In this document: in pieces, positions 1 to 64,000 of the stretch | Numbering within the stretch: the first letter of the stretch is position 1 | How the letters are laid out: each line of letters starts with the position of its first letter | Assembly: GCF_013394595.1 (NCBI RefSeq) | Contig: NZ_CP053348.1 | Location: 2,382,001 to 2,446,000 of the forward strand | DNA length: 64,000 bases | DNA from: Winogradskyella forsetii | GTDB taxonomy: Bacteria > Bacteroidota > Bacteroidia > Flavobacteriales > Flavobacteriaceae | Reading direction: 5' to 3' | Position numbers and translations under genes: made by a program | The notes under the pieces: generated by a model | Told to the model about the DNA's origin: nothing | The model's database searches: none | The model's input: only the letters and a program-made list of their open reading frames with translations

Positions 1-49
1 TCAATACTGAAAACGGAATACAAAGCACACATAAACTGGTTATAAATTA

Positions 50-766
50 ATGAGCAGCCCAAAAGGAAAATTATATCTTATACCAACACGATTAGGTGAT
101 AATCCACCTCTTGAAGTATTACCTATTTCAATTAAAAAAATCATTGAGGATCTCAATTATTACATCGTAGAAAATGAAAAAACAGCACGTCGCTTTATAA
201 AACGAATATCATCTGGTAAATCACAACCGTCGTTAAAGCTTCAAGTATTAAATAAATATACTACTGAAGCCGAGCGCAATACCTATTTGAATGTTTGTTT
301 AGAAGGTATCTCAATTGGTTTGCTCTCAGAAGCTGGCTGTCCTGCTATTGCTGATCCTGGAGCCGACATTGTAAGTTTAGCGCACCACATGGACATTCAA
401 GTAGTACCGATGGTTGGCCCTTCTTCCATTCTACTCGCCTTAATGGGTTCTGGTATGAATGGGCAAAGTTTTACATTTAATGGGTATTTGCCAATTGATA
501 AAAATGAAAGAAAGTCGAAATTAAAAAGTTTGGAACGTTTATCTTCTGAACACAATCAAGCTCAAATTTTTATTGAAACACCATATAGAAACATGAAGAT
601 GCTTGAAGATTTAGTCAATTCGCTTCATCCAAATACGCGAATTTGTGTGGCTTGTGATTTAACTTTACCAACAGAATTCATTAAAACCAAAACCGCAAAC
701 GACTGGAAACATAATAAAGAAGACCTGCACAAGCGACCTGCTATTTTTATTATTCAAAAAGACTGA
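50..766 (+). CDS. RsmI-like tetrapyrrole-methylase family SAM-dependent methyltransferase
   Basis: A 238-residue protein of the tetrapyrrole (corrin/porphyrin) methylase superfamily, closest to the RsmI branch that 2'-O-methylates 16S rRNA C1402. The motif SEAGCPAIADPG (residues 93-104) and GPSS (123-126) are the SAM-binding signatures of this family. It is shorter than classical RsmI (about 280), lacking much of the C-terminal part; many Bacteroidota carry such a short paralog beside a full RsmI, so the substrate is uncertain. It stands alone, facing away from the lytic transglycosylase gene that follows. Confidence 0.8.
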   Translation: MSSPKGKLYLIPTRLGDNPPLEVLPISIKKIIEDLNYYIVENEKTARRFIKRISSGKSQPSLKLQVLNKYTTEAERNTYLNVCLEGISIGLLSEAGCPAIADPGADIVSLAHHMDIQVVPMVGPSSILLALMGSGMNGQSFTFNGYLPIDKNERKSKLKSLERLSSEHNQAQIFIETPYRNMKMLEDLVNSLHPNTRICVACDLTLPTEFIKTKTANDWKHNKEDLHKRPAIFIIQKD

Positions 767-838
767 TAGATCTTAGAAACGCACAACAAGCACCATTTAC
801 GATTGAAATAGTCAATTTGACTTTTTGGATTTTCGAAT

Positions 839-1495
839 TTATAAAGTAACCCTTGCTTTCTTATCAGGAGTAATCATAGACGTATCATATCCCGAAAACT
901 TTTTCATATAAAACTTAACGGAAGAACCGTAGGCATCAGAAAGATTATTGCCGCCATAACTGCGTAGAAACTTTTTTACATTTCCAGGACCTGCCAAGTG
1001 AGCGGCCGCTAAAATACCAGATTCAGTTACTTTTACGCCACCAATCTGTTTCCCTTCAAAGCGTTTAATATCTTTTCTAAGAACCCATTTATTTCGTTTC
1101 GCATTGGCAACAAACGCTTTTTCTTGCAATTCTGGATTGTATAAAAACTGATTCGGCGTATAAATCCCAATTAATTTTAAGGTCTCAGCACCAAACTGGT
1201 ATTTACCTAAATAACCTAAAGTATTAACTGTAAAATAATCACCTCTAGATTCCTTAAACGCTAAAGCTTCCTTAAAGCCTTCAAAAGATTTTCCTAAATG
1301 TGGTGTAAACAAGCTCTGCTTAAAAGTATGGTCTTGACCAACCATAGCTAATTCTTCAGAAATGTTGTAATTGAGTTCTAATCCTTCTGTAGAATAAGTC
1401 TCAGGATCAAGAGACGGATTTGGATACAATGCTAATGCAGCAAGCAAACAAATTGTAAATGGCATGATAAAATTCTTAACGCTATTTATAGTCAT
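839..1495 (-). CDS. Putative lytic murein transglycosylase-like protein
   Basis: 218 residues with an N-terminal membrane segment (about 8-25), so probably exported or membrane-anchored. A lysozyme-like core follows: FKESRGDY has a likely catalytic glutamate at residue 82, then LGKYQFG and a late AAHLAGPGN motif, as in SLT/lysozyme-fold peptidoglycan-cleaving enzymes. It is separated by about 117 bp from the mltG-containing operon upstream on the same strand, which also deals with cell-wall glycan. The fold assignment is from motifs; the exact enzymatic activity is inferred. Confidence 0.65.
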   Translation of the reverse strand: MTINSVKNFIMPFTICLLAALALYPNPSLDPETYSTEGLELNYNISEELAMVGQDHTFKQSLFTPHLGKSFEGFKEALAFKESRGDYFTVNTLGYLGKYQFGAETLKLIGIYTPNQFLYNPELQEKAFVANAKRNKWVLRKDIKRFEGKQIGGVKVTESGILAAAHLAGPGNVKKFLRSYGGNNLSDAYGSSVKFYMKKFSGYDTSMITPDKKARVTL

Positions 1496-1612
1496 AACAG
1501 CTAAATTTTTACTGTAAAACGTTTCCCCAAACTATCTTACAAAATTCGCGTGCAAATATACGACATTTTTGTAATAATTGAAAATCAGTCGGTTAAGTGT
1601 TTAAAAACCTCT

Positions 1613-2518
1613 TTAAAAGTAGATATAATGCCATTTTACATGGCCCTTATTATTTAGTTCCAAAGCAGGAAAAGGCACCTTTATCGCGTTAAAAACATCG
1701 AAAATGGTTTTCAAAACATTAGAATTTGTTTTAATCCGTGTTAAATCGACATCTAAACTTAAGTAAAATTGACGTCTTCTATTCTGGTTTAAAAACAGAG
1801 GGTCATTTGCTTCTCCTGTTAACATGCCCTCTGCGCCATAACCGAAAGCGACATTCAACCAATTGGGAATTGTTTCTGTTCTTAAAAACGAATTGATATT
1901 GGCACTCAACCAATAGGTTTGCCCATTATAATCTTTTAGAAATTCCTCAGAAAATCCATTGCCTAATTTATTGGGACGCTGTTTTGCATATTGAGTCCTA
2001 TGAAATGAATATTTCAATACCATACGTTGTTCATTCCATAGTAATTCTTGACCAACATACAATCCTGTTCCTGCGGCATTTGCTGCCATATCGCTCCAAG
2101 AAAAACCCCATTCTTCAGAAAAACCGTCCATAATTTCAACGATTGTGAGAAATCCAAATCCTAAAGTAGCTCCATAAAGTAACTGGTCTTTTTTACCTAC
2201 TCCTGCCCAATTTAAGGTGTTCGCTCCCAACCTTCCTAATTGATAGGACGAAAACACATGACCCATTTTATCCATTTGCAACCACTCGCCACTATCGTTC
2301 AAGGTTTTAAAATTGGAACGCGGATAATCGGCATACCATAATTGATTGAGCCCAATCAATGTTGTTGAAGCTAAAGCTGTCTGCGTAATAACAACCGTAT
2401 TTCTGCGCGATAGATTTAGTGAATCACTAGGCTTTAAAAATGAGTTGAATTTAGATTGTGAAAACAACGAGGTACTAGCCAATAAGAACAAAACGGTATG
2501 GCATAAAACCCGCATCAC
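1613..2518 (-). CDS. DUF2279 (YfiM-like) outer-envelope protein
   Basis: 301 residues starting with a signal peptide (hydrophobic stretch ending near SLFSQ). The motif DKMGHVFSSYQLGR (near residue 85) is typical of DUF2279/YfiM proteins, which are predicted envelope proteins of unknown function. The C-terminal half has alternating aromatic strands (for example RRRQFYLSLDVDL) suggestive of a small beta-barrel. It is the last gene of the dapF-acetyltransferase-mltG cluster, 3 bp after mltG, so it is probably co-transcribed with it. Confidence 0.7.
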   Translation of the reverse strand: MMRVLCHTVLFLLASTSLFSQSKFNSFLKPSDSLNLSRRNTVVITQTALASTTLIGLNQLWYADYPRSNFKTLNDSGEWLQMDKMGHVFSSYQLGRLGANTLNWAGVGKKDQLLYGATLGFGFLTIVEIMDGFSEEWGFSWSDMAANAAGTGLYVGQELLWNEQRMVLKYSFHRTQYAKQRPNKLGNGFSEEFLKDYNGQTYWLSANINSFLRTETIPNWLNVAFGYGAEGMLTGEANDPLFLNQNRRRQFYLSLDVDLTRIKTNSNVLKTIFDVFNAIKVPFPALELNNKGHVKWHYIYF

Positions 2519-2521
2519 ACC

Positions 2522-3565
2522 TTATTTATTAATCCCTTGAGAAGACAAATACCTTTGATATGCCCTTGCGTTATTATTATGCTGACCTAATGTTTTAGCA
2601 AATTTGTGGTAACCTAAGCGTTTGGCATCGGCAGCAAAGTAAAGATAGCTATGTTTTTCAGGATTTAAAACCGCCTTAATTGCCGATAAATCTGGCATGG
2701 CTATTAGTCCTGGAGGTAATCCTGTGTTTTTATAAGTATTGTATGGGGAATCGATGCTTTTATGTACATTTAAAACACGCCTTATAATGGTGTTTTTATA
2801 TAAAGGCAATTGATAAGCCGCAAACTTCAATGTTGGGTCGGCTTGTAGAGGCATACCTATTCGCAATCTATTGAGATAGACGCCAGCGACTCTTGGCTGC
2901 TCATCGGCTTGCTTGGATTCTTCGTGTACAATTGATGCTAAGGTTATAACTTCATTTGGGGTTAAATTCAGTTTTTTAGCTTTGGCTTTTCTGTTATCGG
3001 TCCAGAATCGGTTGTACTCTGTTAACATTCTATCCCTAAAGGTTTCCGCAGAGGTATTCCAGAAAAACTCATAACTATTTGGCAAATACATCCCTAAAGC
3101 TGTTGCTTTGTTGAAACCGTTTTTAGATAAAAACTTGTCATCTGTCATTGCCGTTAACAATTGCAAACTATCGGCTTCAATCTGTGTACTTATTCGTCCT
3201 GCTAAATCTGCTAAATTATGCTGATTATTGAACGCAATTTTCAACGGAAGATTTTTACTTCGGATGGAGTTGATGATGTCATTATTGTTCATGCCTTTAG
3301 AAATGGCAAAACGGCCCGCTTTTATATTGGTCGTATATTTTTTTTGATTGGCCAAAGCATCAAACGCATCAATATCTTCTAATAGTGGTTCTAATTGTGA
3401 ACGGACTTCTGCATAATCGGCATTGGTTGGCACATAAATGTAGGCAACTTCATTATTGAATGTTGTGTTTGGAGCAAACATCGCATTATATATGTAATAG
3501 GCAAACACGCCACAAACCACCAAACCAATGAGAGCAACTGCCCATAGAATTTTTTTAATGTACAT
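2522..3565 (-). CDS. mltG: Endolytic murein transglycosylase MltG
   Basis: 347-residue YceG-like protein that cuts nascent peptidoglycan strands at the inner membrane. One N-terminal membrane segment (about 5-27) is followed by the periplasmic domain; ASIVHEES (around 211-217) carries the catalytic glutamate, and SPYNTYKNTGLPPGLI plus AVLNPEKHSYLYF are conserved signatures. Length is normal. It lies 2 bp from the acetyltransferase gene upstream and 3 bp from the DUF2279 gene downstream, all minus strand, consistent with one operon headed by dapF. Confidence 0.93.
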   Translation of the reverse strand: MYIKKILWAVALIGLVVCGVFAYYIYNAMFAPNTTFNNEVAYIYVPTNADYAEVRSQLEPLLEDIDAFDALANQKKYTTNIKAGRFAISKGMNNNDIINSIRSKNLPLKIAFNNQHNLADLAGRISTQIEADSLQLLTAMTDDKFLSKNGFNKATALGMYLPNSYEFFWNTSAETFRDRMLTEYNRFWTDNRKAKAKKLNLTPNEVITLASIVHEESKQADEQPRVAGVYLNRLRIGMPLQADPTLKFAAYQLPLYKNTIIRRVLNVHKSIDSPYNTYKNTGLPPGLIAMPDLSAIKAVLNPEKHSYLYFAADAKRLGYHKFAKTLGQHNNNARAYQRYLSSQGINK

Positions 3566-3567
3566 AG

Positions 3568-4092
3568 TTAATCGTTAATTCGTTGTAATAGATATTCATT
3601 TGTGAAGTTCTTTCCATTGAAACGCCACTCTTTTTTTAATCCTATTTTTTTGAAACCATTAGCTTCGAACAAATTTAAACTGGCTAAATTATCTTCTGAA
3701 ATATTAGCATAAACTTGATGTAAATGCAAGGTTTGAAAACAGTAGTTTATCAATAAATTTAAGGCTTCTTTACCATAACCAAGATTCCGATTGCCTTCAT
3801 CTTGAATCAATATTCCGATACCTGCACGCTTATTTTTAATATCGAAATCAAACACATCAATTAAACCAATCGTTTCATTTTTTGAATTACAAATTGCCAA
3901 ACGTAGTTGTTTCGCTTCAAAAATATCCTGTTGCGCATTTTCGAGATATTGCTTAATTAAAAATCTAGAATATGGTGTTTGGGTATCGCTTAAGTGCCAA
4001 AGTGCTGTGTCATTCTCAATGCCATAAACGAACTCTAAATCCTCAGGTTCCAAAGCTCTTAAATAAATTTGTTCTCCTTTTAGGCTTACCAT
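3568..4092 (-). CDS. GNAT N-acetyltransferase, RimJ/RimL type
   Basis: 174 residues with the GNAT fold: start LRALEPEDLEFVYGIEND, the acetyl-CoA loop region RNLGYGKEALNLLINYCF and the terminal NLFEANGFKKIGLKKEW that is typical of RimJ/RimL-like enzymes, which acetylate protein N-termini or small molecules. Its start codon overlaps the end of dapF by 7 bp and its stop is 2 bp from mltG, so translation is probably coupled in this operon. The substrate cannot be told from sequence. Confidence 0.85.
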   Translation of the reverse strand: MVSLKGEQIYLRALEPEDLEFVYGIENDTALWHLSDTQTPYSRFLIKQYLENAQQDIFEAKQLRLAICNSKNETIGLIDVFDFDIKNKRAGIGILIQDEGNRNLGYGKEALNLLINYCFQTLHLHQVYANISEDNLASLNLFEANGFKKIGLKKEWRFNGKNFTNEYLLQRIND

Positions 4093-4865
4093 TCTATATC
4101 GCCTTTAAATACTTGTACTGCTGGTCCAATCAACCAGATATTGTGATAACCATTATCATTACTATCAAAGCTTACTCTAAGTTGACCTCCTGGTGTTTTC
4201 AAATTAACCGAAGTGTTCTCCGTTTTTCCACTATTGTGCATGGCTAAAGCCACAGCTGTAACTCCTGTTCCGCAAGAAAACGTTTCATCTTCCACGCCTC
4301 TTTCATAAGTTCTCACAGCAAAATTATCCGTTGTTAGTTGTTCTACAAAATTCACATTACTACCAACGGCATTATAAGGTTGGCCGTATCTAATTTCCGA
4401 ACCTTTAGCTTTCACATTATAATCAGCTATATCTGAAACCATTTCCACATGATGTGGCGAACCTGTATCTAAAAACTGATGATTGTCGAAGGTTTGAATA
4501 TCAGAAACATCTTGCATTTGCAAATGAACGGTTTCGTTTTCAATCTTTGCTTTATGCAATCCATCAATGGCCATAAATTCGGCTTCATCCTTAATAATCC
4601 CTAAAAAGTTGGCAAAAGCAACGATGCACCTTCCTCCATTACCACACATGCTGCTTTGATTACCATCCGCGTTGTAATAGATCATTTTAAAAGCTGTATT
4701 ATCGTCATTTTCCAGCAAAATAAAGCCATCCGCTCCTATGCCAAATCTTCGGTCGCATAGCTGCTCAATACGTTTGGTATCATTTTTGTTTATAATCTGC
4801 AAACGGTTATCTACGATAATAAAATCGTTACCTGTTCCTTGATATTTATAAAATGTCATTTTCAT
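4086..4865 (-). CDS. dapF: Diaminopimelate epimerase
   Basis: Interconverts LL- and meso-diaminopimelate for lysine and peptidoglycan synthesis. From the chosen ATG the protein is 259 residues. YQGTGNDFIIVDNR opens the fold, and the two catalytic cysteines are visible in CGNGGRC (Cys74) and ETFSCGTG (Cys198). The open frame extends to a TTG at 4877, but the ATG at 4865 (or 4859) matches the family start better. It heads a minus-strand operon with an acetyltransferase, mltG and a DUF2279 gene. Confidence 0.95.
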   Translation of the reverse strand: MKMTFYKYQGTGNDFIIVDNRLQIINKNDTKRIEQLCDRRFGIGADGFILLENDDNTAFKMIYYNADGNQSSMCGNGGRCIVAFANFLGIIKDEAEFMAIDGLHKAKIENETVHLQMQDVSDIQTFDNHQFLDTGSPHHVEMVSDIADYNVKAKGSEIRYGQPYNAVGSNVNFVEQLTTDNFAVRTYERGVEDETFSCGTGVTAVALAMHNSGKTENTSVNLKTPGGQLRVSFDSNDNGYHNIWLIGPAVQVFKGDIEW

Positions 4866-5023
4866 AATTAAAGGCAAATATAAGAATATTAGGTGGTAAA
4901 ACGACTTGTTAAACGGTCGTTAAAGTTGACGTTAAAAAGTCGTTAAATATAAAATTGAAATCAATAAATTTCTAATTTTAATCGTTAGTAAAAATGAATA
5001 GTAATACTTAAATCAAATAAAAT

Positions 5024-6427
5024 ATGAAGAAGATCCTAACTTTAGTTTTTGTTTCAGTTCTAGGTGGTTTATTGACTTTGGGAGGTTACAAACTTTTTAT
5101 TGAAAATGAATCACAACCATTAGCGGTTGAACAGTCGTCTGACTTTCCTGTTTTTGTTCCTACAAATAATTCAGTTACCAGTAATTCTGTTATGGCTCCA
5201 AATTTTGTAGATGCTGCAGAGAAATCCTTGGATGCTGTAGTACACGTAAAAAATACGGCAATTTTAACTGGACCAACATCCATGCGCGACTTGTTTTACG
5301 GTCGTAGCTCACAACGTGCGCAAGTTGGTACTGGTAGCGGCGTCATAATTTCGCCAACAGGTTATATAGTGACCAATAACCACGTGATAAAAAATGCCAA
5401 TGAAATCAGTATCACGCTAAACGATAATAAATCATACAGTGCTGAGCTGATTGGTACAGATGAAACTACTGACATCGCATTATTGAAAATAGATACTGAC
5501 GACGACCTGCCATTTATGGCCTTTGGCGATTCTGATAATGCGAAAATCGGAGAATGGGTTTTAGCTGTTGGAAATCCGTTTAACTTGAATTCTACGGTTA
5601 CTGCAGGTATTATTAGTGCAAAATCTAGAGATTTATCTGGTAACCATTCCCAATCATTTATACAAACAGATGCTGCTGTCAACCCTGGAAATTCTGGTGG
5701 TGCATTGGTAAATACCAATGGTGATTTAATTGGGATTAATACAGCAATATCTTCTCAAACTGGTTCTTATATTGGGTATTCATTTGCTGTTCCAAGTAAT
5801 ATTGCTCGGAAAATTGTGAACGATATTATGGAGTATGGTAATGTGCAAAATGGCATTCTTGGTGTTGTTGGTGGTGCTTTAAATAGTAAAGCAGCAGAAG
5901 AATTAGGCACAGAAACAACAGAAGGATTTTATGTAAGTGAAGTGCAAGAAGATACTGGCGCAGAAGAAGCAGGCATTCAATCTGGAGACATTATTAAGAA
6001 AGTTGATAATGTTGATATCAATAAGTTTTCGGATTTAACAGGATATTTAAAAACCAAAAGTCCAGATGATGTGGTGAACGTCACTTTACTAAGAGATGGA
6101 GACGAAGAAATCGTACCCGTTACCTTATTGAAACCTTCAAGCTATATGTTGCCAACGATAGGTTTAATTAAAAATGCAGCGGACAAAGACTTGAAACGTT
6201 TCAATACTGAATATGGTGTAAAAATTTCAAAGTTGGATAAATCGAATAAGCTCTCTTGGAACAAGAATGGCGTTGAAGAAGGTAGCATCATCACAAAAAT
6301 CAATGGCAAAAAATTATATTCCATTGACGATGCTCAAAGTGCTATTAAAACAAGACAGTATAATGAACCGCTTCAAATTGAAGTGATAAACACAGATGGG
6401 GAAAAAGTAGTTTTTAACTTTAGATAA
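5024..6427 (+). CDS. degP: DegP/HtrA-family periplasmic serine protease
   Basis: 467-residue envelope quality-control protease. A signal anchor (about 3-25) precedes the trypsin-like domain with the triad His120 (TNNHV), Asp150 (TTDIALLKID) and Ser224 (NPGNSGGAL). Two PDZ regions follow: one from about residue 275 with AGIQSGDIIKKVD, and a second, more diverged one near the C-terminus (GVEEGSIITKINGK). Length fits Do-like proteases of Bacteroidota. It is monocistronic and followed by a clear terminator. Confidence 0.93.
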   Translation: MKKILTLVFVSVLGGLLTLGGYKLFIENESQPLAVEQSSDFPVFVPTNNSVTSNSVMAPNFVDAAEKSLDAVVHVKNTAILTGPTSMRDLFYGRSSQRAQVGTGSGVIISPTGYIVTNNHVIKNANEISITLNDNKSYSAELIGTDETTDIALLKIDTDDDLPFMAFGDSDNAKIGEWVLAVGNPFNLNSTVTAGIISAKSRDLSGNHSQSFIQTDAAVNPGNSGGALVNTNGDLIGINTAISSQTGSYIGYSFAVPSNIARKIVNDIMEYGNVQNGILGVVGGALNSKAAEELGTETTEGFYVSEVQEDTGAEEAGIQSGDIIKKVDNVDINKFSDLTGYLKTKSPDDVVNVTLLRDGDEEIVPVTLLKPSSYMLPTIGLIKNAADKDLKRFNTEYGVKISKLDKSNKLSWNKNGVEEGSIITKINGKKLYSIDDAQSAIKTRQYNEPLQIEVINTDGEKVVFNFR

Positions 6428-6453
6428 AAACAACGCATTCACATACCCAATTA

Positions 6454-6488
6454 ACCCTTCAAAGTAATATTCTTTGAAGGGTTTTTAT
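6454..6488 (+). terminator. Rho-independent terminator after degP
   Basis: CCCTTCAAAG / CTTTGAAGGG arms around a short AT-rich loop, followed by TTTTTATTTT. It lies 27 bp after the degP stop. Confidence 0.85.
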
Positions 6489-6565
6489 TTTCGACAAAAT
6501 GTACTACGAAAACGTTTGAAATATAGTATTTTCGCAAAATATAACCACTATAAATTAAACAACAT

Positions 6566-8014
6566 ATGGGTTTTAATGACACTTACGAAAAAGAGTTAGC
6601 GTTTCAGGCAGACCGTCGAAGGGCGACGGTAGAATTTATAAAAATTGTGAGCGACTTATGGTATGATAAGTCAATCGAACTGGTTTTATTCAGAAATCAA
6701 CTTATAGATAGAAATGTGAGCGAGATTTTGAATTTGCATGAATATGCTGGCGAATTTGTTCAGAAACCAATTTCTATATTCGATTCGGTTGAAATTGCTC
6801 AAGCCATTAGTGCGCTAACCTTACCTCCTGCTAAACTGGATATCGGAAAACTAACCTATGAGTTTCATTTAGAAGACCAGAAATACGGCAATGCCACCGC
6901 TTTTGTTGCGGATAAATTAGGTAATGCAAAAAACAACAAAACCATTGAACCTAAAGATGTTATCCTATATGGTTTTGGTAGAATTGGTCGTTTGGTAGCA
7001 CGTGAGTTAATGACACGTACGGGAAAAGGGACACAATTACGATTAAGAGCCATAGTCACCAGAGGGGAAATTAATGAAACGGTTTTAGAAAAACGCGCCT
7101 CATTATTGAGAAATGATTCTGTACATGGCGATTTTTCTGGTATGGTCAGTACCGATTTAAAAAACTCAGCTTTAATTATCAATGGAACCACGGTAAATAT
7201 CATTTCGGCAAATGCACCAGAAGACATTGATTACACAAAATATGGCATAACTAATGCGTTAGTTATTGATAATACTGGAGCTTTTAGAGATAAAGACGCT
7301 TTGGGCAGACACTTAAAATCTAAGGGTGTTGACAAAGTTTTACTTACAGCACCAGGCAAAGGTGTTCCTAATATTGTACATGGCGTTAACCAAAAAGAGC
7401 ACGATCCGGATAAGGTTAAAATATTCTCAGCAGCATCTTGCACCACAAATGCCATTACTCCAATATTGAAGGCCGTTGAGGATTCTTTTGGCATAAAAAC
7501 CGGACATTTAGAAACCATTCATGCTTATACCAATGACCAAAATTTAGTAGATAATTTCCATAATAAATACAGACGTGGTCGTGCTGCTGGCTTAAACATG
7601 GTCATTACAGAGACAGGTGCAGGACAAGCCGTAAGTAAAGCGTTGCCATCGCTTGAAGGTAAATTGACGTCAAATGCTATTCGAGTTCCGGTACCAAACG
7701 GTTCATTGGCCATACTTAATTTGGAATTAGAAAATGAAACTTCTGTAGAGAGCATGAATACCATTATGAAAAAGTATGCACTCGAAGGCGACTTGGTGGA
7801 ACAGATTAAATACGAAATGAGTGACGAACTCGTATCGAGTGATATTGTCGGTAGCTCCGCACCTTCTATTTATGATAGCAAAGCAACTATTGTTAGAAAA
7901 GACGGAAAAAACGTTATACTCTATATATGGTATGATAACGAATATGGTTATAGCCACCAAGTGATTCGTTTGGCAAAGTATATTTCTAAGGTAAGACGCT
8001 ATGCTTATTACTAG
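6566..8014 (+). CDS. gap: Glyceraldehyde-3-phosphate dehydrogenase, long form
   Basis: 482 residues, belonging to the long GAPDH type with a 130-residue N-terminal extension before the Rossmann motif YGFGRIGR (about 135-142). The catalytic cysteine is in SAASCTTNA (Cys292) and the partner histidine lies in ETIHAYTNDQ. NSLHG-equivalent and C-terminal WYDNEYGYS motifs are complete. It converts glyceraldehyde-3-phosphate to 1,3-bisphosphoglycerate; the long form is often linked to gluconeogenic use, though cofactor preference cannot be read here. Transcribed alone with its own terminator. Confidence 0.93.
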   Translation: MGFNDTYEKELAFQADRRRATVEFIKIVSDLWYDKSIELVLFRNQLIDRNVSEILNLHEYAGEFVQKPISIFDSVEIAQAISALTLPPAKLDIGKLTYEFHLEDQKYGNATAFVADKLGNAKNNKTIEPKDVILYGFGRIGRLVARELMTRTGKGTQLRLRAIVTRGEINETVLEKRASLLRNDSVHGDFSGMVSTDLKNSALIINGTTVNIISANAPEDIDYTKYGITNALVIDNTGAFRDKDALGRHLKSKGVDKVLLTAPGKGVPNIVHGVNQKEHDPDKVKIFSAASCTTNAITPILKAVEDSFGIKTGHLETIHAYTNDQNLVDNFHNKYRRGRAAGLNMVITETGAGQAVSKALPSLEGKLTSNAIRVPVPNGSLAILNLELENETSVESMNTIMKKYALEGDLVEQIKYEMSDELVSSDIVGSSAPSIYDSKATIVRKDGKNVILYIWYDNEYGYSHQVIRLAKYISKVRRYAYY

Positions 8015-8038
8015 AGCATTTTGAAAAATGAAAATTAA

Positions 8039-8068
8039 GAATCTTGTCTAACGGCAAGATTTTTTTTG
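8039..8068 (+). terminator. Rho-independent terminator after gap
   Basis: AATCTTG / CAAGATT arms with an 8-nt loop followed by a run of T residues. Confidence 0.8.
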
Positions 8069-8134
8069 TTTTGCACGCAACCATTTCAATACTTCTGCAT
8101 CTATTGGGTAACTAAAACCAATTCACCCTTTCAC

Positions 8135-8650
8135 ATGAAAAAATCCTTTCTATTTCTCTTTATGACATCCACCGTACTAATTCATAGCTGTGTTCCTTTT
8201 TGGGGTGATGGAAACGATGATGATTTTCCAATGGTTTCAAATTATGAACCTGTAATTATGAAACGATCCGTGTTTGAAACCACTACAACTCTTGAAAGCA
8301 CACCAAGAGCTATTGAAAATTCAGGAAAAATATATGTTAAGGACGATTATATTTTTATCAATGAAGTGAATGAAGGTTTTCATCTTATCAATAATTCAAA
8401 CCCCTCAAACCCACAAAATATTGGGTTTATTAAAGTTTTGGGGTCTTCAGATTTAAGTATTAAAGAAGATGTGATTTATATTAATAATGCTACGGATTTA
8501 ATTGCCGTGACCATAGATGACACTTCCGAAACATTGACCATCACCAAACGTTTAGAGAATGTTTTTCCACAGATTTGGTCGCCAGAAGGCATGTCTTACT
8601 ACAATTTAGAACAGGATGATATCATTGTTAATTGGGAACTAATAAACTAA
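8135..8650 (+). CDS. Lipoprotein with LVIVD-like repeats
   Basis: 171 residues from the ATG at 8135; an upstream in-frame ATG at 8066 would put non-signal sequence before the lipoprotein signal and overlaps the gap terminator, so it is rejected. The signal ends in the lipobox LIHSC. The mature part has strand pairs such as DDYIFINEVNEGFHLINNS and DVIYINNATDLIAV that resemble LVIVD beta-propeller blades. The next gene encodes a second protein of the same kind, with only 5 bp between them, so the two likely act together at the outer membrane; role unknown. Confidence 0.75.
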   Translation: MKKSFLFLFMTSTVLIHSCVPFWGDGNDDDFPMVSNYEPVIMKRSVFETTTTLESTPRAIENSGKIYVKDDYIFINEVNEGFHLINNSNPSNPQNIGFIKVLGSSDLSIKEDVIYINNATDLIAVTIDDTSETLTITKRLENVFPQIWSPEGMSYYNLEQDDIIVNWELIN

Positions 8651-8655
8651 ACGCT

Positions 8656-9390
8656 ATGAGAAAGATATATTTAATTTTAGTTATGGTATTGTTTTTAGTC
8701 AACTGTGATTCTGATGGCACCAATGACGCTTCATTTACAGAAAATGGTCAAGGTGGTTCACTTGCACGCTTCGCGCTCTATTCAGATTATCTCTATGTTG
8801 TGGATGACACCAACCTTAATGTATTTAGCATTGTAAACCGAGAGCAACCTGTACAAGTCAATACAGTGTCCATAGGTTTTAATATTGAAACACTTTTTAA
8901 TTATGAAAACTACTTATATATAGGTTCTAGAAATGGAATGTTCATTTATAATATAGACAATGCCGAAGAACCAGCTTATGTTTCAGATGTGCAACATTTT
9001 ACGGCCTGTGATCCTGTTGTAGCTAATGATACGCATGCTTTTGTAACCTTACATACCAATATTGGTTGTGGTACCAATATTAATGTTTTAGAGATTTATG
9101 ATATTACAGAGGTTACCAACCCTGTATTGGTTTCATCAAGAAATTTAACCAGACCGATAGGTATAGGGCTTTACAACGACTATTTATTTGTTTGCGACAA
9201 TGAAGTTAAGGTTTTTGATGTCTCTGATCCAACGGATTCCCAATTAGTAACGTCTATCGATGTGAACAGCTTTGATGTCATTATTAACAATGGCATTTTA
9301 GTCTTAATTGGCCAAAACGGTTTGTACCAATATACATTAGACGCAGACGATATTACAAATATTTCACATTTAAGCACCATCAACATCTAA
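8656..9390 (+). CDS. LVIVD-repeat beta-propeller lipoprotein
   Basis: 244 residues from the ATG at 8656, with a lipoprotein signal ending LVNC. Repeated blades of about 40 residues are visible, for example DYLYVVDDTNLNVFSIVN, NYLYIGSRNGMFIYNIDN and DYLFVCDNEVKVFDVSD, giving a propeller-like surface protein. It directly follows a related lipoprotein and is followed by a palindromic terminator. No enzymatic motif is seen; a binding or surface role is inferred. Confidence 0.8.
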   Translation: MRKIYLILVMVLFLVNCDSDGTNDASFTENGQGGSLARFALYSDYLYVVDDTNLNVFSIVNREQPVQVNTVSIGFNIETLFNYENYLYIGSRNGMFIYNIDNAEEPAYVSDVQHFTACDPVVANDTHAFVTLHTNIGCGTNINVLEIYDITEVTNPVLVSSRNLTRPIGIGLYNDYLFVCDNEVKVFDVSDPTDSQLVTSIDVNSFDVIINNGILVLIGQNGLYQYTLDADDITNISHLSTINI

Positions 9391-9416
9391 AATAGAATTT
9401 CTATCGTATATAAAAT

Positions 9417-9445
9417 GCCTCATAATATTATGAGGCTATTTGTTT
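9417..9445 (+). terminator. Palindromic terminator after the LVIVD lipoprotein pair
   Basis: Perfect 20-bp palindrome GCCTCATAATATTATGAGGC followed by a T-rich stretch. Confidence 0.7.
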
Positions 9446-9524
9446 GGTAAATGTCTATGAAATACTCATAAAATTATTATCTTGGCAACCAATTAATCTA
9501 ACACAACCAAAAATTACCTCTAGG

Positions 9525-10151
9525 ATGAAATTCTTAACCAAAGTTATTGTAATTCTTTTAGTTACATTTAGTTTCCATTCCGTAAACGCACAAGCAAACG
9601 ATGACGATGAAGAAGATAAGTTATCATTAAATAGTGGTACTATTGACAGCCAGTTTGAATATATTTTCAAAAAATCAGGTAATTTTAAAGGCACTAATGG
9701 ACAGAATTATGAAGCTGTTAAATACTCTTGGCTTTTAACTTTAAAATCGCATGTGCTTGACTCATTAAAAACAACCTATGAAAAGTTAGAGAATTCTGAA
9801 AAAGTAGTTGGGAATCAAGTCAAGGAAATTGAAGATTTAAAAACTAAACTTGCAAATACACAGACCAATTTGGAGCAAACGGACTCTGAAAAAAATAACA
9901 TGGCACTTTTAGGTATGCAGACCAGTAAGACCAATTACAATGTTATTATGTGGTCTATCGTTGCCGCTTTATTGGCATTTTTATTGTTCTTTATCTATAA
10001 GTTTAAAGGCAGTAATTCTTCAACACGTGAAGCAAAACACAAGCTTGAAGAAGTAGAAACCGAATTTGAAGAGCACCGACGAAACGCTTTAGAGCGCGAA
10101 CAAAAAGTGAGACGTCAATTACAAGACGAATTAAATAAACACAAATCTTAA
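9525..10151 (+). CDS. Exported coiled-coil membrane protein of unknown function
   Basis: 208 residues from the ATG at 9525, which starts a clean signal peptide ending in VNAQ. The order is: acidic DDDEEDK stretch, an amphipathic region, a first coiled coil (about 90-130), one membrane segment (IMWSIVAALLAFLLFFIYKF) and a second charged coiled coil (TREAKHKLEEVETEFEEHRR). Similar flavobacterial proteins are often annotated as a tRNA (guanine-N1)-methyltransferase, but no methyltransferase motif is visible, so that name should not be used. Confidence 0.75.
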   Translation: MKFLTKVIVILLVTFSFHSVNAQANDDDEEDKLSLNSGTIDSQFEYIFKKSGNFKGTNGQNYEAVKYSWLLTLKSHVLDSLKTTYEKLENSEKVVGNQVKEIEDLKTKLANTQTNLEQTDSEKNNMALLGMQTSKTNYNVIMWSIVAALLAFLLFFIYKFKGSNSSTREAKHKLEEVETEFEEHRRNALEREQKVRRQLQDELNKHKS

Positions 10152-10181
10152 AAACCAGGTGCTCTTATATACTATAAATTT

Positions 10182-10211
10182 AATCCGTAATTTTAATTGC
10201 GGATTTTTTTA
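10182..10211 (+). terminator. Rho-independent terminator
   Basis: AATCCG / CGGATT arms around an AT-rich loop, then a run of T residues; ends the coiled-coil membrane protein gene. Confidence 0.75.
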
Positions 10212-10327
10212 TGACTATAATTAAAACATAAAGCTCACCACTTTAACCCAAATTAGTACCTTCTATATCTATTTTAGCTCTTAAAAGTTTGAAATAATTA
10301 CATTTAAGCACTTTAAATCCAAAAGTG

Positions 10328-11416
10328 ATGATACGTTTTATCTTGAATTTTATCTTTTTACTTGGTATAATTACTATTTCCGCGCAACAACTGACTTTAG
10401 AAACCAGTCTTAATTCAGCATTGAGCGAAACATCAGGACTAATTTATCTCAATAACGCACTGATTACACACAACGATTCTGAAGCGTCCAATCAATTACA
10501 TGAAATTGATATGACCACAGGAGCTATTAGCAGAACTGTAACTATAACCAACGCTACAAACACAGATTGGGAAGATTTAACCCATGATGACACTTACATC
10601 TACATTGGCGACTTCGGGAACTATCGTGGCGACCGAACGGATTTGAAGGTTTATCGCATCGCTAAAGCTGATTATTTTACGAATACCTCGGTAAGCGCTG
10701 AGATCATTAACTTTTCTTATGCCAACCAAACCGATTTTACACCAAGTCCTACAGCTACTAATTATGATGCGGAAGGATTAATTCACTTCGATAATAAATT
10801 ATATATTTTTAGTAAGAATTGGCTCAACGGACAAACAAATATTTATGAACTTCCTAAAACCATTGAGACCCATAGCATTTCAATCATAGACACTATAAAT
10901 AGTCAAGGTTTAATTTCTGGTGCTACTTTTAATAATTTAGATAACACCATTATGCTATGCGGTTACGATTTCAATGGTGCTTTTTTGACGCAGTTAGGCG
11001 GATTTCATTCTGGCCTGTTTTCTAATGGAACAATCGTAAAAACATCAGTTGCAGTACCTGCAAATTATTCAACCCAAATTGAAGGAGTTTTTCCGATAAA
11101 TACGACTGACTATTTTGTTTCTGCCGAAGAAAGTGGTTCAGATTCCCAAGCACTATATCGTTTTGATACGTCAACCCTAACTATTGAAAATTATGATGAT
11201 ACTTCTATTTCTATATACCCAAATCCAGCTCAAAATAATTTAAGAATCAATAAGGAAAATTGCTGGACCAAAATTTATACCCTCACAGGACAATTGGTAA
11301 AAACTTCGAGCAAATCAGAAATTGATATTTCAAAACTTTCCAAAGGAATTTATCTTGTTAAAATCCAAAATCCACAAAATAACCGTTCGAATATAAAACG
11401 ATTGATTGTTGAATAA
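10328..11416 (+). CDS. Secreted protein with T9SS type A sorting domain
   Basis: 362 residues from the ATG at 10328 (the GTG just before it is less likely). A signal peptide ends in ISAQQ. The middle has beta-propeller-like strands such as TYIYIGDFGNYRGDR and NKLYIFSKNW. The C-terminal about 75 residues form a Por secretion sorting domain: SIYPNPAQNNLRI, then KIYTLTGQLV and SKGIYLVKI. It should be exported through the type IX system and anchored or released at the cell surface. This domain is a strong Bacteroidota marker. Confidence 0.88.
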   Translation: MIRFILNFIFLLGIITISAQQLTLETSLNSALSETSGLIYLNNALITHNDSEASNQLHEIDMTTGAISRTVTITNATNTDWEDLTHDDTYIYIGDFGNYRGDRTDLKVYRIAKADYFTNTSVSAEIINFSYANQTDFTPSPTATNYDAEGLIHFDNKLYIFSKNWLNGQTNIYELPKTIETHSISIIDTINSQGLISGATFNNLDNTIMLCGYDFNGAFLTQLGGFHSGLFSNGTIVKTSVAVPANYSTQIEGVFPINTTDYFVSAEESGSDSQALYRFDTSTLTIENYDDTSISIYPNPAQNNLRINKENCWTKIYTLTGQLVKTSSKSEIDISKLSKGIYLVKIQNPQNNRSNIKRLIVE

Positions 11417-11433
11417 ATTTGATGTTTTTCTAA

Positions 11434-12441
11434 CTAACCTAGAATTTTAACCAGCAACTCTTTAAGCAAATCACCTTGGGATACGGCATTTGCACCCACG
11501 CCTTTGCTTTTTACATCAAAGTCGCGCAACACACCAATAACATAACTCACTTTTTTCATTGGGTAATTTCTCGCAGCTTCTATATATTCATTCACAAAAT
11601 AAGGATTCACTTTTAGAGCCGAGGCGACACTTCTTGGGTTCTTATCAGACATACCATGAAGGTGCAATAATTGCGAAAAAAAATTAAACAACAAAGCCAC
11701 GGTAACCACCATTGGATTATCCTTTGGGTTATCCGCAAAATATTTAGCGATTTGATGTGCTTTTACCACATTTCGTTGCCCTACCGCTTTTCGTAATTCA
11801 AAATTATTGTAGTCTTTGCTGATACCAATATTTTCCTCTATGTGATCTGGCGTAATTTGGGTGCCTTCAGGTAAAACGATTTTAAGTTTGTTGAGTTCAT
11901 TATCGATTTTACTGAGATTAGTTCCTAAGAATTCCACTAACATCTGGGCGGCTTTCGGGGAAATATTATAATTCTGTCCAGCTAAAACACGTCTAATCCA
12001 ATCCGAAACCTGGTTTTCGTACATTTTTTTACTTTCAAAAACCACGCCTCCCGATTTGTTGATCGCTTTATACAACGCCTTTCGTTTATCAATCTTTTTG
12101 TATTTATAATTTAGGACTAAAACCGTTGAAGGTTGCGGATTGGCCGCATACTGAGCCAATTTCTCTATGGTTCTGCTCAAATCTTGAGCTTCCTTTACAA
12201 TGACCACTTGTCGGTCTGCCATCATTGGGTAGCGCTTGGCATTACTCACAATATCGTCAATGGAGACATCACGACCATACAAGACCATTTGGTTAAACCC
12301 TTTTTCGGCTTCTTCAAGAACATGGTCTTCAATAAAATCGGAAATCTTATCAATATAATACGACTCCTCACCCATTAAAAAATAAATAGGTTTAATGTCG
12401 CCTTTTTTTATGGCTGAAACTAATTGTTTTACGTCGTCCAA
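11434..12441 (-). CDS. holA: DNA polymerase III subunit delta
   Basis: Delta subunit of the clamp loader, which opens the beta clamp. From the TTG at 12441 it is 335 residues beginning (M)DDVKQLVSAIKKGDIKP, matching the usual family start; IYFLMGEESYYID, the ADRQVVIVKEAQ strand and C-terminal QGDLLKELLVKILG are recognisable. An ATG at 12492 is in frame but lies in a palindromic repeat and would add 17 atypical residues, so the TTG is preferred. The stop is close to that of the converging sorting-domain gene. Confidence 0.88.
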   Translation of the reverse strand: MDDVKQLVSAIKKGDIKPIYFLMGEESYYIDKISDFIEDHVLEEAEKGFNQMVLYGRDVSIDDIVSNAKRYPMMADRQVVIVKEAQDLSRTIEKLAQYAANPQPSTVLVLNYKYKKIDKRKALYKAINKSGGVVFESKKMYENQVSDWIRRVLAGQNYNISPKAAQMLVEFLGTNLSKIDNELNKLKIVLPEGTQITPDHIEENIGISKDYNNFELRKAVGQRNVVKAHQIAKYFADNPKDNPMVVTVALLFNFFSQLLHLHGMSDKNPRSVASALKVNPYFVNEYIEAARNYPMKKVSYVIGVLRDFDVKSKGVGANAVSQGDLLKELLVKILG

Positions 12442-12469
12442 ATTCTTTAAAATTCCAAGTTTAAAATTC

Positions 12470-12492
12470 CCTGTCTGCCGACAGGCAGACAA
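12470..12492. repeat. REP-like palindrome upstream of holA
   Basis: CCTGTCTGCCGACAGGCAG is a near palindrome related to the CCTGCCTGNCGGCAGGCAGG elements found inside several cassette-array repeats further right. Confidence 0.6.
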
Positions 12493-12599
12493 ATTCCAAT
12501 AGATAACCGATAAGGTAAACGCTTCGAATTGGATTTTGGGATTTAAACATTGTGATTTGCAATATTCTACTTTAACTTTGAATCAAATTAACGATTTAA

Positions 12600-13055
12600 G
12601 TGTTACAAGAACTCAACTTTCCAAAGTTTGAATACCGTTTCAAAAGTACAGAAAATAAAGTTTCTATTTTTGATGTCATTCGGAAAAAATTCATCATTCT
12701 TCAACCCGAAGAATGGGTAAGACAACATTGTGTCCATTATTTAATCAATGCTAAAAATTTCCCAAAATCATTGATAAATGTTGAAAAGGAATTGACTATA
12801 AACGGCTTAAAGAAACGTTATGATATTGTGATTTTTAATTCGGATGGCAGTATTCATTTGATTGTGGAATGTAAATCGCACCATATAAAAATTGACCAAA
12901 CCACTTTTGACCAAATTGCGCGTTATAATTTAGTCTTAAATGCCACGTATTTAATGGTAACTAATGGTTTAAATCATTATTATTGTGAGATGGATATGAA
13001 AAATGAACGCTATTCGTTTTTAAAAGCGGTTCCAGATTATTATAAAAAGAGATAA
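12600..13055 (+). CDS. HsdR N-terminal-domain nuclease-like protein
   Basis: 151 residues from a GTG start, the product beginning (M)LQELNFPKF as in its flavobacterial homologs. It consists only of the PD-(D/E)XK domain found at the N-terminus of type I restriction R subunits: KKRYDIVIFNSDG supplies the Asp and IHLIVECKSHH the E-x-K pair. No helicase part and no methylase or specificity gene are nearby. The protein is widespread in Bacteroidota next to holA, so a housekeeping DNA role is more likely than restriction. Confidence 0.8.
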   Translation: MLQELNFPKFEYRFKSTENKVSIFDVIRKKFIILQPEEWVRQHCVHYLINAKNFPKSLINVEKELTINGLKKRYDIVIFNSDGSIHLIVECKSHHIKIDQTTFDQIARYNLVLNATYLMVTNGLNHYYCEMDMKNERYSFLKAVPDYYKKR

Positions 13056-13286
13056 AAAGACCGCTTCGCTGTTAGAATCAAGAATATAGACTTAATTCTA
13101 ACTATCAGACAAACAGTATTAGACCTATTCAACATAGAAATTTTACAATCTGATAAAAAATGAAGTGCTAAAAATATATGACTTAAGTAGAACTTAAAAT
13201 TAACTTTTAATCCTGTTCGCATTAGTGCTAATTCGTGAAATTCGTGTCAAAATGAACAATTATCATTAACTAAGAAATCTAACTAA

Positions 13287-14279
13287 ATGCTTCAAATCAA
13301 AGATCTTGCTGTTGTAATTTTAAACTGGAATGGGAAAGCACTGCTCGAGCAATTTCTACCTTCTGTTTTAAAATATTCAGAAGACGCTGTGATTTATGTT
13401 GCAGACAATGCTTCGAATGACGATTCTGTTGCTTTTGTATCCAAACATTTTCCGACAGTGCAACTCATTCAAAATATTGAAAATGGTGGTTATGCCAAAG
13501 GTTATAACGATGCGCTTAAACATGTTGAAGAACCCCTACTCTGTTTGCTAAATAGTGATATTGAAGTCACCGAAAATTGGCTTCAACCTATTATTTCCGA
13601 ATTTAACACCGATATAACTACAGCCATCATTCAGCCTAAAATTTTAGATTACAAGAATAAAACCCATTTCGAGTACGCTGGCGCAGCTGGTGGTTTTATA
13701 GATAAATTGGGCTATCCGTATTGCAGAGGACGCATTTTCGATACCATTGAAAAAGACCAAGATCAATACAACGATATCAGAACTATTTTTTGGGCTTCTG
13801 GTGCTTGTCTGTTTATAAGAAATGCTGTTTTTAAGGATTTAAATGGTTTCGATGAATCTTATTTTGCGCATATGGAGGAGATTGACCTCTGTTGGCGAGC
13901 ATTCAACAAAAATTATAAAACGACCTATGTTGGTACGTCAACCATCTATCATGTTGGTGGCGCAACGTTGAGTAATGCCAATCCCAAAAAAACGTATCTT
14001 AATTTTAGAAACAGTCTGTTTACATTATTAAAGAGTACGGATTCAAACGTCATTTTTAGAATTTTGTCTCGAATGTTACTCGATGGTGTTGCGGGCTTTC
14101 GGTTTTTATTTCAGCTAAAACCCGCATTTCTTTTTGCCATTCTTAAAGCCCATGGCTCTTTTTATTATAATTTACCACGTCTTTTACAACAACGCAAACA
14201 ACTGCCAAAACGTTCAGGTTACTATGAAACGGATTCTATTGTATGGTCTTATTTTATAAAAAATGAGAAAACATTTTAA
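13287..14279 (+). CDS. Family 2 glycosyltransferase (rhamnosyltransferase-like)
   Basis: 330 residues with a GT-A fold: VVILNWNGK near the N-terminus, ADNASNDDS for nucleotide binding, LLNSDIEV as the DXD-like metal site, and FFAHMEEIDLCWRA-type acceptor motif (SYFAHMEEIDLCWRAF). This resembles WbbL-type transferases that add a sugar to a lipid-linked glycan at the cytoplasmic face of the membrane. A hydrophobic patch near 270-290 may associate with the membrane. About 230 bp before it contain no gene I can support. The sugar and acceptor are not identifiable. Confidence 0.88.
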   Translation: MLQIKDLAVVILNWNGKALLEQFLPSVLKYSEDAVIYVADNASNDDSVAFVSKHFPTVQLIQNIENGGYAKGYNDALKHVEEPLLCLLNSDIEVTENWLQPIISEFNTDITTAIIQPKILDYKNKTHFEYAGAAGGFIDKLGYPYCRGRIFDTIEKDQDQYNDIRTIFWASGACLFIRNAVFKDLNGFDESYFAHMEEIDLCWRAFNKNYKTTYVGTSTIYHVGGATLSNANPKKTYLNFRNSLFTLLKSTDSNVIFRILSRMLLDGVAGFRFLFQLKPAFLFAILKAHGSFYYNLPRLLQQRKQLPKRSGYYETDSIVWSYFIKNEKTF

Positions 14280-14383
14280 TTGTTTATAAAACTGTTAAAA
14301 TTTTTGTTAATCGTTGTCTAGTGCTCTATTCTTTTACATAATTTTGCTATGTTAAACTCAACAATTTAAACTAAAACTCTATT

Positions 14384-15241
14384 ATGAAAAAATTAATGTT
14401 ATTAGGTGTATGCTCAATGTTATTTTTGGGATCTTGCGTATCCAAAAAAGAACACGCTGCGCTTCAAACTAAATATCAAGAAACCCAAGATTTATTGAAT
14501 AGTGCAACCGTAAAATTGAACAGTTGTTTATCTGACAAGGCAGCTTCGATGGCTCGTGTTGAAACCATGAAAGAGCAATTAGATGATTTGCGAAGAAGTA
14601 ATGAAGCTTTGATTAAAAACTCGCAAGATATGACCGAGCTTACGAGTCAAGGCGCTAAAAATATAGAGGCATCTTTAGAGAGTCTTAAGGAAAGCAACTT
14701 GAAAATATCGCGATTACAAGATGCATTAACACGTAAAGACAGTGTAACCTTAGCGATCGTTACAAGTCTTAAAAAAGCAGTAGGTATTAACGATCCTGAT
14801 ATTAATATCAATGTTGAAAAAGGCGTGGTGTTTATTTCTATTGCAGATAAATTATTATTTGAGAGTGGCAACTACAATGTCACCAATAAAGCAAAAGAGG
14901 TGCTGGGCAAAGTAGCGAAAGTAATCAATAGCAAGCCAGATTTTGAAGCTATGGTTGAGTCGCATACCGATAATGTGCCATATAACAAACCACCATTAAT
15001 TGATAACTGGGATTTAAGTGTAAAACGTGCTACATCTGTAGTTAGGGTTTTAGAAAGCTTAGAAGTAAACCCTCAGCAATTAATCGCTGCTGGTCGTAGT
15101 TACTATGTTCCATTAGTAGAAAACGATACTGCTGAAAATAGAGCAAAAAACAGACGTACACGTATTATAGTAATGCCGAAAATTGACCAGTTCTACCAAA
15201 TGGTTGAAGATGAAATGAAAAATCTGTCTGAAGGGAAATAA
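14384..15241 (+). CDS. OmpA-family outer-membrane lipoprotein
   Basis: 285 residues. The lipoprotein signal ends LFLGSC; a long coiled coil (about 25-125) follows, then an OmpA/MotB peptidoglycan-binding domain: LLFESGNYNV, ESHTDNVPY with the DAP-contacting Asp, NWDLSVKRATSVV and NRRTRIIVMP. It should tether the outer membrane to peptidoglycan. A TAATTTTG box at 14339-14346 fits the flavobacterial -7 element, although the matching TTG is not at ideal spacing. It is the last ordinary chromosomal gene before the cassette array. Confidence 0.9.
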   Translation: MKKLMLLGVCSMLFLGSCVSKKEHAALQTKYQETQDLLNSATVKLNSCLSDKAASMARVETMKEQLDDLRRSNEALIKNSQDMTELTSQGAKNIEASLESLKESNLKISRLQDALTRKDSVTLAIVTSLKKAVGINDPDININVEKGVVFISIADKLLFESGNYNVTNKAKEVLGKVAKVINSKPDFEAMVESHTDNVPYNKPPLIDNWDLSVKRATSVVRVLESLEVNPQQLIAAGRSYYVPLVENDTAENRAKNRRTRIIVMPKIDQFYQMVEDEMKNLSEGK

Positions 15242-15263
15242 GCCTTTTAGATGTTATCATAAG

Positions 15264-15296
15264 AAAAACCCAATGCAAAGTGCATTGGGTTTTTTG
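15264..15296 (+). terminator. Strong terminator after the OmpA gene
   Basis: CCCAATGCA / TGCATTGGG arms with an AAG loop, flanked by A and T runs, so it could act in both directions. It marks the left border of the cassette array. Confidence 0.88.
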
Positions 15297-15297
15297 G

Positions 15298-15445
15298 TTA
15301 TATAAACGGTTTTTTTTACGATATGATAGGTTGCACGTGCAAGCAGCAACTAATTTAGCAAATAAAATCCGCGAGTCCCTATTGCTATCGGGATTCGTAA
15401 GAAGGCAAGAACCAAGCAATAAATTATATACGGGTTATAAAACGT
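15298..15445 (-). repeat. attC-like site 1 (array left end)
   Basis: Outer arms TATATAAACGG... / ...AAATTATATACGGG enclose CAGCAACTAATTTAGC and a TATCGGGATTCG core. Its right end starts cassette 1 with GTTATAAAACG. Confidence 0.75.
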
Positions 15446-15447
15446 TT

Positions 15448-15579
15448 TTATTGATTTATAAATTTCAACATACTCCAAATCATTGAAATAAATCCAATAA
15501 TTCCTGCAAGAAATAAAATTGCCATAAACAGTAATCCCAATCCTGTTAAACCCCCAACAATTTTTTTAATTTTTTTCAA
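15448..15579 (-). CDS. Small membrane protein, TTG start
   Basis: A 43-residue frame starting at TTG (15579), 7 nt after the stop of the upstream cassette gene and in the same frame. It has a basic start LKKIKKIVGG, then one or two hydrophobic segments (LGLLFMAILFLAGIIGFI) and ends FINQ. Its stop lies 13 bp from the cassette end, the usual distance in this array, which argues that it is real. No family is recognised. Confidence 0.5.
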   Translation of the reverse strand: MKKIKKIVGGLTGLGLLFMAILFLAGIIGFISMIWSMLKFINQ

Positions 15580-15585
15580 TTGCGA

Positions 15586-16071
15586 TTATTCAAATTCCAA
15601 TTTTGTCCATAACCTGGATTTAACAACTTTCTTTTTATACTTTGCTGGTCGAACTTTAATTTGTTTTGTTGCTTGCTTTATTATCATATCAATTTCATCT
15701 GATTGAGGATATGACTTAACTTTAAGGTCTATTATTTCCGCTTTTTCAGTTACAGTTAGATAAACATAAACGTTACCTTTAAATTCCGTTTCAGAATTCA
15801 GTTTTTCGCTTATCAGTCCATTTAGATTTTTTTCCGCACAAGCAATTTGTTCTTTTTCCGAAATTCCGCTTTCACAATTATTTTCAAATGGCAATTCCGT
15901 CAGAATTGCATAATGATAAATTCCCTCTTTTTTCTGTTTGAAAGGTTTTAGTTTATATCCTTTTTCAGCCGAATCGTCTGCGTCTAAAAAATGTCCTTTA
16001 GGAATTTGTCCAATCGCAAACATTGGAATCAGAATTAAAATTGTCAGAAAGTTTAATTTGTATTTCTTCAT
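15586..16071 (-). CDS. Exported protein with TonB C-terminal-like domain (cassette 1)
   Basis: 161 residues with a signal peptide ending in FAIGQ. The C-terminal part (GNVYVYLTVTEKAEIIDLKV through WTKLEF) has the alternating pattern of the TonB C-terminal domain, but without the proline-rich linker or membrane anchor of a working TonB. It is the main gene of cassette 1, whose ends are GTTATAAAAC on the left and GTTTTAAAAC on the right (reverse complements with one mismatch). Function unknown. Confidence 0.65.
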   Translation of the reverse strand: MKKYKLNFLTILILIPMFAIGQIPKGHFLDADDSAEKGYKLKPFKQKKEGIYHYAILTELPFENNCESGISEKEQIACAEKNLNGLISEKLNSETEFKGNVYVYLTVTEKAEIIDLKVKSYPQSDEIDMIIKQATKQIKVRPAKYKKKVVKSRLWTKLEFE

Positions 16072-16089
16072 TTTGTTGGTTTGGTAAAT

Positions 16090-16224
16090 GTTTTAAAACG
16101 TTTGGGCTATGAGTAGTTGCGTGGGTTAACAATTAACTTTGCAAGTACACACAAAGCTGAAAATCCGTGAGGATTTTCAAAAGTAGGCGAGAACAAGCAA
16201 TTACTTATAGCCAATGTTGTGCTT
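16090..16224 (-). repeat. attC-like site 2
   Basis: Closes cassette 1 (GTTTTAAAAC) and opens cassette 2 (GTTGTGCTTTC). Central hairpin GAAAATCC-GTGA-GGATTTTC. Arms GGGCTATGAGTAGTTGC / GCAATTACTTATAGCC pair well. Nearly identical to site 13. Confidence 0.88.
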
Positions 16225-16227
16225 TCG

Positions 16228-16980
16228 TTATTTTTTTTGTAATTCAATTGTAATCTTTTCTATGAGTTCAAGAATACTATTTTCAACTCTTTTTCCACGG
16301 GATTGAATTGTGCCATTTTCGAAAGCAATGGCATTTAGTAGCTTAATGAATTTTGAATCTTTTTTTAATTTTTGGTAATCCTCCTTACTGATGTCAAAAT
16401 AAAATCCATAGTAAGCTGAGGGGTTATTTATATCATAATTCATTGAAAAGTATTCTAATAGTTGTGTTTCGCTATGTAAGGCGTGAAATCTTCCGCGTTC
16501 ATCCTCATAAGTTTTATAATAAGGGTATAATATATCATATTGATATGAAATAGAATTTCTCAAACTGTCATTTTTGATTATTCCCACACTACGTGATTGC
16601 AATAAATTATATGCACTATTTATGGGGTTAAAATGTGGCGTAACTCTTAGAATAGCTGAACTTACCGATAAAGAATCGGTTGGTTCGTCAAGAGTAAGTA
16701 AATGACTTTTAACATTTAAACAGGCCATATTAATGTCAACCATTAACTCTAAATCTTCTCTAATTTCTGTTAGGTCTGTTTGGAGGTTATTTCGAATTTC
16801 TTTTAGAATTTTGACTTCAAAATCATTTGCTTTCCTTTGCTCATTCAGGTTGTTAACCTGAAGTGCAATTAAAATTCCAATAACCACAAGAACAATTTCT
16901 CCAATTGCATAAAGAAGATATTTACTGAATTTATTTTCAGTTAGCATTTTCTGCCTAATTTTTCTAAAGAATTTTATCAT
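16228..16980 (-). CDS. DUF6090 family membrane protein (cassette 2)
   Basis: 250 residues. A basic start MIKFFRKIRQKML is followed by KYLLYAIGEIVLVVIGILIA, one membrane segment, then NNLNEQRK and a long, mostly helical domain. This N-terminal block defines the flavobacterial DUF6090 family of unknown function. Two more members sit in this array (19369-20130 and 20355-21107) with near-identical anchors but different C-terminal parts. It is the only gene in its cassette, whose ends are GTTGTGCTTTC and GAAGCACAAC. Confidence 0.85.
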   Translation of the reverse strand: MIKFFRKIRQKMLTENKFSKYLLYAIGEIVLVVIGILIALQVNNLNEQRKANDFEVKILKEIRNNLQTDLTEIREDLELMVDINMACLNVKSHLLTLDEPTDSLSVSSAILRVTPHFNPINSAYNLLQSRSVGIIKNDSLRNSISYQYDILYPYYKTYEDERGRFHALHSETQLLEYFSMNYDINNPSAYYGFYFDISKEDYQKLKKDSKFIKLLNAIAFENGTIQSRGKRVENSILELIEKITIELQKK

Positions 16981-17002
16981 TAGTTAGCGGTTTCTGATAA
17001 TG

Positions 17003-17204
17003 AAGCACAACAATCTAATGTATTATTTCGTTGCGTGTTTAAGCACTAAAGTTAGTAAATAAATTACAGACCTGCCTGTCGGCAGGCAGGCAGGTAGAAA
17101 ATCCGCGAGTCCCGATAGCTATCGGGATTCGTAAGTAGGCTATAACTAGCAATGACACGAGCGCAGCGAACTGGCGAAGCAATTATATACGGAGTTGTAA
17201 CACG
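17003..17204 (-). repeat. attC-like site 3 (long form, REP-containing)
   Basis: Closes cassette 2 (GAAGCACAAC) and opens cassette 3 (GTTGTAACACG). About 200 bp: contains the palindrome CCTGCCTGTCGGCAGGCAGG, CCCGATAGCTATCGGG, and the block TGACACGAGCGCAGCGAACT shared with sites 5, 7 and 9. Confidence 0.88.
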
Positions 17205-17212
17205 TTTTTTAT

Positions 17213-17407
17213 TTATAAAGCTCTAAATATCATTAGAATTCCACCTAATATTAAAATCAGAATTCCGATATATTGACTTGGTTGTGTTGATAATTGACCA
17301 TAAGATCCATCTTTTTTGTATTTCCTTGTTTTAGAGATTTGATAATTTAACCAAAGTATTCCAAGTATCATTAAACAAGTTCCAATAAGAATATTTATCC
17401 AATCCAT
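17213..17407 (-). CDS. Small two-TM protein (cassette 3)
   Basis: 64 residues with two hydrophobic segments (ILIGTCLMILGILWLNY and YIGILILILGGILMIF) joined by a basic loop KTRKYKKDG. It follows the larger membrane protein gene by 8 bp in the same cassette, so the two are probably translated from one message. No family recognised. Confidence 0.6.
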   Translation of the reverse strand: MDWINILIGTCLMILGILWLNYQISKTRKYKKDGSYGQLSTQPSQYIGILILILGGILMIFRAL

Positions 17408-17415
17408 AGTTCAGT

Positions 17416-17829
17416 TCAAAAGCTTGTTTTCTCATCCCGAACGTCTATCCACAAAGAATATGCGCCAAGTAAAATTCCAAATGGAATACAAATGGCAAAT
17501 AATCTATAATATTCATTATATGTTATGGCTTCAGAAACAAAGATATAAGTCAAAAAAATCGAAGCGAGAAATCCGAATATCGCAAACATTCCAATCATCA
17601 TTCCTCCAATGCTTTTATTGAAATCGTTATGGCTCCGCATCCGTTTGGTTCCTTTATAAATTCCAGCAAAGAAATAATATAGCATATGATATCCAACATT
17701 AATTGCTAACAGAGCAAAGAGTCTTTCAGTAAGTTCACTTTCTCGAGAAAAAATCAAATAGAAGATACTTAAAATCAAGTTCAAGTATCCTATTAGTTTG
17801 TGATATTTTTTAATTTCAGATTTGGTCAT
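17416..17829 (-). CDS. Small polytopic membrane protein (cassette 3)
   Basis: 137 residues with about four predicted membrane segments (YLNLILSIFYLIF, LFALLAINVGYHMLYYF, MMIGMFAIFGFLASIFL, LFAICIPFGILLGAYSLW). First gene of a two-gene cassette with a 64-residue membrane protein. About 140 bp lie between its start and the next recognisable attC-like repeat, with no other gene seen there. Function unknown. Confidence 0.65.
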   Translation of the reverse strand: MTKSEIKKYHKLIGYLNLILSIFYLIFSRESELTERLFALLAINVGYHMLYYFFAGIYKGTKRMRSHNDFNKSIGGMMIGMFAIFGFLASIFLTYIFVSEAITYNEYYRLFAICIPFGILLGAYSLWIDVRDEKTSF

Positions 17830-17972
17830 TAAATTCTGACTAACGTCAAATTAAGTTGTTGATTATTAATTAATTATATTTTTTTAAATTTAAGCATTTC
17901 CATTCACTTTTTTGCTGACCTTCTTCTGTCGTTAGCTCAAGAAATTAATAGGTTTTTTCTTGTGTGGGGAAT

Positions 17973-18112
17973 GTGGCACAAGGTTTTTGTATAAAAAAAG
18001 TTGTGGGTTTATGTGCGAGGATTTTCCGCAGGAAAATCAGACGTAATAAATTTGCAACGACCTTTGGTTAAGCCCTAATTTGAGCAATTATTTTTATACA
18101 TTGTTAGCTTTA
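17973..18112 (-). repeat. attC-like site 4 (diverged)
   Basis: Left end GTGGCACAAG has AAG instead of AAC and pairs only partly with the cassette 3 start; right end opens cassette 4 with GTTAGCTTTAG. Central hairpin GATTTTCC-GCA-GGAAAATC. Possibly inactive on its left side. Confidence 0.7.
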
Positions 18113-18517
18113 GTTTTTTTGTTTTTCATTTACTCGTTTTCTAATATTCATAATGCTTGGAATAATCAGAAGTAATTGTAAAACTATTACAAATCCAATG
18201 AGAGCAATTAAAATAATCCAAATATTTTCCAATTCTACATTTTCAAAATAATTCAAAATTACCAAGACTATTGGAATAAAAAGAAAAGTATAGAAATTTG
18301 GAATTGGGATTATTTTCAAATCATTTTCAGTTTTAAAAATAAATTTAGGAGAATAATAGTCCGCATAATTTCCGGGAAAATATTTCACGTAATATTTGAA
18401 TTCAGATTTATATTTAGTTGTTATTGAAGAACCGTTTTCAAACATAACTTTTCTTTTCCGTTCTATTTCAGTCGGGATAAAATGTTTTAAAAATAGCTGT
18501 TTGTCTATGTCGTTCAT
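18110..18517 (-). CDS. Membrane protein (cassette 4)
   Basis: 135 residues: an N-terminal soluble part with NGSSITTKYKSEFKYYVKYF, then two closely spaced membrane segments (FYTFLFIPIVLVILNYF and IWIILIALIGFVIVLQLLLII) and a basic tail. Sole gene of a cassette bounded by GTTAGCTTTAG and TTAAAGCTAAC (10 of 11 complementary). No family recognised. Confidence 0.6.
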   Translation of the reverse strand: MNDIDKQLFLKHFIPTEIERKRKVMFENGSSITTKYKSEFKYYVKYFPGNYADYYSPKFIFKTENDLKIIPIPNFYTFLFIPIVLVILNYFENVELENIWIILIALIGFVIVLQLLLIIPSIMNIRKRVNEKQKN

Positions 18518-18525
18518 TCAAATTA

Positions 18526-18720
18526 AAGCTAACGTTCTAATATATGACTTCGTTGCGTGTTTAAGCACTAAAGTTAGCAAATAAATCACAGACCTGCCTG
18601 CCAGCAGGCAGGTAGAAAGTCCGCGAGTCCCGATAACTATCGGGATTCGCAAGTAGGCTATAACTAGCAATGACACGAGCGCAGCGAACTGGCGAAGCAA
18701 TTACACGCATTGTTAGCATT
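18526..18720 (-). repeat. attC-like site 5 (long form, REP-containing)
   Basis: Closes cassette 4 (AAAGCTAAC) and opens cassette 5 (GTTAGCATTTC). Contains CCTGCCTGCCAGCAGGCAGG and CCCGATAACTATCGGG. Confidence 0.9.
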
Positions 18721-18726
18721 TCGTTT

Positions 18727-19224
18727 TTATTTATTCGTGTTATTATAGAACTCCGCTTGATTCCATTTATATTCAGTTGTTCCATTTCCTTGACCGAGAA
18801 TTGCTGAAAAGCTTATAATATCTCCAGTTCCGACTTTTACGTTCTTTACCTTAAGATTATTAAATCCAATAAATTGCACTTGCAAATCATATTCAGATGC
18901 AGGAATCGTAAATTGAAATTCACCTTTCGAGTCAGATGTAGTTCCGATTAAAGAGTCAGTTTTTAAGTCTCTTACCCAAATATTCGTAAAAGCAAAATTA
19001 TCGGTCAGAGTATCATTTTTATTAATTGACTTTGCATAAATTTTTCCAGAAATACTGGCAAGAGTTGTGTCGGCAATTCCGATTCTTTTCAGTTCAATTA
19101 TTTTGCTTTCTAATGTTATCAAATTCATATCTGAACCAAGTCCGCACACTACATAATTTTTTTTCGCACAGCTTATTAGTCCGATTAAAATTCCTAATGT
19201 TAAAATGATAGTTCTGATTTTCAT
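18727..19224 (-). CDS. Lipoprotein with carboxypeptidase-regulatory-like domain (cassette 5)
   Basis: 165 residues from the ATG at 19224; the open frame runs on into the neighbouring attC-like repeat, so the longer start at 19341 is rejected. The signal ends LIGLISC. FTNIWVRDLKTDSLIGTTSD followed by GEFQFTIPASEYDLQVQFIGF is a CarboxypepD_reg-like beta-sandwich, common in Bacteroidota surface proteins. Cassette ends are GTTAGCATTTC and GAATGCCAAC (one mismatch). Confidence 0.75.
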   Translation of the reverse strand: MKIRTIILTLGILIGLISCAKKNYVVCGLGSDMNLITLESKIIELKRIGIADTTLASISGKIYAKSINKNDTLTDNFAFTNIWVRDLKTDSLIGTTSDSKGEFQFTIPASEYDLQVQFIGFNNLKVKNVKVGTGDIISFSAILGQGNGTTEYKWNQAEFYNNTNK

Positions 19225-19229
19225 AAATG

Positions 19230-19366
19230 AATGCCAACGTTTGGTATATGGAAAGTTGCGTGTTTGCGTGCGAGGATTTTCCGAAGGAAAATCAGAAGCT
19301 AGCAAATAAGCAACTAACTTTGGTTTAGCTAAAACTAGCAATTTTTTTTATACGGTGTTGTGCTTT
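19230..19366 (-). repeat. attC-like site 6
   Basis: Closes cassette 5 (AATGCCAAC) and opens cassette 6 (GTTGTGCTTTC). Central hairpin GATTTTCC-GAA-GGAAAATC. Confidence 0.88.
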
Positions 19367-19368
19367 CG

Positions 19369-20130
19369 TTATTTTATATTCAGTTCTTGATTAATCATTT
19401 CAGTCAATGATTTTGCTTTATTTTTTAATTCTTGAGTGATATTTATTCCTAATGATTTTCTTGAGATATTATTTCTTAAATTGTTTCTACCTAAATTAGA
19501 TTCTATCTTTTTTATTAATGCTATTTTTCTTGCCTCCTCGTTTTCTAAAAAAGGAAGTGTAGGATGTTTACTTTGACCCAAAATAGGATTGATTTCATAG
19601 TCATCTGTAACAAACCAAAAATCATCATCATTTATTGAACGTTTTTCATCATAGTCTATATATAAATTGAACCTGTAAAGGTCTTCTGAATAATAGTTGT
19701 TGATAGCATCATTTAATTCTTTAGAACCTAATTGATTCGCCAGTCCCGAATTTTTTAACTTTTGGTATGTTTGGTCAGAAATTTTATAATCGTTGAAATA
19801 ACTTGTTATTGATAAAACAATGGAATCGATTGGAAGAGTTTGATAATTTTTATTCTCAAAAACCTTTGAATTGTTTTCTATTTGCTCATTTAAGTTTTTA
19901 ATGATTACATCAAATCGTTTTGTGTCATAATTCAAATCCAACATTATACCTTTTAAGTAAGTATTGATTATTGCATTTTCCTTTCTTTTTTCATTCCAAT
20001 TATTTATTTGAAGTGCGATGAGAATTCCAAGAACTACGAGAACTATTTCTCCGACAGCATATTTTAAATACTTTCCAGTTTTGCCTTTTGAAAGTAAATC
20101 TTGTCTAATTTTTCTAAAGAATTTTATCAT
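19369..20130 (-). CDS. DUF6090 family membrane protein (cassette 6)
   Basis: 253 residues with the family anchor: MIKFFRKIRQDLLSKGKTGK, then AVGEIVLVVLGILIALQINN and NWNEKRKEN. The C-terminal domain (DYDEKRSINDDDFWFVTDDY and others) is unlike the other two copies in the array except in general helical character. Cassette ends GTTGTGCTTTC and GAAGCATAAC are close to those of the other two DUF6090 cassettes, which hints at cassette duplication followed by divergence. Confidence 0.85.
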   Translation of the reverse strand: MIKFFRKIRQDLLSKGKTGKYLKYAVGEIVLVVLGILIALQINNWNEKRKENAIINTYLKGIMLDLNYDTKRFDVIIKNLNEQIENNSKVFENKNYQTLPIDSIVLSITSYFNDYKISDQTYQKLKNSGLANQLGSKELNDAINNYYSEDLYRFNLYIDYDEKRSINDDDFWFVTDDYEINPILGQSKHPTLPFLENEEARKIALIKKIESNLGRNNLRNNISRKSLGINITQELKNKAKSLTEMINQELNIK

Positions 20131-20151
20131 TGGTTAGCGGTTTGTCATAAT

Positions 20152-20346
20152 GAAGCATAACGTGTTTGTGTATGATTTCGTTGCGTGTTTAAGCACTAAA
20201 GTTAGCAAATAAATCACAGACCTGCCTGTCGGCAGGCAGGTAGAAAGTCCGCGAGTCCCGATAGCTATCGGGATTCGTAAGTAAGCTTTAACTAGCAATG
20301 ACACGAGCGCAGCGAACTGGCGAAGCCATATACATTATTGTGCTTT
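20152..20346 (-). repeat. attC-like site 7 (long form, REP-containing)
   Basis: Closes cassette 6 (GAAGCATAAC). The right end reads ATTGTGCTTTC, so the usual GTT is ATT here. Contains CCTGCCTGTCGGCAGGCAGG and CCCGATAGCTATCGGG. Confidence 0.87.
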
Positions 20347-20354
20347 CGTTATTT

Positions 20355-21107
20355 TTAATTCGTGTTTAAACCTATTACTATTTCATTAATTAATTCTGAT
20401 GATATTTTTTTCATTTCCTGATATTTAGCTAATATCCTTTTTTTTCTGTAATAATCGAGCAATATTTGGTTACGTCCTTTTGGTTCTGTTATTAGTTTTA
20501 TTAAATTTTGTCTATTAGTAATCGAATCCTGAAATTTGGGGAACTCATCATTCTCATCAATAATAAATTCATATTCATTTTGAAAATTTGACCAATACCT
20601 TCCTTCATAGCCAGTAGCTTCTTTTTCCCAATTAATATATTCGCTAAACGTTTTTAATTCTATTGTGTAATAATTGTATATTTTTTTGGAAAGTTCATCA
20701 TTTTCAGAAAGTTTAGATATTCCCAAATTTGTAACCTTCGTAAAGGTGGTATTGTTTATTTCATAGAGTGCATAAGTTGCACTAATTAATACTGACAGAC
20801 TATCTGTATTTATTTTTTCATATGAAGATAGCGATAGCAATTTTTTCTTTTCAGCAATGAATTCTTTGTAAAAATCAATTCGTAAATCAAACTCAAGTGT
20901 GTCAGAAACTAAATCTTCTTTAATGTTTTTTAAGAAATTTGTTGTTTGGTTATCGGCTAAACGCTGATTATTCCAATTATTAATCCATAAGGCAATTAAA
21001 ATTCCGATAACCACAAGTACAATTTCTCCAATTGCATAAAGAAGATATTTACTGAATTTATTTTCAGTTAGCATTTTCTGCCTAATTTTTCTAAAGAATA
21101 TTATCAT
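20355..21107 (-). CDS. DUF6090 family membrane protein (cassette 7)
   Basis: 250 residues; its first 45 residues (MIIFFRKIRQKMLTENKFSK and the following membrane segment) are nearly identical to the cassette 2 copy, while the rest differs. The frame is intact, but an IS3-family element inserted 5 bp upstream of its ATG, cutting it off from its natural upstream sequence. Expression may therefore be lost or driven from the element. Confidence 0.85.
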   Translation of the reverse strand: MIIFFRKIRQKMLTENKFSKYLLYAIGEIVLVVIGILIALWINNWNNQRLADNQTTNFLKNIKEDLVSDTLEFDLRIDFYKEFIAEKKKLLSLSSYEKINTDSLSVLISATYALYEINNTTFTKVTNLGISKLSENDELSKKIYNYYTIELKTFSEYINWEKEATGYEGRYWSNFQNEYEFIIDENDEFPKFQDSITNRQNLIKLITEPKGRNQILLDYYRKKRILAKYQEMKKISSELINEIVIGLNTN

Positions 21108-21170
21108 TAGTTTGGAATGTCTAGTTTAGCTGGGACGAATTTTTACGGTCATAAATTATATATTTGAATT

Positions 21171-21452
21171 ATGGCAAAAAGATATGACAATGAATTAAAG
21201 GTTACAATAGTAGAACTATTGCAATCAGGAATGAAAGCAAAACAAATAAGTGAGGATTATGGTGTTGCTACCAGCCTTATAAGTCGCTGGAAAAAGGATT
21301 ACGAGGCTAAATCTGGAGACTTTTCCAAGAAAAGAGAACTTACTATGGAAGAGCAAGAACTTAAATCGTTACGTAAAGAATTACGAGATGTAAAAATGGA
21401 GCGTGATATCTTAAAAAAGGCAGTAAGCATCTTTTCCAAGAGCGACCACTAA
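21171..21452 (+). CDS. IS3-family transposase orfA
   Basis: 93-residue HTH protein that binds the element ends: YDNELKVTIVELLQSGM, SEDYGVATSLISRWKKDYE, then a leucine-zipper-like coiled coil LKSLRKELRDVKMERDILKK. The orfB frame can be read back in the -1 frame as QERPLKYQFIL, so the full transposase is probably made by -1 frameshifting near the CATCTTTTCC stretch at about 21430. Confidence 0.92.
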   Translation: MAKRYDNELKVTIVELLQSGMKAKQISEDYGVATSLISRWKKDYEAKSGDFSKKRELTMEEQELKSLRKELRDVKMERDILKKAVSIFSKSDH

Positions 21453-21487
21453 AATATCAATTCATTTTATCAAATGAATCAGATTTT

Positions 21488-22333
21488 GTGGTTGAGAAGA
21501 TGTGTAAATGTATGCATGTCAGTAAAAACGCATATTACAATTGGCGTAAGAATAGGGATTTAGTAAGGACTAAAGACTCTGTAATATTACTAAAGGAAAG
21601 GATTAGAGCTATTTTTGAAGATAGTAAAGAGATTTATGGAAGCTGTAGAATACAGAAAATGTTAGAACGAGAAAACTTGAATTATTGCCGTTCCTATATT
21701 GCAATATTGATGAAAGAAATGGGGTTAAAAAGTGTTTTAAAAAGAAAGTTTGTAAATACAACAGATTCCAAGCATAACTTTCCATTGGCTAAAAATGAGC
21801 TAGATAGAGAATTTTCAAGTTCAACAATAGGAGAAAAATGGGTGTCTGACATCACTTACATTAGAGTAAATGACAACTGGAATTATCTAACAACTATTAT
21901 AGATTTAGCAGACAGAAAGGTTGTAGGATGGGCGTTAAGCGAAGATATGACTGTACAGAATACGGTGTTAAAAGCTTGGATTCATGCCAGAAGAAATCGA
22001 ACTATTTCAAATAATTTCATATTTCATTCCGATAGAGGCGTTCAGTATGCAGCCAATACAATGACAAGTATTTTTTCTTTCAATAGCAATATAACACAAT
22101 CCATGAGTAGAAAAGGGAACTGTTGGGATAATGCAGTAGCAGAAAGCTTTTTTAAGACCATTAAGCACGAATGGCTATATCGGTTTAAGTTTACGTCATA
22201 CTTACAGTTATTTGACAAAATAAGCCAGTACATTACTTGGTATAATACTAAAAGAATTCATTCAAGCTTAGATTACTTAACACCACTTGAAATGGAACTT
22301 AAATTAAAACGAATTATTAACAATGCGGCCTAA
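21488..22333 (+). CDS. IS3-family transposase orfB (DDE integrase)
   Basis: 281 residues from a GTG; in the cell it is probably joined to OrfA by -1 frameshifting. The HTH_21 domain (VSKNAYYNWRKN, EIYGSCRIQKML) is followed by the retroviral-integrase core: WVSDITYI carries the first Asp, FHSDRGVQYA the second, and WDNAVAESFFKTIKHE the Glu. The end SSLDYLTPLEME is typical of the IS150 group. Intact. Confidence 0.93.
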   Translation: MVEKMCKCMHVSKNAYYNWRKNRDLVRTKDSVILLKERIRAIFEDSKEIYGSCRIQKMLERENLNYCRSYIAILMKEMGLKSVLKRKFVNTTDSKHNFPLAKNELDREFSSSTIGEKWVSDITYIRVNDNWNYLTTIIDLADRKVVGWALSEDMTVQNTVLKAWIHARRNRTISNNFIFHSDRGVQYAANTMTSIFSFNSNITQSMSRKGNCWDNAVAESFFKTIKHEWLYRFKFTSYLQLFDKISQYITWYNTKRIHSSLDYLTPLEMELKLKRIINNAA

Positions 22334-22382
22334 AAAATTAGTCCCATTTTTATTAGGTAGTCCAGTTAGCGGTTTCTGATAA

Positions 22383-22519
22383 TGAAGCACAACTTTTTGC
22401 ATATGCTTGTGGCGGTTTCAAAGTACTTTCCTGTTCTCCGAAACCTAAGCTGGCTACGAAGCGAAAACCTTGCTGGTAACTGTTCGCCCGCCATAAGCTA
22501 TATGCGCTGTTGTAGCACG
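22383..22519 (-). repeat. attC-like site 8 (variant arms)
   Basis: Closes cassette 7 (GAAGCACAAC) and opens cassette 8 (GTTGTAGCACG). Arms GCATATGCTTGTGGCGG / CCGCCATAAGCTATATGC differ from the common type, and the centre lacks the usual GAAAGTCC hairpin. Confidence 0.8.
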
Positions 22520-22527
22520 TTTTTTAA

Positions 22528-22824
22528 TTATTCATCATTTAATAGGTAAACATTTTCTATTCCCATAGAGCGTTTTAACGACTTTGCTGTGACATACATT
22601 TCGTTAGCCTCTGTTTTGACCAAAGCTAATGGACTTCCTGATTTGTATCCTTCAACGCAAGTCAGGAGCAAGTAATCCGATTCTCCTGGTACAATGGTTA
22701 ACATATACTCATAGTAATCATCATCTTTACGTTTTACATTGAGTCCAATTCCATATTGTCTGAATCTGGTTCCTCGATAAAACTCTCTGCTATCGTCAAT
22801 TTCTATAATTGGTTGCTTCTTCAT
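22528..22824 (-). CDS. Hypothetical protein (cassette 8, second gene)
   Basis: 98 residues, soluble, with strand-rich stretches (YEYMLTIVPGESDYLLLTCV). No signal peptide or membrane segment and no recognised family. It follows its neighbour by 3 bp in the same cassette; such tightly coupled small pairs can be toxin-antitoxin or partner proteins, but nothing in the sequence proves this. Confidence 0.6.
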   Translation of the reverse strand: MKKQPIIEIDDSREFYRGTRFRQYGIGLNVKRKDDDYYEYMLTIVPGESDYLLLTCVEGYKSGSPLALVKTEANEMYVTAKSLKRSMGIENVYLLNDE

Positions 22825-22827
22825 TTC

Positions 22828-23292
22828 TTAATCAGGAATCCACCCTTTTTCAAATCGTTCAAGTATTTTTTTTAGTTCATTACTTCTGTCATTGCCTTTC
22901 AGGTCACTACAGATTATTGAAATGTTGTCCAAGTCTGCTGTCTCTGGCAAACAAGTCGCAAAAAAACACTGCCAAAATGTATCTGCAAGAGTCTCGCCAT
23001 TATGCCAAGTAGTCACTACTGAAATCGGTTCGTGATTTTCAACAACTTCCATTTGAGTCATAGTTTCATCAAATAGGTCGTGAAGTTTTTCTCCAAACTT
23101 TCCATGTCCTTTAAATTCCAAAATTCCGTTATCAATTGAGTGTCGAACGAGTTTTTCAAATTTCTGGTCATTTGGATCAATGTCTGAGGCTGCAAGACAT
23201 AACCAATCTTTTTTCGGCAATTGGTCAAGCTGAAATTGGTCATAGTCGAACCAAAATACTTGTCGAGTTTGATATGTTCCAATGGGTTTCAT
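22828..23292 (-). CDS. Hypothetical protein (cassette 8, first gene)
   Basis: 154 residues, soluble and acidic. It has DWLCLAASDIDPNDQKFEKL and TWHNGETLADTFWQCFF motifs that look conserved but that I cannot assign with confidence. It is first in a two-gene cassette whose ends are GTTGTAGCACG and GTACTACAAT (the last base of the AAC triplet is mutated to T). Confidence 0.6.
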   Translation of the reverse strand: MKPIGTYQTRQVFWFDYDQFQLDQLPKKDWLCLAASDIDPNDQKFEKLVRHSIDNGILEFKGHGKFGEKLHDLFDETMTQMEVVENHEPISVVTTWHNGETLADTFWQCFFATCLPETADLDNISIICSDLKGNDRSNELKKILERFEKGWIPD

Positions 23293-23299
23293 TTTAATG

Positions 23300-23496
23300 T
23301 ACTACAATGGTCTAGTGTATAGCTAGTTACGTGTTTAAGCACTAAAGTTAGCAAATAAAACACAAACCTGCCTGCTGGCAGGCAGGTAGAAAGTTCGCAA
23401 GTCCCGAAAGCTACCTGCTTTCGTAAGTAGGCTTTAACTAGCAATGACACGAGCGCAGCGAACTGGCGAAGCAATTAAACACATTGTTGGCAGTAG
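23300..23496 (-). repeat. attC-like site 9 (long form, REP-containing)
   Basis: Closes cassette 8 (ACTACAAT, AAC changed to AAT) and opens cassette 9 (GTTGGCAGTAG). Contains CCTGCCTGCTGGCAGGCAGG; its CCCGAAAGCTACCTGC block is a decayed form of CCCGATAGCTATCGGG. Confidence 0.85.
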
Positions 23497-24042
23497 TTAT
23501 TTTTCCTCAGCGTAGTATTCCAGTTGCTCTCCGCCAAAACATTCATTAATTCCAGTTAAGTAGCCTTGTTTAAAAAGTAAATGAGCAATCATTACTTGTT
23601 CTTTTTCATTCTCCGCAAAATAGCTCCATTCGTTTTTATTCGAAATACTATTCACAATAGAGTCAAAATTTATTCGGTCAGAATATTTTAGAAGTTCCGA
23701 TTGAGAGTATTCAATTCTATTCAGAAATTTATGCTTTTCATTGTTTTCCACTTTAAAAGTTCGGCTTTTATTCCGTTTTAGTTTTCGGACGGCTTTAAAT
23801 TCATTCTCTATGTCAAAATTCCATTCGTCCATCATAGTCGATACTAATTCAAATCCTGTTAGACAAATTTCAGTAGATTTTTCATTTGATTTATCTTGGA
23901 TGTTTACTACTAAATAATTTTGATAAGTGCTGCCATAATTGTCAAGAGCTTTACAGTAATTTTCATAAATCAGATTGTCATTTCCAAAGTCAGAATATGA
24001 TACCAATGAGAGTGATAATATGATAATCAGCAGTTTCTTCAT
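23497..24042 (-). CDS. Exported hypothetical protein (cassette 9)
   Basis: 181 residues with a signal peptide (MKKLLIIILSLSLVSYSD). The mature part is mostly helical and charged with no recognised motif. Sole gene of a cassette whose ends, GTTGGCAGTAG and TTACTTACAAC, are complementary at only 8 of 11 positions, the weakest pair in the array, so this cassette may be old or formed by exchange between two neighbours. Confidence 0.6.
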   Translation of the reverse strand: MKKLLIIILSLSLVSYSDFGNDNLIYENYCKALDNYGSTYQNYLVVNIQDKSNEKSTEICLTGFELVSTMMDEWNFDIENEFKAVRKLKRNKSRTFKVENNEKHKFLNRIEYSQSELLKYSDRINFDSIVNSISNKNEWSYFAENEKEQVMIAHLLFKQGYLTGINECFGGEQLEYYAEEK

Positions 24043-24046
24043 AATT

Positions 24047-24221
24047 ACTTACAACGTGATGGTGTATGATTTCGTTGCGTTGTTTAACGCACTAAAGTTA
24101 GCAAATAAATCACAGACCTGCCTACCGGCAGGCAGGTAGAAAGTCCGCGAGTCCCGATAGCTATCGGCATTCTTAAGTAGGCTTGTATCAAGCAATTAAT
24201 TTTATACGGTGTTGTAATGCG
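24047..24221 (-). repeat. attC-like site 10 (REP-containing)
   Basis: Closes cassette 9 (TTACTTACAAC) and opens cassette 10 (GTTGTAATGCG). Contains CCTGCCTACCGGCAGGCAGG and CCCGATAGCTATCGG but lacks the TGACACGAGCGCAGCG block. Confidence 0.87.
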
Positions 24222-24224
24222 TTT

Positions 24225-24749
24225 TTATCTTTTTAGTAATTCGAATGTTCCTTTCCTCAACTTTTTATTCAGATTAAAAGTTAAAGAAACTCTGTGGTTA
24301 CTTACATTTCTTAAGTTCTCATCTTTTAATACAATTCCATATCCATATGTTAAATTTACCCATCCACCAAGACTCAATCCTAATTCAGGTAGAATTCGAA
24401 ATTCGGAATTGCCATTTTGAAAATAATTGACAGCAGAAAGTCTTAAAGTATAAAGCATAGGTGATATTTCATATCCAATTTTAGGTGCTATTGTATAGTT
24501 TTCGTTATTCCTAAAATTTGATTCAAATCCTAGCCTAAATCCACTAATTCCGACAATAGGGATTTTAGAATTTAAATCTACAGTTACTTTTCCAATCATA
24601 ATATTTACATCGGCAAATAAATTCCCTTGCAAAATAAGACCAGGCGAAATAGCAAAATCAGTTTTAGTTTCTGTTTGGTTTTCCACTTTTTGAGAATAGC
24701 AGAGAAATGAGCTTAAAATCAAAAAAAATAAAGTAACCTTTTTAATCAT
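24225..24749 (-). CDS. Exported beta-barrel-like protein (cassette 10)
   Basis: 174 residues. A signal peptide ends in LCYSQ. The mature chain is built of alternating strands with glycines and aromatics (FRLGFESNFRNNENYTIAPKIGYEIS, LGGWVNLTYGYGIVLKD, NHRVSLTFNL) as in small outer-membrane beta-barrels. Sole gene of a cassette with ends GTTGTAATGCG and TGCATTACAAC (10 of 11 complementary). Confidence 0.65.
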   Translation of the reverse strand: MIKKVTLFFLILSSFLCYSQKVENQTETKTDFAISPGLILQGNLFADVNIMIGKVTVDLNSKIPIVGISGFRLGFESNFRNNENYTIAPKIGYEISPMLYTLRLSAVNYFQNGNSEFRILPELGLSLGGWVNLTYGYGIVLKDENLRNVSNHRVSLTFNLNKKLRKGTFELLKR

Positions 24750-24768
24750 TGTTCAATTTTTACTCAAA

Positions 24769-24911
24769 TGCATTACAACGGATTTGTATAAGATTAGTTG
24801 CGTGGTTTAAGCACCTAATTTAGCAAATAATCACTAGATAGGAAATCCGAGAGGATTTTCGTAAGTAGGCGAGAACTAGCCATTGATTTTATACGGTGTT
24901 GTACGCCGTAG
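24769..24911 (-). repeat. attC-like site 11
   Basis: Closes cassette 10 (GCATTACAAC) and opens cassette 11 (GTTGTACGCCGTAG). Central hairpin GGAAATCC-GAGA-GGATTTTC. Confidence 0.9.
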
Positions 24912-24912
24912 T

Positions 24913-25512
24913 TTATTTCCAAAATTTCCACCATTCTTTTTCATTCGGCTGTTCAATTCCTTTTCCTTGTTCAACTAATTTTTTTGCAAGTTCAAAGTCC
25001 CAACCAATTTCAGCTCGTTTGTGTGGTCCTTCGTGCCACGAGTCATAAGTGACAGTATTTCCAAAAGATTCTATCAGTTGAACAAGCGATTCTGTTCCAC
25101 CGAAAGGCATTCCACCAGGATTGTAATATAAAATTCCTTTTTCATCTGATGTTTCAATTTTAGTCAATTCGTAATCTCCTTGAAAAATCACATAAATCAT
25201 TGAATCTAAACTCCAGTTGTCTGCCGCATTAAACATTGGATGTTTTAATCTTATTTCTGGTTCTGTCAATTTCCAGAGTTCATCATAAATCTTGCGCTGT
25301 TCAGAATTTGGTTTGAGTTCGATTTTATTGAACCATTTTTCTGCGTCTGAATCTAAATATTCAATCCAGTCTTCAATTTCGCTCGAAGGTTCAGTTCCTG
25401 TCTCAAAGTATTTTTCTTTTTCTTCTTTTAGTTTAAGATAAAGAGTTTTCAATTTTTCATTCCGATTAGCATCTCCGATTTTATATTCTATGTAGAAATT
25501 CTGTTCTTGCAT
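24913..25512 (-). CDS. Hypothetical protein (cassette 11)
   Basis: 199 residues from the ATG at 25512; the frame opens further upstream at a TTG inside the attC-like repeat, which is rejected. Soluble; it contains a Glu/Trp-rich N-terminal half and the stretch ILYYNPGGMPFGGTESLVQL near the C-terminus. It resembles the small acidic immunity-type proteins often found in cassettes but I cannot name a family. Cassette ends GTTGTACGCCGTAG and CTATGGCGTACAAC match at 13 of 14 positions. Confidence 0.6.
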   Translation of the reverse strand: MQEQNFYIEYKIGDANRNEKLKTLYLKLKEEKEKYFETGTEPSSEIEDWIEYLDSDAEKWFNKIELKPNSEQRKIYDELWKLTEPEIRLKHPMFNAADNWSLDSMIYVIFQGDYELTKIETSDEKGILYYNPGGMPFGGTESLVQLIESFGNTVTYDSWHEGPHKRAEIGWDFELAKKLVEQGKGIEQPNEKEWWKFWK

Positions 25513-25519
25513 TTTGTCT

Positions 25520-25654
25520 TCTATGGCGTACAACGTGTTTGTGTATGGTTAGTTGCGTGGTTCAGCAACTAAGTTAGCAAACATTTACGAACCCGTGAAT
25601 ATTCCGCAGGAATATTCGCAAGTAGAGACTAATACAGCAATTAATTATACACGG
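25520..25654 (-). repeat. attC-like site 12, left part (split by an IS110-family element)
   Basis: Closes cassette 11 (GGCGTACAAC) and runs through the central hairpin GAATATTCC-GCA-GGAATATTC to ATTATACACGG, where the IS begins. The remaining GTTGTAGCC end is at about 26906-26914. Confidence 0.85.
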
Positions 25655-25699
25655 CTTAAGTTAGCATTTTATTAAATTAGACAAATAAACAGAAAAGAC

Positions 25700-25865
25700 A
25701 AAAGAGAGGAATAAGGTTAGTATACACACAGAAGCTGAAGACTTCGTCAATCCCGATGCTTCGGGATTAATCCCCTCTCTTTTCTACACAGATTTCGAAC
25801 AGTTCCCCGCCTGAACGGACGGGCAGGTGTGAGGCTTTTAGACCTCGATTTTAAGTCGTTGAAAC
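25700..25865 (+). ncRNA. Candidate bridge RNA of IS110-family element 1
   Basis: The non-coding left end folds into two regions. The first is the stem AAAAGAGAGG / CCTCTCTTTT (25700-25709 and 25774-25783) around a loop that includes the hairpin AATCCCGATGCTTCGGGATT. The second region holds ACAGTTCC (25800-25807), a partial match to the right end ACAGTACT, and TTTTAAG (about 25849-25855), which can pair with the left end CTTAAGT. No clear guide for the present target flanks is seen, so this is weaker than element 2. Confidence 0.45.
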
Positions 25866-25900
25866 TCGGGTAGATTGTCCTTTCATAAAAACATTTTCTT

Positions 25901-26872
25901 ATGAATAAAGATATTAAATATTTTGGTATTGACATTAGCCATTTGGTTTTTGATGTTACGGATTCTGACGGTAATTACTATCAGTTTACAAACAACGTTT
26001 CAGGCTTTAGAAAGTTTATAAAACTCTTAGACTCCAATAGTCATTGTGTGATGGAAGCTACGGGTTATTATCATTACCAGTTGGCCTACTATTTGTTTGA
26101 GAACGGCAAAAAAGTATCGGTAGAGAACCCCTTGTCTGTAAAACGATTTATTCAAATGGGACTATCCAAGATTAAGACAGATAAGAGCGATTCAAAACTT
26201 ATTTGCGCTTACGCTGGTCAAGTAGAATTAACGCTTTGGAAAGGTAGTTCTAAGCAGGTTCAGGAGTGTCTTCAAATTACCAGAACCCTTTCAGTATATA
26301 CAAAGCAGAGAACTATGATAAAGAACAAACTGCATGGGGAATCTGTTTTGGGTGAGCCTAGTAAAGCTGTTGTTAAGTCCTTAAAACGTAGCTTAAAACA
26401 GTTAGATAAAGAGATGAAAACATTAGAAGATCAGTTATTGATTATAGTAAAAGAATCACATCAAGATCTGTTTTCGCGTATAAAAACCATACCAGGGATT
26501 GGAAGAAAAACAGCCATTATGTTAATCGTGCTAACAGGTGGTTTTGAGCGTTTTTCGAGTGCAGGGGAATTATGTAGTTATGCAGGTTTAACACCAGTAA
26601 TCAGACAAAGTGGAAGTAGTGTAAAAGGCCGACCGCGAATCAGTAAAATGGGCAATCAAAAACTACGGAATTTATTATTTATGTGCAGTTTTACCGCATG
26701 CAAATATAACAAAGCCTGCAGGGATATTTATGAAAGAATAGTTGCAAAGGGAAAGAGCAAAAAACTAGCGTTGATAGCAGTGTGCAATAAGCTCTTGAAA
26801 CAGGCTTTTGCTATAGCTAAATCAGGATTAATATTTGATCAAGAATATAAAAGTACGCTAGTGAAAAATTAA
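25901..26872 (+). CDS. IS110-family transposase (RuvC-like DEDD plus Tnp domain)
   Basis: 323 residues, intact. N-terminal RuvC-like domain: GIDISHLVFDV (first Asp), CVMEATGYYH (Glu), and KTDKSDSKLI (Asp pair). A coiled-coil stretch follows (about 150-185), then the C-terminal Tnp domain with IPGIGRKTAIMLI, ELCSYAGLTPV and SGSSVKGRPRISKMGNQKLR, which should carry the catalytic serine. IS110 recombinases use an RNA guide to choose both DNA partners. The upstream non-coding region agrees with this. Confidence 0.93.
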   Translation: MNKDIKYFGIDISHLVFDVTDSDGNYYQFTNNVSGFRKFIKLLDSNSHCVMEATGYYHYQLAYYLFENGKKVSVENPLSVKRFIQMGLSKIKTDKSDSKLICAYAGQVELTLWKGSSKQVQECLQITRTLSVYTKQRTMIKNKLHGESVLGEPSKAVVKSLKRSLKQLDKEMKTLEDQLLIIVKESHQDLFSRIKTIPGIGRKTAIMLIVLTGGFERFSSAGELCSYAGLTPVIRQSGSSVKGRPRISKMGNQKLRNLLFMCSFTACKYNKACRDIYERIVAKGKSKKLALIAVCNKLLKQAFAIAKSGLIFDQEYKSTLVKN

Positions 26873-26919
26873 AGAGATTTTACTTGTTTTTTAGCACAGT
26901 ACTTTGTTGTAGCCAGTTT

Positions 26920-27465
26920 TTATCTGTCCCAACCATCTATTAGATATTCTATTTCTGTTAGTTTTTCTGCTTTTCCGTTCTTGTAAGGTTTAAACCATAA
27001 TTCAAATCTAGTCGGATAATATTTGTCAAAAGTTCCCTCAAAAATTACAGTACTAGCATTGAAGAAGTGATATTCATTATCAATTTGACTTATTCGTTTT
27101 TTTGTTCTTTCAGGAAGTCTTTTTTCCATTAGTTCGACATCTTGAGTCAATTCATACGCTCTTACATATAATTCTCCTTTTTGTTCTGCTTTGTGCCAGA
27201 AATAAAAATTGTAACCACTATAACCAGAGCCAGTTATAAGTAACTTTTCCGATTCAGGATTTGTGCTTTTCAGAGAGTCAATTTCTTTCTGAGGATTTCC
27301 CTCATTAGGTTTAGTCAAATGTTTTAAATTATCAGGAATTTCTATGTTATAGAATTTCGCATCTTGATAACTATAATAGAAAATTGTTCCGAAAAAAATT
27401 AGAATTGCGGTAATAATTAATATCCCGAATGTAATTAAAACTGTCTTAACGATTTTCATTTTCAA
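26920..27465 (-). CDS. Membrane-anchored hypothetical protein (cassette 12)
   Basis: 181 residues: an N-terminal membrane segment (TVLITFGILIITAILIFFGTIFYY) followed by a soluble domain containing SGYSGYNFYFWHKAEQKGELYVRAYELTQ and STVIFEGTFDKYYPTRFELWF. No family recognised. Sole gene of cassette 12, ends GTTGTAGCCAG and TTGGCTACAAC (10 of 11). IS110-family elements sit in the attC-like sites on both sides of this cassette. Confidence 0.6.
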   Translation of the reverse strand: MKMKIVKTVLITFGILIITAILIFFGTIFYYSYQDAKFYNIEIPDNLKHLTKPNEGNPQKEIDSLKSTNPESEKLLITGSGYSGYNFYFWHKAEQKGELYVRAYELTQDVELMEKRLPERTKKRISQIDNEYHFFNASTVIFEGTFDKYYPTRFELWFKPYKNGKAEKLTEIEYLIDGWDR

Positions 27466-27467
27466 AT

Positions 27468-27485
27468 TGGCTACAACGGTCTCGG
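27468..27485 (-). repeat. attC-like site 13, left part (split by IS110-family element 2)
   Basis: GGCTACAAC closes cassette 12 and is followed by GGTCTCGG. After the IS the site resumes at 28840. Joining the two parts gives CGGTCTCGGCTATGAGTAG, matching site 2 (TTTGGGCTATGAGTAG). Confidence 0.9.
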
Positions 27486-27556
27486 CTCGTATGTTTACAT
27501 TTTAAACTTTATTGATTATAAATATAGTATTTTTCTATTTATTAATAAGAGCTAAA

Positions 27557-27708
27557 ATAGAAGGGACAGAGAGGTCTCGGCTAGATACATAATGTGATAT
27601 CGTTTCATAGAAATCCCGCCCTTCTATAGTTCTCTTAGAATCTGAACAGTACCTAGATCCAATTTATAGAGATCGAATCAAATGCGAGCAAAGATGATAA
27701 GGAGAACT
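27557..27708 (+). ncRNA. Bridge RNA of IS110-family element 2 with readable guides
   Basis: Two adjacent stem-loops. The target loop (27557-27627) is closed by ATAGAAGGG / CCCTTCTAT; GGTCTCGGCT at 27573-27582 equals the left target flank at 27478-27487 for 10 nt, and TCATAG at 27605-27610 is the complement of the right flank CTATGA (28840-28845). The donor loop (27628-27708) is closed by AGTTCTC / GAGAACT; ACAGTACCT at 27646-27654 equals the right end plus core (28833-28841), and ATGCGAG at 27682-27688 pairs with CTCGTAT at 27486-27492 with one G-T wobble. The order target-left, target-right, donor-left, donor-right is that of the IS621 bridge RNA. Confidence 0.85.
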
Positions 27709-27729
27709 TTAGCTATAAAACCAATTATG

Positions 27730-28803
27730 ATGGATACAATATTAAAACAATGTTTGGGTATCGATGTTTCAAAATCAAGTTTGAGCCTGAGCTTGGGTTC
27801 TTTGACCAATGATTTAAGCAAGGCATTCGAGAGCCATTTAGATGTGGGCAATGACCTTAAGGGCTTTAAGGCTATAGTTAAATGGTTGGAGAGATCACTT
27901 GATGCCTGTGTTAATTTCATAATAGTTATGGAAGCTACAGGAGTATATCACCAGCACGTGGCACATTACCTATATGAACATGGGTATGATGTCAGTATTA
28001 TGCAATCGGGTCGTGTCAAGCGCTATGCACAAAGCCTGGACTAACGTTCGAAGACAGATGCCTTGGATAGTAGAATGCTGAGCATGCTTGGTCTAGAGCG
28101 GACTCTTCGCTTATGGACTCCACCCAGTTTAGAGTTACGTGAACTAAAGGCATTGAGCAGGGAACGTAGTTCGTTGTTGAAGGACAGAACGGTAGAGAAG
28201 AATCGTCAGGGAGCACTTTTGTCAAGTTTTAATGAGAATGCTAAAGCCTCAAAAAGACATAAGGCCAGGCTTAAACTATTAAATCTCCAGATAGCATCCA
28301 TAGAACAAGAAATGCGCATTTTAATATCGGAAGATCAGACCTTAAAAAGGAAACTCGGTTTTTTGGAGAGTATACCTGGTATTTCATTTATATCTGCAGC
28401 CACTATTGTTGGTGAGACCTTAGGGTTTGAATCGGTAACCAACGGAAAACAGCTGGCAAGTTATGCAGGCTATGATGTTGTGTTAAGAGAGTCTGGCAAT
28501 TTTAAAGGAAAAACAAGGATTAGCAAAAAAGGGAATAGCTACATCAGGGCAGCTCTGCACATGCCATCGATGACCTGTGTGCGTTGTAATCCGACATTGA
28601 AAGCATTCTATAACAGATTAAAACCAAATAAAGCAAAGCCATTGGTAGCACTGGTGGCTGTACAGAGAAAACTGCTCATATTAATGTTTACCTTGTGGCA
28701 GAATGAAGAGAATTATGATGCCGAATTTGAAAATAAAAAGCAGCAAAAGCATGAAGCCCTTGCTGCTCAGGATAACAATTTGATAAATCAATTTGCTTCC
28801 TAA
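27730..28803 (+). pseudogene. IS110-family transposase interrupted by an in-frame stop
   Basis: The reading frame is continuous from an ATG at 27730 (chosen because it lies just after the bridge RNA; an earlier ATG at 27682 overlaps a guide) to 28803, except for one TAA at 28042-28044. Before it: GIDVSKSSLSLSL and VMEATGVYHQH of the RuvC-like domain. After it, in the same frame, RSKTDALDSRML completes the DEDD set, and the Tnp domain follows (LESIPGISFISAATIV, GKTRISKKGNSYIRAA). Without readthrough the protein would be inactive; the nonsense change looks recent because the rest is well preserved. Confidence 0.88.
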
Positions 28804-28839
28804 AATTTTAAAGAAAAAACTTGTTTTATAACACAGTAC

Positions 28840-28958
28840 CTATGAGTAGTTGCGTGGGTTAGCGGTTAACTTAGCAAGTACACACCAAACTGAAAATCCG
28901 CGAGGATTTTCAGAAGTAGGCGAGAACAAGCAATTACTTATAGCCATTGTTGGCAAAC
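28840..28958 (-). repeat. attC-like site 13, right part
   Basis: Continues the split site: CTATGAGTAGTTGC ... central hairpin GAAAATCC-GCGA-GGATTTTC ... GCAATTACTTATAGCC, then opens cassette 13 with GTTGGCAAACG. Confidence 0.9.
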
Positions 28959-29632
28959 GTTTTTATTTCTTTTATAAAGTCTTCGGTAATACGCATTAAC
29001 TTATTCAAATCTTTTTCTTTGATTGGGCTATTTTGTATTTGATGTCCGTGCACAATATGATTTCTTATTTCAGATATTTTGTTCAACCATTCATAATCAA
29101 GTCGTCCAATTATACCGTAACTGTACAACTGTTTTATATTAACTGCTGGATTTAACTTTCTATCTATATTCGGTTGCTCCGCTTTCAAAATTGCTCTTGA
29201 TGAAGCCTCAAACAAAGACCAAGCATATAAAAAGTGAGGTTCTAAAAAATCTTTATCTATAGAATTAGATAATTTATCAATTTTATTTTCAAGTTCAGAA
29301 AGAGTAAATTCTTCATATTTTTTATTTCTGAAACTATTATTCGGTCTTGGATTTGTTATTACTAATTCAAACTTCCAATTCTCAATTGAATTGATTTTTG
29401 CAGATAGTTCCTTTAAATATTCAGAATTTTTGATTGTCTCACTTGTCTTTACTTCAACAACTACATTCAAATCTCCTTTTTTAAGTACAAGGTCAGGGTG
29501 ATAATTTCTTAAAAAATCCGGCAGTAAATTTCTATTAGGCTCAATTAAGACTTCAAATCCTTTTTCTTCGTATTCACGAGCAAGTTCCTTGATTTTCCTT
29601 TGTTCTCTAGGTATGTTATTTGTTTTTTCCAT
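28934..29632 (-). CDS. REase-like nuclease fused to a HEPN-like domain (cassette 13)
   Basis: 232 residues. The N-terminal half has a PD-(D/E)XK pattern: HPDLVLKKGDLNVVVEVKTS with Asp47, Glu60 and Lys62, in the REase_AHJR-like style. The C-terminal half is helical and contains SEIRNHIVHGHQ, resembling the R-x4-6-H motif of HEPN ribonuclease-fold proteins. It overlaps the upstream RusA-like gene by one base, so translation is coupled. A DNA- or RNA-targeting defence role is inferred, not shown. Confidence 0.6.
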   Translation of the reverse strand: MEKTNNIPREQRKIKELAREYEEKGFEVLIEPNRNLLPDFLRNYHPDLVLKKGDLNVVVEVKTSETIKNSEYLKELSAKINSIENWKFELVITNPRPNNSFRNKKYEEFTLSELENKIDKLSNSIDKDFLEPHFLYAWSLFEASSRAILKAEQPNIDRKLNPAVNIKQLYSYGIIGRLDYEWLNKISEIRNHIVHGHQIQNSPIKEKDLNKLMRITEDFIKEIKTFANNGYK

Positions 29633-30036
29633 TAGTCAAGTTCTTGATTGTGTTGAAATTCCTCAACCTTTATATGTAAAAAATCAACTCCGTTTAAGAA
29701 GCCTTCAATAATTACAGGTGAAGCACCTTTAATTTTATATGCACCGTTTATGTTCCGTTTTCTAGCCGAAGTTTCTATTACTTGGTCGTCATCTACATAA
29801 ACAACACCAACTAATGCATCTTGCATTGGTTTTATAATGTTGTCGGCATCTGGACTATCTCCTTCATAGTAATAGGTTACCTTGAAAGTTACTTGGTCAT
29901 TTATTGGAACTGCACCATTAACCAACGCATTTGTGGCAGCAGCATTTACTTTTGCTTTCCAAGCTTGTAATCGTGCTCTATTTTTCGTCTGAAGGGAAAC
30001 AGGTGGTCCTTCAACTATAAATTCAAATGGTAGCAT
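29632..30036 (-). CDS. RusA-family Holliday-junction resolvase (cassette 13)
   Basis: 134 residues with the RusA signature: FIVEGPPVSLQTKNRARL at the start and SPDADNIIKPMQDAL followed by VYVDDDQVIE, whose Asp residues bind the metal. RusA enzymes cut four-way junctions and are usually phage- or defence-associated; related genes sit next to nucleases of unknown role. It is the first gene of a two-gene cassette with ends GTTGGCAAACG and TGTTTGCCAAC (10 of 11 complementary). Confidence 0.8.
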   Translation of the reverse strand: MLPFEFIVEGPPVSLQTKNRARLQAWKAKVNAAATNALVNGAVPINDQVTFKVTYYYEGDSPDADNIIKPMQDALVGVVYVDDDQVIETSARKRNINGAYKIKGASPVIIEGFLNGVDFLHIKVEEFQHNQELD

Positions 30037-30068
30037 TAATTTTCATATTATCTCGTTCTTTTCAAATG

Positions 30069-30272
30069 TTTGCCAACTGTCTTGTGTATGAAACGTAGCG
30101 TATAAATAAACGCTAACTTTTCGGATTTAGCACGAGCCAAATTTTTTATTTTTATGCTTAATTTTCTTTTATAAATATAACCAAATAAAAAATTTGGCGT
30201 ACTTTGTAAATATACAAAAACCTCTCGGAAAGCCTATATTAGCTATGTTTTATACACGTTGTTAGCCACTGG
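30069..30272 (-). repeat. attC-like site 14 (long variant)
   Basis: Closes cassette 13 (GTTTGCCAAC) and opens cassette 14 (GTTAGCCAC). About 200 bp with a different centre: CCAAATTTTTTATTT / AAATAAAAAATTTGG form a long stem. Confidence 0.85.
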
Positions 30273-30295
30273 CTTTATTCCGTAAACTTGCTAGC

Positions 30296-30366
30296 GTTGG
30301 CGTGAAAGCTCTTTTAAATTTGTGAGGAACGAGTAAACTTTAAATGTGCTTGAACTTGCGTTGGCT
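30296..30366. repeat. Left copy of an imperfect direct repeat flanking the defence operon
   Basis: Similar to 36475-36553: both read TTGGnG...AAGCTCTTTT... and end in AAATGTGCTTGA...GCGTTGGCT. The two copies lie just inside the ends of cassette 14 and enclose the five-gene operon. Confidence 0.6.
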
Positions 30367-30368
30367 AT

Positions 30369-31025
30369 TTACGCCATTTTATTCAGTTTCTTGTCAATCA
30401 CAAATACTCCAACCATACAAAATTGTGAATATTTTCCGTTATTCAAAGCTATTAGTTTTGCTTTTTCAGATTCTAAAAATTTTTTATTTAAGGCTACAGT
30501 TCCTTTTCTTTTTCCCTCTATTCTAATTCTATTTTGTACTTCTTCATAAACTACTCGTCTGTTGTCCGCTAAGTTTTTTACGTTTAAGTTTAAAACATCT
30601 TCAAGCTCTATATTAATTGTTTCGTCAGAGGAGTAAATTTCTCCGTTGGGTTTATATTTTATCAAGTCTTCAATATTCCTAGCTTGGTTACAAGGCGAAC
30701 AAGTTAAGCTTTGATTTCCTTTTTTGGTATCACAAGTTTGTAGTCGCTTTGGTGAACCTTCATTTCCTAAACAAGCTAAAAGCATATTTCCGTAATTTAA
30801 TTCCTCTTGCGAATGCTTGTCTTGACACAAAAAATGTTCAATTTTAGAACCTGGTGTTTTTCCAGATTCAGGTATACGTTTCATACAATAACAACAAATA
30901 TGTCCTTGTTCGGCTAATAATGAGTCTCTTGTATCATCTTTAGAGAGATTTTCATAAAAAGCAGGTTTATTTGCTCTATGTTGAGTTAATGATACGGGTT
31001 CATTTCCTTTGGTTATAGCTTTCAT
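30369..31025 (-). CDS. HNH nuclease, PtuB/TIGR02646-like (defence operon)
   Basis: 218 residues of the TIGR02646 type, related to PtuB of Septu defence. The zinc/HNH region is visible: HICCYCMKRI with a CxxC pair, KIEHFLCQD carrying the HNH His, and a second pair in SLTCSPCNQARN. It should be the nuclease effector activated by the ATPase encoded just upstream, with which it overlaps by 4 bp. The pair is the last two genes of an operon that also encodes a methylase and specificity subunit. Confidence 0.82.
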   Translation of the reverse strand: MKAITKGNEPVSLTQHRANKPAFYENLSKDDTRDSLLAEQGHICCYCMKRIPESGKTPGSKIEHFLCQDKHSQEELNYGNMLLACLGNEGSPKRLQTCDTKKGNQSLTCSPCNQARNIEDLIKYKPNGEIYSSDETINIELEDVLNLNVKNLADNRRVVYEEVQNRIRIEGKRKGTVALNKKFLESEKAKLIALNNGKYSQFCMVGVFVIDKKLNKMA

Positions 31026-32536
31026 TCGTCTTCTTTTAAATAACTAATTTGAATTTCAGCTCTTTTAAGTTCTGGGTCATCTTTACCAATGAGTTCTTGT
31101 AAGTCTTTTAAAGAACTTTCAGCATCTTCAATTTCTTCTTCTGCAATGAGAGTGTATAAATCACTTATTTTATCTCTAACAAGCTTATTTCGTTCTTCAA
31201 CTCCCATTAAATCATATAAAATAGAGTTTATCTCTCGTCCATAATATTTTGGTGTATTTTCTATCAAGTCGCCATCTTCAATAATTTTTACAAAATTGAG
31301 TTCTGATTGTGCATTACTAAGTAATTGTGGAGAATGAGTTGCTATCACAAATGAGTTCTCAGAATCGTAGCTTGAATCTATTGTGTTTTCTATATCAGTT
31401 ATAAACTGGCGTTGCCATTTTGGGTGTAAATAAGTATCGGGTTCATCAAAAAGGAAAAGGGAATTTTTCTCTGAAAGTAATTCGGTTAATCCTTTAATAA
31501 TTATTGCTTGTTGCTCACCTTCACTTAGTACTCCAAATGTTTTATATTCTTCTCCTTCTTTTTTCAAAGAAAAAGAAATGTCTTTAAGCATACCGTCTGC
31601 AAATAAGATATTTAGAATTTCAAATAGTTTTTTTTCTTCTATTAAGTGATTACGAATTTCGAATAGTCTTTGTTGAGAAATAATTGTAATGTTAATGGCT
31701 TCATCTTGCCAAGACTCAATTACAATATTCCCAATTTCTTTTGATTTATCAGGATTGTCTAAATCATCAGCAGACGCAGAGTTTTCATTTAAGTAATCTA
31801 AAAAGTTTCTTACTTCTCCTTCTGCTCCCCAAAAGTTTTGAATAGTATCTTTTGCCCATTCAGGTTTTTGTAATCTTATTTGAATACTTTGAACTCCGTT
31901 AATTTTAGCTTTAGTTCTTAGAAAATCAGGAATATCTCCATATTCAAAAGAGAGTAAACTGGTTAAGATAATGTCAAAATGTTCAGGTTGAAAATAGAAA
32001 AAATCTCTATCAGCTAAAGTGTTATTTTTTCTATATGCACTTGAAATTATTTCATTATGTGGCTTAACCAATTCTTGCATAATTTCGGATAAGCCAGAGT
32101 AATAAATAACAATATTGTCTGGCAAGTAAGAATAGGCAGTTTTACCTGCTACGAAAGCCATCTTGTCTTTTTCAAGTATATCAATCTTGCTAAAAGTTTT
32201 TCCATCCTTGTCAAACGTCTCAATCTGAATGGTATCACCTTTTTTATTTGCTGATAATTTTGCTGATAAATAAGTAGTGTGGAGCTCAGAAGTAGTACTT
32301 GTTTCCTCTATCATTTTTTCGTGACGAACAGAATACTCTAGTTGAAAACCAAATTTGGCTTTTTCATTGAGATAAACGCTACTAAATATTTGTGCAATAG
32401 CCTCCAAAATTGTAGATTTTCCAGAACCATTTGTTCCAATTAAAACTGAAATGTATTTTTTGAAATCATAAGGAAATTCGATTGTGAAATCATTTAATAT
32501 TTTATAGTCGTTTATGTATAATTTTTTCAGTTGCAT
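31022..32536 (-). CDS. PtuA-like AAA (ABC/SMC-type) ATPase (defence operon)
   Basis: 504 residues. Walker A is GTNGSGKST (34-42), an ABC-type signature is LSEGEQQAII, Walker B is FLFDEPDTYLHP and the switch His is in ATHSPQLL, as in AAA_15/AAA_21 ATPases of the Septu PtuA, Gabija and OLD group. No TOPRIM domain is seen at the C-terminus, which favours PtuA over OLD or GajA. It lies 2 bp after the specificity gene and overlaps the HNH gene. Probably the sensor or motor partner of the HNH nuclease. Confidence 0.85.
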   Translation of the reverse strand: MQLKKLYINDYKILNDFTIEFPYDFKKYISVLIGTNGSGKSTILEAIAQIFSSVYLNEKAKFGFQLEYSVRHEKMIEETSTTSELHTTYLSAKLSANKKGDTIQIETFDKDGKTFSKIDILEKDKMAFVAGKTAYSYLPDNIVIYYSGLSEIMQELVKPHNEIISSAYRKNNTLADRDFFYFQPEHFDIILTSLLSFEYGDIPDFLRTKAKINGVQSIQIRLQKPEWAKDTIQNFWGAEGEVRNFLDYLNENSASADDLDNPDKSKEIGNIVIESWQDEAINITIISQQRLFEIRNHLIEEKKLFEILNILFADGMLKDISFSLKKEGEEYKTFGVLSEGEQQAIIIKGLTELLSEKNSLFLFDEPDTYLHPKWQRQFITDIENTIDSSYDSENSFVIATHSPQLLSNAQSELNFVKIIEDGDLIENTPKYYGREINSILYDLMGVEERNKLVRDKISDLYTLIAEEEIEDAESSLKDLQELIGKDDPELKRAEIQISYLKEDE

Positions 32537-32538
32537 AA

Positions 32539-33885
32539 TTATACTGGTTTAAATATTTCATTTTCAAATTCTGTAATAGATAGATTTCTATTTTTTTCGG
32601 ATTGTGTTTTTAAATCTTTAATTTTATTTTTTAAATTTAAAATGTGGTTTGTTATTTCTTTTTGTTTGTCAATAGGCGGTATTGGTACTTTATAATTAGA
32701 GATAATTCCGGCATTTAAATTTGGTTGAGCACTACCGTAAGCTAATTTTTTAAAACTATCTTTTTGAATTTGTAAATATTCCCATAGAAAATCAGTTAAA
32801 ACTACATCATTATCAATATTAAAAAGGACTGCACAGGCTTGATTAGTACTCGCCGAAACACCAAGTTTAGCAGTTTTTCCAATTGTTGCTCCATACATAG
32901 CAATTATTAGACTATCTTTTTCATATAATTTTGCACTACTATTATTTAGACCTTCAATAGTTATTTTTTCTTCTGAATCATAAATTATTTCATTTTCTAA
33001 TTCACCAGTTTTAACCCAAGGAATATCACCATTGGAATAATACTCCTTTCTACTTCTAAGAGGGGTTCCACCACTACTTATTTGGGAAATTTCATTGATT
33101 TTGTATTCGTCAAATAGTGTGCTTTTGTTTGATATATCTTCAATGAAGTCTATTCCCCATTTTTCTAATTGACTTAATGACACTAAATGCAGCCCTTTTA
33201 TATTTATTTTATCCACAGCCTTTTTTATTCCTAAAGCTTCAAAAAGATAATTTTCAATTTCAATTTCTAATTGTATTGCTTTATTTATTTGTTTTTCAGA
33301 TAAAGCAATTCTTTTGTTATATTGATTAATGATTTTTTCTTGTTCTTTTAAACGAGGAAGTGGAATTAAATACTCCAAAACGTGCGAAGGTCTTATGGCG
33401 GCATAGTTCGTACTTCCTGTAGCTTTTACTTGTTTCGAAAAACCCTCACACTTTGTGAGAATAGACAAATATTCCGGGTTTAATTTGTCTTCATCAATGT
33501 CGAATAGAAAATAATGGCTACTAACTATGGCATTAATTAACTCTTTCGGTACAATTCCATAACCACCAACTTTTGCATCTATTTCAGCAACAAGAAAATC
33601 ATCTTCTTTACACAGGTATTGTTTTTTCGTTTTTATTTCTTTCCCTAATACTTCATCGCGGAGTACAATTCCTTGTCCTCTGACTTTAACTCTACACCTT
33701 TTGTAAAGTTTTGTGTCGTCAATTTTGATTGAATCTTTTCTCTGTGTTAATACATCAGATAACTCTACTAAAGGGTAGTTAGAATATATTTCTGATTTAT
33801 TATTAAAGGAGTAGTAATCCCAAAACTTCAAGATTTTGAAGTTTGAAAACTTCAAATATTTATGATTTTTCACATTACTTACCAT
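32539..33885 (-). CDS. Type I-style DNA specificity subunit (HsdS-like, defence operon)
   Basis: 448 residues with two target-recognition domains. TRD1 runs from about YPLVELSDVLTQRKD to PLPRLKEQEKIINQYNKRI; TRD2 from KINEISQISSGGTPLRSRKE to VPIPPIDKQKEITNHIL, each followed by a helical spacer. Two TRDs imply a bipartite recognition sequence. It overlaps the end of the methylase gene by 7 bp, so the two products should form one complex. No separate R-subunit motor gene is present. Confidence 0.9.
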   Translation of the reverse strand: MVSNVKNHKYLKFSNFKILKFWDYYSFNNKSEIYSNYPLVELSDVLTQRKDSIKIDDTKLYKRCRVKVRGQGIVLRDEVLGKEIKTKKQYLCKEDDFLVAEIDAKVGGYGIVPKELINAIVSSHYFLFDIDEDKLNPEYLSILTKCEGFSKQVKATGSTNYAAIRPSHVLEYLIPLPRLKEQEKIINQYNKRIALSEKQINKAIQLEIEIENYLFEALGIKKAVDKINIKGLHLVSLSQLEKWGIDFIEDISNKSTLFDEYKINEISQISSGGTPLRSRKEYYSNGDIPWVKTGELENEIIYDSEEKITIEGLNNSSAKLYEKDSLIIAMYGATIGKTAKLGVSASTNQACAVLFNIDNDVVLTDFLWEYLQIQKDSFKKLAYGSAQPNLNAGIISNYKVPIPPIDKQKEITNHILNLKNKIKDLKTQSEKNRNLSITEFENEIFKPV

Positions 33886-36203
33886 AAAATATTACCTTTT
33901 CTGTATTCTTGAAACTCTTTAGCTAAAGGTTCTAGTTCGTTGTCAATTTCTGCACCAGTTGAGCTTATCCCAGCCTTTTCGACTTCTGCAATAGGAATTT
34001 GATAGTCAAAGTCAGTTTTAATTTTGGCTTTTATCTCAGACTCTATTTTTAATTTAGTTTGTTTCAAAAATGATTTAAATGACTTTTTTTCTTCATTTAC
34101 CTTAGTATTTGCTTTTTGCACAGATTCTTCCAGTTTAGAATATTCAGAGGCATTTATTTTTATATTTCCTTTTTTTTGCCCTTTAAGATTATTAATATCT
34201 TTTAAGTCTTTAACCAATTTTTTATAATTTTCATCTGCTAAAATCGATTTTTCTTTTTCTTTTTTAATTAAAGGGTTATATTTTTCATTGATTTTATTAA
34301 TAGCCTTTTCTTCAATCTCTTTATACTCTTTGAGTTCTTTTACTGTGAATTTTTTAAAGAATAATAGACTTGGCTTTACATTAGCTCCACTTGCAATAAA
34401 AACATCTTGGGGAATAGAAGTTATTAAAATAATTTTGGCTCTTCCTTCTACAAATTCTCTTGTTTTTTGAAGGTTTGTATTATTTAAAACACCCTCAGGT
34501 AAAACTATTCCCATTCGTCCACCAGGTTTTAATAAATTCAAGCATCTTTCAATAAAAAGCACTTCTGTTAACGTACTCCATTTACCAACCTCAAATAAAT
34601 CAAGAATTGGTTTCCCTTTGCTTTTATCTTTTTTATTAATATAATTTGCCCATTCTTTTAAAGGTTCAACAACTTTTTCTTCATAATTGTGATATCTAAC
34701 TTTGTATTTTTCTAATTTATCTACTGAGGGTAAGTCTAATTCAGTTACTTTAAGTGATTTTTCTACCCTAGCACCAAAAGGCGGGTTTGTAAGGATTACA
34801 TCAAAACGTTCATCAAAAATCCCATTTACATTTAACAACCCATCATTATGGTGAACACCTCCGTGTCCATCTCCGTGCATAATCATATTCATTTTAGCTG
34901 TTCTTGCCATTCTTGGATTTGCATCAGTTCCATAGATGCTATAATGAGAAAGCTTATGATATCTGCTTTCTTCATTGCTAATAACAAGTTCTTGGTTTAT
35001 CTTGTCAATTCTAACTTGTACTAATTTGATAATTTTTTCTTGTTCTCTCACTGAGAGTTTATCAAAATTTTCATTATAATACTCTTGTTTTAATGATTTA
35101 ATTTGATTGTTTATTTCAGAATCTATTTTATCTCTTATATGTTCAAAAGCACTAATTAAGAATCCGCCACTACCACAGCAAGGGTCGCAAATAGTCTCGC
35201 CTTCTTGAGGGTCGAGAATATCAATCATAAAATCAACAATCGTTCGTGGTGTGAAAAATTGTCCTAATTCTCCTCTAAAAGTTTTTCCCAAGAATTGTTC
35301 AAAAGCTATTCCTTTTACATCATCAGAAGTATCGGAAAGGTTGAACATTTCAAGTTCTTCAACTATCATTTCAAAGCTATTTTTCTTTATTTTGATTATA
35401 TCTTTAAGCTCAAAAAGACCATCAGTTTCAAATTCCTTTTTTGTCTTATTGAAAAGAAATTGCATATAATCTTGGTCAGAGTTAGGATATTCCTTCTTTA
35501 TGCTAGGACGAATAATTTTTTCATAATTTATTTCGTCAGCTTTAAACCTGTCTTTTGAAAAAATCATTTCCTCTGTAGAACTTCGTTCATACATTATTTT
35601 CATAAACAAGATTTTACTGATTTCATCAAATGCGGCCTCAGGAGATAATTTATCGTTGTTTCTTATAATGTTATGACTTCTTGTTAATAATTTAGTAAAC
35701 TCCTCTCTTGTGAATCGTTTGTTTTCATTTACATATTTTACAATTTTACTATTATCAGAAAGAATATCTGCTTTGGGAATTTCTGTTAATTTCTCAATCT
35801 TTTTTGTAGAAATTTCATTTTTAATATGAAAAATCTTAGTTTCCTTTAGATTTACTGCAATGAAAAAATTAGCATTAATTGTCGAAGCAAAATTATAGCC
35901 AATTGAATAGTCAGATTCCTTAATCTTAATGTGCTCAGCTTTGCATTCAACTGTGATAATTATAGAGGGAATGATATTTTTATCCTTGTCTAATTTATTT
36001 CGCCAAATTGCAATATCTGCTTCATATCTTTTTTTTATTTTTATATCTTGACCAAGTTGACTTAATGAGTAACCATATATATTAATAAGACGACAGATGA
36101 ACTTTTGTTTTAACTCTTCTTCTGCTGAATGAGAAACCCATTTGTCTAACAAAGGAGCATATATTTTATTCTTTTCTTTGTCTATTTGAAGTTCTAGTTT
36201 CAT
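33879..36203 (-). CDS. HSDR_N nuclease domain fused to N6-adenine methylase (BcgI-like RM subunit)
   Basis: 774 residues. The N-terminal 130 residues look like the HsdR N-terminal PD-(D/E)XK domain: EADIAIW (61-67) and IIITVECKAEH with Glu86 and Lys88. The methylase core follows: GQFFTPRTIV (about 315-323), DPCCGSGGFL (340-349, SAM binding) and TNPPFG (catalytic NPPF 473-476). A charged coiled-coil tail closes the protein. Nuclease plus methylase with a separate S subunit is the layout of type IIB/BcgI enzymes. The domain could instead be a regulatory or DNA-binding leftover, since the operon also brings its own HNH nuclease. Confidence 0.88.
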   Translation of the reverse strand: MKLELQIDKEKNKIYAPLLDKWVSHSAEEELKQKFICRLINIYGYSLSQLGQDIKIKKRYEADIAIWRNKLDKDKNIIPSIIITVECKAEHIKIKESDYSIGYNFASTINANFFIAVNLKETKIFHIKNEISTKKIEKLTEIPKADILSDNSKIVKYVNENKRFTREEFTKLLTRSHNIIRNNDKLSPEAAFDEISKILFMKIMYERSSTEEMIFSKDRFKADEINYEKIIRPSIKKEYPNSDQDYMQFLFNKTKKEFETDGLFELKDIIKIKKNSFEMIVEELEMFNLSDTSDDVKGIAFEQFLGKTFRGELGQFFTPRTIVDFMIDILDPQEGETICDPCCGSGGFLISAFEHIRDKIDSEINNQIKSLKQEYYNENFDKLSVREQEKIIKLVQVRIDKINQELVISNEESRYHKLSHYSIYGTDANPRMARTAKMNMIMHGDGHGGVHHNDGLLNVNGIFDERFDVILTNPPFGARVEKSLKVTELDLPSVDKLEKYKVRYHNYEEKVVEPLKEWANYINKKDKSKGKPILDLFEVGKWSTLTEVLFIERCLNLLKPGGRMGIVLPEGVLNNTNLQKTREFVEGRAKIILITSIPQDVFIASGANVKPSLLFFKKFTVKELKEYKEIEEKAINKINEKYNPLIKKEKEKSILADENYKKLVKDLKDINNLKGQKKGNIKINASEYSKLEESVQKANTKVNEEKKSFKSFLKQTKLKIESEIKAKIKTDFDYQIPIAEVEKAGISSTGAEIDNELEPLAKEFQEYRKGNILW

Positions 36204-36427
36204 TTTTCGTCCAGAGTTGAATTAATTAATTCTTTCACATCAATACCAAACAAATTGGCAATTTCTAAAAGTGTATCTAAAGAAGGTTGTACCTCATTAG
36301 TACACCATCTAGATACAGTTGTTCCGTTTTTATTCAGCTTTTCGGCTAACCATTTGTTGGTTTTTCCGTGTTCAGCTAAAACGACTTTCAATCTATTAAT
36401 TGCTTTTTTATTCATAATTATTAGCAT
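36200..36427 (-). CDS. Xre-family HTH regulator (defence operon, first gene)
   Basis: 75 residues, a single HTH_3 domain: LKVVLAEHGKTNKWLAEKLN, then GTTVSRWCTNEVQPSLDTLLEIANLFG. A second ATG lies at 36415. It overlaps the methylase gene by 4 bp and opens the operon, like the C proteins that time methylase and nuclease expression in restriction-modification systems. Autoregulation is inferred from family and position. Confidence 0.85.
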   Translation of the reverse strand: MLIIMNKKAINRLKVVLAEHGKTNKWLAEKLNKNGTTVSRWCTNEVQPSLDTLLEIANLFGIDVKELINSTLDEK

Positions 36428-36474
36428 CTAATGCAAATATATCAACTTTTAAGGGATAATCAATATTCGGAAGT

Positions 36475-36553
36475 AGTTGGTGGGAAAAGGCAAGCTCTTT
36501 TTATTTTTTAAGGCACGAAAAAAATGAAATGTGCTTGACTGCGCGTTGGCTTT
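36475..36553. repeat. Right copy of the imperfect direct repeat flanking the defence operon
   Basis: Partner of 30296-30366; contains AAGCTCTTTTT and GAAATGTGCTTGACTGCGCG followed by TTGGCTTTT. Confidence 0.6.
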
Positions 36554-36559
36554 TCAGCT

Positions 36560-36699
36560 TGTGGCTAACGTGATTGTGTATGATTTCGTTGCGTGTTTAA
36601 GCACTAAATTTAGCAAATAAATCACAAATAGAAAGTCCGCGAGGACTTTCGTAAATTGGCTAAAGCCAGCAATTAATTTTATACGGTGTTGTGCGTTCG
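36560..36699 (-). repeat. attC-like site 15
   Basis: Closes cassette 14 (GTGGCTAAC) and opens cassette 15 (GTTGTGCGTTC). Central hairpin GAAAGTCC-GCGA-GGACTTTC; short form of about 140 bp. Confidence 0.92.
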
Positions 36700-36736
36700 T
36701 TTTTTGTCAGTCCGATGAATTGCTTTATTCTTTTAA

Positions 36737-37153
36737 TTACGTAGTAACCTTCCACATAACGCCAAATTTGTCAATGCAATTACCATAATAAGATTCCCAA
36801 AATGTAACGTGCATAGGCAATGTTTTTTGTCCACCTTTGGAAAGTTCGTTATATAGCTTGTCAGCTTCATCTTTACCATCTGTATGAATTATAAGACCGA
36901 AGTTGCTATATCCTTTTGACTTTTCATATCCTTCAGTATAGTCAGCTCCATTCAAACTTGTTTCTTCACTAATATCCAAAGTGACGTGCATTATTTTATT
37001 TTCGTCAGTTTCTTGGAAAATATGTTTGTCTTGTTTTGGAACATCTTTATAGCGTCCAATGTATGAGACCTTCTTTCCAAAAACTCCTTCATAAAAATTG
37101 AAGGCTTCTTCACAATTACCATTAAAATAAAGGTATGGATTCATTCTTGCCAT
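36737..37153 (-). CDS. VOC-superfamily (PhnB/glyoxalase-like) protein (cassette 15)
   Basis: 138 residues of the vicinal-oxygen-chelate fold: MNPYLYFNGNCEEAFNFYEG at the start, a middle HVTLDIS strand, and WESYYGNCIDKFGVMWKV at the end, as in PhnB / 3-demethylubiquinone-methyltransferase-like proteins. Such small proteins often modify or bind antibiotics or toxic compounds; no substrate can be named. Sole gene of its cassette (ends GTTGTGCGTTC and GACGCACAAC). Confidence 0.85.
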   Translation of the reverse strand: MARMNPYLYFNGNCEEAFNFYEGVFGKKVSYIGRYKDVPKQDKHIFQETDENKIMHVTLDISEETSLNGADYTEGYEKSKGYSNFGLIIHTDGKDEADKLYNELSKGGQKTLPMHVTFWESYYGNCIDKFGVMWKVTT

Positions 37154-37199
37154 AGAGCTTATTTTAGATTATTATTTAATTTTTCTATCATTGCGTAAA

Positions 37200-37338
37200 T
37201 GACGCACAACGTTGTTGTATAAGATTAGTTGCGTGTTTTAAGCACTAAAATTAGCAAATAAATCACAGATAGAAAGTCCGCGAGGACTTTCGTAAGTAAG
37301 CTAAAACTAGCAATTAATTTTATACGGTGTTAGGCTAC
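37200..37338 (-). repeat. attC-like site 16
   Basis: Closes cassette 15 (ACGCACAAC) and opens cassette 16 (GTTAGGC, a perfect GTTRRRY box). Central hairpin GAAAGTCC-GCGA-GGACTTTC. Confidence 0.93.
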
Positions 37339-38025
37339 GTTATTTTCCGTAACAATTTTATATATTTCTTTCACGTATTTTTCTCTTTGATACCAATCGT
37401 TATAAACAAACTCAAATTCATTTACTTTAAAAGTTCCAAAATCGTAATTAATATTTTCATCCAAAAATTCTAACAATTTTTCTTTTTGACTTAATTCCGC
37501 TTTAAATCGAACAATTGTTGAGTGAGCTGTTTGTATCGAATATCTTTTGTCTAAACTTTGCTCCAAATTAGATGCTTTAAATTCTTTTCTCAACCTGTCT
37601 CTAATATTATTTAGTTCGTTATTATCCATAAATCCTTGAATCAGAATTCCAGATGGCGAGGCTGTAATTCCTCTAAAAGTGATATTTATATCTTTCTTTT
37701 CTAAAATACATTTTTCAATCAATTCAATATACTTTGCTAAATCAATCTTTTCAATGTCAAATCCGTCATAACAAGAAATGATTGACATTACAGTAATATG
37801 AATATCAGAGTTTGGATAATAATATTGATTCGGTTCAATTTTCTTAATTTGTGTGATAAATTTTTGAATTTTTTCTTTTATCTCAATTGAAGGTCTTATC
37901 AAAAGTGTTATTCCAAACCTATTGTCTTTGTTAGAATCTATTAAATCGTCAATTTCGTAATTGTCGGAAGAGATTTTACTTATTGATTCATTATAAAGTT
38001 TTTTATAGTGACTTTCTAAATTCAT
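37330..38025 (-). CDS. 2H phosphoesterase / 2'-5' RNA ligase-like protein (cassette 16)
   Basis: 231 residues with the two HxTx-type motifs of the 2H superfamily: DIHITVMSI near residue 96 and AHSTIVRF near residue 169. Members hydrolyse cyclic or 2'-5' phosphodiester bonds; some cleave cyclic-oligonucleotide signals, and some act as anti-defence proteins. Which of these applies is unknown. Sole gene of its cassette; ends GTTAGGC and GCCTAAC are exact complements and match the canonical integron consensus. Confidence 0.82.
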   Translation of the reverse strand: MNLESHYKKLYNESISKISSDNYEIDDLIDSNKDNRFGITLLIRPSIEIKEKIQKFITQIKKIEPNQYYYPNSDIHITVMSIISCYDGFDIEKIDLAKYIELIEKCILEKKDINITFRGITASPSGILIQGFMDNNELNNIRDRLRKEFKASNLEQSLDKRYSIQTAHSTIVRFKAELSQKEKLLEFLDENINYDFGTFKVNEFEFVYNDWYQREKYVKEIYKIVTENNVA

Positions 38026-38067
38026 TAATCACAATTTTTCAAATTATTACGGATGTTTTTTTAATGT

Positions 38068-38206
38068 TGCCTAACGTTTTGTGTATGGTTAGTTGCGTTT
38101 TTAAGCAACTAATTTAGTAAACAAAAACGAACGCGAGAAAATTCCGAAGGAATTTTCCAAATAATCACTTGCCCAAGCAATTAATTATACACGGTGTTGG
38201 CAGTAG
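38068..38206 (-). repeat. attC-like site 17
   Basis: Closes cassette 16 (TTGCCTAAC, a perfect RYYYAAC box) and opens cassette 17 (GTTGGCAGTAG). Arms GTGTATGGTTAGTTGC / GCAATTAATTATACAC; central hairpin GGAAAATTCC region with compensatory changes versus site 15. Confidence 0.93.
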
Positions 38207-38921
38207 GTTTTTTTTCAATCCGCTCAACTATTTCATAACCTAAATTTCCTTTTTCCATAAACAAAAGTAGTGTGTCATACTTTTGTAATTTATTCCAGAG
38301 TTCAGATTCGATTTTGAACTTCTCGTTGTAAATTCCAACGTTTGTGAAAATCCAATATTGAGAATCGTTTTTGTCTTTTCCGTCAATTTCAGATTCTTTT
38401 TTCAAAACAATGGATTCCAATGGATTTATTGCTTTTTCGGCTTTATATCTGTTGATAAAAGTTACAGAAGAAATCAATAATAAGGGAAATACGATTAGAG
38501 ATGAAATCAGTCCAAAAAAGCTGATTTTTCTCTTTTCTTTTGGTTTAAAGCTATAGCTTATTAAGACAATAAAGATTGCAAGAAATAATCCATAAATTCC
38601 AAAATCTCTGAAAATTTGATAGTCATTTATTGTATTGCCTAAATGTTTGAATTCGTTTCCTACAAAGCCGACAAATAATCCCAATATTATAGGTGCTAAT
38701 ATTGTTCCTTTAATCAGTTTTTTTAAGTTAGTCTTATTTCCGTTGAGAACGTCTATCAGTCTAATTAAGTTAAGAATAATGAAAAAAGAACCAATTATTG
38801 CGAGTACAGAAAGAAACATTTTTTTATTAATAAAAACGCCTATCAAAATAAGACCGAATACTATTCCGGCAACTATTTGATAATACTCGTTTTTAAAAAT
38901 TTTCTTGAATTCAGAGTTCAT
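38181..38921 (-). CDS. Polytopic membrane protein (cassette 17)
   Basis: 246 residues with about five membrane segments (QIVAGIVFGLILIGVFI, MFLSVLAIIGSFFIILNLI, APIILGLFVGFVG, YGLFLAIFIVLISYSF, LISSLIVFPLLLISSVTFI) and a soluble C-terminal domain of about 70 residues. No family recognised. The frame runs slightly into the attC-like repeat at its 3' end. Cassette ends GTTGGCAGTAG and TTACTGCCAAC fit at all but one position. Confidence 0.65.
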   Translation of the reverse strand: MNSEFKKIFKNEYYQIVAGIVFGLILIGVFINKKMFLSVLAIIGSFFIILNLIRLIDVLNGNKTNLKKLIKGTILAPIILGLFVGFVGNEFKHLGNTINDYQIFRDFGIYGLFLAIFIVLISYSFKPKEKRKISFFGLISSLIVFPLLLISSVTFINRYKAEKAINPLESIVLKKESEIDGKDKNDSQYWIFTNVGIYNEKFKIESELWNKLQKYDTLLLFMEKGNLGYEIVERIEKKPTANTVYN

Positions 38922-38930
38922 TTGCTCAAC

Positions 38931-39070
38931 TTACTGCCAACGTTGTTGTATATGGTTTGTTGCGTGTTTTAAGCACTAAATTTAGCAAATAAATCACAGA
39001 TAGAAAGTCCGCGAGGACTTTCGTAAGTAGGCTAGAACTTGCAATAAATTATATACGGTGTTAGCAGCTG
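38931..39070 (-). repeat. attC-like site 18
   Basis: Closes cassette 17 (TACTGCCAAC) and opens cassette 18 (GTTAGCAGC). Central hairpin GAAAGTCC-GCGA-GGACTTTC. Confidence 0.93.
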
Positions 39071-39074
39071 CTTT

Positions 39075-39755
39075 TTAATCAAATTCAATTCGTTCTTTAT
39101 TTTGTTCAGCCCAATCAATAATCAATTCCTTAATTCTTGACTTATCTTCTTTTTTTAATTCCGATTTGGTAGGCAAGCACCAATTGGTTTCAGCTTCAAA
39201 CCATAATCTCATTCCTCCAACTTCTAATTCCCATTCGAATTCTATGAGTTTGCCATTTTCTACAAAATAGATATATCCATTTCTTCCTTTATTCGAGAAA
39301 TGGATTCCGTTTTTTGTCAACAGTTTTTCAATTCCATCTTTTTTTCTTCTTTCCGTTTTCCATTCTCCATTTAGTTTCTCTGAAATATGTACTTGAAAAT
39401 TATTCTCACTTACTTTATAAGTTGTCCAACCAAAAGGTAATTTATAATCCAAGCCTTTTAAGGTTTTCTTCGATTGCTTTTTACAATAAGAAGCGACTTT
39501 ATCCATTTCCATTATGTTGGCAGCTCTAGCTAGTTCAGTCCAAAATTCTTCTGAAAAATAATGTTCGGTTTCGTCAGCTAATTCGACAAGACTTTCCAAT
39601 GCAAGTCCGAATTCTTTGTTTTCGTAAAATTCAATACTGTTCTGAAATTGTCTGTGAGTTTTATAGAATTCAGGAATGTAGTCAATCATTCGCTTTATTA
39701 TCTTTTTAGGCGATGATTCTACTCGTTTTTTCTTTATGAAACTAAATATTCCCAA
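39075..39755 (-). CDS. Hypothetical soluble protein (cassette 18)
   Basis: 226 residues. An N-terminal helical part (FQNSIEFYENKEFGLALESL) is followed by a strand-rich part with RRKKDGIEKLLTKNGIHFSN and GKLIEFEWELEVGGMRLWFE. No signal peptide or membrane segment. It looks like the single-gene immunity-like proteins common in cassettes but no family is identified. Cassette ends GTTAGCAGC and GCTGCTAAC are exact complements. Confidence 0.62.
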   Translation of the reverse strand: MGIFSFIKKKRVESSPKKIIKRMIDYIPEFYKTHRQFQNSIEFYENKEFGLALESLVELADETEHYFSEEFWTELARAANIMEMDKVASYCKKQSKKTLKGLDYKLPFGWTTYKVSENNFQVHISEKLNGEWKTERRKKDGIEKLLTKNGIHFSNKGRNGYIYFVENGKLIEFEWELEVGGMRLWFEAETNWCLPTKSELKKEDKSRIKELIIDWAEQNKERIEFD

Positions 39756-39769
39756 TGTTCGTTTTAAGT

Positions 39770-39909
39770 TGCTGCTAACGGTCTCGTATAACCGTCAGTT
39801 ACGGGTTAATATGCGTTAATTTTCGGTTTAGCACTGACCTTTGCAATTCCGAGTGGATTCGGACGTAGTCGAATCCGCCGTAATTGCGGTTATACATTGT
39901 TGTGCATAG
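39770..39909 (-). repeat. attC-like site 19 (variant centre)
   Basis: Closes cassette 18 (GCTGCTAAC) and opens cassette 19 (GTTGTGCATAG). Arms GTATAACCGTCAGTTACGG / CCGTAATTGCGGTTATAC; GGATTCGGACGTAGTCGAATCC in the centre. Shares ACGGTCTCG with the IS110 target in site 13. Confidence 0.87.
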
Positions 39910-40533
39910 TTATTTATTCCGTTCAATATATTTTTTTTCGGTTTCCGTTTCAGTTAATTGTCCGTTTTTATCAAATGTTTTGATTATCGTTTTCCTCTTT
40001 TTATTCTCATAAATTTGATATTCTTCCAAATCGCTATTTTCATCATAGTAATCAACACGATTATAGTTAAGAGTCAGATTTTCATAAAAGTATTGAGCTC
40101 TTAAAGTTCCACTTTTTCGGTATTCTTTGATTTCTATCGGTTTCCCATTTTTGTACGTTCCTTCAGTCCGCTTATTTCCGTTTTCATAAAAATCAGTTTC
40201 TTTTCCATCACAAACTTTCTCGCATTTCAAATAAGTCCAGCGTTTTGAATGCAATTCGTTTCCGCCTGCAAAAAGAATTTTTGGAATTCTAATGGTATCA
40301 TTTTTGGTTTTTATTGATGTTGTGTATTGAACAATCCAATCATCAATTTCTTTATAGACTGTTATGTAGTCATAATTCAGTTCCGACATTGAGAAAACTT
40401 CAAATTCAGGTTCAATTATTTTATCAGAACAGACATCATAAAATACTAAATTCAGGTTTTCATTTCCGCTGTTTTGGCTAAAACACGAGAAGCTTATAAT
40501 TAGCAGAAAGATTGATTTTAGTACTGTTTTCAT
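39910..40533 (-). CDS. Exported MORN-like (YwqK-type) repeat protein (cassette 19)
   Basis: 207 residues from the ATG at 40533 (the frame opens at a TTG inside the repeat, rejected). Signal peptide ends SFSCFSQ. The C-terminal half has short repeats: DFYENGNKRTEGTYKNGKPI, EYRKSGTLRAQYFYEN and TFDKNGQLTETE, the MORN_2/YwqK pattern found in toxin-antitoxin-like and surface proteins. Cassette ends GTTGTGCATAG and TTATGCACAAC (10 nt complementary). Confidence 0.75.
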   Translation of the reverse strand: MKTVLKSIFLLIISFSCFSQNSGNENLNLVFYDVCSDKIIEPEFEVFSMSELNYDYITVYKEIDDWIVQYTTSIKTKNDTIRIPKILFAGGNELHSKRWTYLKCEKVCDGKETDFYENGNKRTEGTYKNGKPIEIKEYRKSGTLRAQYFYENLTLNYNRVDYYDENSDLEEYQIYENKKRKTIIKTFDKNGQLTETETEKKYIERNK

Positions 40534-40536
40534 AAT

Positions 40537-40677
40537 TATGCACAACGTTGATGTGTATGGTTAGTTGCGTGGTTAAGCAACTAATTTAGCAAATAAATCA
40601 CAGATAGAATATTCCGCAGGAATGTTCGTAAGTCGGCAGTGACTTAGCAATTAAATATACACGGTGTTGTAAGCAGT
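40537..40677 (-). repeat. attC-like site 20
   Basis: Closes cassette 19 (TATGCACAAC) and opens cassette 20 (GTTGTAAGCAG). Central hairpin GAATATTCC-GCA-GGAATGTTC. Confidence 0.93.
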
Positions 40678-40680
40678 TAT

Positions 40681-42162
40681 TTATTCCGTTTTAAATTCAG
40701 GACTTCCAATTTGTCCGAAACAATCAGCAATTGGTTTCTCGTTTGGGTTATTGAAAAATTCATTTGCCGATATCATTGCACATTGGTTACTCCAATTAGT
40801 TGTTGGTGTATGTTTCCAACCTTTAAAAATTAAATGATAACTATTAGTGAAATTACGAGTCATTGACTTTGCCCATTTTACTGGTGTCTCGTTATCATAT
40901 TCTCCACTTATAAATAAAACAGGAATATCGCTTTTTACTTTGTTATTTTCAATTTCCGCTACTTTATTTACACTCCAGATCTCACATATTCTATTGTCGA
41001 AAACAGCAGGTGAAAGACCTTTAACTTCTGGATACTTACTGGTCTCGCTATTAATTATCTCTATAGAGTTGAATGGGTTTTCTTCTGCACACCAAACTGA
41101 CAAGCGCATTCCTAATCCCGCTCCATTTCCCGGTTCCTGAAATAAATTTTTCAGTTTATCCTTTACAGAAGTCAAATCATTGTTCAATAGTTTATTAATC
41201 TCAAATGGAACGTTTGGAACACTTCCAGTTGAAGCTGAAGTAAAAACAGTAATCAAATCTTCTCCTTTTAAATAGAAGGTTTCTATTTTATCACTTTTTG
41301 GATTTTTAATTTCAACTTTTAGGGGATTAGCAGTCTTTTCTTTCAAATATTCAACAAACCGATTTTTTAAATTGGGATAAGCTGAATTACATTTTTTATC
41401 GTTTTCACAATCGGAAAGTAATGTTGTAATTGATTCTAATAGATTCTGCACGCTTTCTTCATCGTAGTTGACTTCCAATGGAAGAGGTGAGTCCATTACA
41501 ACACTTCTTATTTTATCAGGATAATCTCGCATTAGGACTTGAGCGATTTTGGTGCTGTACGATATGGTCAGTAGATTGTATTCATCTATTTCTAATAAGT
41601 TTACCAAGTCATTGATGTCCGATGCTATTTCGTTGGTGTTGTAACCATTTAAATCAATTCCTTGCTTTTCAAGTCGTTCTTTGCAGGATTTTGCCGATTG
41701 TTCAAATAGGGCATCATAATTAGCTAAATCAAAATTCGGTTGATTGGATTCATAGATTGCTTGTGACCATTCAGGACAATCCAAATGTGGTTTTGCGTAA
41801 TAGTTTCCGCGTTGCTCTACAAGAATGAAATCCCTATCATCAAGATATTTGTAATAGTTCATATATTGTGCGGAAGGCATTGTTGTAGAACCTGGACCTC
41901 CAACTGTATAGATGATAGGGTCTTTTTTTGGATTTGAGTTTCTGCTTTTAAAGATATAAACAGGAAATTTTATAGTTTTTCCGTTAGGATTACTTCTATT
42001 TTCAAGTACTTCTAAATAACCAAAAGTAAATTCTTGTCCATCAGGAATTTTATGTGTTGTTTCTTTAGATTTTGTGAAATTTGGGACGAAACGATTTGTA
42101 GTTTGTCCAACACAAGAATTAAAAATAAGGATAAATGATAGTGAGATTAATAATTTTTGCAT
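40681..42162 (-). CDS. S33-family alpha/beta-hydrolase peptidase lipoprotein (cassette 20)
   Basis: 493 residues. Signal with lipobox ILIFNSC. The alpha/beta-hydrolase core shows the oxyanion motif VGGPGST, DFILVEQRGN, the nucleophile Ser in ISYSTKIAQVLM, DMSP-like VVMDSPLP, the Asp in ISGEYDNETPV and the His in GWKHTP, so the triad is complete. This is the tripeptidyl/prolyl aminopeptidase type (S33). It is an unusually large cargo for a single-gene cassette; ends GTTGTAAGCAG and TTGCTTACAAC. Confidence 0.85.
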   Translation of the reverse strand: MQKLLISLSFILIFNSCVGQTTNRFVPNFTKSKETTHKIPDGQEFTFGYLEVLENRSNPNGKTIKFPVYIFKSRNSNPKKDPIIYTVGGPGSTTMPSAQYMNYYKYLDDRDFILVEQRGNYYAKPHLDCPEWSQAIYESNQPNFDLANYDALFEQSAKSCKERLEKQGIDLNGYNTNEIASDINDLVNLLEIDEYNLLTISYSTKIAQVLMRDYPDKIRSVVMDSPLPLEVNYDEESVQNLLESITTLLSDCENDKKCNSAYPNLKNRFVEYLKEKTANPLKVEIKNPKSDKIETFYLKGEDLITVFTSASTGSVPNVPFEINKLLNNDLTSVKDKLKNLFQEPGNGAGLGMRLSVWCAEENPFNSIEIINSETSKYPEVKGLSPAVFDNRICEIWSVNKVAEIENNKVKSDIPVLFISGEYDNETPVKWAKSMTRNFTNSYHLIFKGWKHTPTTNWSNQCAMISANEFFNNPNEKPIADCFGQIGSPEFKTE

Positions 42163-42176
42163 TGGTCTTCTTTAAT

Positions 42177-42315
42177 TGCTTACAACGTTTTGTGTATGAT
42201 TAGTTGCGTGGTTCAGCAACTAATTTAGTAAACAAAAACTTGCCAGAGAAAATTCCGAAGGAATTTTCCAGATAAACACTTGCCAAAGCAATTAATTATA
42301 CACGGTGTTAGCAAC
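42177..42315 (-). repeat. attC-like site 21
   Basis: Closes cassette 20 (TGCTTACAAC) and opens cassette 21 (GTTAGCAAC). Arms GTGTATGATTAGTTGC / GCAATTAATTATACAC; central GAAAATTCC-GAA-GGAATTTTC. Confidence 0.93.
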
Positions 42316-42331
42316 TGGCTTTTTATCCGGT

Positions 42332-42832
42332 TTATATTTCTTTCCAAATGATTTTATAATTCGGAAATTGGCTTTCAAATCGTTGTTTTAATTCCGCTAA
42401 TTCTTCTGAATCGAGATTCTGATGCTCAATTTCAATTCCGATTAAATGGTCACTTAAACACCAACCTTTGCAAATTAATTTTTGCTCACTTTTGGCTGAA
42501 TTCAAGGTGATTTCTTGTCCGTGTTCAGTTCCGTAACTCATTAAGTTGACTTTGCTCAATATTTTTTGAATTTTGAGTTTAATCCACTTTTCATTCGGTA
42601 AATTAATATTTTCAGGATTTATTTCCTCCGTTTTCAGAAACTTAAAATCCGAGCTTTTAACTGCATTAATAACTTCTGTAGGATATTCTTTCGACCAAGT
42701 ATAATTTCTGTCGTATGTCATAAATTTATAAAACAGAAAAAATCCTAATATTAATAGGATTGGATAAAATATCAATTTATTTCTTTTCGCTTTGTTCAAA
42801 AGTTCGATTTTCAGCTTGTTGCTAACACCCAT
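42332..42832 (-). CDS. Membrane-anchored hypothetical protein (cassette 21)
   Basis: 166 residues: basic N-terminus, one membrane segment (LIFYPILLILGFFLFYKFM), then a soluble domain with CKGWCLSDHLIGIEIEHQ. No family recognised. First cassette from the presumed attI side if the array is read on the minus strand. Its right end TTGTTGCTAAC overlaps the start of the gene, and the left end is GTTAGCAAC. Confidence 0.62.
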   Translation of the reverse strand: MGVSNKLKIELLNKAKRNKLIFYPILLILGFFLFYKFMTYDRNYTWSKEYPTEVINAVKSSDFKFLKTEEINPENINLPNEKWIKLKIQKILSKVNLMSYGTEHGQEITLNSAKSEQKLICKGWCLSDHLIGIEIEHQNLDSEELAELKQRFESQFPNYKIIWKEI

Positions 42833-42990
42833 ATAACGTTACTAAAGCCATAAAAGTAACGTTATTTCGCTTAAGTCTACACGTTTGTAGTGTCTATTGA
42901 TAAGCGAAGTTCGACTTTTTAAAACTGAAAGTCAATACGTAACTTTACGTATTTTTTATATAAACGTATGTGGCTGTTTTTACAACAGAT
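42815..42990. repeat. Terminal structured region at the right end of the array
   Basis: After GTTGCTAAC several nested inverted repeats follow (GTTACTAAAG...CTTTACGTA-type arms, TTTCGCTTA / TAAGCGAA, CTACACGTTTGTAG). It occupies the place of a terminal attC or an attI site but does not match the other 21 repeats, so its nature is uncertain. Confidence 0.4.
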
Positions 42991-43091
42991 TAAATTGCCA
43001 ATCGTTAAGCTTCTCATAATGAAACTAGAGGCCCTAGATAAAAAGTTTTTGTCCTGCTTCCGTCAGGCTTTTTCTAAGGGCATACCCTAGA

Positions 43092-43829
43092 TTAATTAAA
43101 TAAGCTAATTCCAAAACCATCACCACCGGGCAATACATACCTTTCACCATTAACCTCCTGATAAAATGCCACACGTGTCACAGCGATCAAAGCCCCATCA
43201 CCCGCAGGCAAACCGTTTACGGTAAAGTCAAAATCTGTAACATCAAAATCGCGCCCTATCAAAATAGGCTCTGCCATGGTATGGCTATAAGCATAGGTTT
43301 CAAAATCGAAACGTACAACCCCAACCACCACTTCCATCACATCAGCCCCTTTCGGAAATTTAGCCGCAGCAACACTAAACTGGCTTACGTAAAATACCAA
43401 GTTATCCCAGTCAAACCCATAAACGCAGTCAAACAATTTAGGGCGGGCAGAACATATTACAAAAGCTTTAAGCAACCCCTTACCCATGTCGTTAGCATAT
43501 CCAACGCTCACCTTACGCTTACCGCGCTCAGAGGTCAAATCCAAATCTTTTATACCAAGAAACAAACGCATCAACCTACTATGCAAAGTCCCATCCTTAT
43601 AACCAGCAGTAAATGGCACAATGGCCAGTTTAAAATGCTTATTCACTCCCGAGCAACCGGCAAATTCACTATTGCTTTCGCGCACACGCGCCATAGTTGG
43701 GCTTGTCTTTATCGCCTTGGCAGTAAAGCCACCACCAGCACGCCGTGCAGTAGGCACGCCCTTGCGATAATAAAAATTAATACCACCCAAAGTCCCTTCA
43801 AAAAATACAATTCCAGCCTGTTTCGCCAT
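43092..43829 (-). CDS. Hypothetical protein at the right border of the array
   Basis: 245 residues from the ATG at 43829 (a GTG lies three codons upstream). No signal peptide; the N-terminus has FFEGTLGGINFYYRKGVPTARRAGGGF, and the remainder is strand-rich and soluble. I do not recognise a family, and it carries none of the tyrosine-recombinase motifs of an integron integrase. Its bases are noticeably less AT-rich than the cassette genes. Upstream lies a short array of TATAT-rich repeats. Confidence 0.7.
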   Translation of the reverse strand: MAKQAGIVFFEGTLGGINFYYRKGVPTARRAGGGFTAKAIKTSPTMARVRESNSEFAGCSGVNKHFKLAIVPFTAGYKDGTLHSRLMRLFLGIKDLDLTSERGKRKVSVGYANDMGKGLLKAFVICSARPKLFDCVYGFDWDNLVFYVSQFSVAAAKFPKGADVMEVVVGVVRFDFETYAYSHTMAEPILIGRDFDVTDFDFTVNGLPAGDGALIAVTRVAFYQEVNGERYVLPGGDGFGISLFN

Positions 43830-43887
43830 AACACACACATTTTCAAGACACTAAATATATAAAAAACTTATAAATAAACAACCTATA

Positions 43888-43942
43888 GACCAATTGTATA
43901 TCGACTATATGCCGACTATATACCAACTATATATCGTATAAC
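43888..43942. repeat. Imperfect tandem TATAT-rich repeats
   Basis: Four or five units of about 11-12 bp of the form (C)GACTATAT or CCAACTATAT, in the upstream region of the 43092-43829 gene. Confidence 0.5.
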
Positions 43943-43971
43943 AAGTATAAAGTAAGCCCCTTATATCACAA

Positions 43972-44000
43972 AAAATCCCGAGCCAAAGACCCAGGATTCC
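43972..44000 (-). terminator. Terminator after 44017-44250
   Basis: On the minus strand AATCC...GGGATT arms enclose TGGGTCTTTGGCTC, followed by T residues. Almost the same element recurs at 46722-46752. Confidence 0.7.
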
Positions 44001-44016
44001 AATTCAGTTAAATCTA

Positions 44017-44250
44017 TTAATGAAGCTCTTCACAATAAAAACCATGCCTACGCAACAATCCTAAAACCGATTCCGCTTTAAGATGACGGGTTTCCACCCT
44101 GAGAATATTATCGCAATCCTCTAGATCAAAATTAAAGAAATCGTTAGGTGTCATAATTTTATTGAGCAAAGGATGCAGTTTGCTAACGTCATCACTATTA
44201 CAAATCGAAGTCTTAAATACCAACACAGGTTTCATTAGGCTGTTTTTCAT
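44017..44250 (-). CDS. Small protein, possibly HMA-like fold
   Basis: 77 residues: MKPVLVFKTSICNSDDVSKL, then FFNFDLEDCDNILRVET and SVLGLLRRHGFYCEEL. The beta-alpha-beta-beta-alpha-beta rhythm and short length resemble heavy-metal-associated domains, but the CxxC motif is absent, so metal binding is doubtful. It lies 11 bp after the dinB-like gene and ends in a terminator, suggesting a two-gene operon. Confidence 0.6.
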   Translation of the reverse strand: MKNSLMKPVLVFKTSICNSDDVSKLHPLLNKIMTPNDFFNFDLEDCDNILRVETRHLKAESVLGLLRRHGFYCEELH

Positions 44251-44261
44251 CTCAACAGCTA

Positions 44262-44756
44262 TTAATGACGTTCGTAAAACAATGGCGGTTCAATGCCCAA
44301 GGATCTTAAATACACATACGCCTGACCTCTATGATGAATTTCATTATCGATAAAATAGAAAATAGAAGACCAAACGGTGCCTTCATATTGTCCAAATAAA
44401 GTCACTTTCTCTTGAAACTGTTCTGGTTTCAATTGCGCCCAATAGGTATTGATCGCATCAGTCGCTTCATCCCAAAGTTTTAGAAAGGTGGCTTTTTTGT
44501 GATCGTGTTCAAAGTCTTCATCCAAAGTTTCGGTTTTTCCCACAACAATTTCCTTTAGTCCAGGTTCTGCAATCGCTAAAAGCTCCATGACCATTGCCGA
44601 AAATGGTCGCATACCTCCTATGCTGTGGTTAAAAAAAGCATCTTCCGGAAAGGCCTCTATAACCTTTCTGGTTAGGCCTCGATGACCTTGCCAATGCTTT
44701 AAAAGTTCTGTAGGTGTAATGACTTGTGACGCTGTAATGTTTACGGTGTTTTCCAT
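44262..44756 (-). CDS. DinB-family protein
   Basis: 164 residues, four-helix-bundle DinB/YfiT type. The metal-binding histidines are partly visible: one in LLKHWQGHRGL and two in NEIHHRGQAYVYL. Members are thiol- or metal-dependent enzymes of mostly unknown substrate. It is divergent from a WYL-domain regulator, with an inverted repeat pair between them, so it is a likely target of that regulator. A TACATTTG box (-7 type) is present on its strand at about 44783-44790. Confidence 0.85.
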   Translation of the reverse strand: MENTVNITASQVITPTELLKHWQGHRGLTRKVIEAFPEDAFFNHSIGGMRPFSAMVMELLAIAEPGLKEIVVGKTETLDEDFEHDHKKATFLKLWDEATDAINTYWAQLKPEQFQEKVTLFGQYEGTVWSSIFYFIDNEIHHRGQAYVYLRSLGIEPPLFYERH

Positions 44757-44805
44757 GATTAAATAGTTTTTGGTTATTAATTATGAAACAAATGTATAAG
44801 CAGCA

Positions 44806-44815
44806 AGTGACAACC
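44806..44815. promoter_or_regulatory. Candidate operator, half 1
   Basis: AGTGACAACC, the exact reverse complement of 44907-44916. On the dinB strand it reads GGTTGTCACT just upstream of the -7-like box TACATTTG. Confidence 0.5.
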
Positions 44816-44906
44816 TTATGTCAATAGTGAATTTCGCATTTAAAAATTTAATTCAGAATAACTAAAAATCAAATTCTCAAACCATATATGTCTTCTACTG
44901 ACAAAG

Positions 44907-44916
44907 GGTTGTCACT
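44907..44916. promoter_or_regulatory. Candidate operator, half 2
   Basis: GGTTGTCACT, pointing toward the WYL regulator gene; perfect inverted partner of 44806-44815 with 91 bp between them. The rest of the 311-bp intergenic region shows nothing else I can support. Confidence 0.5.
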
Positions 44917-45067
44917 GCACTATTTTTTCTTTGTAAGATGAATTGATCACATCAATAACAAAATAAATAATTAGTTCAACAGATGAATCCTAATGATTAA
45001 ATTGAAAACCAATTTCAGATTACAGGTGCATCTGAAGTCCTATCTTTGGGAAATATGCCATGCTATT

Positions 45068-46024
45068 ATGAGTACAGATTCTATAAAGCGTTTTGATCGC
45101 ATTGTTTCAATATTGGTTCAGTTACAGGCTAAACGTATCGTGAAAGCCCAAGAATTAGCCGATAGGTTTAATGTGAGTTTACGAACCATTTATAGAGATG
45201 TACGAACGCTAGAAGCCTCTGGTGTACCAATAATTAGCGAAGCTGGTGTTGGTTATTCCATTATGGAGGGTTATCGTTTACCGCCTGTGATGTTTACCAA
45301 AGAAGAAGCTGGTAGCTTTGTGGCTGCCGAAAAACTGATGCAAAAGTTTGTTGATAAATCATTAGGAAGTTATCACGAAGCTGCCATGTTGAAAATAAAA
45401 TCCATACTTAGAGGACGAGAAAAAGATTGGATTTCGGCTTTAGAAATGCAAATTACGGTGGACCAATCGCAAGAACTCTTTAATAAGAACCTACCCAATG
45501 CCCTCGAAATTCTTTTTGAAAGTATTGCTGAACGCAAACAATTTTTCTTAAAATACCAATCGTTACAAAGTGAACAACCTTCTGAAAGGCATATTGAACC
45601 TGTTGGTTTGTATCATGAAAATAATTTTTGGTACCTACTCGGTTATTGTCATTACAGGAAAGATTACAGGCAATTTAGAACAGATAGAATGCTTGGCATT
45701 AAAAGAACAGAAATCCCTTTCACTAAAACCCATGGCAATTTAGAAGACCATTTGGTTAAACCAGATACTATTGAAAAAACAAAAGTCGTAATTCGCGTTG
45801 ACAAATCGGTGGCGAGATACATCAGCGGCTCCAAAAAACTACATGGATTCATTTCTGAAAAAACCATGGGAAATCAAGTAGAAATGACGTTTATGGCTTC
45901 CAATGTTCAAGATTGGTTTTCTAGATGGTATATCTCATTTGCAGATTATGCCACGATTGTTGAACCTGAAAGTTTAAAAATTAGAATTAAGGCTATTTTG
46001 AAGAAGGCTGCTGAGCGTTTATGA
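45068..46024 (+). CDS. YafY-type transcriptional regulator (HTH + WYL)
   Basis: 318 residues from the ATG at 45068; the upstream ATG at 44993 would add 25 atypical residues. N-terminal DeoR-like HTH (RFDRIVSILVQLQAKRIVKA, QELADRFNVSLRTIYRDVRTLE), a middle helical part, then the WYL domain (FWYLLGYCHYRKDYRQFRTDRM) that senses ligands, and a WCX tail. It probably controls the divergent dinB-like operon through the inverted repeat in the shared intergenic region. Confidence 0.9.
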   Translation: MSTDSIKRFDRIVSILVQLQAKRIVKAQELADRFNVSLRTIYRDVRTLEASGVPIISEAGVGYSIMEGYRLPPVMFTKEEAGSFVAAEKLMQKFVDKSLGSYHEAAMLKIKSILRGREKDWISALEMQITVDQSQELFNKNLPNALEILFESIAERKQFFLKYQSLQSEQPSERHIEPVGLYHENNFWYLLGYCHYRKDYRQFRTDRMLGIKRTEIPFTKTHGNLEDHLVKPDTIEKTKVVIRVDKSVARYISGSKKLHGFISEKTMGNQVEMTFMASNVQDWFSRWYISFADYATIVEPESLKIRIKAILKKAAERL

Positions 46025-46157
46025 ATTTTTATTGCGATTGAATCTTTACAAAAATTGTCATTTCTTACTTTGTCAAATCAAAAAGATATAAAACAAAAAA
46101 CCAAACTAAATGCCCAGAATTTAATAAAAAAAACTTACCCTCTTTACTCTTTTTGAT

Positions 46158-46664
46158 TCAGAACTTAAGGGAACGGTGTTCGTGGACGATTCTCCATCCC
46201 TCCTTGGTTTTAAGAAGTAACATGGTCATTTGTTCGTTCACGATGGCAAGTTCCTCGCCGAATTTTAAATGAAAATCTGTGTGAGCAGTCACATTTGCCA
46301 AATTATCATAAATAGCAATTTTCATGTCATTGAAATCAAACTTTACAACTTCGGTAATTTCTTCAAAAATAATACGTTCAAATCTTTCATTTTCTTCACC
46401 TCCAATTCTTAGCTCACCATTTTTAAATTCAGTGTATTTAGGACTATATGCATGAAAAGAAATAAGCTGGTCTAAATCTCTCTCCTTTACACTTTGGGCA
46501 ATACTATCCATAGTAAGTTTCACCTCGAGCTGTGCATTCGGAAACTCATCATTTAATAGATCAACTTTAACTTCTTTGACTTCAGTTTTTTCTTCCTGTT
46601 GTTTGCAGTTAATTATTAGACATCCAAAGATCATAATAATTAAAATTTCAAATTTTGTTTTCAT
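46158..46664 (-). CDS. SnoaL/NTF2-like lipoprotein
   Basis: 168 residues with lipoprotein signal ending LIINC. The mature part follows the NTF2-like cone fold: MDSIAQSVKERDLDQLISFH, then DNLANVTAHTDFHLKF and the ending LLLKTKEGWRIVHEHRS typical of SnoaL-like domains. No catalytic residues can be assigned. Stands alone. Confidence 0.75.
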   Translation of the reverse strand: MKTKFEILIIMIFGCLIINCKQQEEKTEVKEVKVDLLNDEFPNAQLEVKLTMDSIAQSVKERDLDQLISFHAYSPKYTEFKNGELRIGGEENERFERIIFEEITEVVKFDFNDMKIAIYDNLANVTAHTDFHLKFGEELAIVNEQMTMLLLKTKEGWRIVHEHRSLKF

Positions 46665-46721
46665 AATTCACAAATGTTTGATTAATAGTTCTTTGAAAGG
46701 TACGACATTTAAATTTATGTC

Positions 46722-46752
46722 AAAAAAAATCCCAAGCCAAAGACCCAGGATC
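46722..46752 (-). terminator. Terminator after the ferredoxin gene
   Basis: Minus strand GGATCCTGGGTC...CTTGGGATT followed by eight T residues; near copy of the element at 43972-44000. Confidence 0.75.
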
Positions 46753-46783
46753 CAATTATTCATTTTTAATTTTCAACTATTAA

Positions 46784-47146
<363 letters not shown>

Positions 47147-47237
47147 TTATATTTTCTTTTTTTAATCTGTTCGATTGAATTCAATATAGGTCAGATTGAA
47201 TTCACAAATTTTAATCCTTTTAATGAATTAAACCTTT

Positions 47238-47266
47238 TTGTTGCTCATTTCGTTTGCTTAATTTTG
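47238..47266 (+). promoter_or_regulatory. Flavobacterial-type promoter for the acyl-CoA reductase gene
   Basis: TTG at 47238-47240, 18-nt spacer, then TAATTTTG at 47259-47266. This is an exact match to the -33 TTG / -7 TAnnTTTG consensus of Bacteroidota sigma factor, and places transcription start about 60 nt before the chosen start codon. Confidence 0.75.
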
Positions 47267-47331
47267 CACTCGGCTTGTCAGCAAACACGAAGACAAAAAT
47301 AAAGCCAAAACATCGCATAACCAAACCATAT

Positions 47332-48390
47332 ATGGATTTACAACAAAGAATTAACGCTTTTGTAAAATTAGGTCGCTTTTTAAATCAATTTCAGAACGAA
47401 GAAGCCATTAAAGATCACAATGTTGAATCCAATGACCTATTTTTTGATGGCTTTAAACATCAAATGAAATTAGCTCAAGAATCTAATGGTTGGTTTACCA
47501 AAAGTAATATTTATTTCACATTAGAAAATTGGTCTAATGCACTGACTGAAAGTAACATTAACAATTGGTTAGAAAAGTATCAATTTAAGGTTGAAAACAT
47601 TCAAACAGTTGCCATAATTATGGCCGGAAATATTCCGTTAGTTGGATTTCATGATTTTTTATCTGTTTTGATTTCTGGTCATAAGGTATTGGTAAAACAA
47701 TCCTCTAACGACAAACATTTACTACCCTTTTTAGCCAAATATTTAGAAACTGTTGAACCAGAATTCAAAGGAAAAATAAAATTCACAGAAGAAAAATTAG
47801 AGAATTTTGATGCTGTAATCGCCACAGGAAGTGATAATACGGCACGTTATTTTGAATATTATTTTAAGAACAAGCCATCGATCATTAGAAAGAATAGAAA
47901 TTCAGTCGCTGTGCTTACAGGAAACGAAACTAAAGAACAATTAGAAGCACTATCTGATGATATCTTTAGATATTATGGCTTAGGCTGTAGAAATGTGTCC
48001 AAATTATTTGTGCCAAAAGACTACGATTTCCAAGCACTTTTTAAAGCCGTCTATAAATGGAACGCTATCATTCACCAAACTAAATACGCCAACAACTATG
48101 ACTATAATAAAGCGGTTTATTTAATGAGTGAGTTCGATATGTTGGAGAATGGATTCCTTATGATTAAAGAAGACGAAAGCTATGCCTCGCCTATCGCCAC
48201 ACTTTTTTATGAATATTACAATACGACTGAAGACCTCAAACAAAAATTGGAAACAGAAAAAGATAAGATTCAATGCGTTGTGGCAAACGGATTTTATAAT
48301 AAGGAAATCGAATTTGGCAATACTCAAAACCCAGAGCTATGGGATTATGCAGACAATGTAGATAGTATTGAATTCTTATTAACAATATAG
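47332..48390 (+). CDS. Acyl-CoA reductase (LuxC-like)
   Basis: 352 residues from the ATG at 47332, chosen because the promoter core lies inside the longer open frame beginning at 47254. The fold is aldehyde-dehydrogenase/LuxC-like: IIMAGNIPLVGFHDFL, KVLVKQSSNDKH, VIATGSDNTARYF and YYGLGCRNVSKLFVP, where Cys near residue 240 would be the acyl-carrying residue. It should reduce an acyl-CoA to the aldehyde; the pathway is unknown. It sits next to serC in most flavobacteria. Confidence 0.82.
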   Translation: MDLQQRINAFVKLGRFLNQFQNEEAIKDHNVESNDLFFDGFKHQMKLAQESNGWFTKSNIYFTLENWSNALTESNINNWLEKYQFKVENIQTVAIIMAGNIPLVGFHDFLSVLISGHKVLVKQSSNDKHLLPFLAKYLETVEPEFKGKIKFTEEKLENFDAVIATGSDNTARYFEYYFKNKPSIIRKNRNSVAVLTGNETKEQLEALSDDIFRYYGLGCRNVSKLFVPKDYDFQALFKAVYKWNAIIHQTKYANNYDYNKAVYLMSEFDMLENGFLMIKEDESYASPIATLFYEYYNTTEDLKQKLETEKDKIQCVVANGFYNKEIEFGNTQNPELWDYADNVDSIEFLLTI

Positions 48391-48510
48391 CCTAAAAATT
48401 ATCAATTTCATAACATAATTTAGGCAATTAATTAGCACCTTTGTAGCTGTTTAAATTTAAAAAAAATTCAGGGTTGATTTTGAAAGATCCTGAAATAAAT
48501 TCAGGATAAA

Positions 48511-49572
48511 ATGAAAAAACATAATTTTAGTGCAGGACCATGTGTGTTACCAAAATCGGTAATGGAACAAGCAGCAGCAGCAGTTTTAGACTTCGACGAA
48601 GGGCTATCACTTTTAGAAATTTCGCATCGTAGCAAACCCTTTGTAGATGTGATGGAAAACGCTAGGTCCTTAGCTTTAGAATTATTAGGCTTAGAAGGCA
48701 AAGGCTACAAGGCCTTGTTTTTACAAGGTGGAGCAAGCACTCAGTTTCTTATGGTGGCGCTTAATTTATTGGAAAAAAGAGCGGGTTATTTAAACACCGG
48801 AACTTGGGCCGATAAAGCCATAAAAGAAGCCAAGATTTATGATGACATTTATGAAGTAGGCTCATCAAAATCAGCAAACTACAACTATATCCCAAAAGGA
48901 TACGACATTCCTGAAGATTACGATTATTTCCACTGCACCTCCAACAATACCATATTTGGAACGCAAATGAAGAGTTTTCCAAAATCACCAATACCAATGG
49001 TGTGTGACATGAGTAGCGATATTTTTTCACGTCAATTAGATTTCTCTCAATTTGATTTAATCTATGCTGGCGCACAAAAAAATATGGGACCAGCAGGTAC
49101 AACTTTAGTAGTCGTTAAGGAAGACATTTTAGGCAAAGTATCCCGAAAAATTCCTTCTATGATGGATTATAAAGTACACATCAGTAAAGGTAGCATGTTC
49201 AATACTCCTCCTGTATTTGCAGTGTATGTGTCGATGTTGACTTTACAATGGCTTAAGGATTTTGGCGGTATTAAAGCGATTGAAGAAGAAAACGATAAGA
49301 AAGCAAGACTGATCTATTCCGAAATTGATTTAAACCCTTTATTTAAAGGCTATTCTGTTAAAGAAGATCGTTCAAGTATGAATGCTACATTCACGTTAGA
49401 GAATGAAAACTTAAAGGAAACCTTTGAAGCGATGGTAAAGGAAGCTGGCATCAATGGGTTAAACGGCCATAGAAGTGTTGGTGGCTACAGAGCCTCAATG
49501 TATAATGCGTTATCATTGGATAGTGTAAAAGCATTGGTTGAAGTGATGAGTGAATTGGAGAGCAAGGCTTAA
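48511..49572 (+). CDS. serC: Phosphoserine aminotransferase
   Basis: 353 residues, PLP-dependent class V aminotransferase that makes phosphoserine from 3-phosphohydroxypyruvate. HNFSAGPCVLP opens the protein, GGASTQF binds the cofactor phosphate and YAGAQKNMGPAG carries the PLP lysine. The C-terminal GHRSVGGYRASMYNAL is diagnostic. The serA-like dehydrogenase gene follows, giving the serine pathway pair. Confidence 0.95.
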   Translation: MKKHNFSAGPCVLPKSVMEQAAAAVLDFDEGLSLLEISHRSKPFVDVMENARSLALELLGLEGKGYKALFLQGGASTQFLMVALNLLEKRAGYLNTGTWADKAIKEAKIYDDIYEVGSSKSANYNYIPKGYDIPEDYDYFHCTSNNTIFGTQMKSFPKSPIPMVCDMSSDIFSRQLDFSQFDLIYAGAQKNMGPAGTTLVVVKEDILGKVSRKIPSMMDYKVHISKGSMFNTPPVFAVYVSMLTLQWLKDFGGIKAIEEENDKKARLIYSEIDLNPLFKGYSVKEDRSSMNATFTLENENLKETFEAMVKEAGINGLNGHRSVGGYRASMYNALSLDSVKALVEVMSELESKA

Positions 49573-49589
49573 ATTGGTCGGCAGTCTTC

Positions 49590-49715
49590 AGTATGCAGTA
49601 CTTACTCGGACGGGATAAAAAAAGTTTTCAGTCTCAGTCCCAGTTTTCAGTGCTTACTCAGAAGTGAAATAAAATAATAGGCGTTTACAGTTTTTAATTG
49701 CTTACTCAGAATAAA
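49590..49715. repeat. Three imperfect repeats of (A/T)GCTTACTCAGA type
   Basis: GCAGTACTTACTCGGA, CAGTGCTTACTCAGA and AATTGCTTACTCAGA occur at about 49596, 49650 and 49700, each preceded by CAGT-rich sequence. Together with the tandem repeat that follows they fill the 239-bp serC-serA gap. Confidence 0.5.
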
Positions 49716-49761
49716 AACAATTATAATTTGAAGTTTTAAGATTATCTGTTGAAAAATTGAT

Positions 49762-49805
49762 AAACTTTAAACTTTTAAACTTTTAAACTTTTAAACTTTT
49801 AAACT
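49762..49805. repeat. Tandem AAACTTTT repeat before the serA-like gene
   Basis: About five copies of the 8-bp unit AAACTTTT end 7 bp before the start codon of the next gene, so copy number could change its leader. Confidence 0.8.
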
Positions 49806-49811
49806 AAAATA

Positions 49812-50762
49812 ATGAAAGTATTAGCAAACGATGGCGTTTCTCAAAGTGGTATCAATGCATTAGAAGCAGCCGGTTACGAAGTTATAACAACAACAGTTGC
49901 ACAAGAACAATTACAAAACTACATCAACGAAAACAACATTGATGTGCTTTTAGTGAGAAGCGCAACTACCGTAAGACAAGATTTAATAGACAACTGCCCT
50001 AGCCTAAAAGTTATTGGTCGTGGAGGCGTTGGTATGGATAATATCGATGTGGACTATGCTCGAAGCAAAGGACTTAAAGTCATCAACACACCTGCTGCAT
50101 CATCGCATTCGGTTGCAGAATTGGTATTTGGACACTTTTATGGTTTGGCACGTTTCTTACATAATTCTAATCGTGATATGCCTTTAGAAGGCGATGCCAA
50201 CTTTAAAGGTTTAAAGAAAGCGTACGCAAAAGGAACAGAACTTAAAGGAAAAACTTTGGGCGTACTTGGTTTTGGCCGTATTGGTCAGGCCACGGCAAAA
50301 GTAGCTTTGGGAGCAGGAATGAAAGTGGTTGCCTTTGATCCCTTTTTAGAAAAAGCAGACTTACAATTGGATTTCTATGATGGACAAAAATTAAATTTTG
50401 AAATTAAAACAATTTCTAAGGAAGAGGTTTTAAAACAATCCGACTTTTTAACCTTACATGTACCAGCCCAAAAGGATTATGTCATTGACGAAGCTGAATT
50501 CAACCAAATGAAAGATGGTGTCATAATAGCGAACGCTGCACGTGGTGGCGTTGTAAATGAAGTGGCGCTTGTAAAAGCTTTAGAAAGCGGAAAAGTAGCG
50601 AGAGCAGCTTTAGATGTTTATGAAAAAGAACCGAAACCAGAAGTTCAGTTATTGATGAATCCTGCCTTATCATTAACACCTCACACAGGTGCAGCAACCA
50701 ATGAAGCACAAGATAGAATTGGTACCGAATTGGCAGAACAGATTATTGCTATTCTTGGTTAA
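49812..50762 (+). CDS. D-2-hydroxyacid dehydrogenase (phosphoglycerate dehydrogenase-like)
   Basis: 316 residues. NAD-binding motif GVLGFGRIGQATAKVAL, substrate motif GRGGVGMDNIDVDYA, the catalytic Arg in NAARGGVVNE, Glu in YEKEPKPE and His in LTPHTGAAT are all present. It lacks the C-terminal ACT domain of many SerA proteins, so feedback by serine is not expected through that domain. Placement after serC supports a role as the 3-phosphoglycerate dehydrogenase. Confidence 0.9.
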   Translation: MKVLANDGVSQSGINALEAAGYEVITTTVAQEQLQNYINENNIDVLLVRSATTVRQDLIDNCPSLKVIGRGGVGMDNIDVDYARSKGLKVINTPAASSHSVAELVFGHFYGLARFLHNSNRDMPLEGDANFKGLKKAYAKGTELKGKTLGVLGFGRIGQATAKVALGAGMKVVAFDPFLEKADLQLDFYDGQKLNFEIKTISKEEVLKQSDFLTLHVPAQKDYVIDEAEFNQMKDGVIIANAARGGVVNEVALVKALESGKVARAALDVYEKEPKPEVQLLMNPALSLTPHTGAATNEAQDRIGTELAEQIIAILG

Positions 50763-50792
50763 CAAAAAAATGTGACGAAAACAGAATAAATG

Positions 50793-50818
50793 AGTCCTAC
50801 TATTGTGGGACTTTTTTT
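50793..50818 (+). terminator. Terminator after the serA-like gene
   Basis: AGTCC / GGACT arms with a short loop, then seven T residues. Confidence 0.75.
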
Positions 50819-50862
50819 GTACCTTAAAACATTGAAATTATTAACCTTAATTATATATAAAA

Positions 50863-51498
50863 ATGGCAGGAATTTTAGATTTATTAAACAGCGATTTAGG
50901 AAGCACAATTATTAACGGCGTTTCTGGTTCTACAGGAACCGACAAAGATAAAACCAGTAGTGTTTTAACTATGGCATTACCAGTACTGATGAAGGCTATG
51001 GAACGTAACGCTTCTACTTCAGAAGGCGCACAAGGTCTTATAGGAGCTTTAAGTAGCAAGCATGACGGCAGTATCTTGGATAATCTTGGCGGCTTATTTG
51101 GAGGCGGTGTTGATGACCACGTAAAGAATGATGGCGATAAAATTCTTAACCATGTCCTTGGATCAAAAAAACAAGGCGTAGAGCAAATTCTTGGTCAGAA
51201 AGCTGGTTTAGATGCCGGATCTGTTGCTAATATTCTGAAAATAGCTGCACCAATCTTAATGGGTGTTTTAGGAAAACAAGCCAAACAAAACAATGTGAAT
51301 TCCCAGAGTGATGTTACTGGCCTTTTAGGTGGTTTACTTGGAGGTAGCGATACGGCAAACGAGCAAAGTTTCTTGGAAAAAATACTAGATGCGGATGGAG
51401 ACGGTAGTGTGGTTGATGATGTCGCTGGTATGATTTTAGGAGGCGGAAACAAAAAAAGTGGTCTTGGAGGTCTTTTAGGAGGCTTATTTGGGAAATAA
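50863..51498 (+). CDS. DUF937 family protein
   Basis: 211 residues, rich in glycine: ILDLLNSDLGSTIINGV at the start, TMALPVLMKAMERNAST, a second copy in NILKIAAPILMGVLGKQAKQ, and glycine-rich GGLLGGLLGG stretches near the end. DUF937 proteins of this length are widespread in Bacteroidota; function unknown. DADGDGSVVDDV resembles a calcium-binding dockerin/EF-hand-like loop. Confidence 0.85.
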   Translation: MAGILDLLNSDLGSTIINGVSGSTGTDKDKTSSVLTMALPVLMKAMERNASTSEGAQGLIGALSSKHDGSILDNLGGLFGGGVDDHVKNDGDKILNHVLGSKKQGVEQILGQKAGLDAGSVANILKIAAPILMGVLGKQAKQNNVNSQSDVTGLLGGLLGGSDTANEQSFLEKILDADGDGSVVDDVAGMILGGGNKKSGLGGLLGGLFGK

Positions 51499-51522
51499 TA
51501 TTCTATACTTTAATAATATGCA

Positions 51523-51556
51523 GAAAGCAGTTCTTTTATTTGAGCTGCTTTTTTTA
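51523..51556 (+). terminator. Terminator after the DUF937 gene
   Basis: AAAGCAG / CTGCTTT arms followed by a T run. Confidence 0.75.
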
Positions 51557-51696
51557 GTTTTCAAAAGAGAATTCATTCCATCAAAGTATAAGATTTACAA
51601 CATATAATTTCGGATTGGGTTATCATATTTTGCAAAAACAGCAATCCAAATGGAAAAATTTGTATTTATTGAAATAATCAAAAACAATAATCGATT

Positions 51697-51876
51697 ATGA
51701 ATTCAGATAAAGACAAACAAGACAAGAAAAACAGAGAAAACCCAGAAACTGAACATGGTAAAATTCTGCACCAAAATGCAACCGATGAAAAAGGAGCACA
51801 AAAAGAAGACCATTATAACCAATATGGGAAACAAGAGCACGATCGTAAAGAACGTGCAGCCAAAAAACCAAAATAA
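51697..51876 (+). CDS. Small highly charged hydrophilic protein
   Basis: 59 residues, almost all charged or polar: MNSDKDKQDKKNRENPETEH at the start, KGAQKEDHYNQYGKQEHDRK, and a basic end AAKKPK. Such composition is typical of intrinsically disordered stress or nucleoid-associated small proteins in flavobacteria. No stop interrupts it, it starts with ATG, and no other gene overlaps it. Confidence 0.55.
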   Translation: MNSDKDKQDKKNRENPETEHGKILHQNATDEKGAQKEDHYNQYGKQEHDRKERAAKKPK

Positions 51877-52055
51877 AATTGAATTGGTTTTAACTTTTTA
51901 ATTTCCCTGTCTAGTGAAAATAGGGCGATTCACTCATTTGCAACATCACTTCACTCATTTTGTATTGGCAAATGCTTCATTGTGGCTTTTATTTGTAGTG
52001 TTAAATAGAATATAACCCTAATAGACACTAACAAATTTTCAATACCTTTAAGATT

Positions 52056-52559
52056 ATGAAACATCCACGATTAAAATCTAACCCTATCTCATATAAATAC
52101 AGTAAGGAGTTCACTCGAACCCTTAAAACGCTAATCCCATTTGTTGTACTACTTATTTTAATCGCAAGTTGTAAATCTTACAACACCAACCAAACAATCG
52201 ATAACGGCAATGAAAGTGGACTTGTGGAAAATGATACGGTTTCCATAAGTAGCGACGAAAGCGATTACGAAATTATTATTATCGAACCTGGATTTAACGC
52301 TTGGCTAATTGGCACAGCGAGACCAGAGGGTTATTATTCACAACAATTTTTAGAGTCCAGAAATGCTATTTTGGTACAGGCTTGGAATCAAAGAAATATG
52401 CAACCCATGACATACGATCCTAATCTCTACGAACTTCGTATCGATTACGATACACGAACTGATTATGGCTATGAGGTGAACTACAAATTGTACAACTATT
52501 TTGTCTATTTTCAACTAAAATACAAACAACGTTTATCCTCTTTTCTGCCCAGAATTTAA
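52056..52559 (+). CDS. DUF6146 family lipoprotein
   Basis: 167 residues. After a basic start, a hydrophobic segment ends in the lipobox LIASC. The conserved core is EIIIIEPGFNAWLIGTARPE followed by YYSQQFLESRN and NYFVYFQLKYKQRL near the end. The family is flavobacterial and of unknown function; it commonly precedes the DUF6787 gene, as it does here. Confidence 0.8.
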   Translation: MKHPRLKSNPISYKYSKEFTRTLKTLIPFVVLLILIASCKSYNTNQTIDNGNESGLVENDTVSISSDESDYEIIIIEPGFNAWLIGTARPEGYYSQQFLESRNAILVQAWNQRNMQPMTYDPNLYELRIDYDTRTDYGYEVNYKLYNYFVYFQLKYKQRLSSFLPRI

Positions 52560-52608
52560 TCTGTAAATACAAGTTAATTCCTTAGTTTTGCAGCACGATT
52601 GTAGGATT

Positions 52609-53103
52609 ATGGAAAAATTTAAAAAACATTGGGAAATTCAGCATAATTGGCAATTGCTATTTCCCTTTTTTGGTTTGGTTATTTTAGGATATTCAGCTTT
52701 TAAAATTTCAAATGCTATTTTACAAGATTATAATTTAGTTTTTATAATTATTGCTGCTTTAGTCCTCTTTTTTCTTCTTTTAAAATTGACTTTATTCATA
52801 TTCAAAAAACTGGAAAAGAAATGGATTCTCGATTACAAATGGGAAATGATCCGTGTGTTTATGGTATTCGCTGTTACAGGTTCATCTTCTTTATTTGTGG
52901 GCAGACCAATCATAAAACTTATTGGAATTACTAAAGAAAACTTAAATCCCGTCTTGTACTGGATTTTATTCATTATCATTGGGCTAATTTTCTATCAGAT
53001 CCTATTGGTGACCTTCGGATGGCTCTTTGGTCAGTTTAAATTTTTCTGGGAGTTCGAAAAGAAAATGTTAAGCAGATTTGGATTTAAACGCTTTTTAGAT
53101 TGA
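52609..53103 (+). CDS. DUF6787 family membrane protein
   Basis: 164 residues from the ATG at 52609; the longer frame from 52588 would overlap a TAGTTTTG -7-like box at 52583-52590. About four membrane segments, with KKHWEIQHNWQLLFPFFGL at the start and VFAVTGSSSLFVGRPI and FGWLFGQFKFFWEFEKKML conserved. Unknown function. The following small gene starts at its stop codon. Confidence 0.78.
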   Translation: MEKFKKHWEIQHNWQLLFPFFGLVILGYSAFKISNAILQDYNLVFIIIAALVLFFLLLKLTLFIFKKLEKKWILDYKWEMIRVFMVFAVTGSSSLFVGRPIIKLIGITKENLNPVLYWILFIIIGLIFYQILLVTFGWLFGQFKFFWEFEKKMLSRFGFKRFLD

Positions 53104-53441
53104 ATTTTAAAACAGTTATTATAACATTATTTAAGACATTGGCATTTATGCTAGTGCTGGCGGTGATGTTGCCTTCTGTTGTTAAATTATCCCATGTTTT
53201 TACGCATCATTCACATCAAGTTTGTGATGCTGATGGCGAACTAAAGACCCACTTTCATGAGTCTGACCTTGATTGTGATTTCTATAAATTTAAGCTTACA
53301 AATACTCAGTTTCTCATACATTGTAATTATGATTTGGTCGTTAATCCGATAACCACCAAAACATTTTCTTCACATTATATTTCTTTTAATAATTATCAGC
53401 ATTTAACAAGGTTTGTAAGAGGACCTCCTCAAATAGGTTAG
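53100..53441 (+). CDS. Small His-rich membrane-anchored protein upstream of a TonB receptor
   Basis: 113 residues from a TTG that overlaps the preceding stop. One N-terminal membrane segment (LAFMLVLAVMLPSVVKL), then VFTHHSHQVCDADGELKTHFH, a cluster of His, Cys and Asp that could bind a metal ion. It precedes a TonB-dependent receptor by 38 bp, so a metal-uptake or sensing role is inferred. No named family. Confidence 0.65.
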   Translation: MNFKTVIITLFKTLAFMLVLAVMLPSVVKLSHVFTHHSHQVCDADGELKTHFHESDLDCDFYKFKLTNTQFLIHCNYDLVVNPITTKTFSSHYISFNNYQHLTRFVRGPPQIG

Positions 53442-53479
53442 GATTTTATATTTTCTAATATTATAACAAATCTATTTGA

Positions 53480-55879
53480 ATGAAATCAATAATTATTGGC
53501 TTAGTTATAGCTGTTTCCAGCTTTAGCTATAGCCAAAATTGCACATACATATTTCTAGGCGAATTAAAGGATTTTCATGATGGTACACCAATAGAATCTG
53601 CAACGATCTATCAAAAAGAAAACGATAGGTATTCATTTTCAGATTTAAATGGCAAATTCAAAATTGAAAATTTATGCGCTGGTACGCTAACCTTGGTAAT
53701 TTCCCATGCGAATTGCGAAACTAAAACCGTGAGTTTTGAAATCAATAGTGATACTTTTAAAACCATTTTAATTGAACATCATATTGAAGAACTTAAAGAG
53801 GTTTCCGTTACCGCTCATATTGACAAAAAAGAGACCACGACTGCACAAGAGACCGTACTCAAGGCAAATACGTTAAAAAAGTATAGTGCTTTAAATTTAG
53901 GTGATGCACTTAAGGAAGTTTCCGGAGTGTCTTCTATCAATACAGGTAACTCTATCGTTAAACCTATGATTAACGGTATGCATAGTAGTCGTTTGCTTAT
54001 TTTAAACAATAATGTAAGACTACAGGACCAAGAGTGGGGAATTGAGCATGCACCTAATGTAGATATCAATTCAGCAGATCAAATATCGGTTATCAAAGGT
54101 TCTGGTGCTCTAGCTTTTGGCGGTGACGCCGTGGGTGGCGTTATTGTTATTAATCCAAGTAGAATAATTAGAAGGGATACGCTCTACGGACGTACAATTA
54201 TTGGAGGACAATCCAATGGACGTGGTTATAATATATCTTCAACTTTAAATAAAAGCTACAAATCGGGTTGGTTTGCCAATATTCAAGGTTCTTTGAAACA
54301 AAATGGTGATTTTAAAGCTCCAGATTACAACTTGACCAATACAGGTTTAAAGTCGCAGGCTTTTACAGTTAGTGCTGGCAAAAAGAAGTTTGAATCTGGT
54401 TTTGAAGTCTATTATAGTTATTTGAACAATGAGATTGGTATTTTAGGTGCTTCACACATTGGCAGTACGTTTGATCTAGTTCGTGCTATAAATTCTGACG
54501 AACCTAACCTTATCAGAGATTTCAGTTATGACATCAATGCACCTAAACAAGACATTACCCATCATTTGGTTAAAGCAAGCTATTACAAACGATTCCAAAA
54601 ATTTGGTAAGGTTAATTTGCAATATGACTATCAGAATAATCAAAGATTCGAATTTGACGTAAGAATAGGTGAAACAAGAAATATTCCTGCCATTGATTTA
54701 AAGTTGCAAACCCATACGCTCTTAGCTGATGTAAATTTAGACGCTGACTTAGACCGAAAAATTAATTTTGGTATCATGGGTCGCTTTCAGGATAATTTTG
54801 CAAATCCTGCGACAGAAGTAAGACGGCTCATACCAGATTACGAAAAGTATGATTTTGGAGCTTACACCACAACGGAGTGGCAAATCAGTGAAGATTTAAT
54901 TGTCGATGCTGGAATAAGGTATGACTTTAATAGAATTGATGCTAAAAAGTTTTATCTAAAATCGCGATGGGAAGAACGTGGCTACGATATGGATTTTTCT
55001 GATATAATTATCGAAGAATTACCGACACAGCTTTTAACCAATCCTATTTTTAATTATCATAATATTTCTGCTTCGGCTGGTGTAAAATACAATTTTAATG
55101 ATCGAAGTTACATCATTGCTAATTATGCGTTGTCCAGTAGACCACCAAATGTATCAGAATTGTTTAGTGATGGATTGCACCATTCGGCGGCTAGGTTTGA
55201 ATTAGGAGATCTTAGGTTTGATAAAGAAATTGCAAATAGGGTGTCTGCATCTTATGCCTATAATGGTACAACATTTAATCTTTTAACTGAAGTGTTCTAT
55301 AACAACATTAAAGACTATATGTACTTGAGGCCTTTTGATTTTATCCTTACCAATAGAGGCCCTTTTCCTTTGTGGCAATATCAACAAACCAATGCCCAAT
55401 TATTTGGCGTAGATGTTACCGCAACCTATGACGTTTCTAATGCCTTACAATGGCAGAATAAAACGGCGTTTATAAAGGGATATGACCTCAAAACCGATTT
55501 ACCTTTAATTGACATGCCTTCTTTTAATACAACAAACCAAATTACTTATAGTAATGAAGCGTGGTATAATTTTTCAGCCCGTTTAAAGTCTGATTTGGTT
55601 TTTGAACAAAATGAATTTCCCGATTTTAATTTTGAAATAGAAGATGAGCTTACAGGCGATATGATTCTTGTTGATATCAGTACGCCACCTCCAGCCTATC
55701 ATTTATTACATTTTTCTAGTGAAGCAACATTTGAGATCAATAAAAAAACAAACTTGAATGTAGCAATTGCTGTTAACAATATTTTCAACACCTCTTATAG
55801 AAATTACCTAAACCGACTACGTTATTATGCTGATGACCTAGGAAGAAATATAACATTACAATTACAACTTAATTATTAA
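53480..55879 (+). CDS. TonB-dependent outer-membrane receptor
   Basis: 799 residues. A signal peptide ends FSYSQ. A CarboxypepD_reg-like domain follows (DGTPIESATIYQKENDRY, TLVISHANCETK), then the plug with LGDALKEVSGVSSINTGNSI and GSGALAFGGDAVGGVIVINP, and a large beta-barrel ending in ITLQLQLNY. It is a single-polypeptide receptor without a SusD partner, so import of a small ligand (metal-chelate or vitamin) is more likely than of a glycan. The His-rich gene before it and lipoprotein after it probably belong to the same system. Confidence 0.93.
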   Translation: MKSIIIGLVIAVSSFSYSQNCTYIFLGELKDFHDGTPIESATIYQKENDRYSFSDLNGKFKIENLCAGTLTLVISHANCETKTVSFEINSDTFKTILIEHHIEELKEVSVTAHIDKKETTTAQETVLKANTLKKYSALNLGDALKEVSGVSSINTGNSIVKPMINGMHSSRLLILNNNVRLQDQEWGIEHAPNVDINSADQISVIKGSGALAFGGDAVGGVIVINPSRIIRRDTLYGRTIIGGQSNGRGYNISSTLNKSYKSGWFANIQGSLKQNGDFKAPDYNLTNTGLKSQAFTVSAGKKKFESGFEVYYSYLNNEIGILGASHIGSTFDLVRAINSDEPNLIRDFSYDINAPKQDITHHLVKASYYKRFQKFGKVNLQYDYQNNQRFEFDVRIGETRNIPAIDLKLQTHTLLADVNLDADLDRKINFGIMGRFQDNFANPATEVRRLIPDYEKYDFGAYTTTEWQISEDLIVDAGIRYDFNRIDAKKFYLKSRWEERGYDMDFSDIIIEELPTQLLTNPIFNYHNISASAGVKYNFNDRSYIIANYALSSRPPNVSELFSDGLHHSAARFELGDLRFDKEIANRVSASYAYNGTTFNLLTEVFYNNIKDYMYLRPFDFILTNRGPFPLWQYQQTNAQLFGVDVTATYDVSNALQWQNKTAFIKGYDLKTDLPLIDMPSFNTTNQITYSNEAWYNFSARLKSDLVFEQNEFPDFNFEIEDELTGDMILVDISTPPPAYHLLHFSSEATFEINKKTNLNVAIAVNNIFNTSYRNYLNRLRYYADDLGRNITLQLQLNY

Positions 55880-55944
55880 ATAAAATGAATACAGATAACT
55901 CAAATTATAAAACAATAAAAATCAATTATTTAAATATGAATTTT

Positions 55945-56520
55945 ATGAAAACAAGTAAATTTTTTATAAGCGCACTTTTTTGCCTCACCCTTATGACCTC
56001 ATGTTCTAGTGACGATGACAATCCAATTCCAATTAATCCTGAAGAGCTAATTACCGATGTAACTTTAACATTCACAAATACGGCTAATTCAGCGGATACT
56101 GTGGTTTTGTATAGTGATGCCCCAGACGGTCAAGATGGTGCTTCTAGTGAATCAGTTACAGGAAGTTTTACGTCTGGAGCAACCTATGCTTTAACACTGG
56201 AAATCCTTAATACGTCAGAGACACCTGCAGATGATGTTTTGAATGATGATATTATCCCTGAAGCTGATGAGCATTTCATCACCTATGCCGTAAATGGTTT
56301 AAATTTAACCATGACAAGAGATGCTAATGATATCGATGGTCCTAACGGAAGTAAACTAGGGGTTAATACAACTTGGTCTGTAGGTGCAGCAAGTACTGGG
56401 AATCTACAAATCGTATTAACGCACGAACCAACATCTACTGATGATTCTGATGGATTTGGTACAGTTACAGGTGGTTCTGAAGATTTAATTATTACATTTA
56501 ATAACGTTGAAATTCAATAG
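55945..56520 (+). CDS. Lipoprotein downstream of the TonB receptor
   Basis: 191 residues from the ATG at 55945 (an earlier ATG at 55885 would place 20 polar residues before the signal). Lipobox LMTSC, then the acidic SSDDDNPIP linker common in Bacteroidota surface lipoproteins. The mature part is strand-rich with acidic patches (EADEHFITYAVNGL). Likely surface-exposed and co-transcribed with the receptor. Followed by a strong terminator. Confidence 0.75.
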   Translation: MKTSKFFISALFCLTLMTSCSSDDDNPIPINPEELITDVTLTFTNTANSADTVVLYSDAPDGQDGASSESVTGSFTSGATYALTLEILNTSETPADDVLNDDIIPEADEHFITYAVNGLNLTMTRDANDIDGPNGSKLGVNTTWSVGAASTGNLQIVLTHEPTSTDDSDGFGTVTGGSEDLIITFNNVEIQ

Positions 56521-56537
56521 AAGAAAATCAACATAAA

Positions 56538-56566
56538 AAAAGCACTCCAAGGAGTGCTTTTTTTTT
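56538..56566. terminator. Bidirectional terminator between convergent genes
   Basis: AGCACTCC / GGAGTGCT arms with an AA loop, flanked by A runs and T runs; serves the lipoprotein gene and the convergent small membrane gene. Confidence 0.88.
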
Positions 56567-56843
56567 ATGTTTTTAGTTTTGATTCTTCCTTTTTAAAAAC
56601 ATACGTATAAAACCACATCAAAGTAAATGTTGGTATCACGTCAAAGCCAGGCAGCGCTTCCTCGACGAAAGCGATCACACCTGCAATTTTTCCAGCTTTT
56701 CCAGCATATAGTTTGGTCATTAACCAACCCGAAATTGGTGCCCAAATAATATCTGAAAATTCCCCAACTCCTGGAATTATAAAGGAGACAAAGCCTAAAG
56801 CGTCCAGCAACAGACCAACTCCTAATTTTTTGTATTTATTCAT
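56565..56843 (-). CDS. Small membrane protein
   Basis: 92 residues with LGVGLLLDALGFVSFIIPGVG near the N-terminus and a second hydrophobic helix VIPTFTLMWFYTYVF near the C-terminus. Its pattern of PGVGEFSDIIWAPISGWLM is conserved in many flavobacteria. Function unknown. Confidence 0.72.
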   Translation of the reverse strand: MNKYKKLGVGLLLDALGFVSFIIPGVGEFSDIIWAPISGWLMTKLYAGKAGKIAGVIAFVEEALPGFDVIPTFTLMWFYTYVFKKEESKLKT

Positions 56844-57049
56844 AGTTTACATAAATCAATAATTATTCCAAACGAACGGTAGCTGCCATTTTCACATTAA
56901 TAGCCATTAATTTTAGAACGTACTTAGCATTATAGAAGTTTAAGTATTTAATATTTAGCACTTACAATGAATTATTCAATCTTAGATCGCTTTTAACATT
57001 AGTAACCATAAGTGAAATTCAAACCAAGCAACCATTCAACTCATTTGCC

Positions 57050-57082
57050 ATAATATCTACATTATAAAATTGTAGATTATGA
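57050..57082. promoter_or_regulatory. Inverted repeat upstream of lolD
   Basis: ATAATATCTACA and TGTAGATTAT arms around TTATAAAAT, 25 bp before the start codon. Could be an operator or an mRNA leader hairpin. Confidence 0.4.
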
Positions 57083-57106
57083 CATTAAGTATTATTTTCA
57101 CAACGT

Positions 57107-57781
57107 ATGAATAAAACTGTTATTTCCGCAAAGCAAATCAAGAAAGCCTACAAAGACCTCCAAGTTTTGAAAGGGGTTGATTTAACCATTTTAGAGGGCG
57201 AAGTTATCTCAATTGTTGGGGCTTCTGGTGCTGGCAAAACTACGTTGCTTCAAATTTTAGGCACCTTAGATAAACCCGATTACACATCAGATACGGAACT
57301 GATTATAAACGACCAATCCATAAAAACGTTGAATGATAAAGGTTTGGCAAAATTCAGGAATAAGAACATTGGCTTTATTTTTCAATTTCATCAATTGTTA
57401 CCAGAGTTTACAGCATTAGAAAATGTTTGCATTCCTGCTTTTATAAATAACACCCCAAAAACAGATGCCGAAAAACGTGCTAAAGAACTATTGGATTATT
57501 TAGGTTTAAGCGAACGCATTCATCACAAACCCAACAGCATGTCTGGTGGCGAACAACAACGTGTAGCTGTGGCAAGAGCTTTAATCAATAATCCCAATAT
57601 TATTTTTGCTGATGAACCTTCTGGAAACTTAGACAGTGAATCTGCGGATCAGTTGCATAATTTATTCTTCAAATTAAGAGACGAGTTTAACCAAACCTTT
57701 GTAATTGTAACGCATAACCAAGAATTGGCGGCTATGGCAGACCGAAAGTTGACTATGGTTGATGGGAAGATTGTGGGTTGA
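57107..57781 (+). CDS. lolD: ABC transporter ATPase LolD-type
   Basis: 224 residues. Walker A is GASGAGKTT, the Q-loop [18 protein letters not shown], the ABC signature [15 protein letters not shown] and Walker [14 protein letters not shown]. The MacB/LolD subfamily end [15 protein letters not shown] fits lipoprotein release to the outer membrane. The permease genes are not next to it in this window, as is common in Bacteroidota. Confidence 0.9.
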
Positions 57782-57785
57782 TTTC

Positions 57786-59015
57786 TTAACCCTTCCGCAA
57801 CATCCTTAGCGTAAAACCTCCCAACACTAAAATTACCACACCAATAATTGCCCAAAGCCAATACCCATTTTCAAAAAGTGGTGTTACCTTTTGCTGCTCT
57901 GGCTTTAAGATAACTTCCTCTGCTCCTACTTTTAAAGGCTTTAAATCATTAGGTATTTTAGATTTAAACTTATTGATATCATAATTAGGCTGTATTGCGG
58001 ATGGATTTCCATAAACCAGCGTATAATCTGCTGGTTCTGTAAATCGACCAATTAGCCTATATTCATAACCTTTGGCAGTAACATCTGAAATGGTCAAGGG
58101 TTGGTTATCGCTATTATAAATCGTGATTTTTAGGTGTTTGGCAATCGTGTTTCCAAATTTAAACCGATTGGCTTCCAAAGAATTTAATGTGCCACTTGTT
58201 ATTGTTTTGTAATGGTATTTCCATCCTTTTTCAGTTTTTGTGCTATCGCTGCGATATTCAATTTTTAGAGGTCTGTAATAATCAAAACTGTTGCTCACAT
58301 CAATTTCTATTTGACTCAGCGCTATTGGCAACTCTAATTCTGCATTTATTGTGGTCGTTTTTAACTGTTTATCTTCTTTCGTTTTAAGTGATTTAATAAG
58401 GTATTTCACGGAATTTCCCTTTGTGATTTCGTGCTTGGAAAGTTGAGCAGATTCTAATTCCGGTTGTTCATTGTGTTTGATTATTAATCTATAAAAACGA
58501 TATTTCGTTTCAGGAAACTCAAGGGTTGTAAATTTAAAATTGGTCGCTTCATTTTTAATGGCCAAGATTCTATAATCTTCAAGTATCTTAAACCATTCTT
58601 TTTGGTTTTGGCTGCCTTCTAAACCCACTTTCCAATCAAAATTAGTGTCATTGAAATTTAAGTTTATTTGGTTAATCGTATTTTCAGAATCTAACTGAAA
58701 TGTAAAATAATAGTTATTGTCACTTTTCGTTTTATTGATGATTTTAAAAGGAATGGATTTATGTACTATTTTATCTGACAGTACTTCAAGAAAGTATGGC
58801 GCTTCTATAGTATCATTTTCTGTGGTGCCATATATTCTGAGGTCATTTAAATCCGAATTCAGCTTTCCAAATAAGGTATTCGGCAACGTGAGTTGATGCC
58901 ATTCATCATTCACATTAGTTAATTCCCTTTTGAAATTATAGGTTTCCATTTGTGCCGAACAAAAAACCGTAAATCCTATTAGAAAACCTGCAAGTAGTTT
59001 AGTCTTTAGCATCAT
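57786..59015 (-). CDS. DUF3999 family exported protein
   Basis: 409 residues. A signal peptide ends VFCSAQ; the mature domain is strand-rich (FKRELTNVNDEWHQLTLPN, DFDWKVGLEGSQNQKEW-type galactose-binding-like repeats) and a C-terminal membrane anchor (WLWAIIGVVILVLGGFTL) ends the protein. DUF3999 proteins pair with DUF2339 proteins; here the gene overlaps the DUF2339 gene by 17 bp, so they are co-translated. Function unknown, perhaps envelope-related. Confidence 0.85.
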   Translation of the reverse strand: MMLKTKLLAGFLIGFTVFCSAQMETYNFKRELTNVNDEWHQLTLPNTLFGKLNSDLNDLRIYGTTENDTIEAPYFLEVLSDKIVHKSIPFKIINKTKSDNNYYFTFQLDSENTINQINLNFNDTNFDWKVGLEGSQNQKEWFKILEDYRILAIKNEATNFKFTTLEFPETKYRFYRLIIKHNEQPELESAQLSKHEITKGNSVKYLIKSLKTKEDKQLKTTTINAELELPIALSQIEIDVSNSFDYYRPLKIEYRSDSTKTEKGWKYHYKTITSGTLNSLEANRFKFGNTIAKHLKITIYNSDNQPLTISDVTAKGYEYRLIGRFTEPADYTLVYGNPSAIQPNYDINKFKSKIPNDLKPLKVGAEEVILKPEQQKVTPLFENGYWLWAIIGVVILVLGGFTLRMLRKG

Positions 59016-61407
59016 CTGTAATCTGGTTTTTGTATTTGTTGTATAAAAATGAAATGATTAAAAGCAGCACACCAAGCGATACAAACACGATGGTTTTTGA
59101 AATGGTATTCAGATGTACAATATCGTAAAAGAACAGCTTTATTAAGGTAATCCCAAAGAAAATCATACCTCCAATGCGCAAATAGGCTTTATCTTTCCAA
59201 ATACCAAAAGCGATTAAAAGGAAGGAATACACACCCCAAAGTATGCTCAATCCTAATTTGTAAGATTGTGCTGAATCAAATAGATCCATCCAATGAATCA
59301 GCTCGCTACTTAACACCCAGATAATGGAAACGTGTAATAAAATATCATACGCAATCTTGAAACCTCTCGTTATGCCTTCACGCTTAATAAACTTATAACA
59401 GGTAAATAATGCCAAAGCCAAAAAGATAAACGACACATAGCGTATCCATAAATAAACGCTAGCCTTGACAAAATATTCAGAAGGATTTAAATAGCTTTCC
59501 CGTAACTCACTTATGGCATAAAGTCCTTGCGCTAAAAACATTACTATTGTAGCCACCGCAAGACCTATTGTTATTACTTCTAGAGCTTTGTTTTTGATGA
59601 ATTTAAAACTCACATAAGCCAAGGCTGCCATAAACAATAACGAATAATTAAGAATCCAAATCGTTTTAAAATCCCTCAAATCATAATTTCTGATGGCGTT
59701 ATTGTAATTATCTTCTGAAGTTATTTCAATTTTGGAAGTGTAAAATAATTGATCCCAATACAATTCAATTTCTAGCCTAAATGCATAATAAGCACTAAAT
59801 ATCAATATGGAAGGTATTATATAAGACCATAATTTGTTCCAATTAGAATCGGGTTTAAATGCCGAAACATAAGTTTCTTTTCTAGAAAGCCACACAATGA
59901 ATCCAAATGCGGCCAGAAATAATAAAGAGGTTAAAAAATGAACATTAAAAATTGACGTCATTTCATTTTCAGTTGTCAAACCATAATAAAAACTATAAGC
60001 ATTAGACCAATCTTGTAAAATACTTAAAAACGCCAATAGCATTAATGGATACGATAGTTTTTCGTAAACCGAAATGCCTTTTGTTCGGCCTAACCAAAAT
60101 AACAAAGCAGCTTCACTTACCCATAATAAGGTGACCCAATTACCATTTAATTGCACAGGAATTGTTATTGTAATAAACACTAAAACCATGGCAGACGCTA
60201 AATAAAACAACTTTTTATCGCCTAGTTTCATCTTATAAAACAACACACTGACTATAAAATGAATAACCGCATTGCCCAATGTAAATAGACCTAATAATTG
60301 TGAACCCGTTTTGTTATCATTTAAGATCGCATAACCTAACCCATAAAACACGAAGGAATTGATCAATAACAAAACCACATCTCCAGAATTGAAGGCTTCT
60401 TTTTTTAGGAGTTTGTATGCTATAAATGTGATATAAAATATGAGGAAAAATACAGTTAGAAACGTTAAAGCTAGTCCAAAATGTTCTTCTGGACTATAGT
60501 CAATAAAGTACCAAGACATAAAAATAAGCCATGTAAATATAAAGGCTGAATAGTAAAGTGATTTCCAATATTTTTTGAACGAAATAATTAAAATTCCAAT
60601 GTTAATAATCGCCATATAACCAAATAATATGTCTGCGCGACCAGAATCATTACTCAATAAAAAAGGCACCGCATAAGCACCCACCAAACCAATATGCGCA
60701 ATGATCTGTCGGTTATAACTTATAGCTGCAACCACAGTAAATGCCGTAAAAATCACCATAAGAGCAAAGGCGACCGATTGCGGAATTAGCCCGTAAAAAC
60801 TATAGGCAAAAAACGTGATAAAGTATAAAATTACGATAGCGCCACTTGTTAAAACAGCACTGTAAGATTCGTATTTTTCCTTGAGTTTAATACCAAAACC
60901 AAGTAAGCCAATAGCGGTTAAATACCCAAGGATAATTCGGGTCAAGGGACTTATTAAATCGTTTTCAATGGAATATTTTGCACCAATAGCCACACCTATA
61001 ATCGTAATGATAATGCCGATTTTATTCAGAATGTTTTCACCTATAAATTTCTCTAAACTCGATTTTTGTTTTGGAACTTCCTGAGTATAATTTCGTGTTT
61101 GAGCTTTGTTGGACTCAATTTCACCTTCGGTTTCCAATATCGGTTCTGATTTTGGTGCAATGGATTCATCAATTCCAGATTGGGTTTTCACCTCAGGTTC
61201 AATAGGATGTTCTTTTTCTTCTATTGGCAACGGTTCTGTAATTAGTTCCTTCCCTATTTCATTCTGTTGATCTTTTGATGCTGCAGATTGCAACCGGTAC
61301 AATTCCTCTTTAAGACTATTAATTTCAGCAGAAAACTCGGCTTGCTTTTTAAAAAGAAGTTCTAATTTTTCAATTAATTTATTTATAAGCTCATGATTTG
61401 ATGCCAT
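58999..61407 (-). CDS. DUF2339 family polytopic membrane protein
   Basis: 802 residues. An N-terminal coiled coil (about 1-45) and a Pro/Glu-rich linker lead into FIGENILNKIGIIITIIGVA, the signature start of DUF2339, followed by more than 20 hydrophobic segments. It is first in a two-gene unit with DUF3999. The pair is common in Gram-negative bacteria and has no established role. Confidence 0.88.
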   Translation of the reverse strand: MASNHELINKLIEKLELLFKKQAEFSAEINSLKEELYRLQSAASKDQQNEIGKELITEPLPIEEKEHPIEPEVKTQSGIDESIAPKSEPILETEGEIESNKAQTRNYTQEVPKQKSSLEKFIGENILNKIGIIITIIGVAIGAKYSIENDLISPLTRIILGYLTAIGLLGFGIKLKEKYESYSAVLTSGAIVILYFITFFAYSFYGLIPQSVAFALMVIFTAFTVVAAISYNRQIIAHIGLVGAYAVPFLLSNDSGRADILFGYMAIINIGILIISFKKYWKSLYYSAFIFTWLIFMSWYFIDYSPEEHFGLALTFLTVFFLIFYITFIAYKLLKKEAFNSGDVVLLLINSFVFYGLGYAILNDNKTGSQLLGLFTLGNAVIHFIVSVLFYKMKLGDKKLFYLASAMVLVFITITIPVQLNGNWVTLLWVSEAALLFWLGRTKGISVYEKLSYPLMLLAFLSILQDWSNAYSFYYGLTTENEMTSIFNVHFLTSLLFLAAFGFIVWLSRKETYVSAFKPDSNWNKLWSYIIPSILIFSAYYAFRLEIELYWDQLFYTSKIEITSEDNYNNAIRNYDLRDFKTIWILNYSLLFMAALAYVSFKFIKNKALEVITIGLAVATIVMFLAQGLYAISELRESYLNPSEYFVKASVYLWIRYVSFIFLALALFTCYKFIKREGITRGFKIAYDILLHVSIIWVLSSELIHWMDLFDSAQSYKLGLSILWGVYSFLLIAFGIWKDKAYLRIGGMIFFGITLIKLFFYDIVHLNTISKTIVFVSLGVLLLIISFLYNKYKNQITDDAKD

Positions 61408-61637
61408 ATAACATTGGTTTGGTTACCTTTTTAGATGAAAAAGACAAAGCTAAAATAGCTTTTAAAATTTAAATCTTCAATTCCACGGATTAAAGCACGG
61501 CTTAGGAAATATATTTCATGTTTTCAAAGTTTAGTATATAAATTAATCCAACCTTAATACATTGTTAACATCTGTTTAATTTTTTTAGGTTTCTAATATC
61601 ATAAAATAGTATTTTCGCTTTACCTAAATTAAAACTA

Positions 61638-62405
61638 ATGACAGTGACGGAGTTCGAACCTATTATTGAAGTGCTGGAAGAAGCCTACGAAATTCCACAT
61701 CTTAATGCCACCCGAAAAATTTCGGCATTATTACCACACGAATATTACCAAACCGAAAAGCGCTATCCTGTACTCTATTTGCAAGACGGCCAAAACTTAT
61801 TTAACCCAATGGCGCCGTTTGGAGATTGGGCCATTGATAAATCCATGGCCAAATTGGCCGAAGAAGGTTTTGGAGATCTCATAATTATTGCCGTAGATCA
61901 TGGCAATGAAGAACGCATCAATGAATATTTGCCGTATTATCATCCAAGATTTGGAGAAGGAAAAGGTAATTTTTATATTCAATTTATGATTGAAAAATTA
62001 ATTCCATACATCAACAGCCACTACCGAACCTTGACCGATTTTGACAATACCGGAATTGGAGGAAGCTCAATGGGAGGACTGATTAGTCTACACGCAGGAC
62101 TGAAAAACCCCAAAGTTTTTGGTAAAATGATGATTTTTTCTCCCAGTTTATGGATTTCGAAAACGATTTTCAACAATACAAAAACCTTTCAACCGCTTGA
62201 AGAATCGAAGATTTATCTCTATTCTGGAGGAAAGGAAAGTATTGAGCATTTACCTAATGCGCAAAAACTTGGCGCAATAATTAAAGAACGTATGGTAAAA
62301 GGTTATCATATTGATTTTCATTTCTCCATTAACGAAGAAGGCAGCCATGCTGAAGAACATTGGCGCGAAGAATTCCCGAAAGCCGTAAAATGGCTCTATT
62401 TTTAA
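61638..62405 (+). CDS. Esterase-D-like alpha/beta hydrolase
   Basis: 255 residues of the esterase D / Fes-like family. YPVLYLQDGQNLF, FGDWAIDKSMAKL, the nucleophile elbow GIGGSSMGGLISLHAGL and the late GSHAEEHWREEFP with a likely catalytic His are visible. Substrate could be an acyl or siderophore ester. It precedes the leucyl aminopeptidase gene by 10 bp and is probably in one operon with it. Confidence 0.88.
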   Translation: MTVTEFEPIIEVLEEAYEIPHLNATRKISALLPHEYYQTEKRYPVLYLQDGQNLFNPMAPFGDWAIDKSMAKLAEEGFGDLIIIAVDHGNEERINEYLPYYHPRFGEGKGNFYIQFMIEKLIPYINSHYRTLTDFDNTGIGGSSMGGLISLHAGLKNPKVFGKMMIFSPSLWISKTIFNNTKTFQPLEESKIYLYSGGKESIEHLPNAQKLGAIIKERMVKGYHIDFHFSINEEGSHAEEHWREEFPKAVKWLYF

Positions 62406-62415
62406 TTCAATAATT

Positions 62416-63828
62416 ATGACATACAAACACACTAAAACTTTAGATACTTCAAAAGATTTTATTCTACCCTGTAGAAAGGATAGTCTGCAAGCGATAAAAG
62501 ATTTTCTTCCTATAGCAAAACCAGATTTTGATGGTAGTTTCTCAACGCATCAATTACTTTATGGTAGCCAAGGTAACAGAATATACCTCATAGGATTAGG
62601 AGAAGAAAAACACAGTGCTCAATTAGAGAAGACATTTCAAAAATTGGCCTTTGACACCCAGAAATATTGGAATAAATCGATACAAGTTTATGCTGAGGAT
62701 TTAACAGAAGATGAAGTGAGAAAAGCGGTCATTGGATTAGAAATGGCGCAATATGAAATTGGAGAATTCAAATCGAAAAAAGATAAACAACATAAAATAA
62801 CCGTATCATTTTCTTCAACCAAAAGCGTTAAGAAAATTTTAGACGAAGGTAAATACACAGGAGAAACCATCAACAAAATCAAAGGCTTGGTTGATGCACC
62901 ACCAAATATCAAAACCCCTGAATTTTTGGGGAATTGGGCTGAAAAATCGGCTAAAGATGCCAAGTATAAATGTACCGTTCTCAAATATAAAGAACTTAAA
63001 AAACAAGGTTTTGAAGCGGTTCTATCCGTTGGAAAAGGTAGCGTGAACAAACCTGTAGTTATCATTAACGAATACAATGGTAAAACCAGTAAAAAAGTGG
63101 ATATTGCTTTAGTTGGTAAGGGCATAACATTCGATTCTGGTGGATTATCCATCAAACCTTCCACCAACTTACATTACATGAAAAGTGATATGGGAGGTGC
63201 AGCCGTAGTTTTGGGTGTTGTGGAATTGATTGCCAAATTAAAACTAAAAATCAATATTGTTGGCATTGTCTGCTCAGCCGAAAATGCAGTAGATGCAGAA
63301 AGTTACCGACCTGGAGATGTTATTAATTCCTACTCTGGCAAAACCATAGAAATCATTGATACTGATGCCGAAGGCCGTTTGGTTTTAGCCGATGGTTTAA
63401 GTTATGCGGTGAAAAATTTAAAACCAGACTATCTAATTGATTTAGCAACCTTAACAGGAAGCGTCGTAAGAACCTTAGGTTATGAAGCCGCAGGAATGTT
63501 TACACATAATGAAGCTATGGCAAAAACCATGTCTGACATCGGCTACAAAGTACACGAACGCGTTTGGCAACTACCGATGTTCGAGGAATACAAAAGCGAC
63601 TTACATAGCGATATCGCCGATTTAAGGAATTTTAGTGGTAAACCATTAACTGGAGCCACAAATGCAGCCCAATTTTTAGAATCTTTTACCGAAGACCATG
63701 AAAATTGGATGCATTTGGATATTGCAGGTGTGTCTTTTGGAAGTTCGCCTTATGCAAAGATGAAAAGTGCTTCGGGTTATGGCATACAGTTGATTACTGA
63801 ATTTATTAAAGAAAAAGCTTTGAAGTAA
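62416..63828 (+). CDS. pepA: Leucyl aminopeptidase (M17)
   Basis: 470 residues, cytosolic di-zinc aminopeptidase. The catalytic domain shows VGKGITFDSGGLSIKP with the metal-binding Lys and Asp, MKSDMGGAAVVLG, and the hallmark DTDAEGRLVLADGL. The N-terminal domain is shorter and more diverged than in E. coli PepA. It removes N-terminal residues from peptides during turnover. Confidence 0.92.
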   Translation: MTYKHTKTLDTSKDFILPCRKDSLQAIKDFLPIAKPDFDGSFSTHQLLYGSQGNRIYLIGLGEEKHSAQLEKTFQKLAFDTQKYWNKSIQVYAEDLTEDEVRKAVIGLEMAQYEIGEFKSKKDKQHKITVSFSSTKSVKKILDEGKYTGETINKIKGLVDAPPNIKTPEFLGNWAEKSAKDAKYKCTVLKYKELKKQGFEAVLSVGKGSVNKPVVIINEYNGKTSKKVDIALVGKGITFDSGGLSIKPSTNLHYMKSDMGGAAVVLGVVELIAKLKLKINIVGIVCSAENAVDAESYRPGDVINSYSGKTIEIIDTDAEGRLVLADGLSYAVKNLKPDYLIDLATLTGSVVRTLGYEAAGMFTHNEAMAKTMSDIGYKVHERVWQLPMFEEYKSDLHSDIADLRNFSGKPLTGATNAAQFLESFTEDHENWMHLDIAGVSFGSSPYAKMKSASGYGIQLITEFIKEKALK

Positions 63829-63918
63829 TTTAGAGTTTTGTAAATTGGTTAAAGCTAACTAATATGTCTTGATTCTTGGCTTTATAAGCGAAGCGGTCTA
63901 GATTCTAATCTAAATACC

Positions 63919-64000
63919 ATGCCTAAAAAACCATTAAATTTCCTCTGCATTTCTACCTATTTCAAAGGTGAAGATTTTCTTAAAAGCTGTAAAGCAGAAG
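63919..64000 (+). CDS. Partial gene, possibly ATP-grasp protein (cut by the window)
   Basis: Only 27 codons are visible: MPKKPLNFLCISTYFKGEDF and on. Flavobacterial proteins with this start that I recall are ATP-grasp-domain proteins, but no catalytic motif is inside the window, so the name is tentative. Confidence 0.4.
   Translation, partial: MPKKPLNFLCISTYFKGEDFLKSCKAE

Follow-up and report, generated by a model that had tools for sequence, protein, structure and literature searches.

The hairpins in the analysed window, a stretch of 64,000 nucleotides within a complete 4.51 Mb genome, are real and form part of attC-like joints in an integron-like cassette array. It is very probable that this array belongs to an integron-like cassette system. 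The array is most likely acted on in trans by a tyrosine recombinase whose gene lies at another place in the genome. At the level of the DNA sequence, the sites, end tags, GTT edges, strand-biased pairing, linkage to one recombinase family and absence of the I2 insert could all be demonstrated.

Organization of the cassette array

A total of 21 attC-like sites were found in the window. At least 146 sites were found in the genome by a model search in which 150 of 2973 candidates were scored; further sites are therefore possible, and nearest-site distances are upper bounds. The bottom strand of the window sites corresponds to the + strand of the window. The features are as follows.

15301..15440, +, attC-like site S1, far end of the array
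16093..16222, +, attC-like site S2
17005..17200, +, attC-like site S3, long form
17975..18109, +, attC-like site S4, weak; hairpin 18020-18038, non-homologous to the central one
18527..18718, +, attC-like site S5, long form
19232..19363, +, attC-like site S6; hairpin 19275-19293, same type as S4
20155..20343, +, attC-like site S7, long form
22387..22515, +, attC-like site S8, divergent
23302..23492, +, attC-like site S9, long form
24049..24217, +, attC-like site S10, 169 nt
24773..24904, +, attC-like site S11
25528..25661, +, attC-like site S12; an IS110-type element interrupts it close to the right end
27469..28955, +, attC-like site S13; a further IS110-type element splits it
30071..30267, +, attC-like site S14, 197 nt
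30261..36569, -, gene part of the 6.3-kb cassette between S14 and S15; end tags match
36563..36694, +, attC-like site S15; central hairpin 36631-36650
37204..37335, +, attC-like site S16; central hairpin 37272-37291
38069..38202, +, attC-like site S17; central hairpin 38137-38157
38935..39066, +, attC-like site S18; central hairpin 39003-39022
39773..39905, +, attC-like site S19, different sub-type
40540..40672, +, attC-like site S20; central hairpin 40607-40627, one T.G wobble
42180..42313, +, attC-like site S21; central hairpin 42248-42268
42184..42826, -, first cassette, S21 together with a gene of 166 aa (42332-42832)
42808..42898, -, attI-like end of the window array

The GTT tag of S12, read directly, resumes at 26906, beyond the IS110-type element. 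The 6.3-kb cassette encodes a PtuB-like protein, a PtuA-like ATPase, a type I specificity subunit and a type I methyltransferase, with an unassigned stretch beside S15, and is a probable anti-phage cassette. The 166-aa gene of the first cassette begins within the attI-like end, and two cassettes in a second array of the same genome, at 2.13 Mb, match this cassette with 100% identity over 640-644 bp. The second array starts about 50 nt past the stop codon of a tyrosine recombinase gene, and the attI-like end of the window array is identical in 80 of 92 columns to the DNA at and after the 3' end of that gene. No recombinase gene was recognised beside the attI-like end in the window.

Central hairpin and outer arm

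The original prediction held that the central stem changes in sequence and keeps pairing, that the outer arms also pair, and that selection on a folded strand is implied. All the stems it named were found: GAAAGTCC/GGACTTTC in S15, S16 and S18, GAAAATTCC/GGAATTTTC in S17 and S21, GAATATTCC/GGAATATTC in S12 and, except for the one T.G wobble, in S20, and GATTTTCC/GGAAAATC in S4 and S6. Positions 36560-42315, to which they had been assigned, contain only S15-S21, and sites 4, 6 and 12 lie upstream. The stem of S4 and S6 is present but is a separate hairpin and no compensated variant of the central stem, because it starts at site position 44-46 and not at 66-70.

Watson-Crick stems of 7 bp or more without interruption lie inside 24 of the 35 own-genome sites (20 from the window and 15 from the second array), compared with 3.7% of dinucleotide shuffles. 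The 24 sites include inserted palindromes (S3, S5, S7, S9 and S10) and differently placed hairpins (S4, S6 and L012_6862). Inspected by eye, the homologous central stem displays two positions with clear compensation (pair 5, A-T to G-C; pair 4, A-T to T-A), as well as a length change between 8 and 9 bp, and two sites (L012_13215 and L012_14063) have a broken pair. The stem does change while pairing at these two positions, but the changes are too few for a covariation claim based on it alone, and central-stem covariation was set aside as main evidence.

Covariation was measured by counting structure pairs against shuffles and slides, in place of R-scape. The outer arm comprises 16 pairs on 27 sites, with 94.7% of the cells paired, and both sides were changed in 10 pairs. 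Its covariation score was 0.336; shuffles gave 0.124 (0/500) and slides no more than 0.084, although the structure is somewhat favoured over the slides because it derives from that same alignment. The covariation sought is thus found in the outer arm, which exceeds both controls, but could not be claimed for the central stem. Shuffle counts should not be read as probabilities here, since sites within one array are related and non-independent.

A total of 196 sites, drawn only from the 18 array-bearing recombinase loci described below, were compared between strands, and the bottom strand was more stable in 189 of them. After omission of eight sites shorter than 100 nt, the bottom-strand arms of the remaining 188 contain 591 G.T against 3 A.C, whereas the top strand, aligned likewise, has 94 G.T against 353 A.C. 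With DNA parameters, the bottom strand was more stable in 30 of the 35 own-genome sites and the top strand folded slightly better in five; RNA parameters likewise favoured one strand (32/35). Selection on one folded strand, as originally inferred, is well supported, mainly by the outer arm and the one-sided wobbles, and is further backed by the tag pairing and the GTT edges.

Cassette tags and edges

In the window, the end tag of a cassette mirrors its start tag at 152 of 200 positions (permuted mean 78; 0/100,000 as high). The tags of S3-S4 mismatch, with agreement at 1/10 positions. Across the 18 loci, 171 of the 196 sites match at tag position 12 and 181 at position 13. At position 11, 168 sites have a bottom-strand wobble and 0 a top-strand wobble; 3 sites match and 25 carry another mismatch. 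Only tag positions beyond 9 are independent, because the chain search selects positions 4-9.

Near-identical cassettes at different places share identity that extends to GTT at both ends. In seven cassette pairs, all 14 positions are identical on the inner side of the left GTT and as far as the right GTT, and identity outside the edges is 29-71%, save for one right-hand position at 100%. Left edges are sharp in the five pairs outside L095; the two L095 pairs represent one duplicated block sharing flanks, and some right edges extend a few bases further because the following cassettes begin alike. Additional near-identical pairs were found beyond these seven. A crossover within GTT is thereby indicated, indirectly, by the copied cassettes. 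In 189 of 196 cassettes the longest ORF is encoded by the strand of the array (ORFs per cassette were not counted), and the cassettes have a single orientation.

The recombinase linked to the arrays

The tyrosine recombinase gene of the second array (G000:C1:2129324-2130451) has an attI-like site just 3' of its stop codon. Its catalytic residues R221, K246, H310, R313, H336 and Y345 are invariant across 18 sequences. The IntI-specific I2 insert is absent: the K-to-HxxR spacing is 64 residues in 17 enzymes versus 106 in five IntI, and the alignment of the recombinase to 2a3v breaks at chain 205-246. Fifteen of these 17 belong to loci of at least six links, and the other two to L044 with four and L051 with one; five of ten IntI loci passed the filters for the spacing and tree comparison, and one own Xer sequence was left out. 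In a quick tree, the 17 recombinases group together apart from IntI (SH-aLRT 91). The enzyme scored 187.7 bits with the IntI model, under the cut-off of 265, and also remained below the cut-offs for XerD (167 vs 330) and XerC (162 vs 335). Its catalytic core scored best with the XerA model NF040815, at 198.4 bits, below the cut-off of 220. In structure comparison, XerA 5hxy ranks first and IntI4 2a3v just below, with a higher TM-score. A 55-aa recombinase-like fragment (E 0.1) was also found about 1 kb from a site at 4.4956 Mb.

The recombinase bears an extra N-terminal domain that is possibly HARP/DRD-like, resembling HARP and XPB-UvsW damage-recognition domains with every match below thresholds. 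Foldseek returned nothing for this domain at E<=0.001. In a separate comparison, HARP 4o66 was second in the list with E 0.23. Among the re-ranked Foldseek hits, UvsW has Z 7.0 and XPB Z 6.4-6.7, and aIF1 also reaches Z 6.1; comparable Z values are common by chance. Pfam HARP was found sub-threshold in 2 of 15 enzymes (best E 0.0011) and was unlisted up to E 5 in the own enzyme. Its gathering score of 25 bits was unmet among nine proteins, the best of which reached 15.6.

Distribution across loci and genomes

Arrays of at least six linked cassettes starting within 200 nt of the recombinase stop were found in 18 of 51 testable loci, the own array included. The other 50 loci derive from 60 fetched of 77 non-own places, 10 of which had insufficient downstream DNA. 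The placement of attI beside the recombinase is therefore met by position in these 18 loci, with activity not shown. The longest chain anywhere in the reversed-sequence control was at most five. Fewer than six links were found at attI in 33 of the 51 loci and none in 12; L091 and L102 have 7-8 links elsewhere. L201 and L187 (another family) likewise carry arrays at the recombinase, and G125 showed no array at its two recombinase copies.

A claim covering the class or phylum was rejected: in a wider sample (17 of 20 loci testable, 14 of them outside the family), L187 alone among those 14 reached six links at attI. L202, inside the family, has six links away from attI. In a further sample (76 of 80 named loci examined, 54 testable), at least five links at attI were found only in L118 (10), L109 (5) and L113 (5), and L166 has five links that are not at attI. 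Loci with five links are weak evidence because the reversed control reached four. L118 and L068 are probably the same contig. Within the own genus, the gene was found at E<=1e-120 in 2 of 60 genomes, this genome included.

Comparison with integrons and Xer systems

The arrays resemble integrons and CALIN, such as the Vibrio superintegron, in their large size, tandem one-orientation cassettes, attI-like insertion point, quasi-palindromic AAC/GTT-ended sites, GTT edges and bottom-strand folding. Unlike in integrons, the recombinase lacks I2 and carries the extra N-terminal domain, its gene is directed towards the array, and the end complementarity of the sites extends to position 14 with fixed G.T. 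The bottom-strand fold with an unpaired unequal spacer and a variable tip is met by prediction only. The integron box consensus is RYYYAAC for R'' and GTTRRRY for R'. AAC/GTT cores are present in nearly all sites, and the fit to GTTRRRY is unmet, with 1 of 20 boxes per side (GTTAGGC). By definition, the R''-L'' arm of attC carries two or three extrahelical bases (PMC2727003). This feature is also unmet: a bulge on that arm was found in 26 of 188 sites (two bulges in 13), one bulge solely on the opposite arm in 97 and no bulge in 62. Recombination of the attC type, as proposed originally, remains the best reading, but the sites are not canonical attC and the linked recombinase is no IntI.

The present enzymes are like XerA in the best scores of the catalytic core, and unlike XerA, XerC and XerD they are linked to cassette arrays, which are not known for Xer. 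The Xer group includes XerC, by which CTX phage integrates as a single-strand hairpin. Xer is able to act on a folded strand (PMC7790495). The integrase orientation is also reversed in spirochaete integrons (PMC9668308); unlike the present system, they carry IntI. The sole complete integron that IntegronFinder 2.0 names in Bacteroidetes proper, in the accessible part of its report, is that of Salinibacter ruber (PMC9024848). The integrase search of IntegronFinder relies on the IntI-specific domain (PMC9668308), and for that reason it can be expected to overlook the present enzymes. No such system was found in a literature search of open-licence PMC papers.

Alternative explanations

The anatomy is very close to that of integrons, and true IntI above the NCBIfam cut-off was found in 105 of 395 genomes sampled from the phylum, so a true integron array (CALIN), with IntI supplied by other bacteria or lost here and the XerA-like gene as a bystander, was considered. 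We regard this as unlikely, since 104 of the 105 IntI genomes are outside this class and none is in the family, no IntI exceeds the cut-off in the complete own genome, 18 of 51 loci have an array beginning just past the 3' end of the XerA-like gene, and R''-L'' bulges are confined to a minority of sites. Arm complementarity might also result from mutation bias (template switching, gene conversion of the arms or conversion between sites) and not from folded-strand selection. This is very unlikely: arm correction would yield perfect Watson-Crick arms, yet G.T wobbles persist, at fixed positions in the own sites and almost exclusively on one strand (591 vs 3; 168 vs 0 at tag position 11) across 18 loci, even though the central stems come close to perfect palindromes and show few independent changes, and the sites in one array are related.

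It is hardly credible that the structure acts as RNA (a terminator, antisense RNA or mRNA-stability element) in repeats spread by homologous recombination. The strength of the hairpins and the preference of RNA parameters for one strand agree with such a role. However, the stable strand favoured by the wobbles is opposite to the cassette mRNA, which makes a sense-RNA role unlikely and does not exclude antisense RNA. Moreover, tags pair across whole genes and copied cassettes never lose identity before GTT, patterns that exchange inside 130-nt repeats would not produce, and no Rfam family matched the window at gathering score.

Proposed mechanism and implications

In the proposed integron-like system, of a family inferred to be Flavobacteriaceae, the mobile unit on the coding strand would consist of GTT, the gene and AAC, and would continue through the attC-like site as far as the GTT that follows. 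Of this site, the bottom strand is predicted to fold as single-stranded DNA, with GTT/AAC, an unequal unpaired spacer and an arm of about 16-19 pairs, beyond which lies a variable tip bearing the central hairpin. The recombinase at 2.13 Mb, most likely acting in trans on the window array, would cleave within GTT and thereby release or take up cassettes, for which attI would be one point of entry. Strand choice may be set by the fixed G.T wobbles and the unequal spacer, not by the extrahelical bases of canonical attC. It is inferred that this enzyme carries out the recombination, that the intermediate is single-stranded and that the wobbles and the N-terminal domain have the roles suggested; with evidence from sequence only, neither activity, nor a cassette circle, nor such an intermediate was observed.

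We suggest only tentatively, with somewhat more doubt than confidence, that this is a second independent solution for folded-strand cassettes, in which XerA-like integrases without I2 read G.T-wobbled hairpin sites by a HARP/damage-recognition-like N-terminus, in arrays of superintegron size in Flavobacteriaceae and beyond. In PMC7790495, I2 is presented as the innovation that shifted integrases to folded single strands. A large natural cassette system linked to a recombinase without I2, with sites mostly devoid of the matching extrahelical bases, provides a direct test of this idea. It also points to a big, patchy mobile gene pool, including the probable anti-phage cassette in the window. Phage records gave partial matches only, none of which reached 80% query coverage, and plasmid records gave 66 matches, three of them with 80% query coverage.

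attC-like sites and the inferred folded strand

The elements of the array in the window are located as follows.

15301-42313, 21 attC-like sites (S1-S21), whose bottom strand is the forward strand of the window
30261-36569, 6.3-kb cassette with matching end tags, carrying PtuA/PtuB-like genes, a type I methyltransferase and a specificity subunit
42808-42898, attI-like end of the array

The 6.3-kb cassette is probably an anti-phage cassette.

The original prediction inferred selection on a folded strand from a central stem that changes in sequence while its pairing is kept. The quoted stems were found in the sequence and the observation was confirmed, except that the hairpin of S4 and S6, though present, occupies a different part of the site and does not count as a variant of the central stem. 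Compensation, judged by eye, is full and clear at just two positions of the homologous stem, and thus the central stem alone proves little. A perfect interior stem of at least 7 bp is present in 24 of the 35 sites of the W. forsetii genome (shuffles, 3.7%); at 17 other loci, 131 of 176 sites have one (shuffles, 4.3%). Palindromes (CCTGCC..GGCAGG, in some cases with TCCCGATAGCTATCGGGA too) are added in S3, S5, S7, S9 and S10 (17005-24217), where the site tip is longer.

The folded-strand interpretation is nevertheless supported, by different and stronger evidence from the outer arm. Across its 16 pairs in an alignment of 27 sites (A1), 94.7% of cells are paired and both sides have changed at 10 pairs, with covariation of 0.336 against 0.124 in shuffled alignments (0 of 500 as high) and at most 0.084 when slid. 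Two outer-arm pairs are near-invariant G.T, in 23 and 26 of the 27 sites. A G.T on one strand corresponds to an A.C mismatch on the opposite strand; the aligned arm of 188 sites contains 591 G.T and 3 A.C on the bottom strand, and 94 G.T and 353 A.C on the top strand aligned likewise. The bottom strand is the more stable one in 189 of 196 sites; for the W. forsetii genome the figure is 30 of 35. Cassette mRNA is the opposite strand, which argues against a role of the sense RNA. A single-strand intermediate and the role of the wobbles are inferred without bench evidence and remain to be shown.

Cassette boundaries

Each cassette, on its coding strand, runs from GTT through the gene to AAC and the attC-like site up to the next GTT; the bases beside GTT and AAC are termed tags. 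At 20 neighbouring boundaries of the window, leaving out S12-S13, the tag that follows GTT was compared with the reverse complement of the one preceding AAC at the opposite end; 152 of 200 positions agree, a count reached by none of 100,000 permutations (mean 77.7, maximum 116). Neighbours average 7.6 of 10 matches versus 3.6 for non-adjacent pairs. The S3-S4 tags mismatch (1/10), and those of S12-S13, where an IS splits the boundary, match on direct reading. Among 196 cassettes from 18 loci the complementarity extends to position 14, with 149 matches there and 32 at position 15; positions 4-9 carry no independent weight, since the cassettes were located with them. Position 11 is a bottom-strand wobble in 168 cassettes and never a top-strand wobble; it matches in 3 and shows some other mismatch in the remaining 25.

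Seven pairs of near-identical cassettes were found in different places, two of them forming one two-cassette duplication with flanks in common. Inside the left GTT the paired cassettes agree at all 14 positions, and identity runs through the right-end GTT, being lost before it in no pair; outside the GTT edges it is 29-71%, apart from one right-hand position. Over 643-644 bp, two cassettes about 286 kb away have the same sequence as the first cassette of the window. Since the edges of copied cassettes lie at GTT, the mobile unit is GTT to GTT, as in integrons. Recombination itself is an inference, lacks bench evidence and remains to be shown.

Two IS110-type transposase genes (25660-26900 and 27480-28830), recognized by eye from ORFs, lie within S12 and S13; one group of IS110-type elements targets attC sites. 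An IS3-type transposase pair, also recognized by eye, lies at 21171-22333 inside the S7-S8 cassette.

Recombinase

No IntI above the cut-off was found in the complete W. forsetii genome (4,512,651 bases, one contig). The attI-like end in the window aligns with DNA that spans and follows the stop codon of a tyrosine recombinase gene at 2.13 Mb, agreeing in 80 of 92 columns, and a second array starts about 50 nt past this stop. A covariance model listed 146 sites in the genome, in about a dozen clusters. Other recombinase-like loci are at least 26 kb from the listed sites, with the exception of a fragment of 55 aa (E 0.1) at 4.4967 Mb, which has a site about 1 kb away.

On sequence grounds, the 2.13 Mb recombinase is XerA-like. 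Foldseek ranked XerA (5hxy) first and IntI4 (2a3v) second. The stretch from the catalytic K to HxxR has 64 residues in 17 such enzymes, 15 of which come from loci with at least 6 links (neighbouring cassettes joined by matching tags), versus 106 in five IntI; the part absent is the IntI-specific insert I2. Catalytic residues are kept across an 18-sequence alignment. A quick tree places the 17 enzymes in a single group (SH-aLRT 91) separate from IntI (100), and groups IntI with some XerA-like sequences (93).

Structure prediction shows an extra N-terminal domain, with a confident AlphaFold2 model for this 78-residue part (pLDDT 88.2) and a full-length model of the Winogradskyella ursingii enzyme at pLDDT 85.8. 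Pfam gave no name for the domain of the W. forsetii enzyme. Matches were weak: UvsW and XPB domains led the structural re-ranking (Z 7.0 to 6.4), Pfam HARP matched below threshold in 2 of 15, and a PDB profile search placed HARP second (E 0.23). Domains of the XPB and HARP types are known to bind DNA that is distorted or branched. Combined, these weak matches suggest a domain that reads distorted DNA; this is a hypothesis only, without bench evidence.

Comparison with integrons

Canonical attC sites, as described in PMC2727003, have an unpaired spacer, a variable tip and, on the R''-L'' arm, two or three extrahelical bases. The window-type sites share the spacer and the variable tip, but only 26 of 188 sites have an R''-L'' bulge; 97 of 188 have a single bulge solely on the opposite arm. 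PMC7790495 regards I2 as the step toward single-strand use. An I2-less cassette system was not found in the literature searched, the coverage of which was partial. IntI integrons possess I2 and extrahelical bases, two defining tests that the present system fails, and the strict integron box consensus, GTTRRRY, is likewise not met. Judged from sequence data, the system appears integron-like in its working and outside the IntI-type definition.

Distribution

Relatives of the recombinase at E<=1e-60 are present in 68 of 149 Flavobacteriaceae genomes. A total of 61 loci were analysed, including the W. forsetii array, and 51 had enough DNA. In 18 of the 51, a chain of at least 6 linked cassettes begins within 200 nt of the recombinase stop; the longest chain anywhere in the reversed-sequence control was at most 5. 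Arrays are not universal, because 33 of the 51 loci have fewer than 6 links at the recombinase and 12 have none there. Algibacter onchidii (L118) has 10 links and W. ursingii (L109) 5, a weak case; additional arrays occur at L201 in Flavobacteriaceae and L187 in another family of Bacteroidia. The gene is patchy at E<=1e-120, being found in 2 of 60 Winogradskyella genomes, W. forsetii itself included. True IntI is present in 105 of 395 Bacteroidota genomes, 104 of them outside Bacteroidia and none in Flavobacteriaceae; the complete integron named for Bacteroidetes in the accessible part of PMC9024848 is that of Salinibacter ruber.

Genome G125 has two recombinase copies (L046 and L047) with attI-like sequence and then near-identical 1.9-kb repeats, and no cassette chain was found at either copy. 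For several recombinase matches in Flavobacteriaceae, a contig end is no more than about 300 nt away, as a repeat array following them would lead one to expect. A partial relative, annotated as tyrosine recombinase or TnpF, is found on Acinetobacter plasmids; among the matches listed it covers 61% of the query at 50% identity. Acinetobacter accounts for 50 of the 66 plasmid records.
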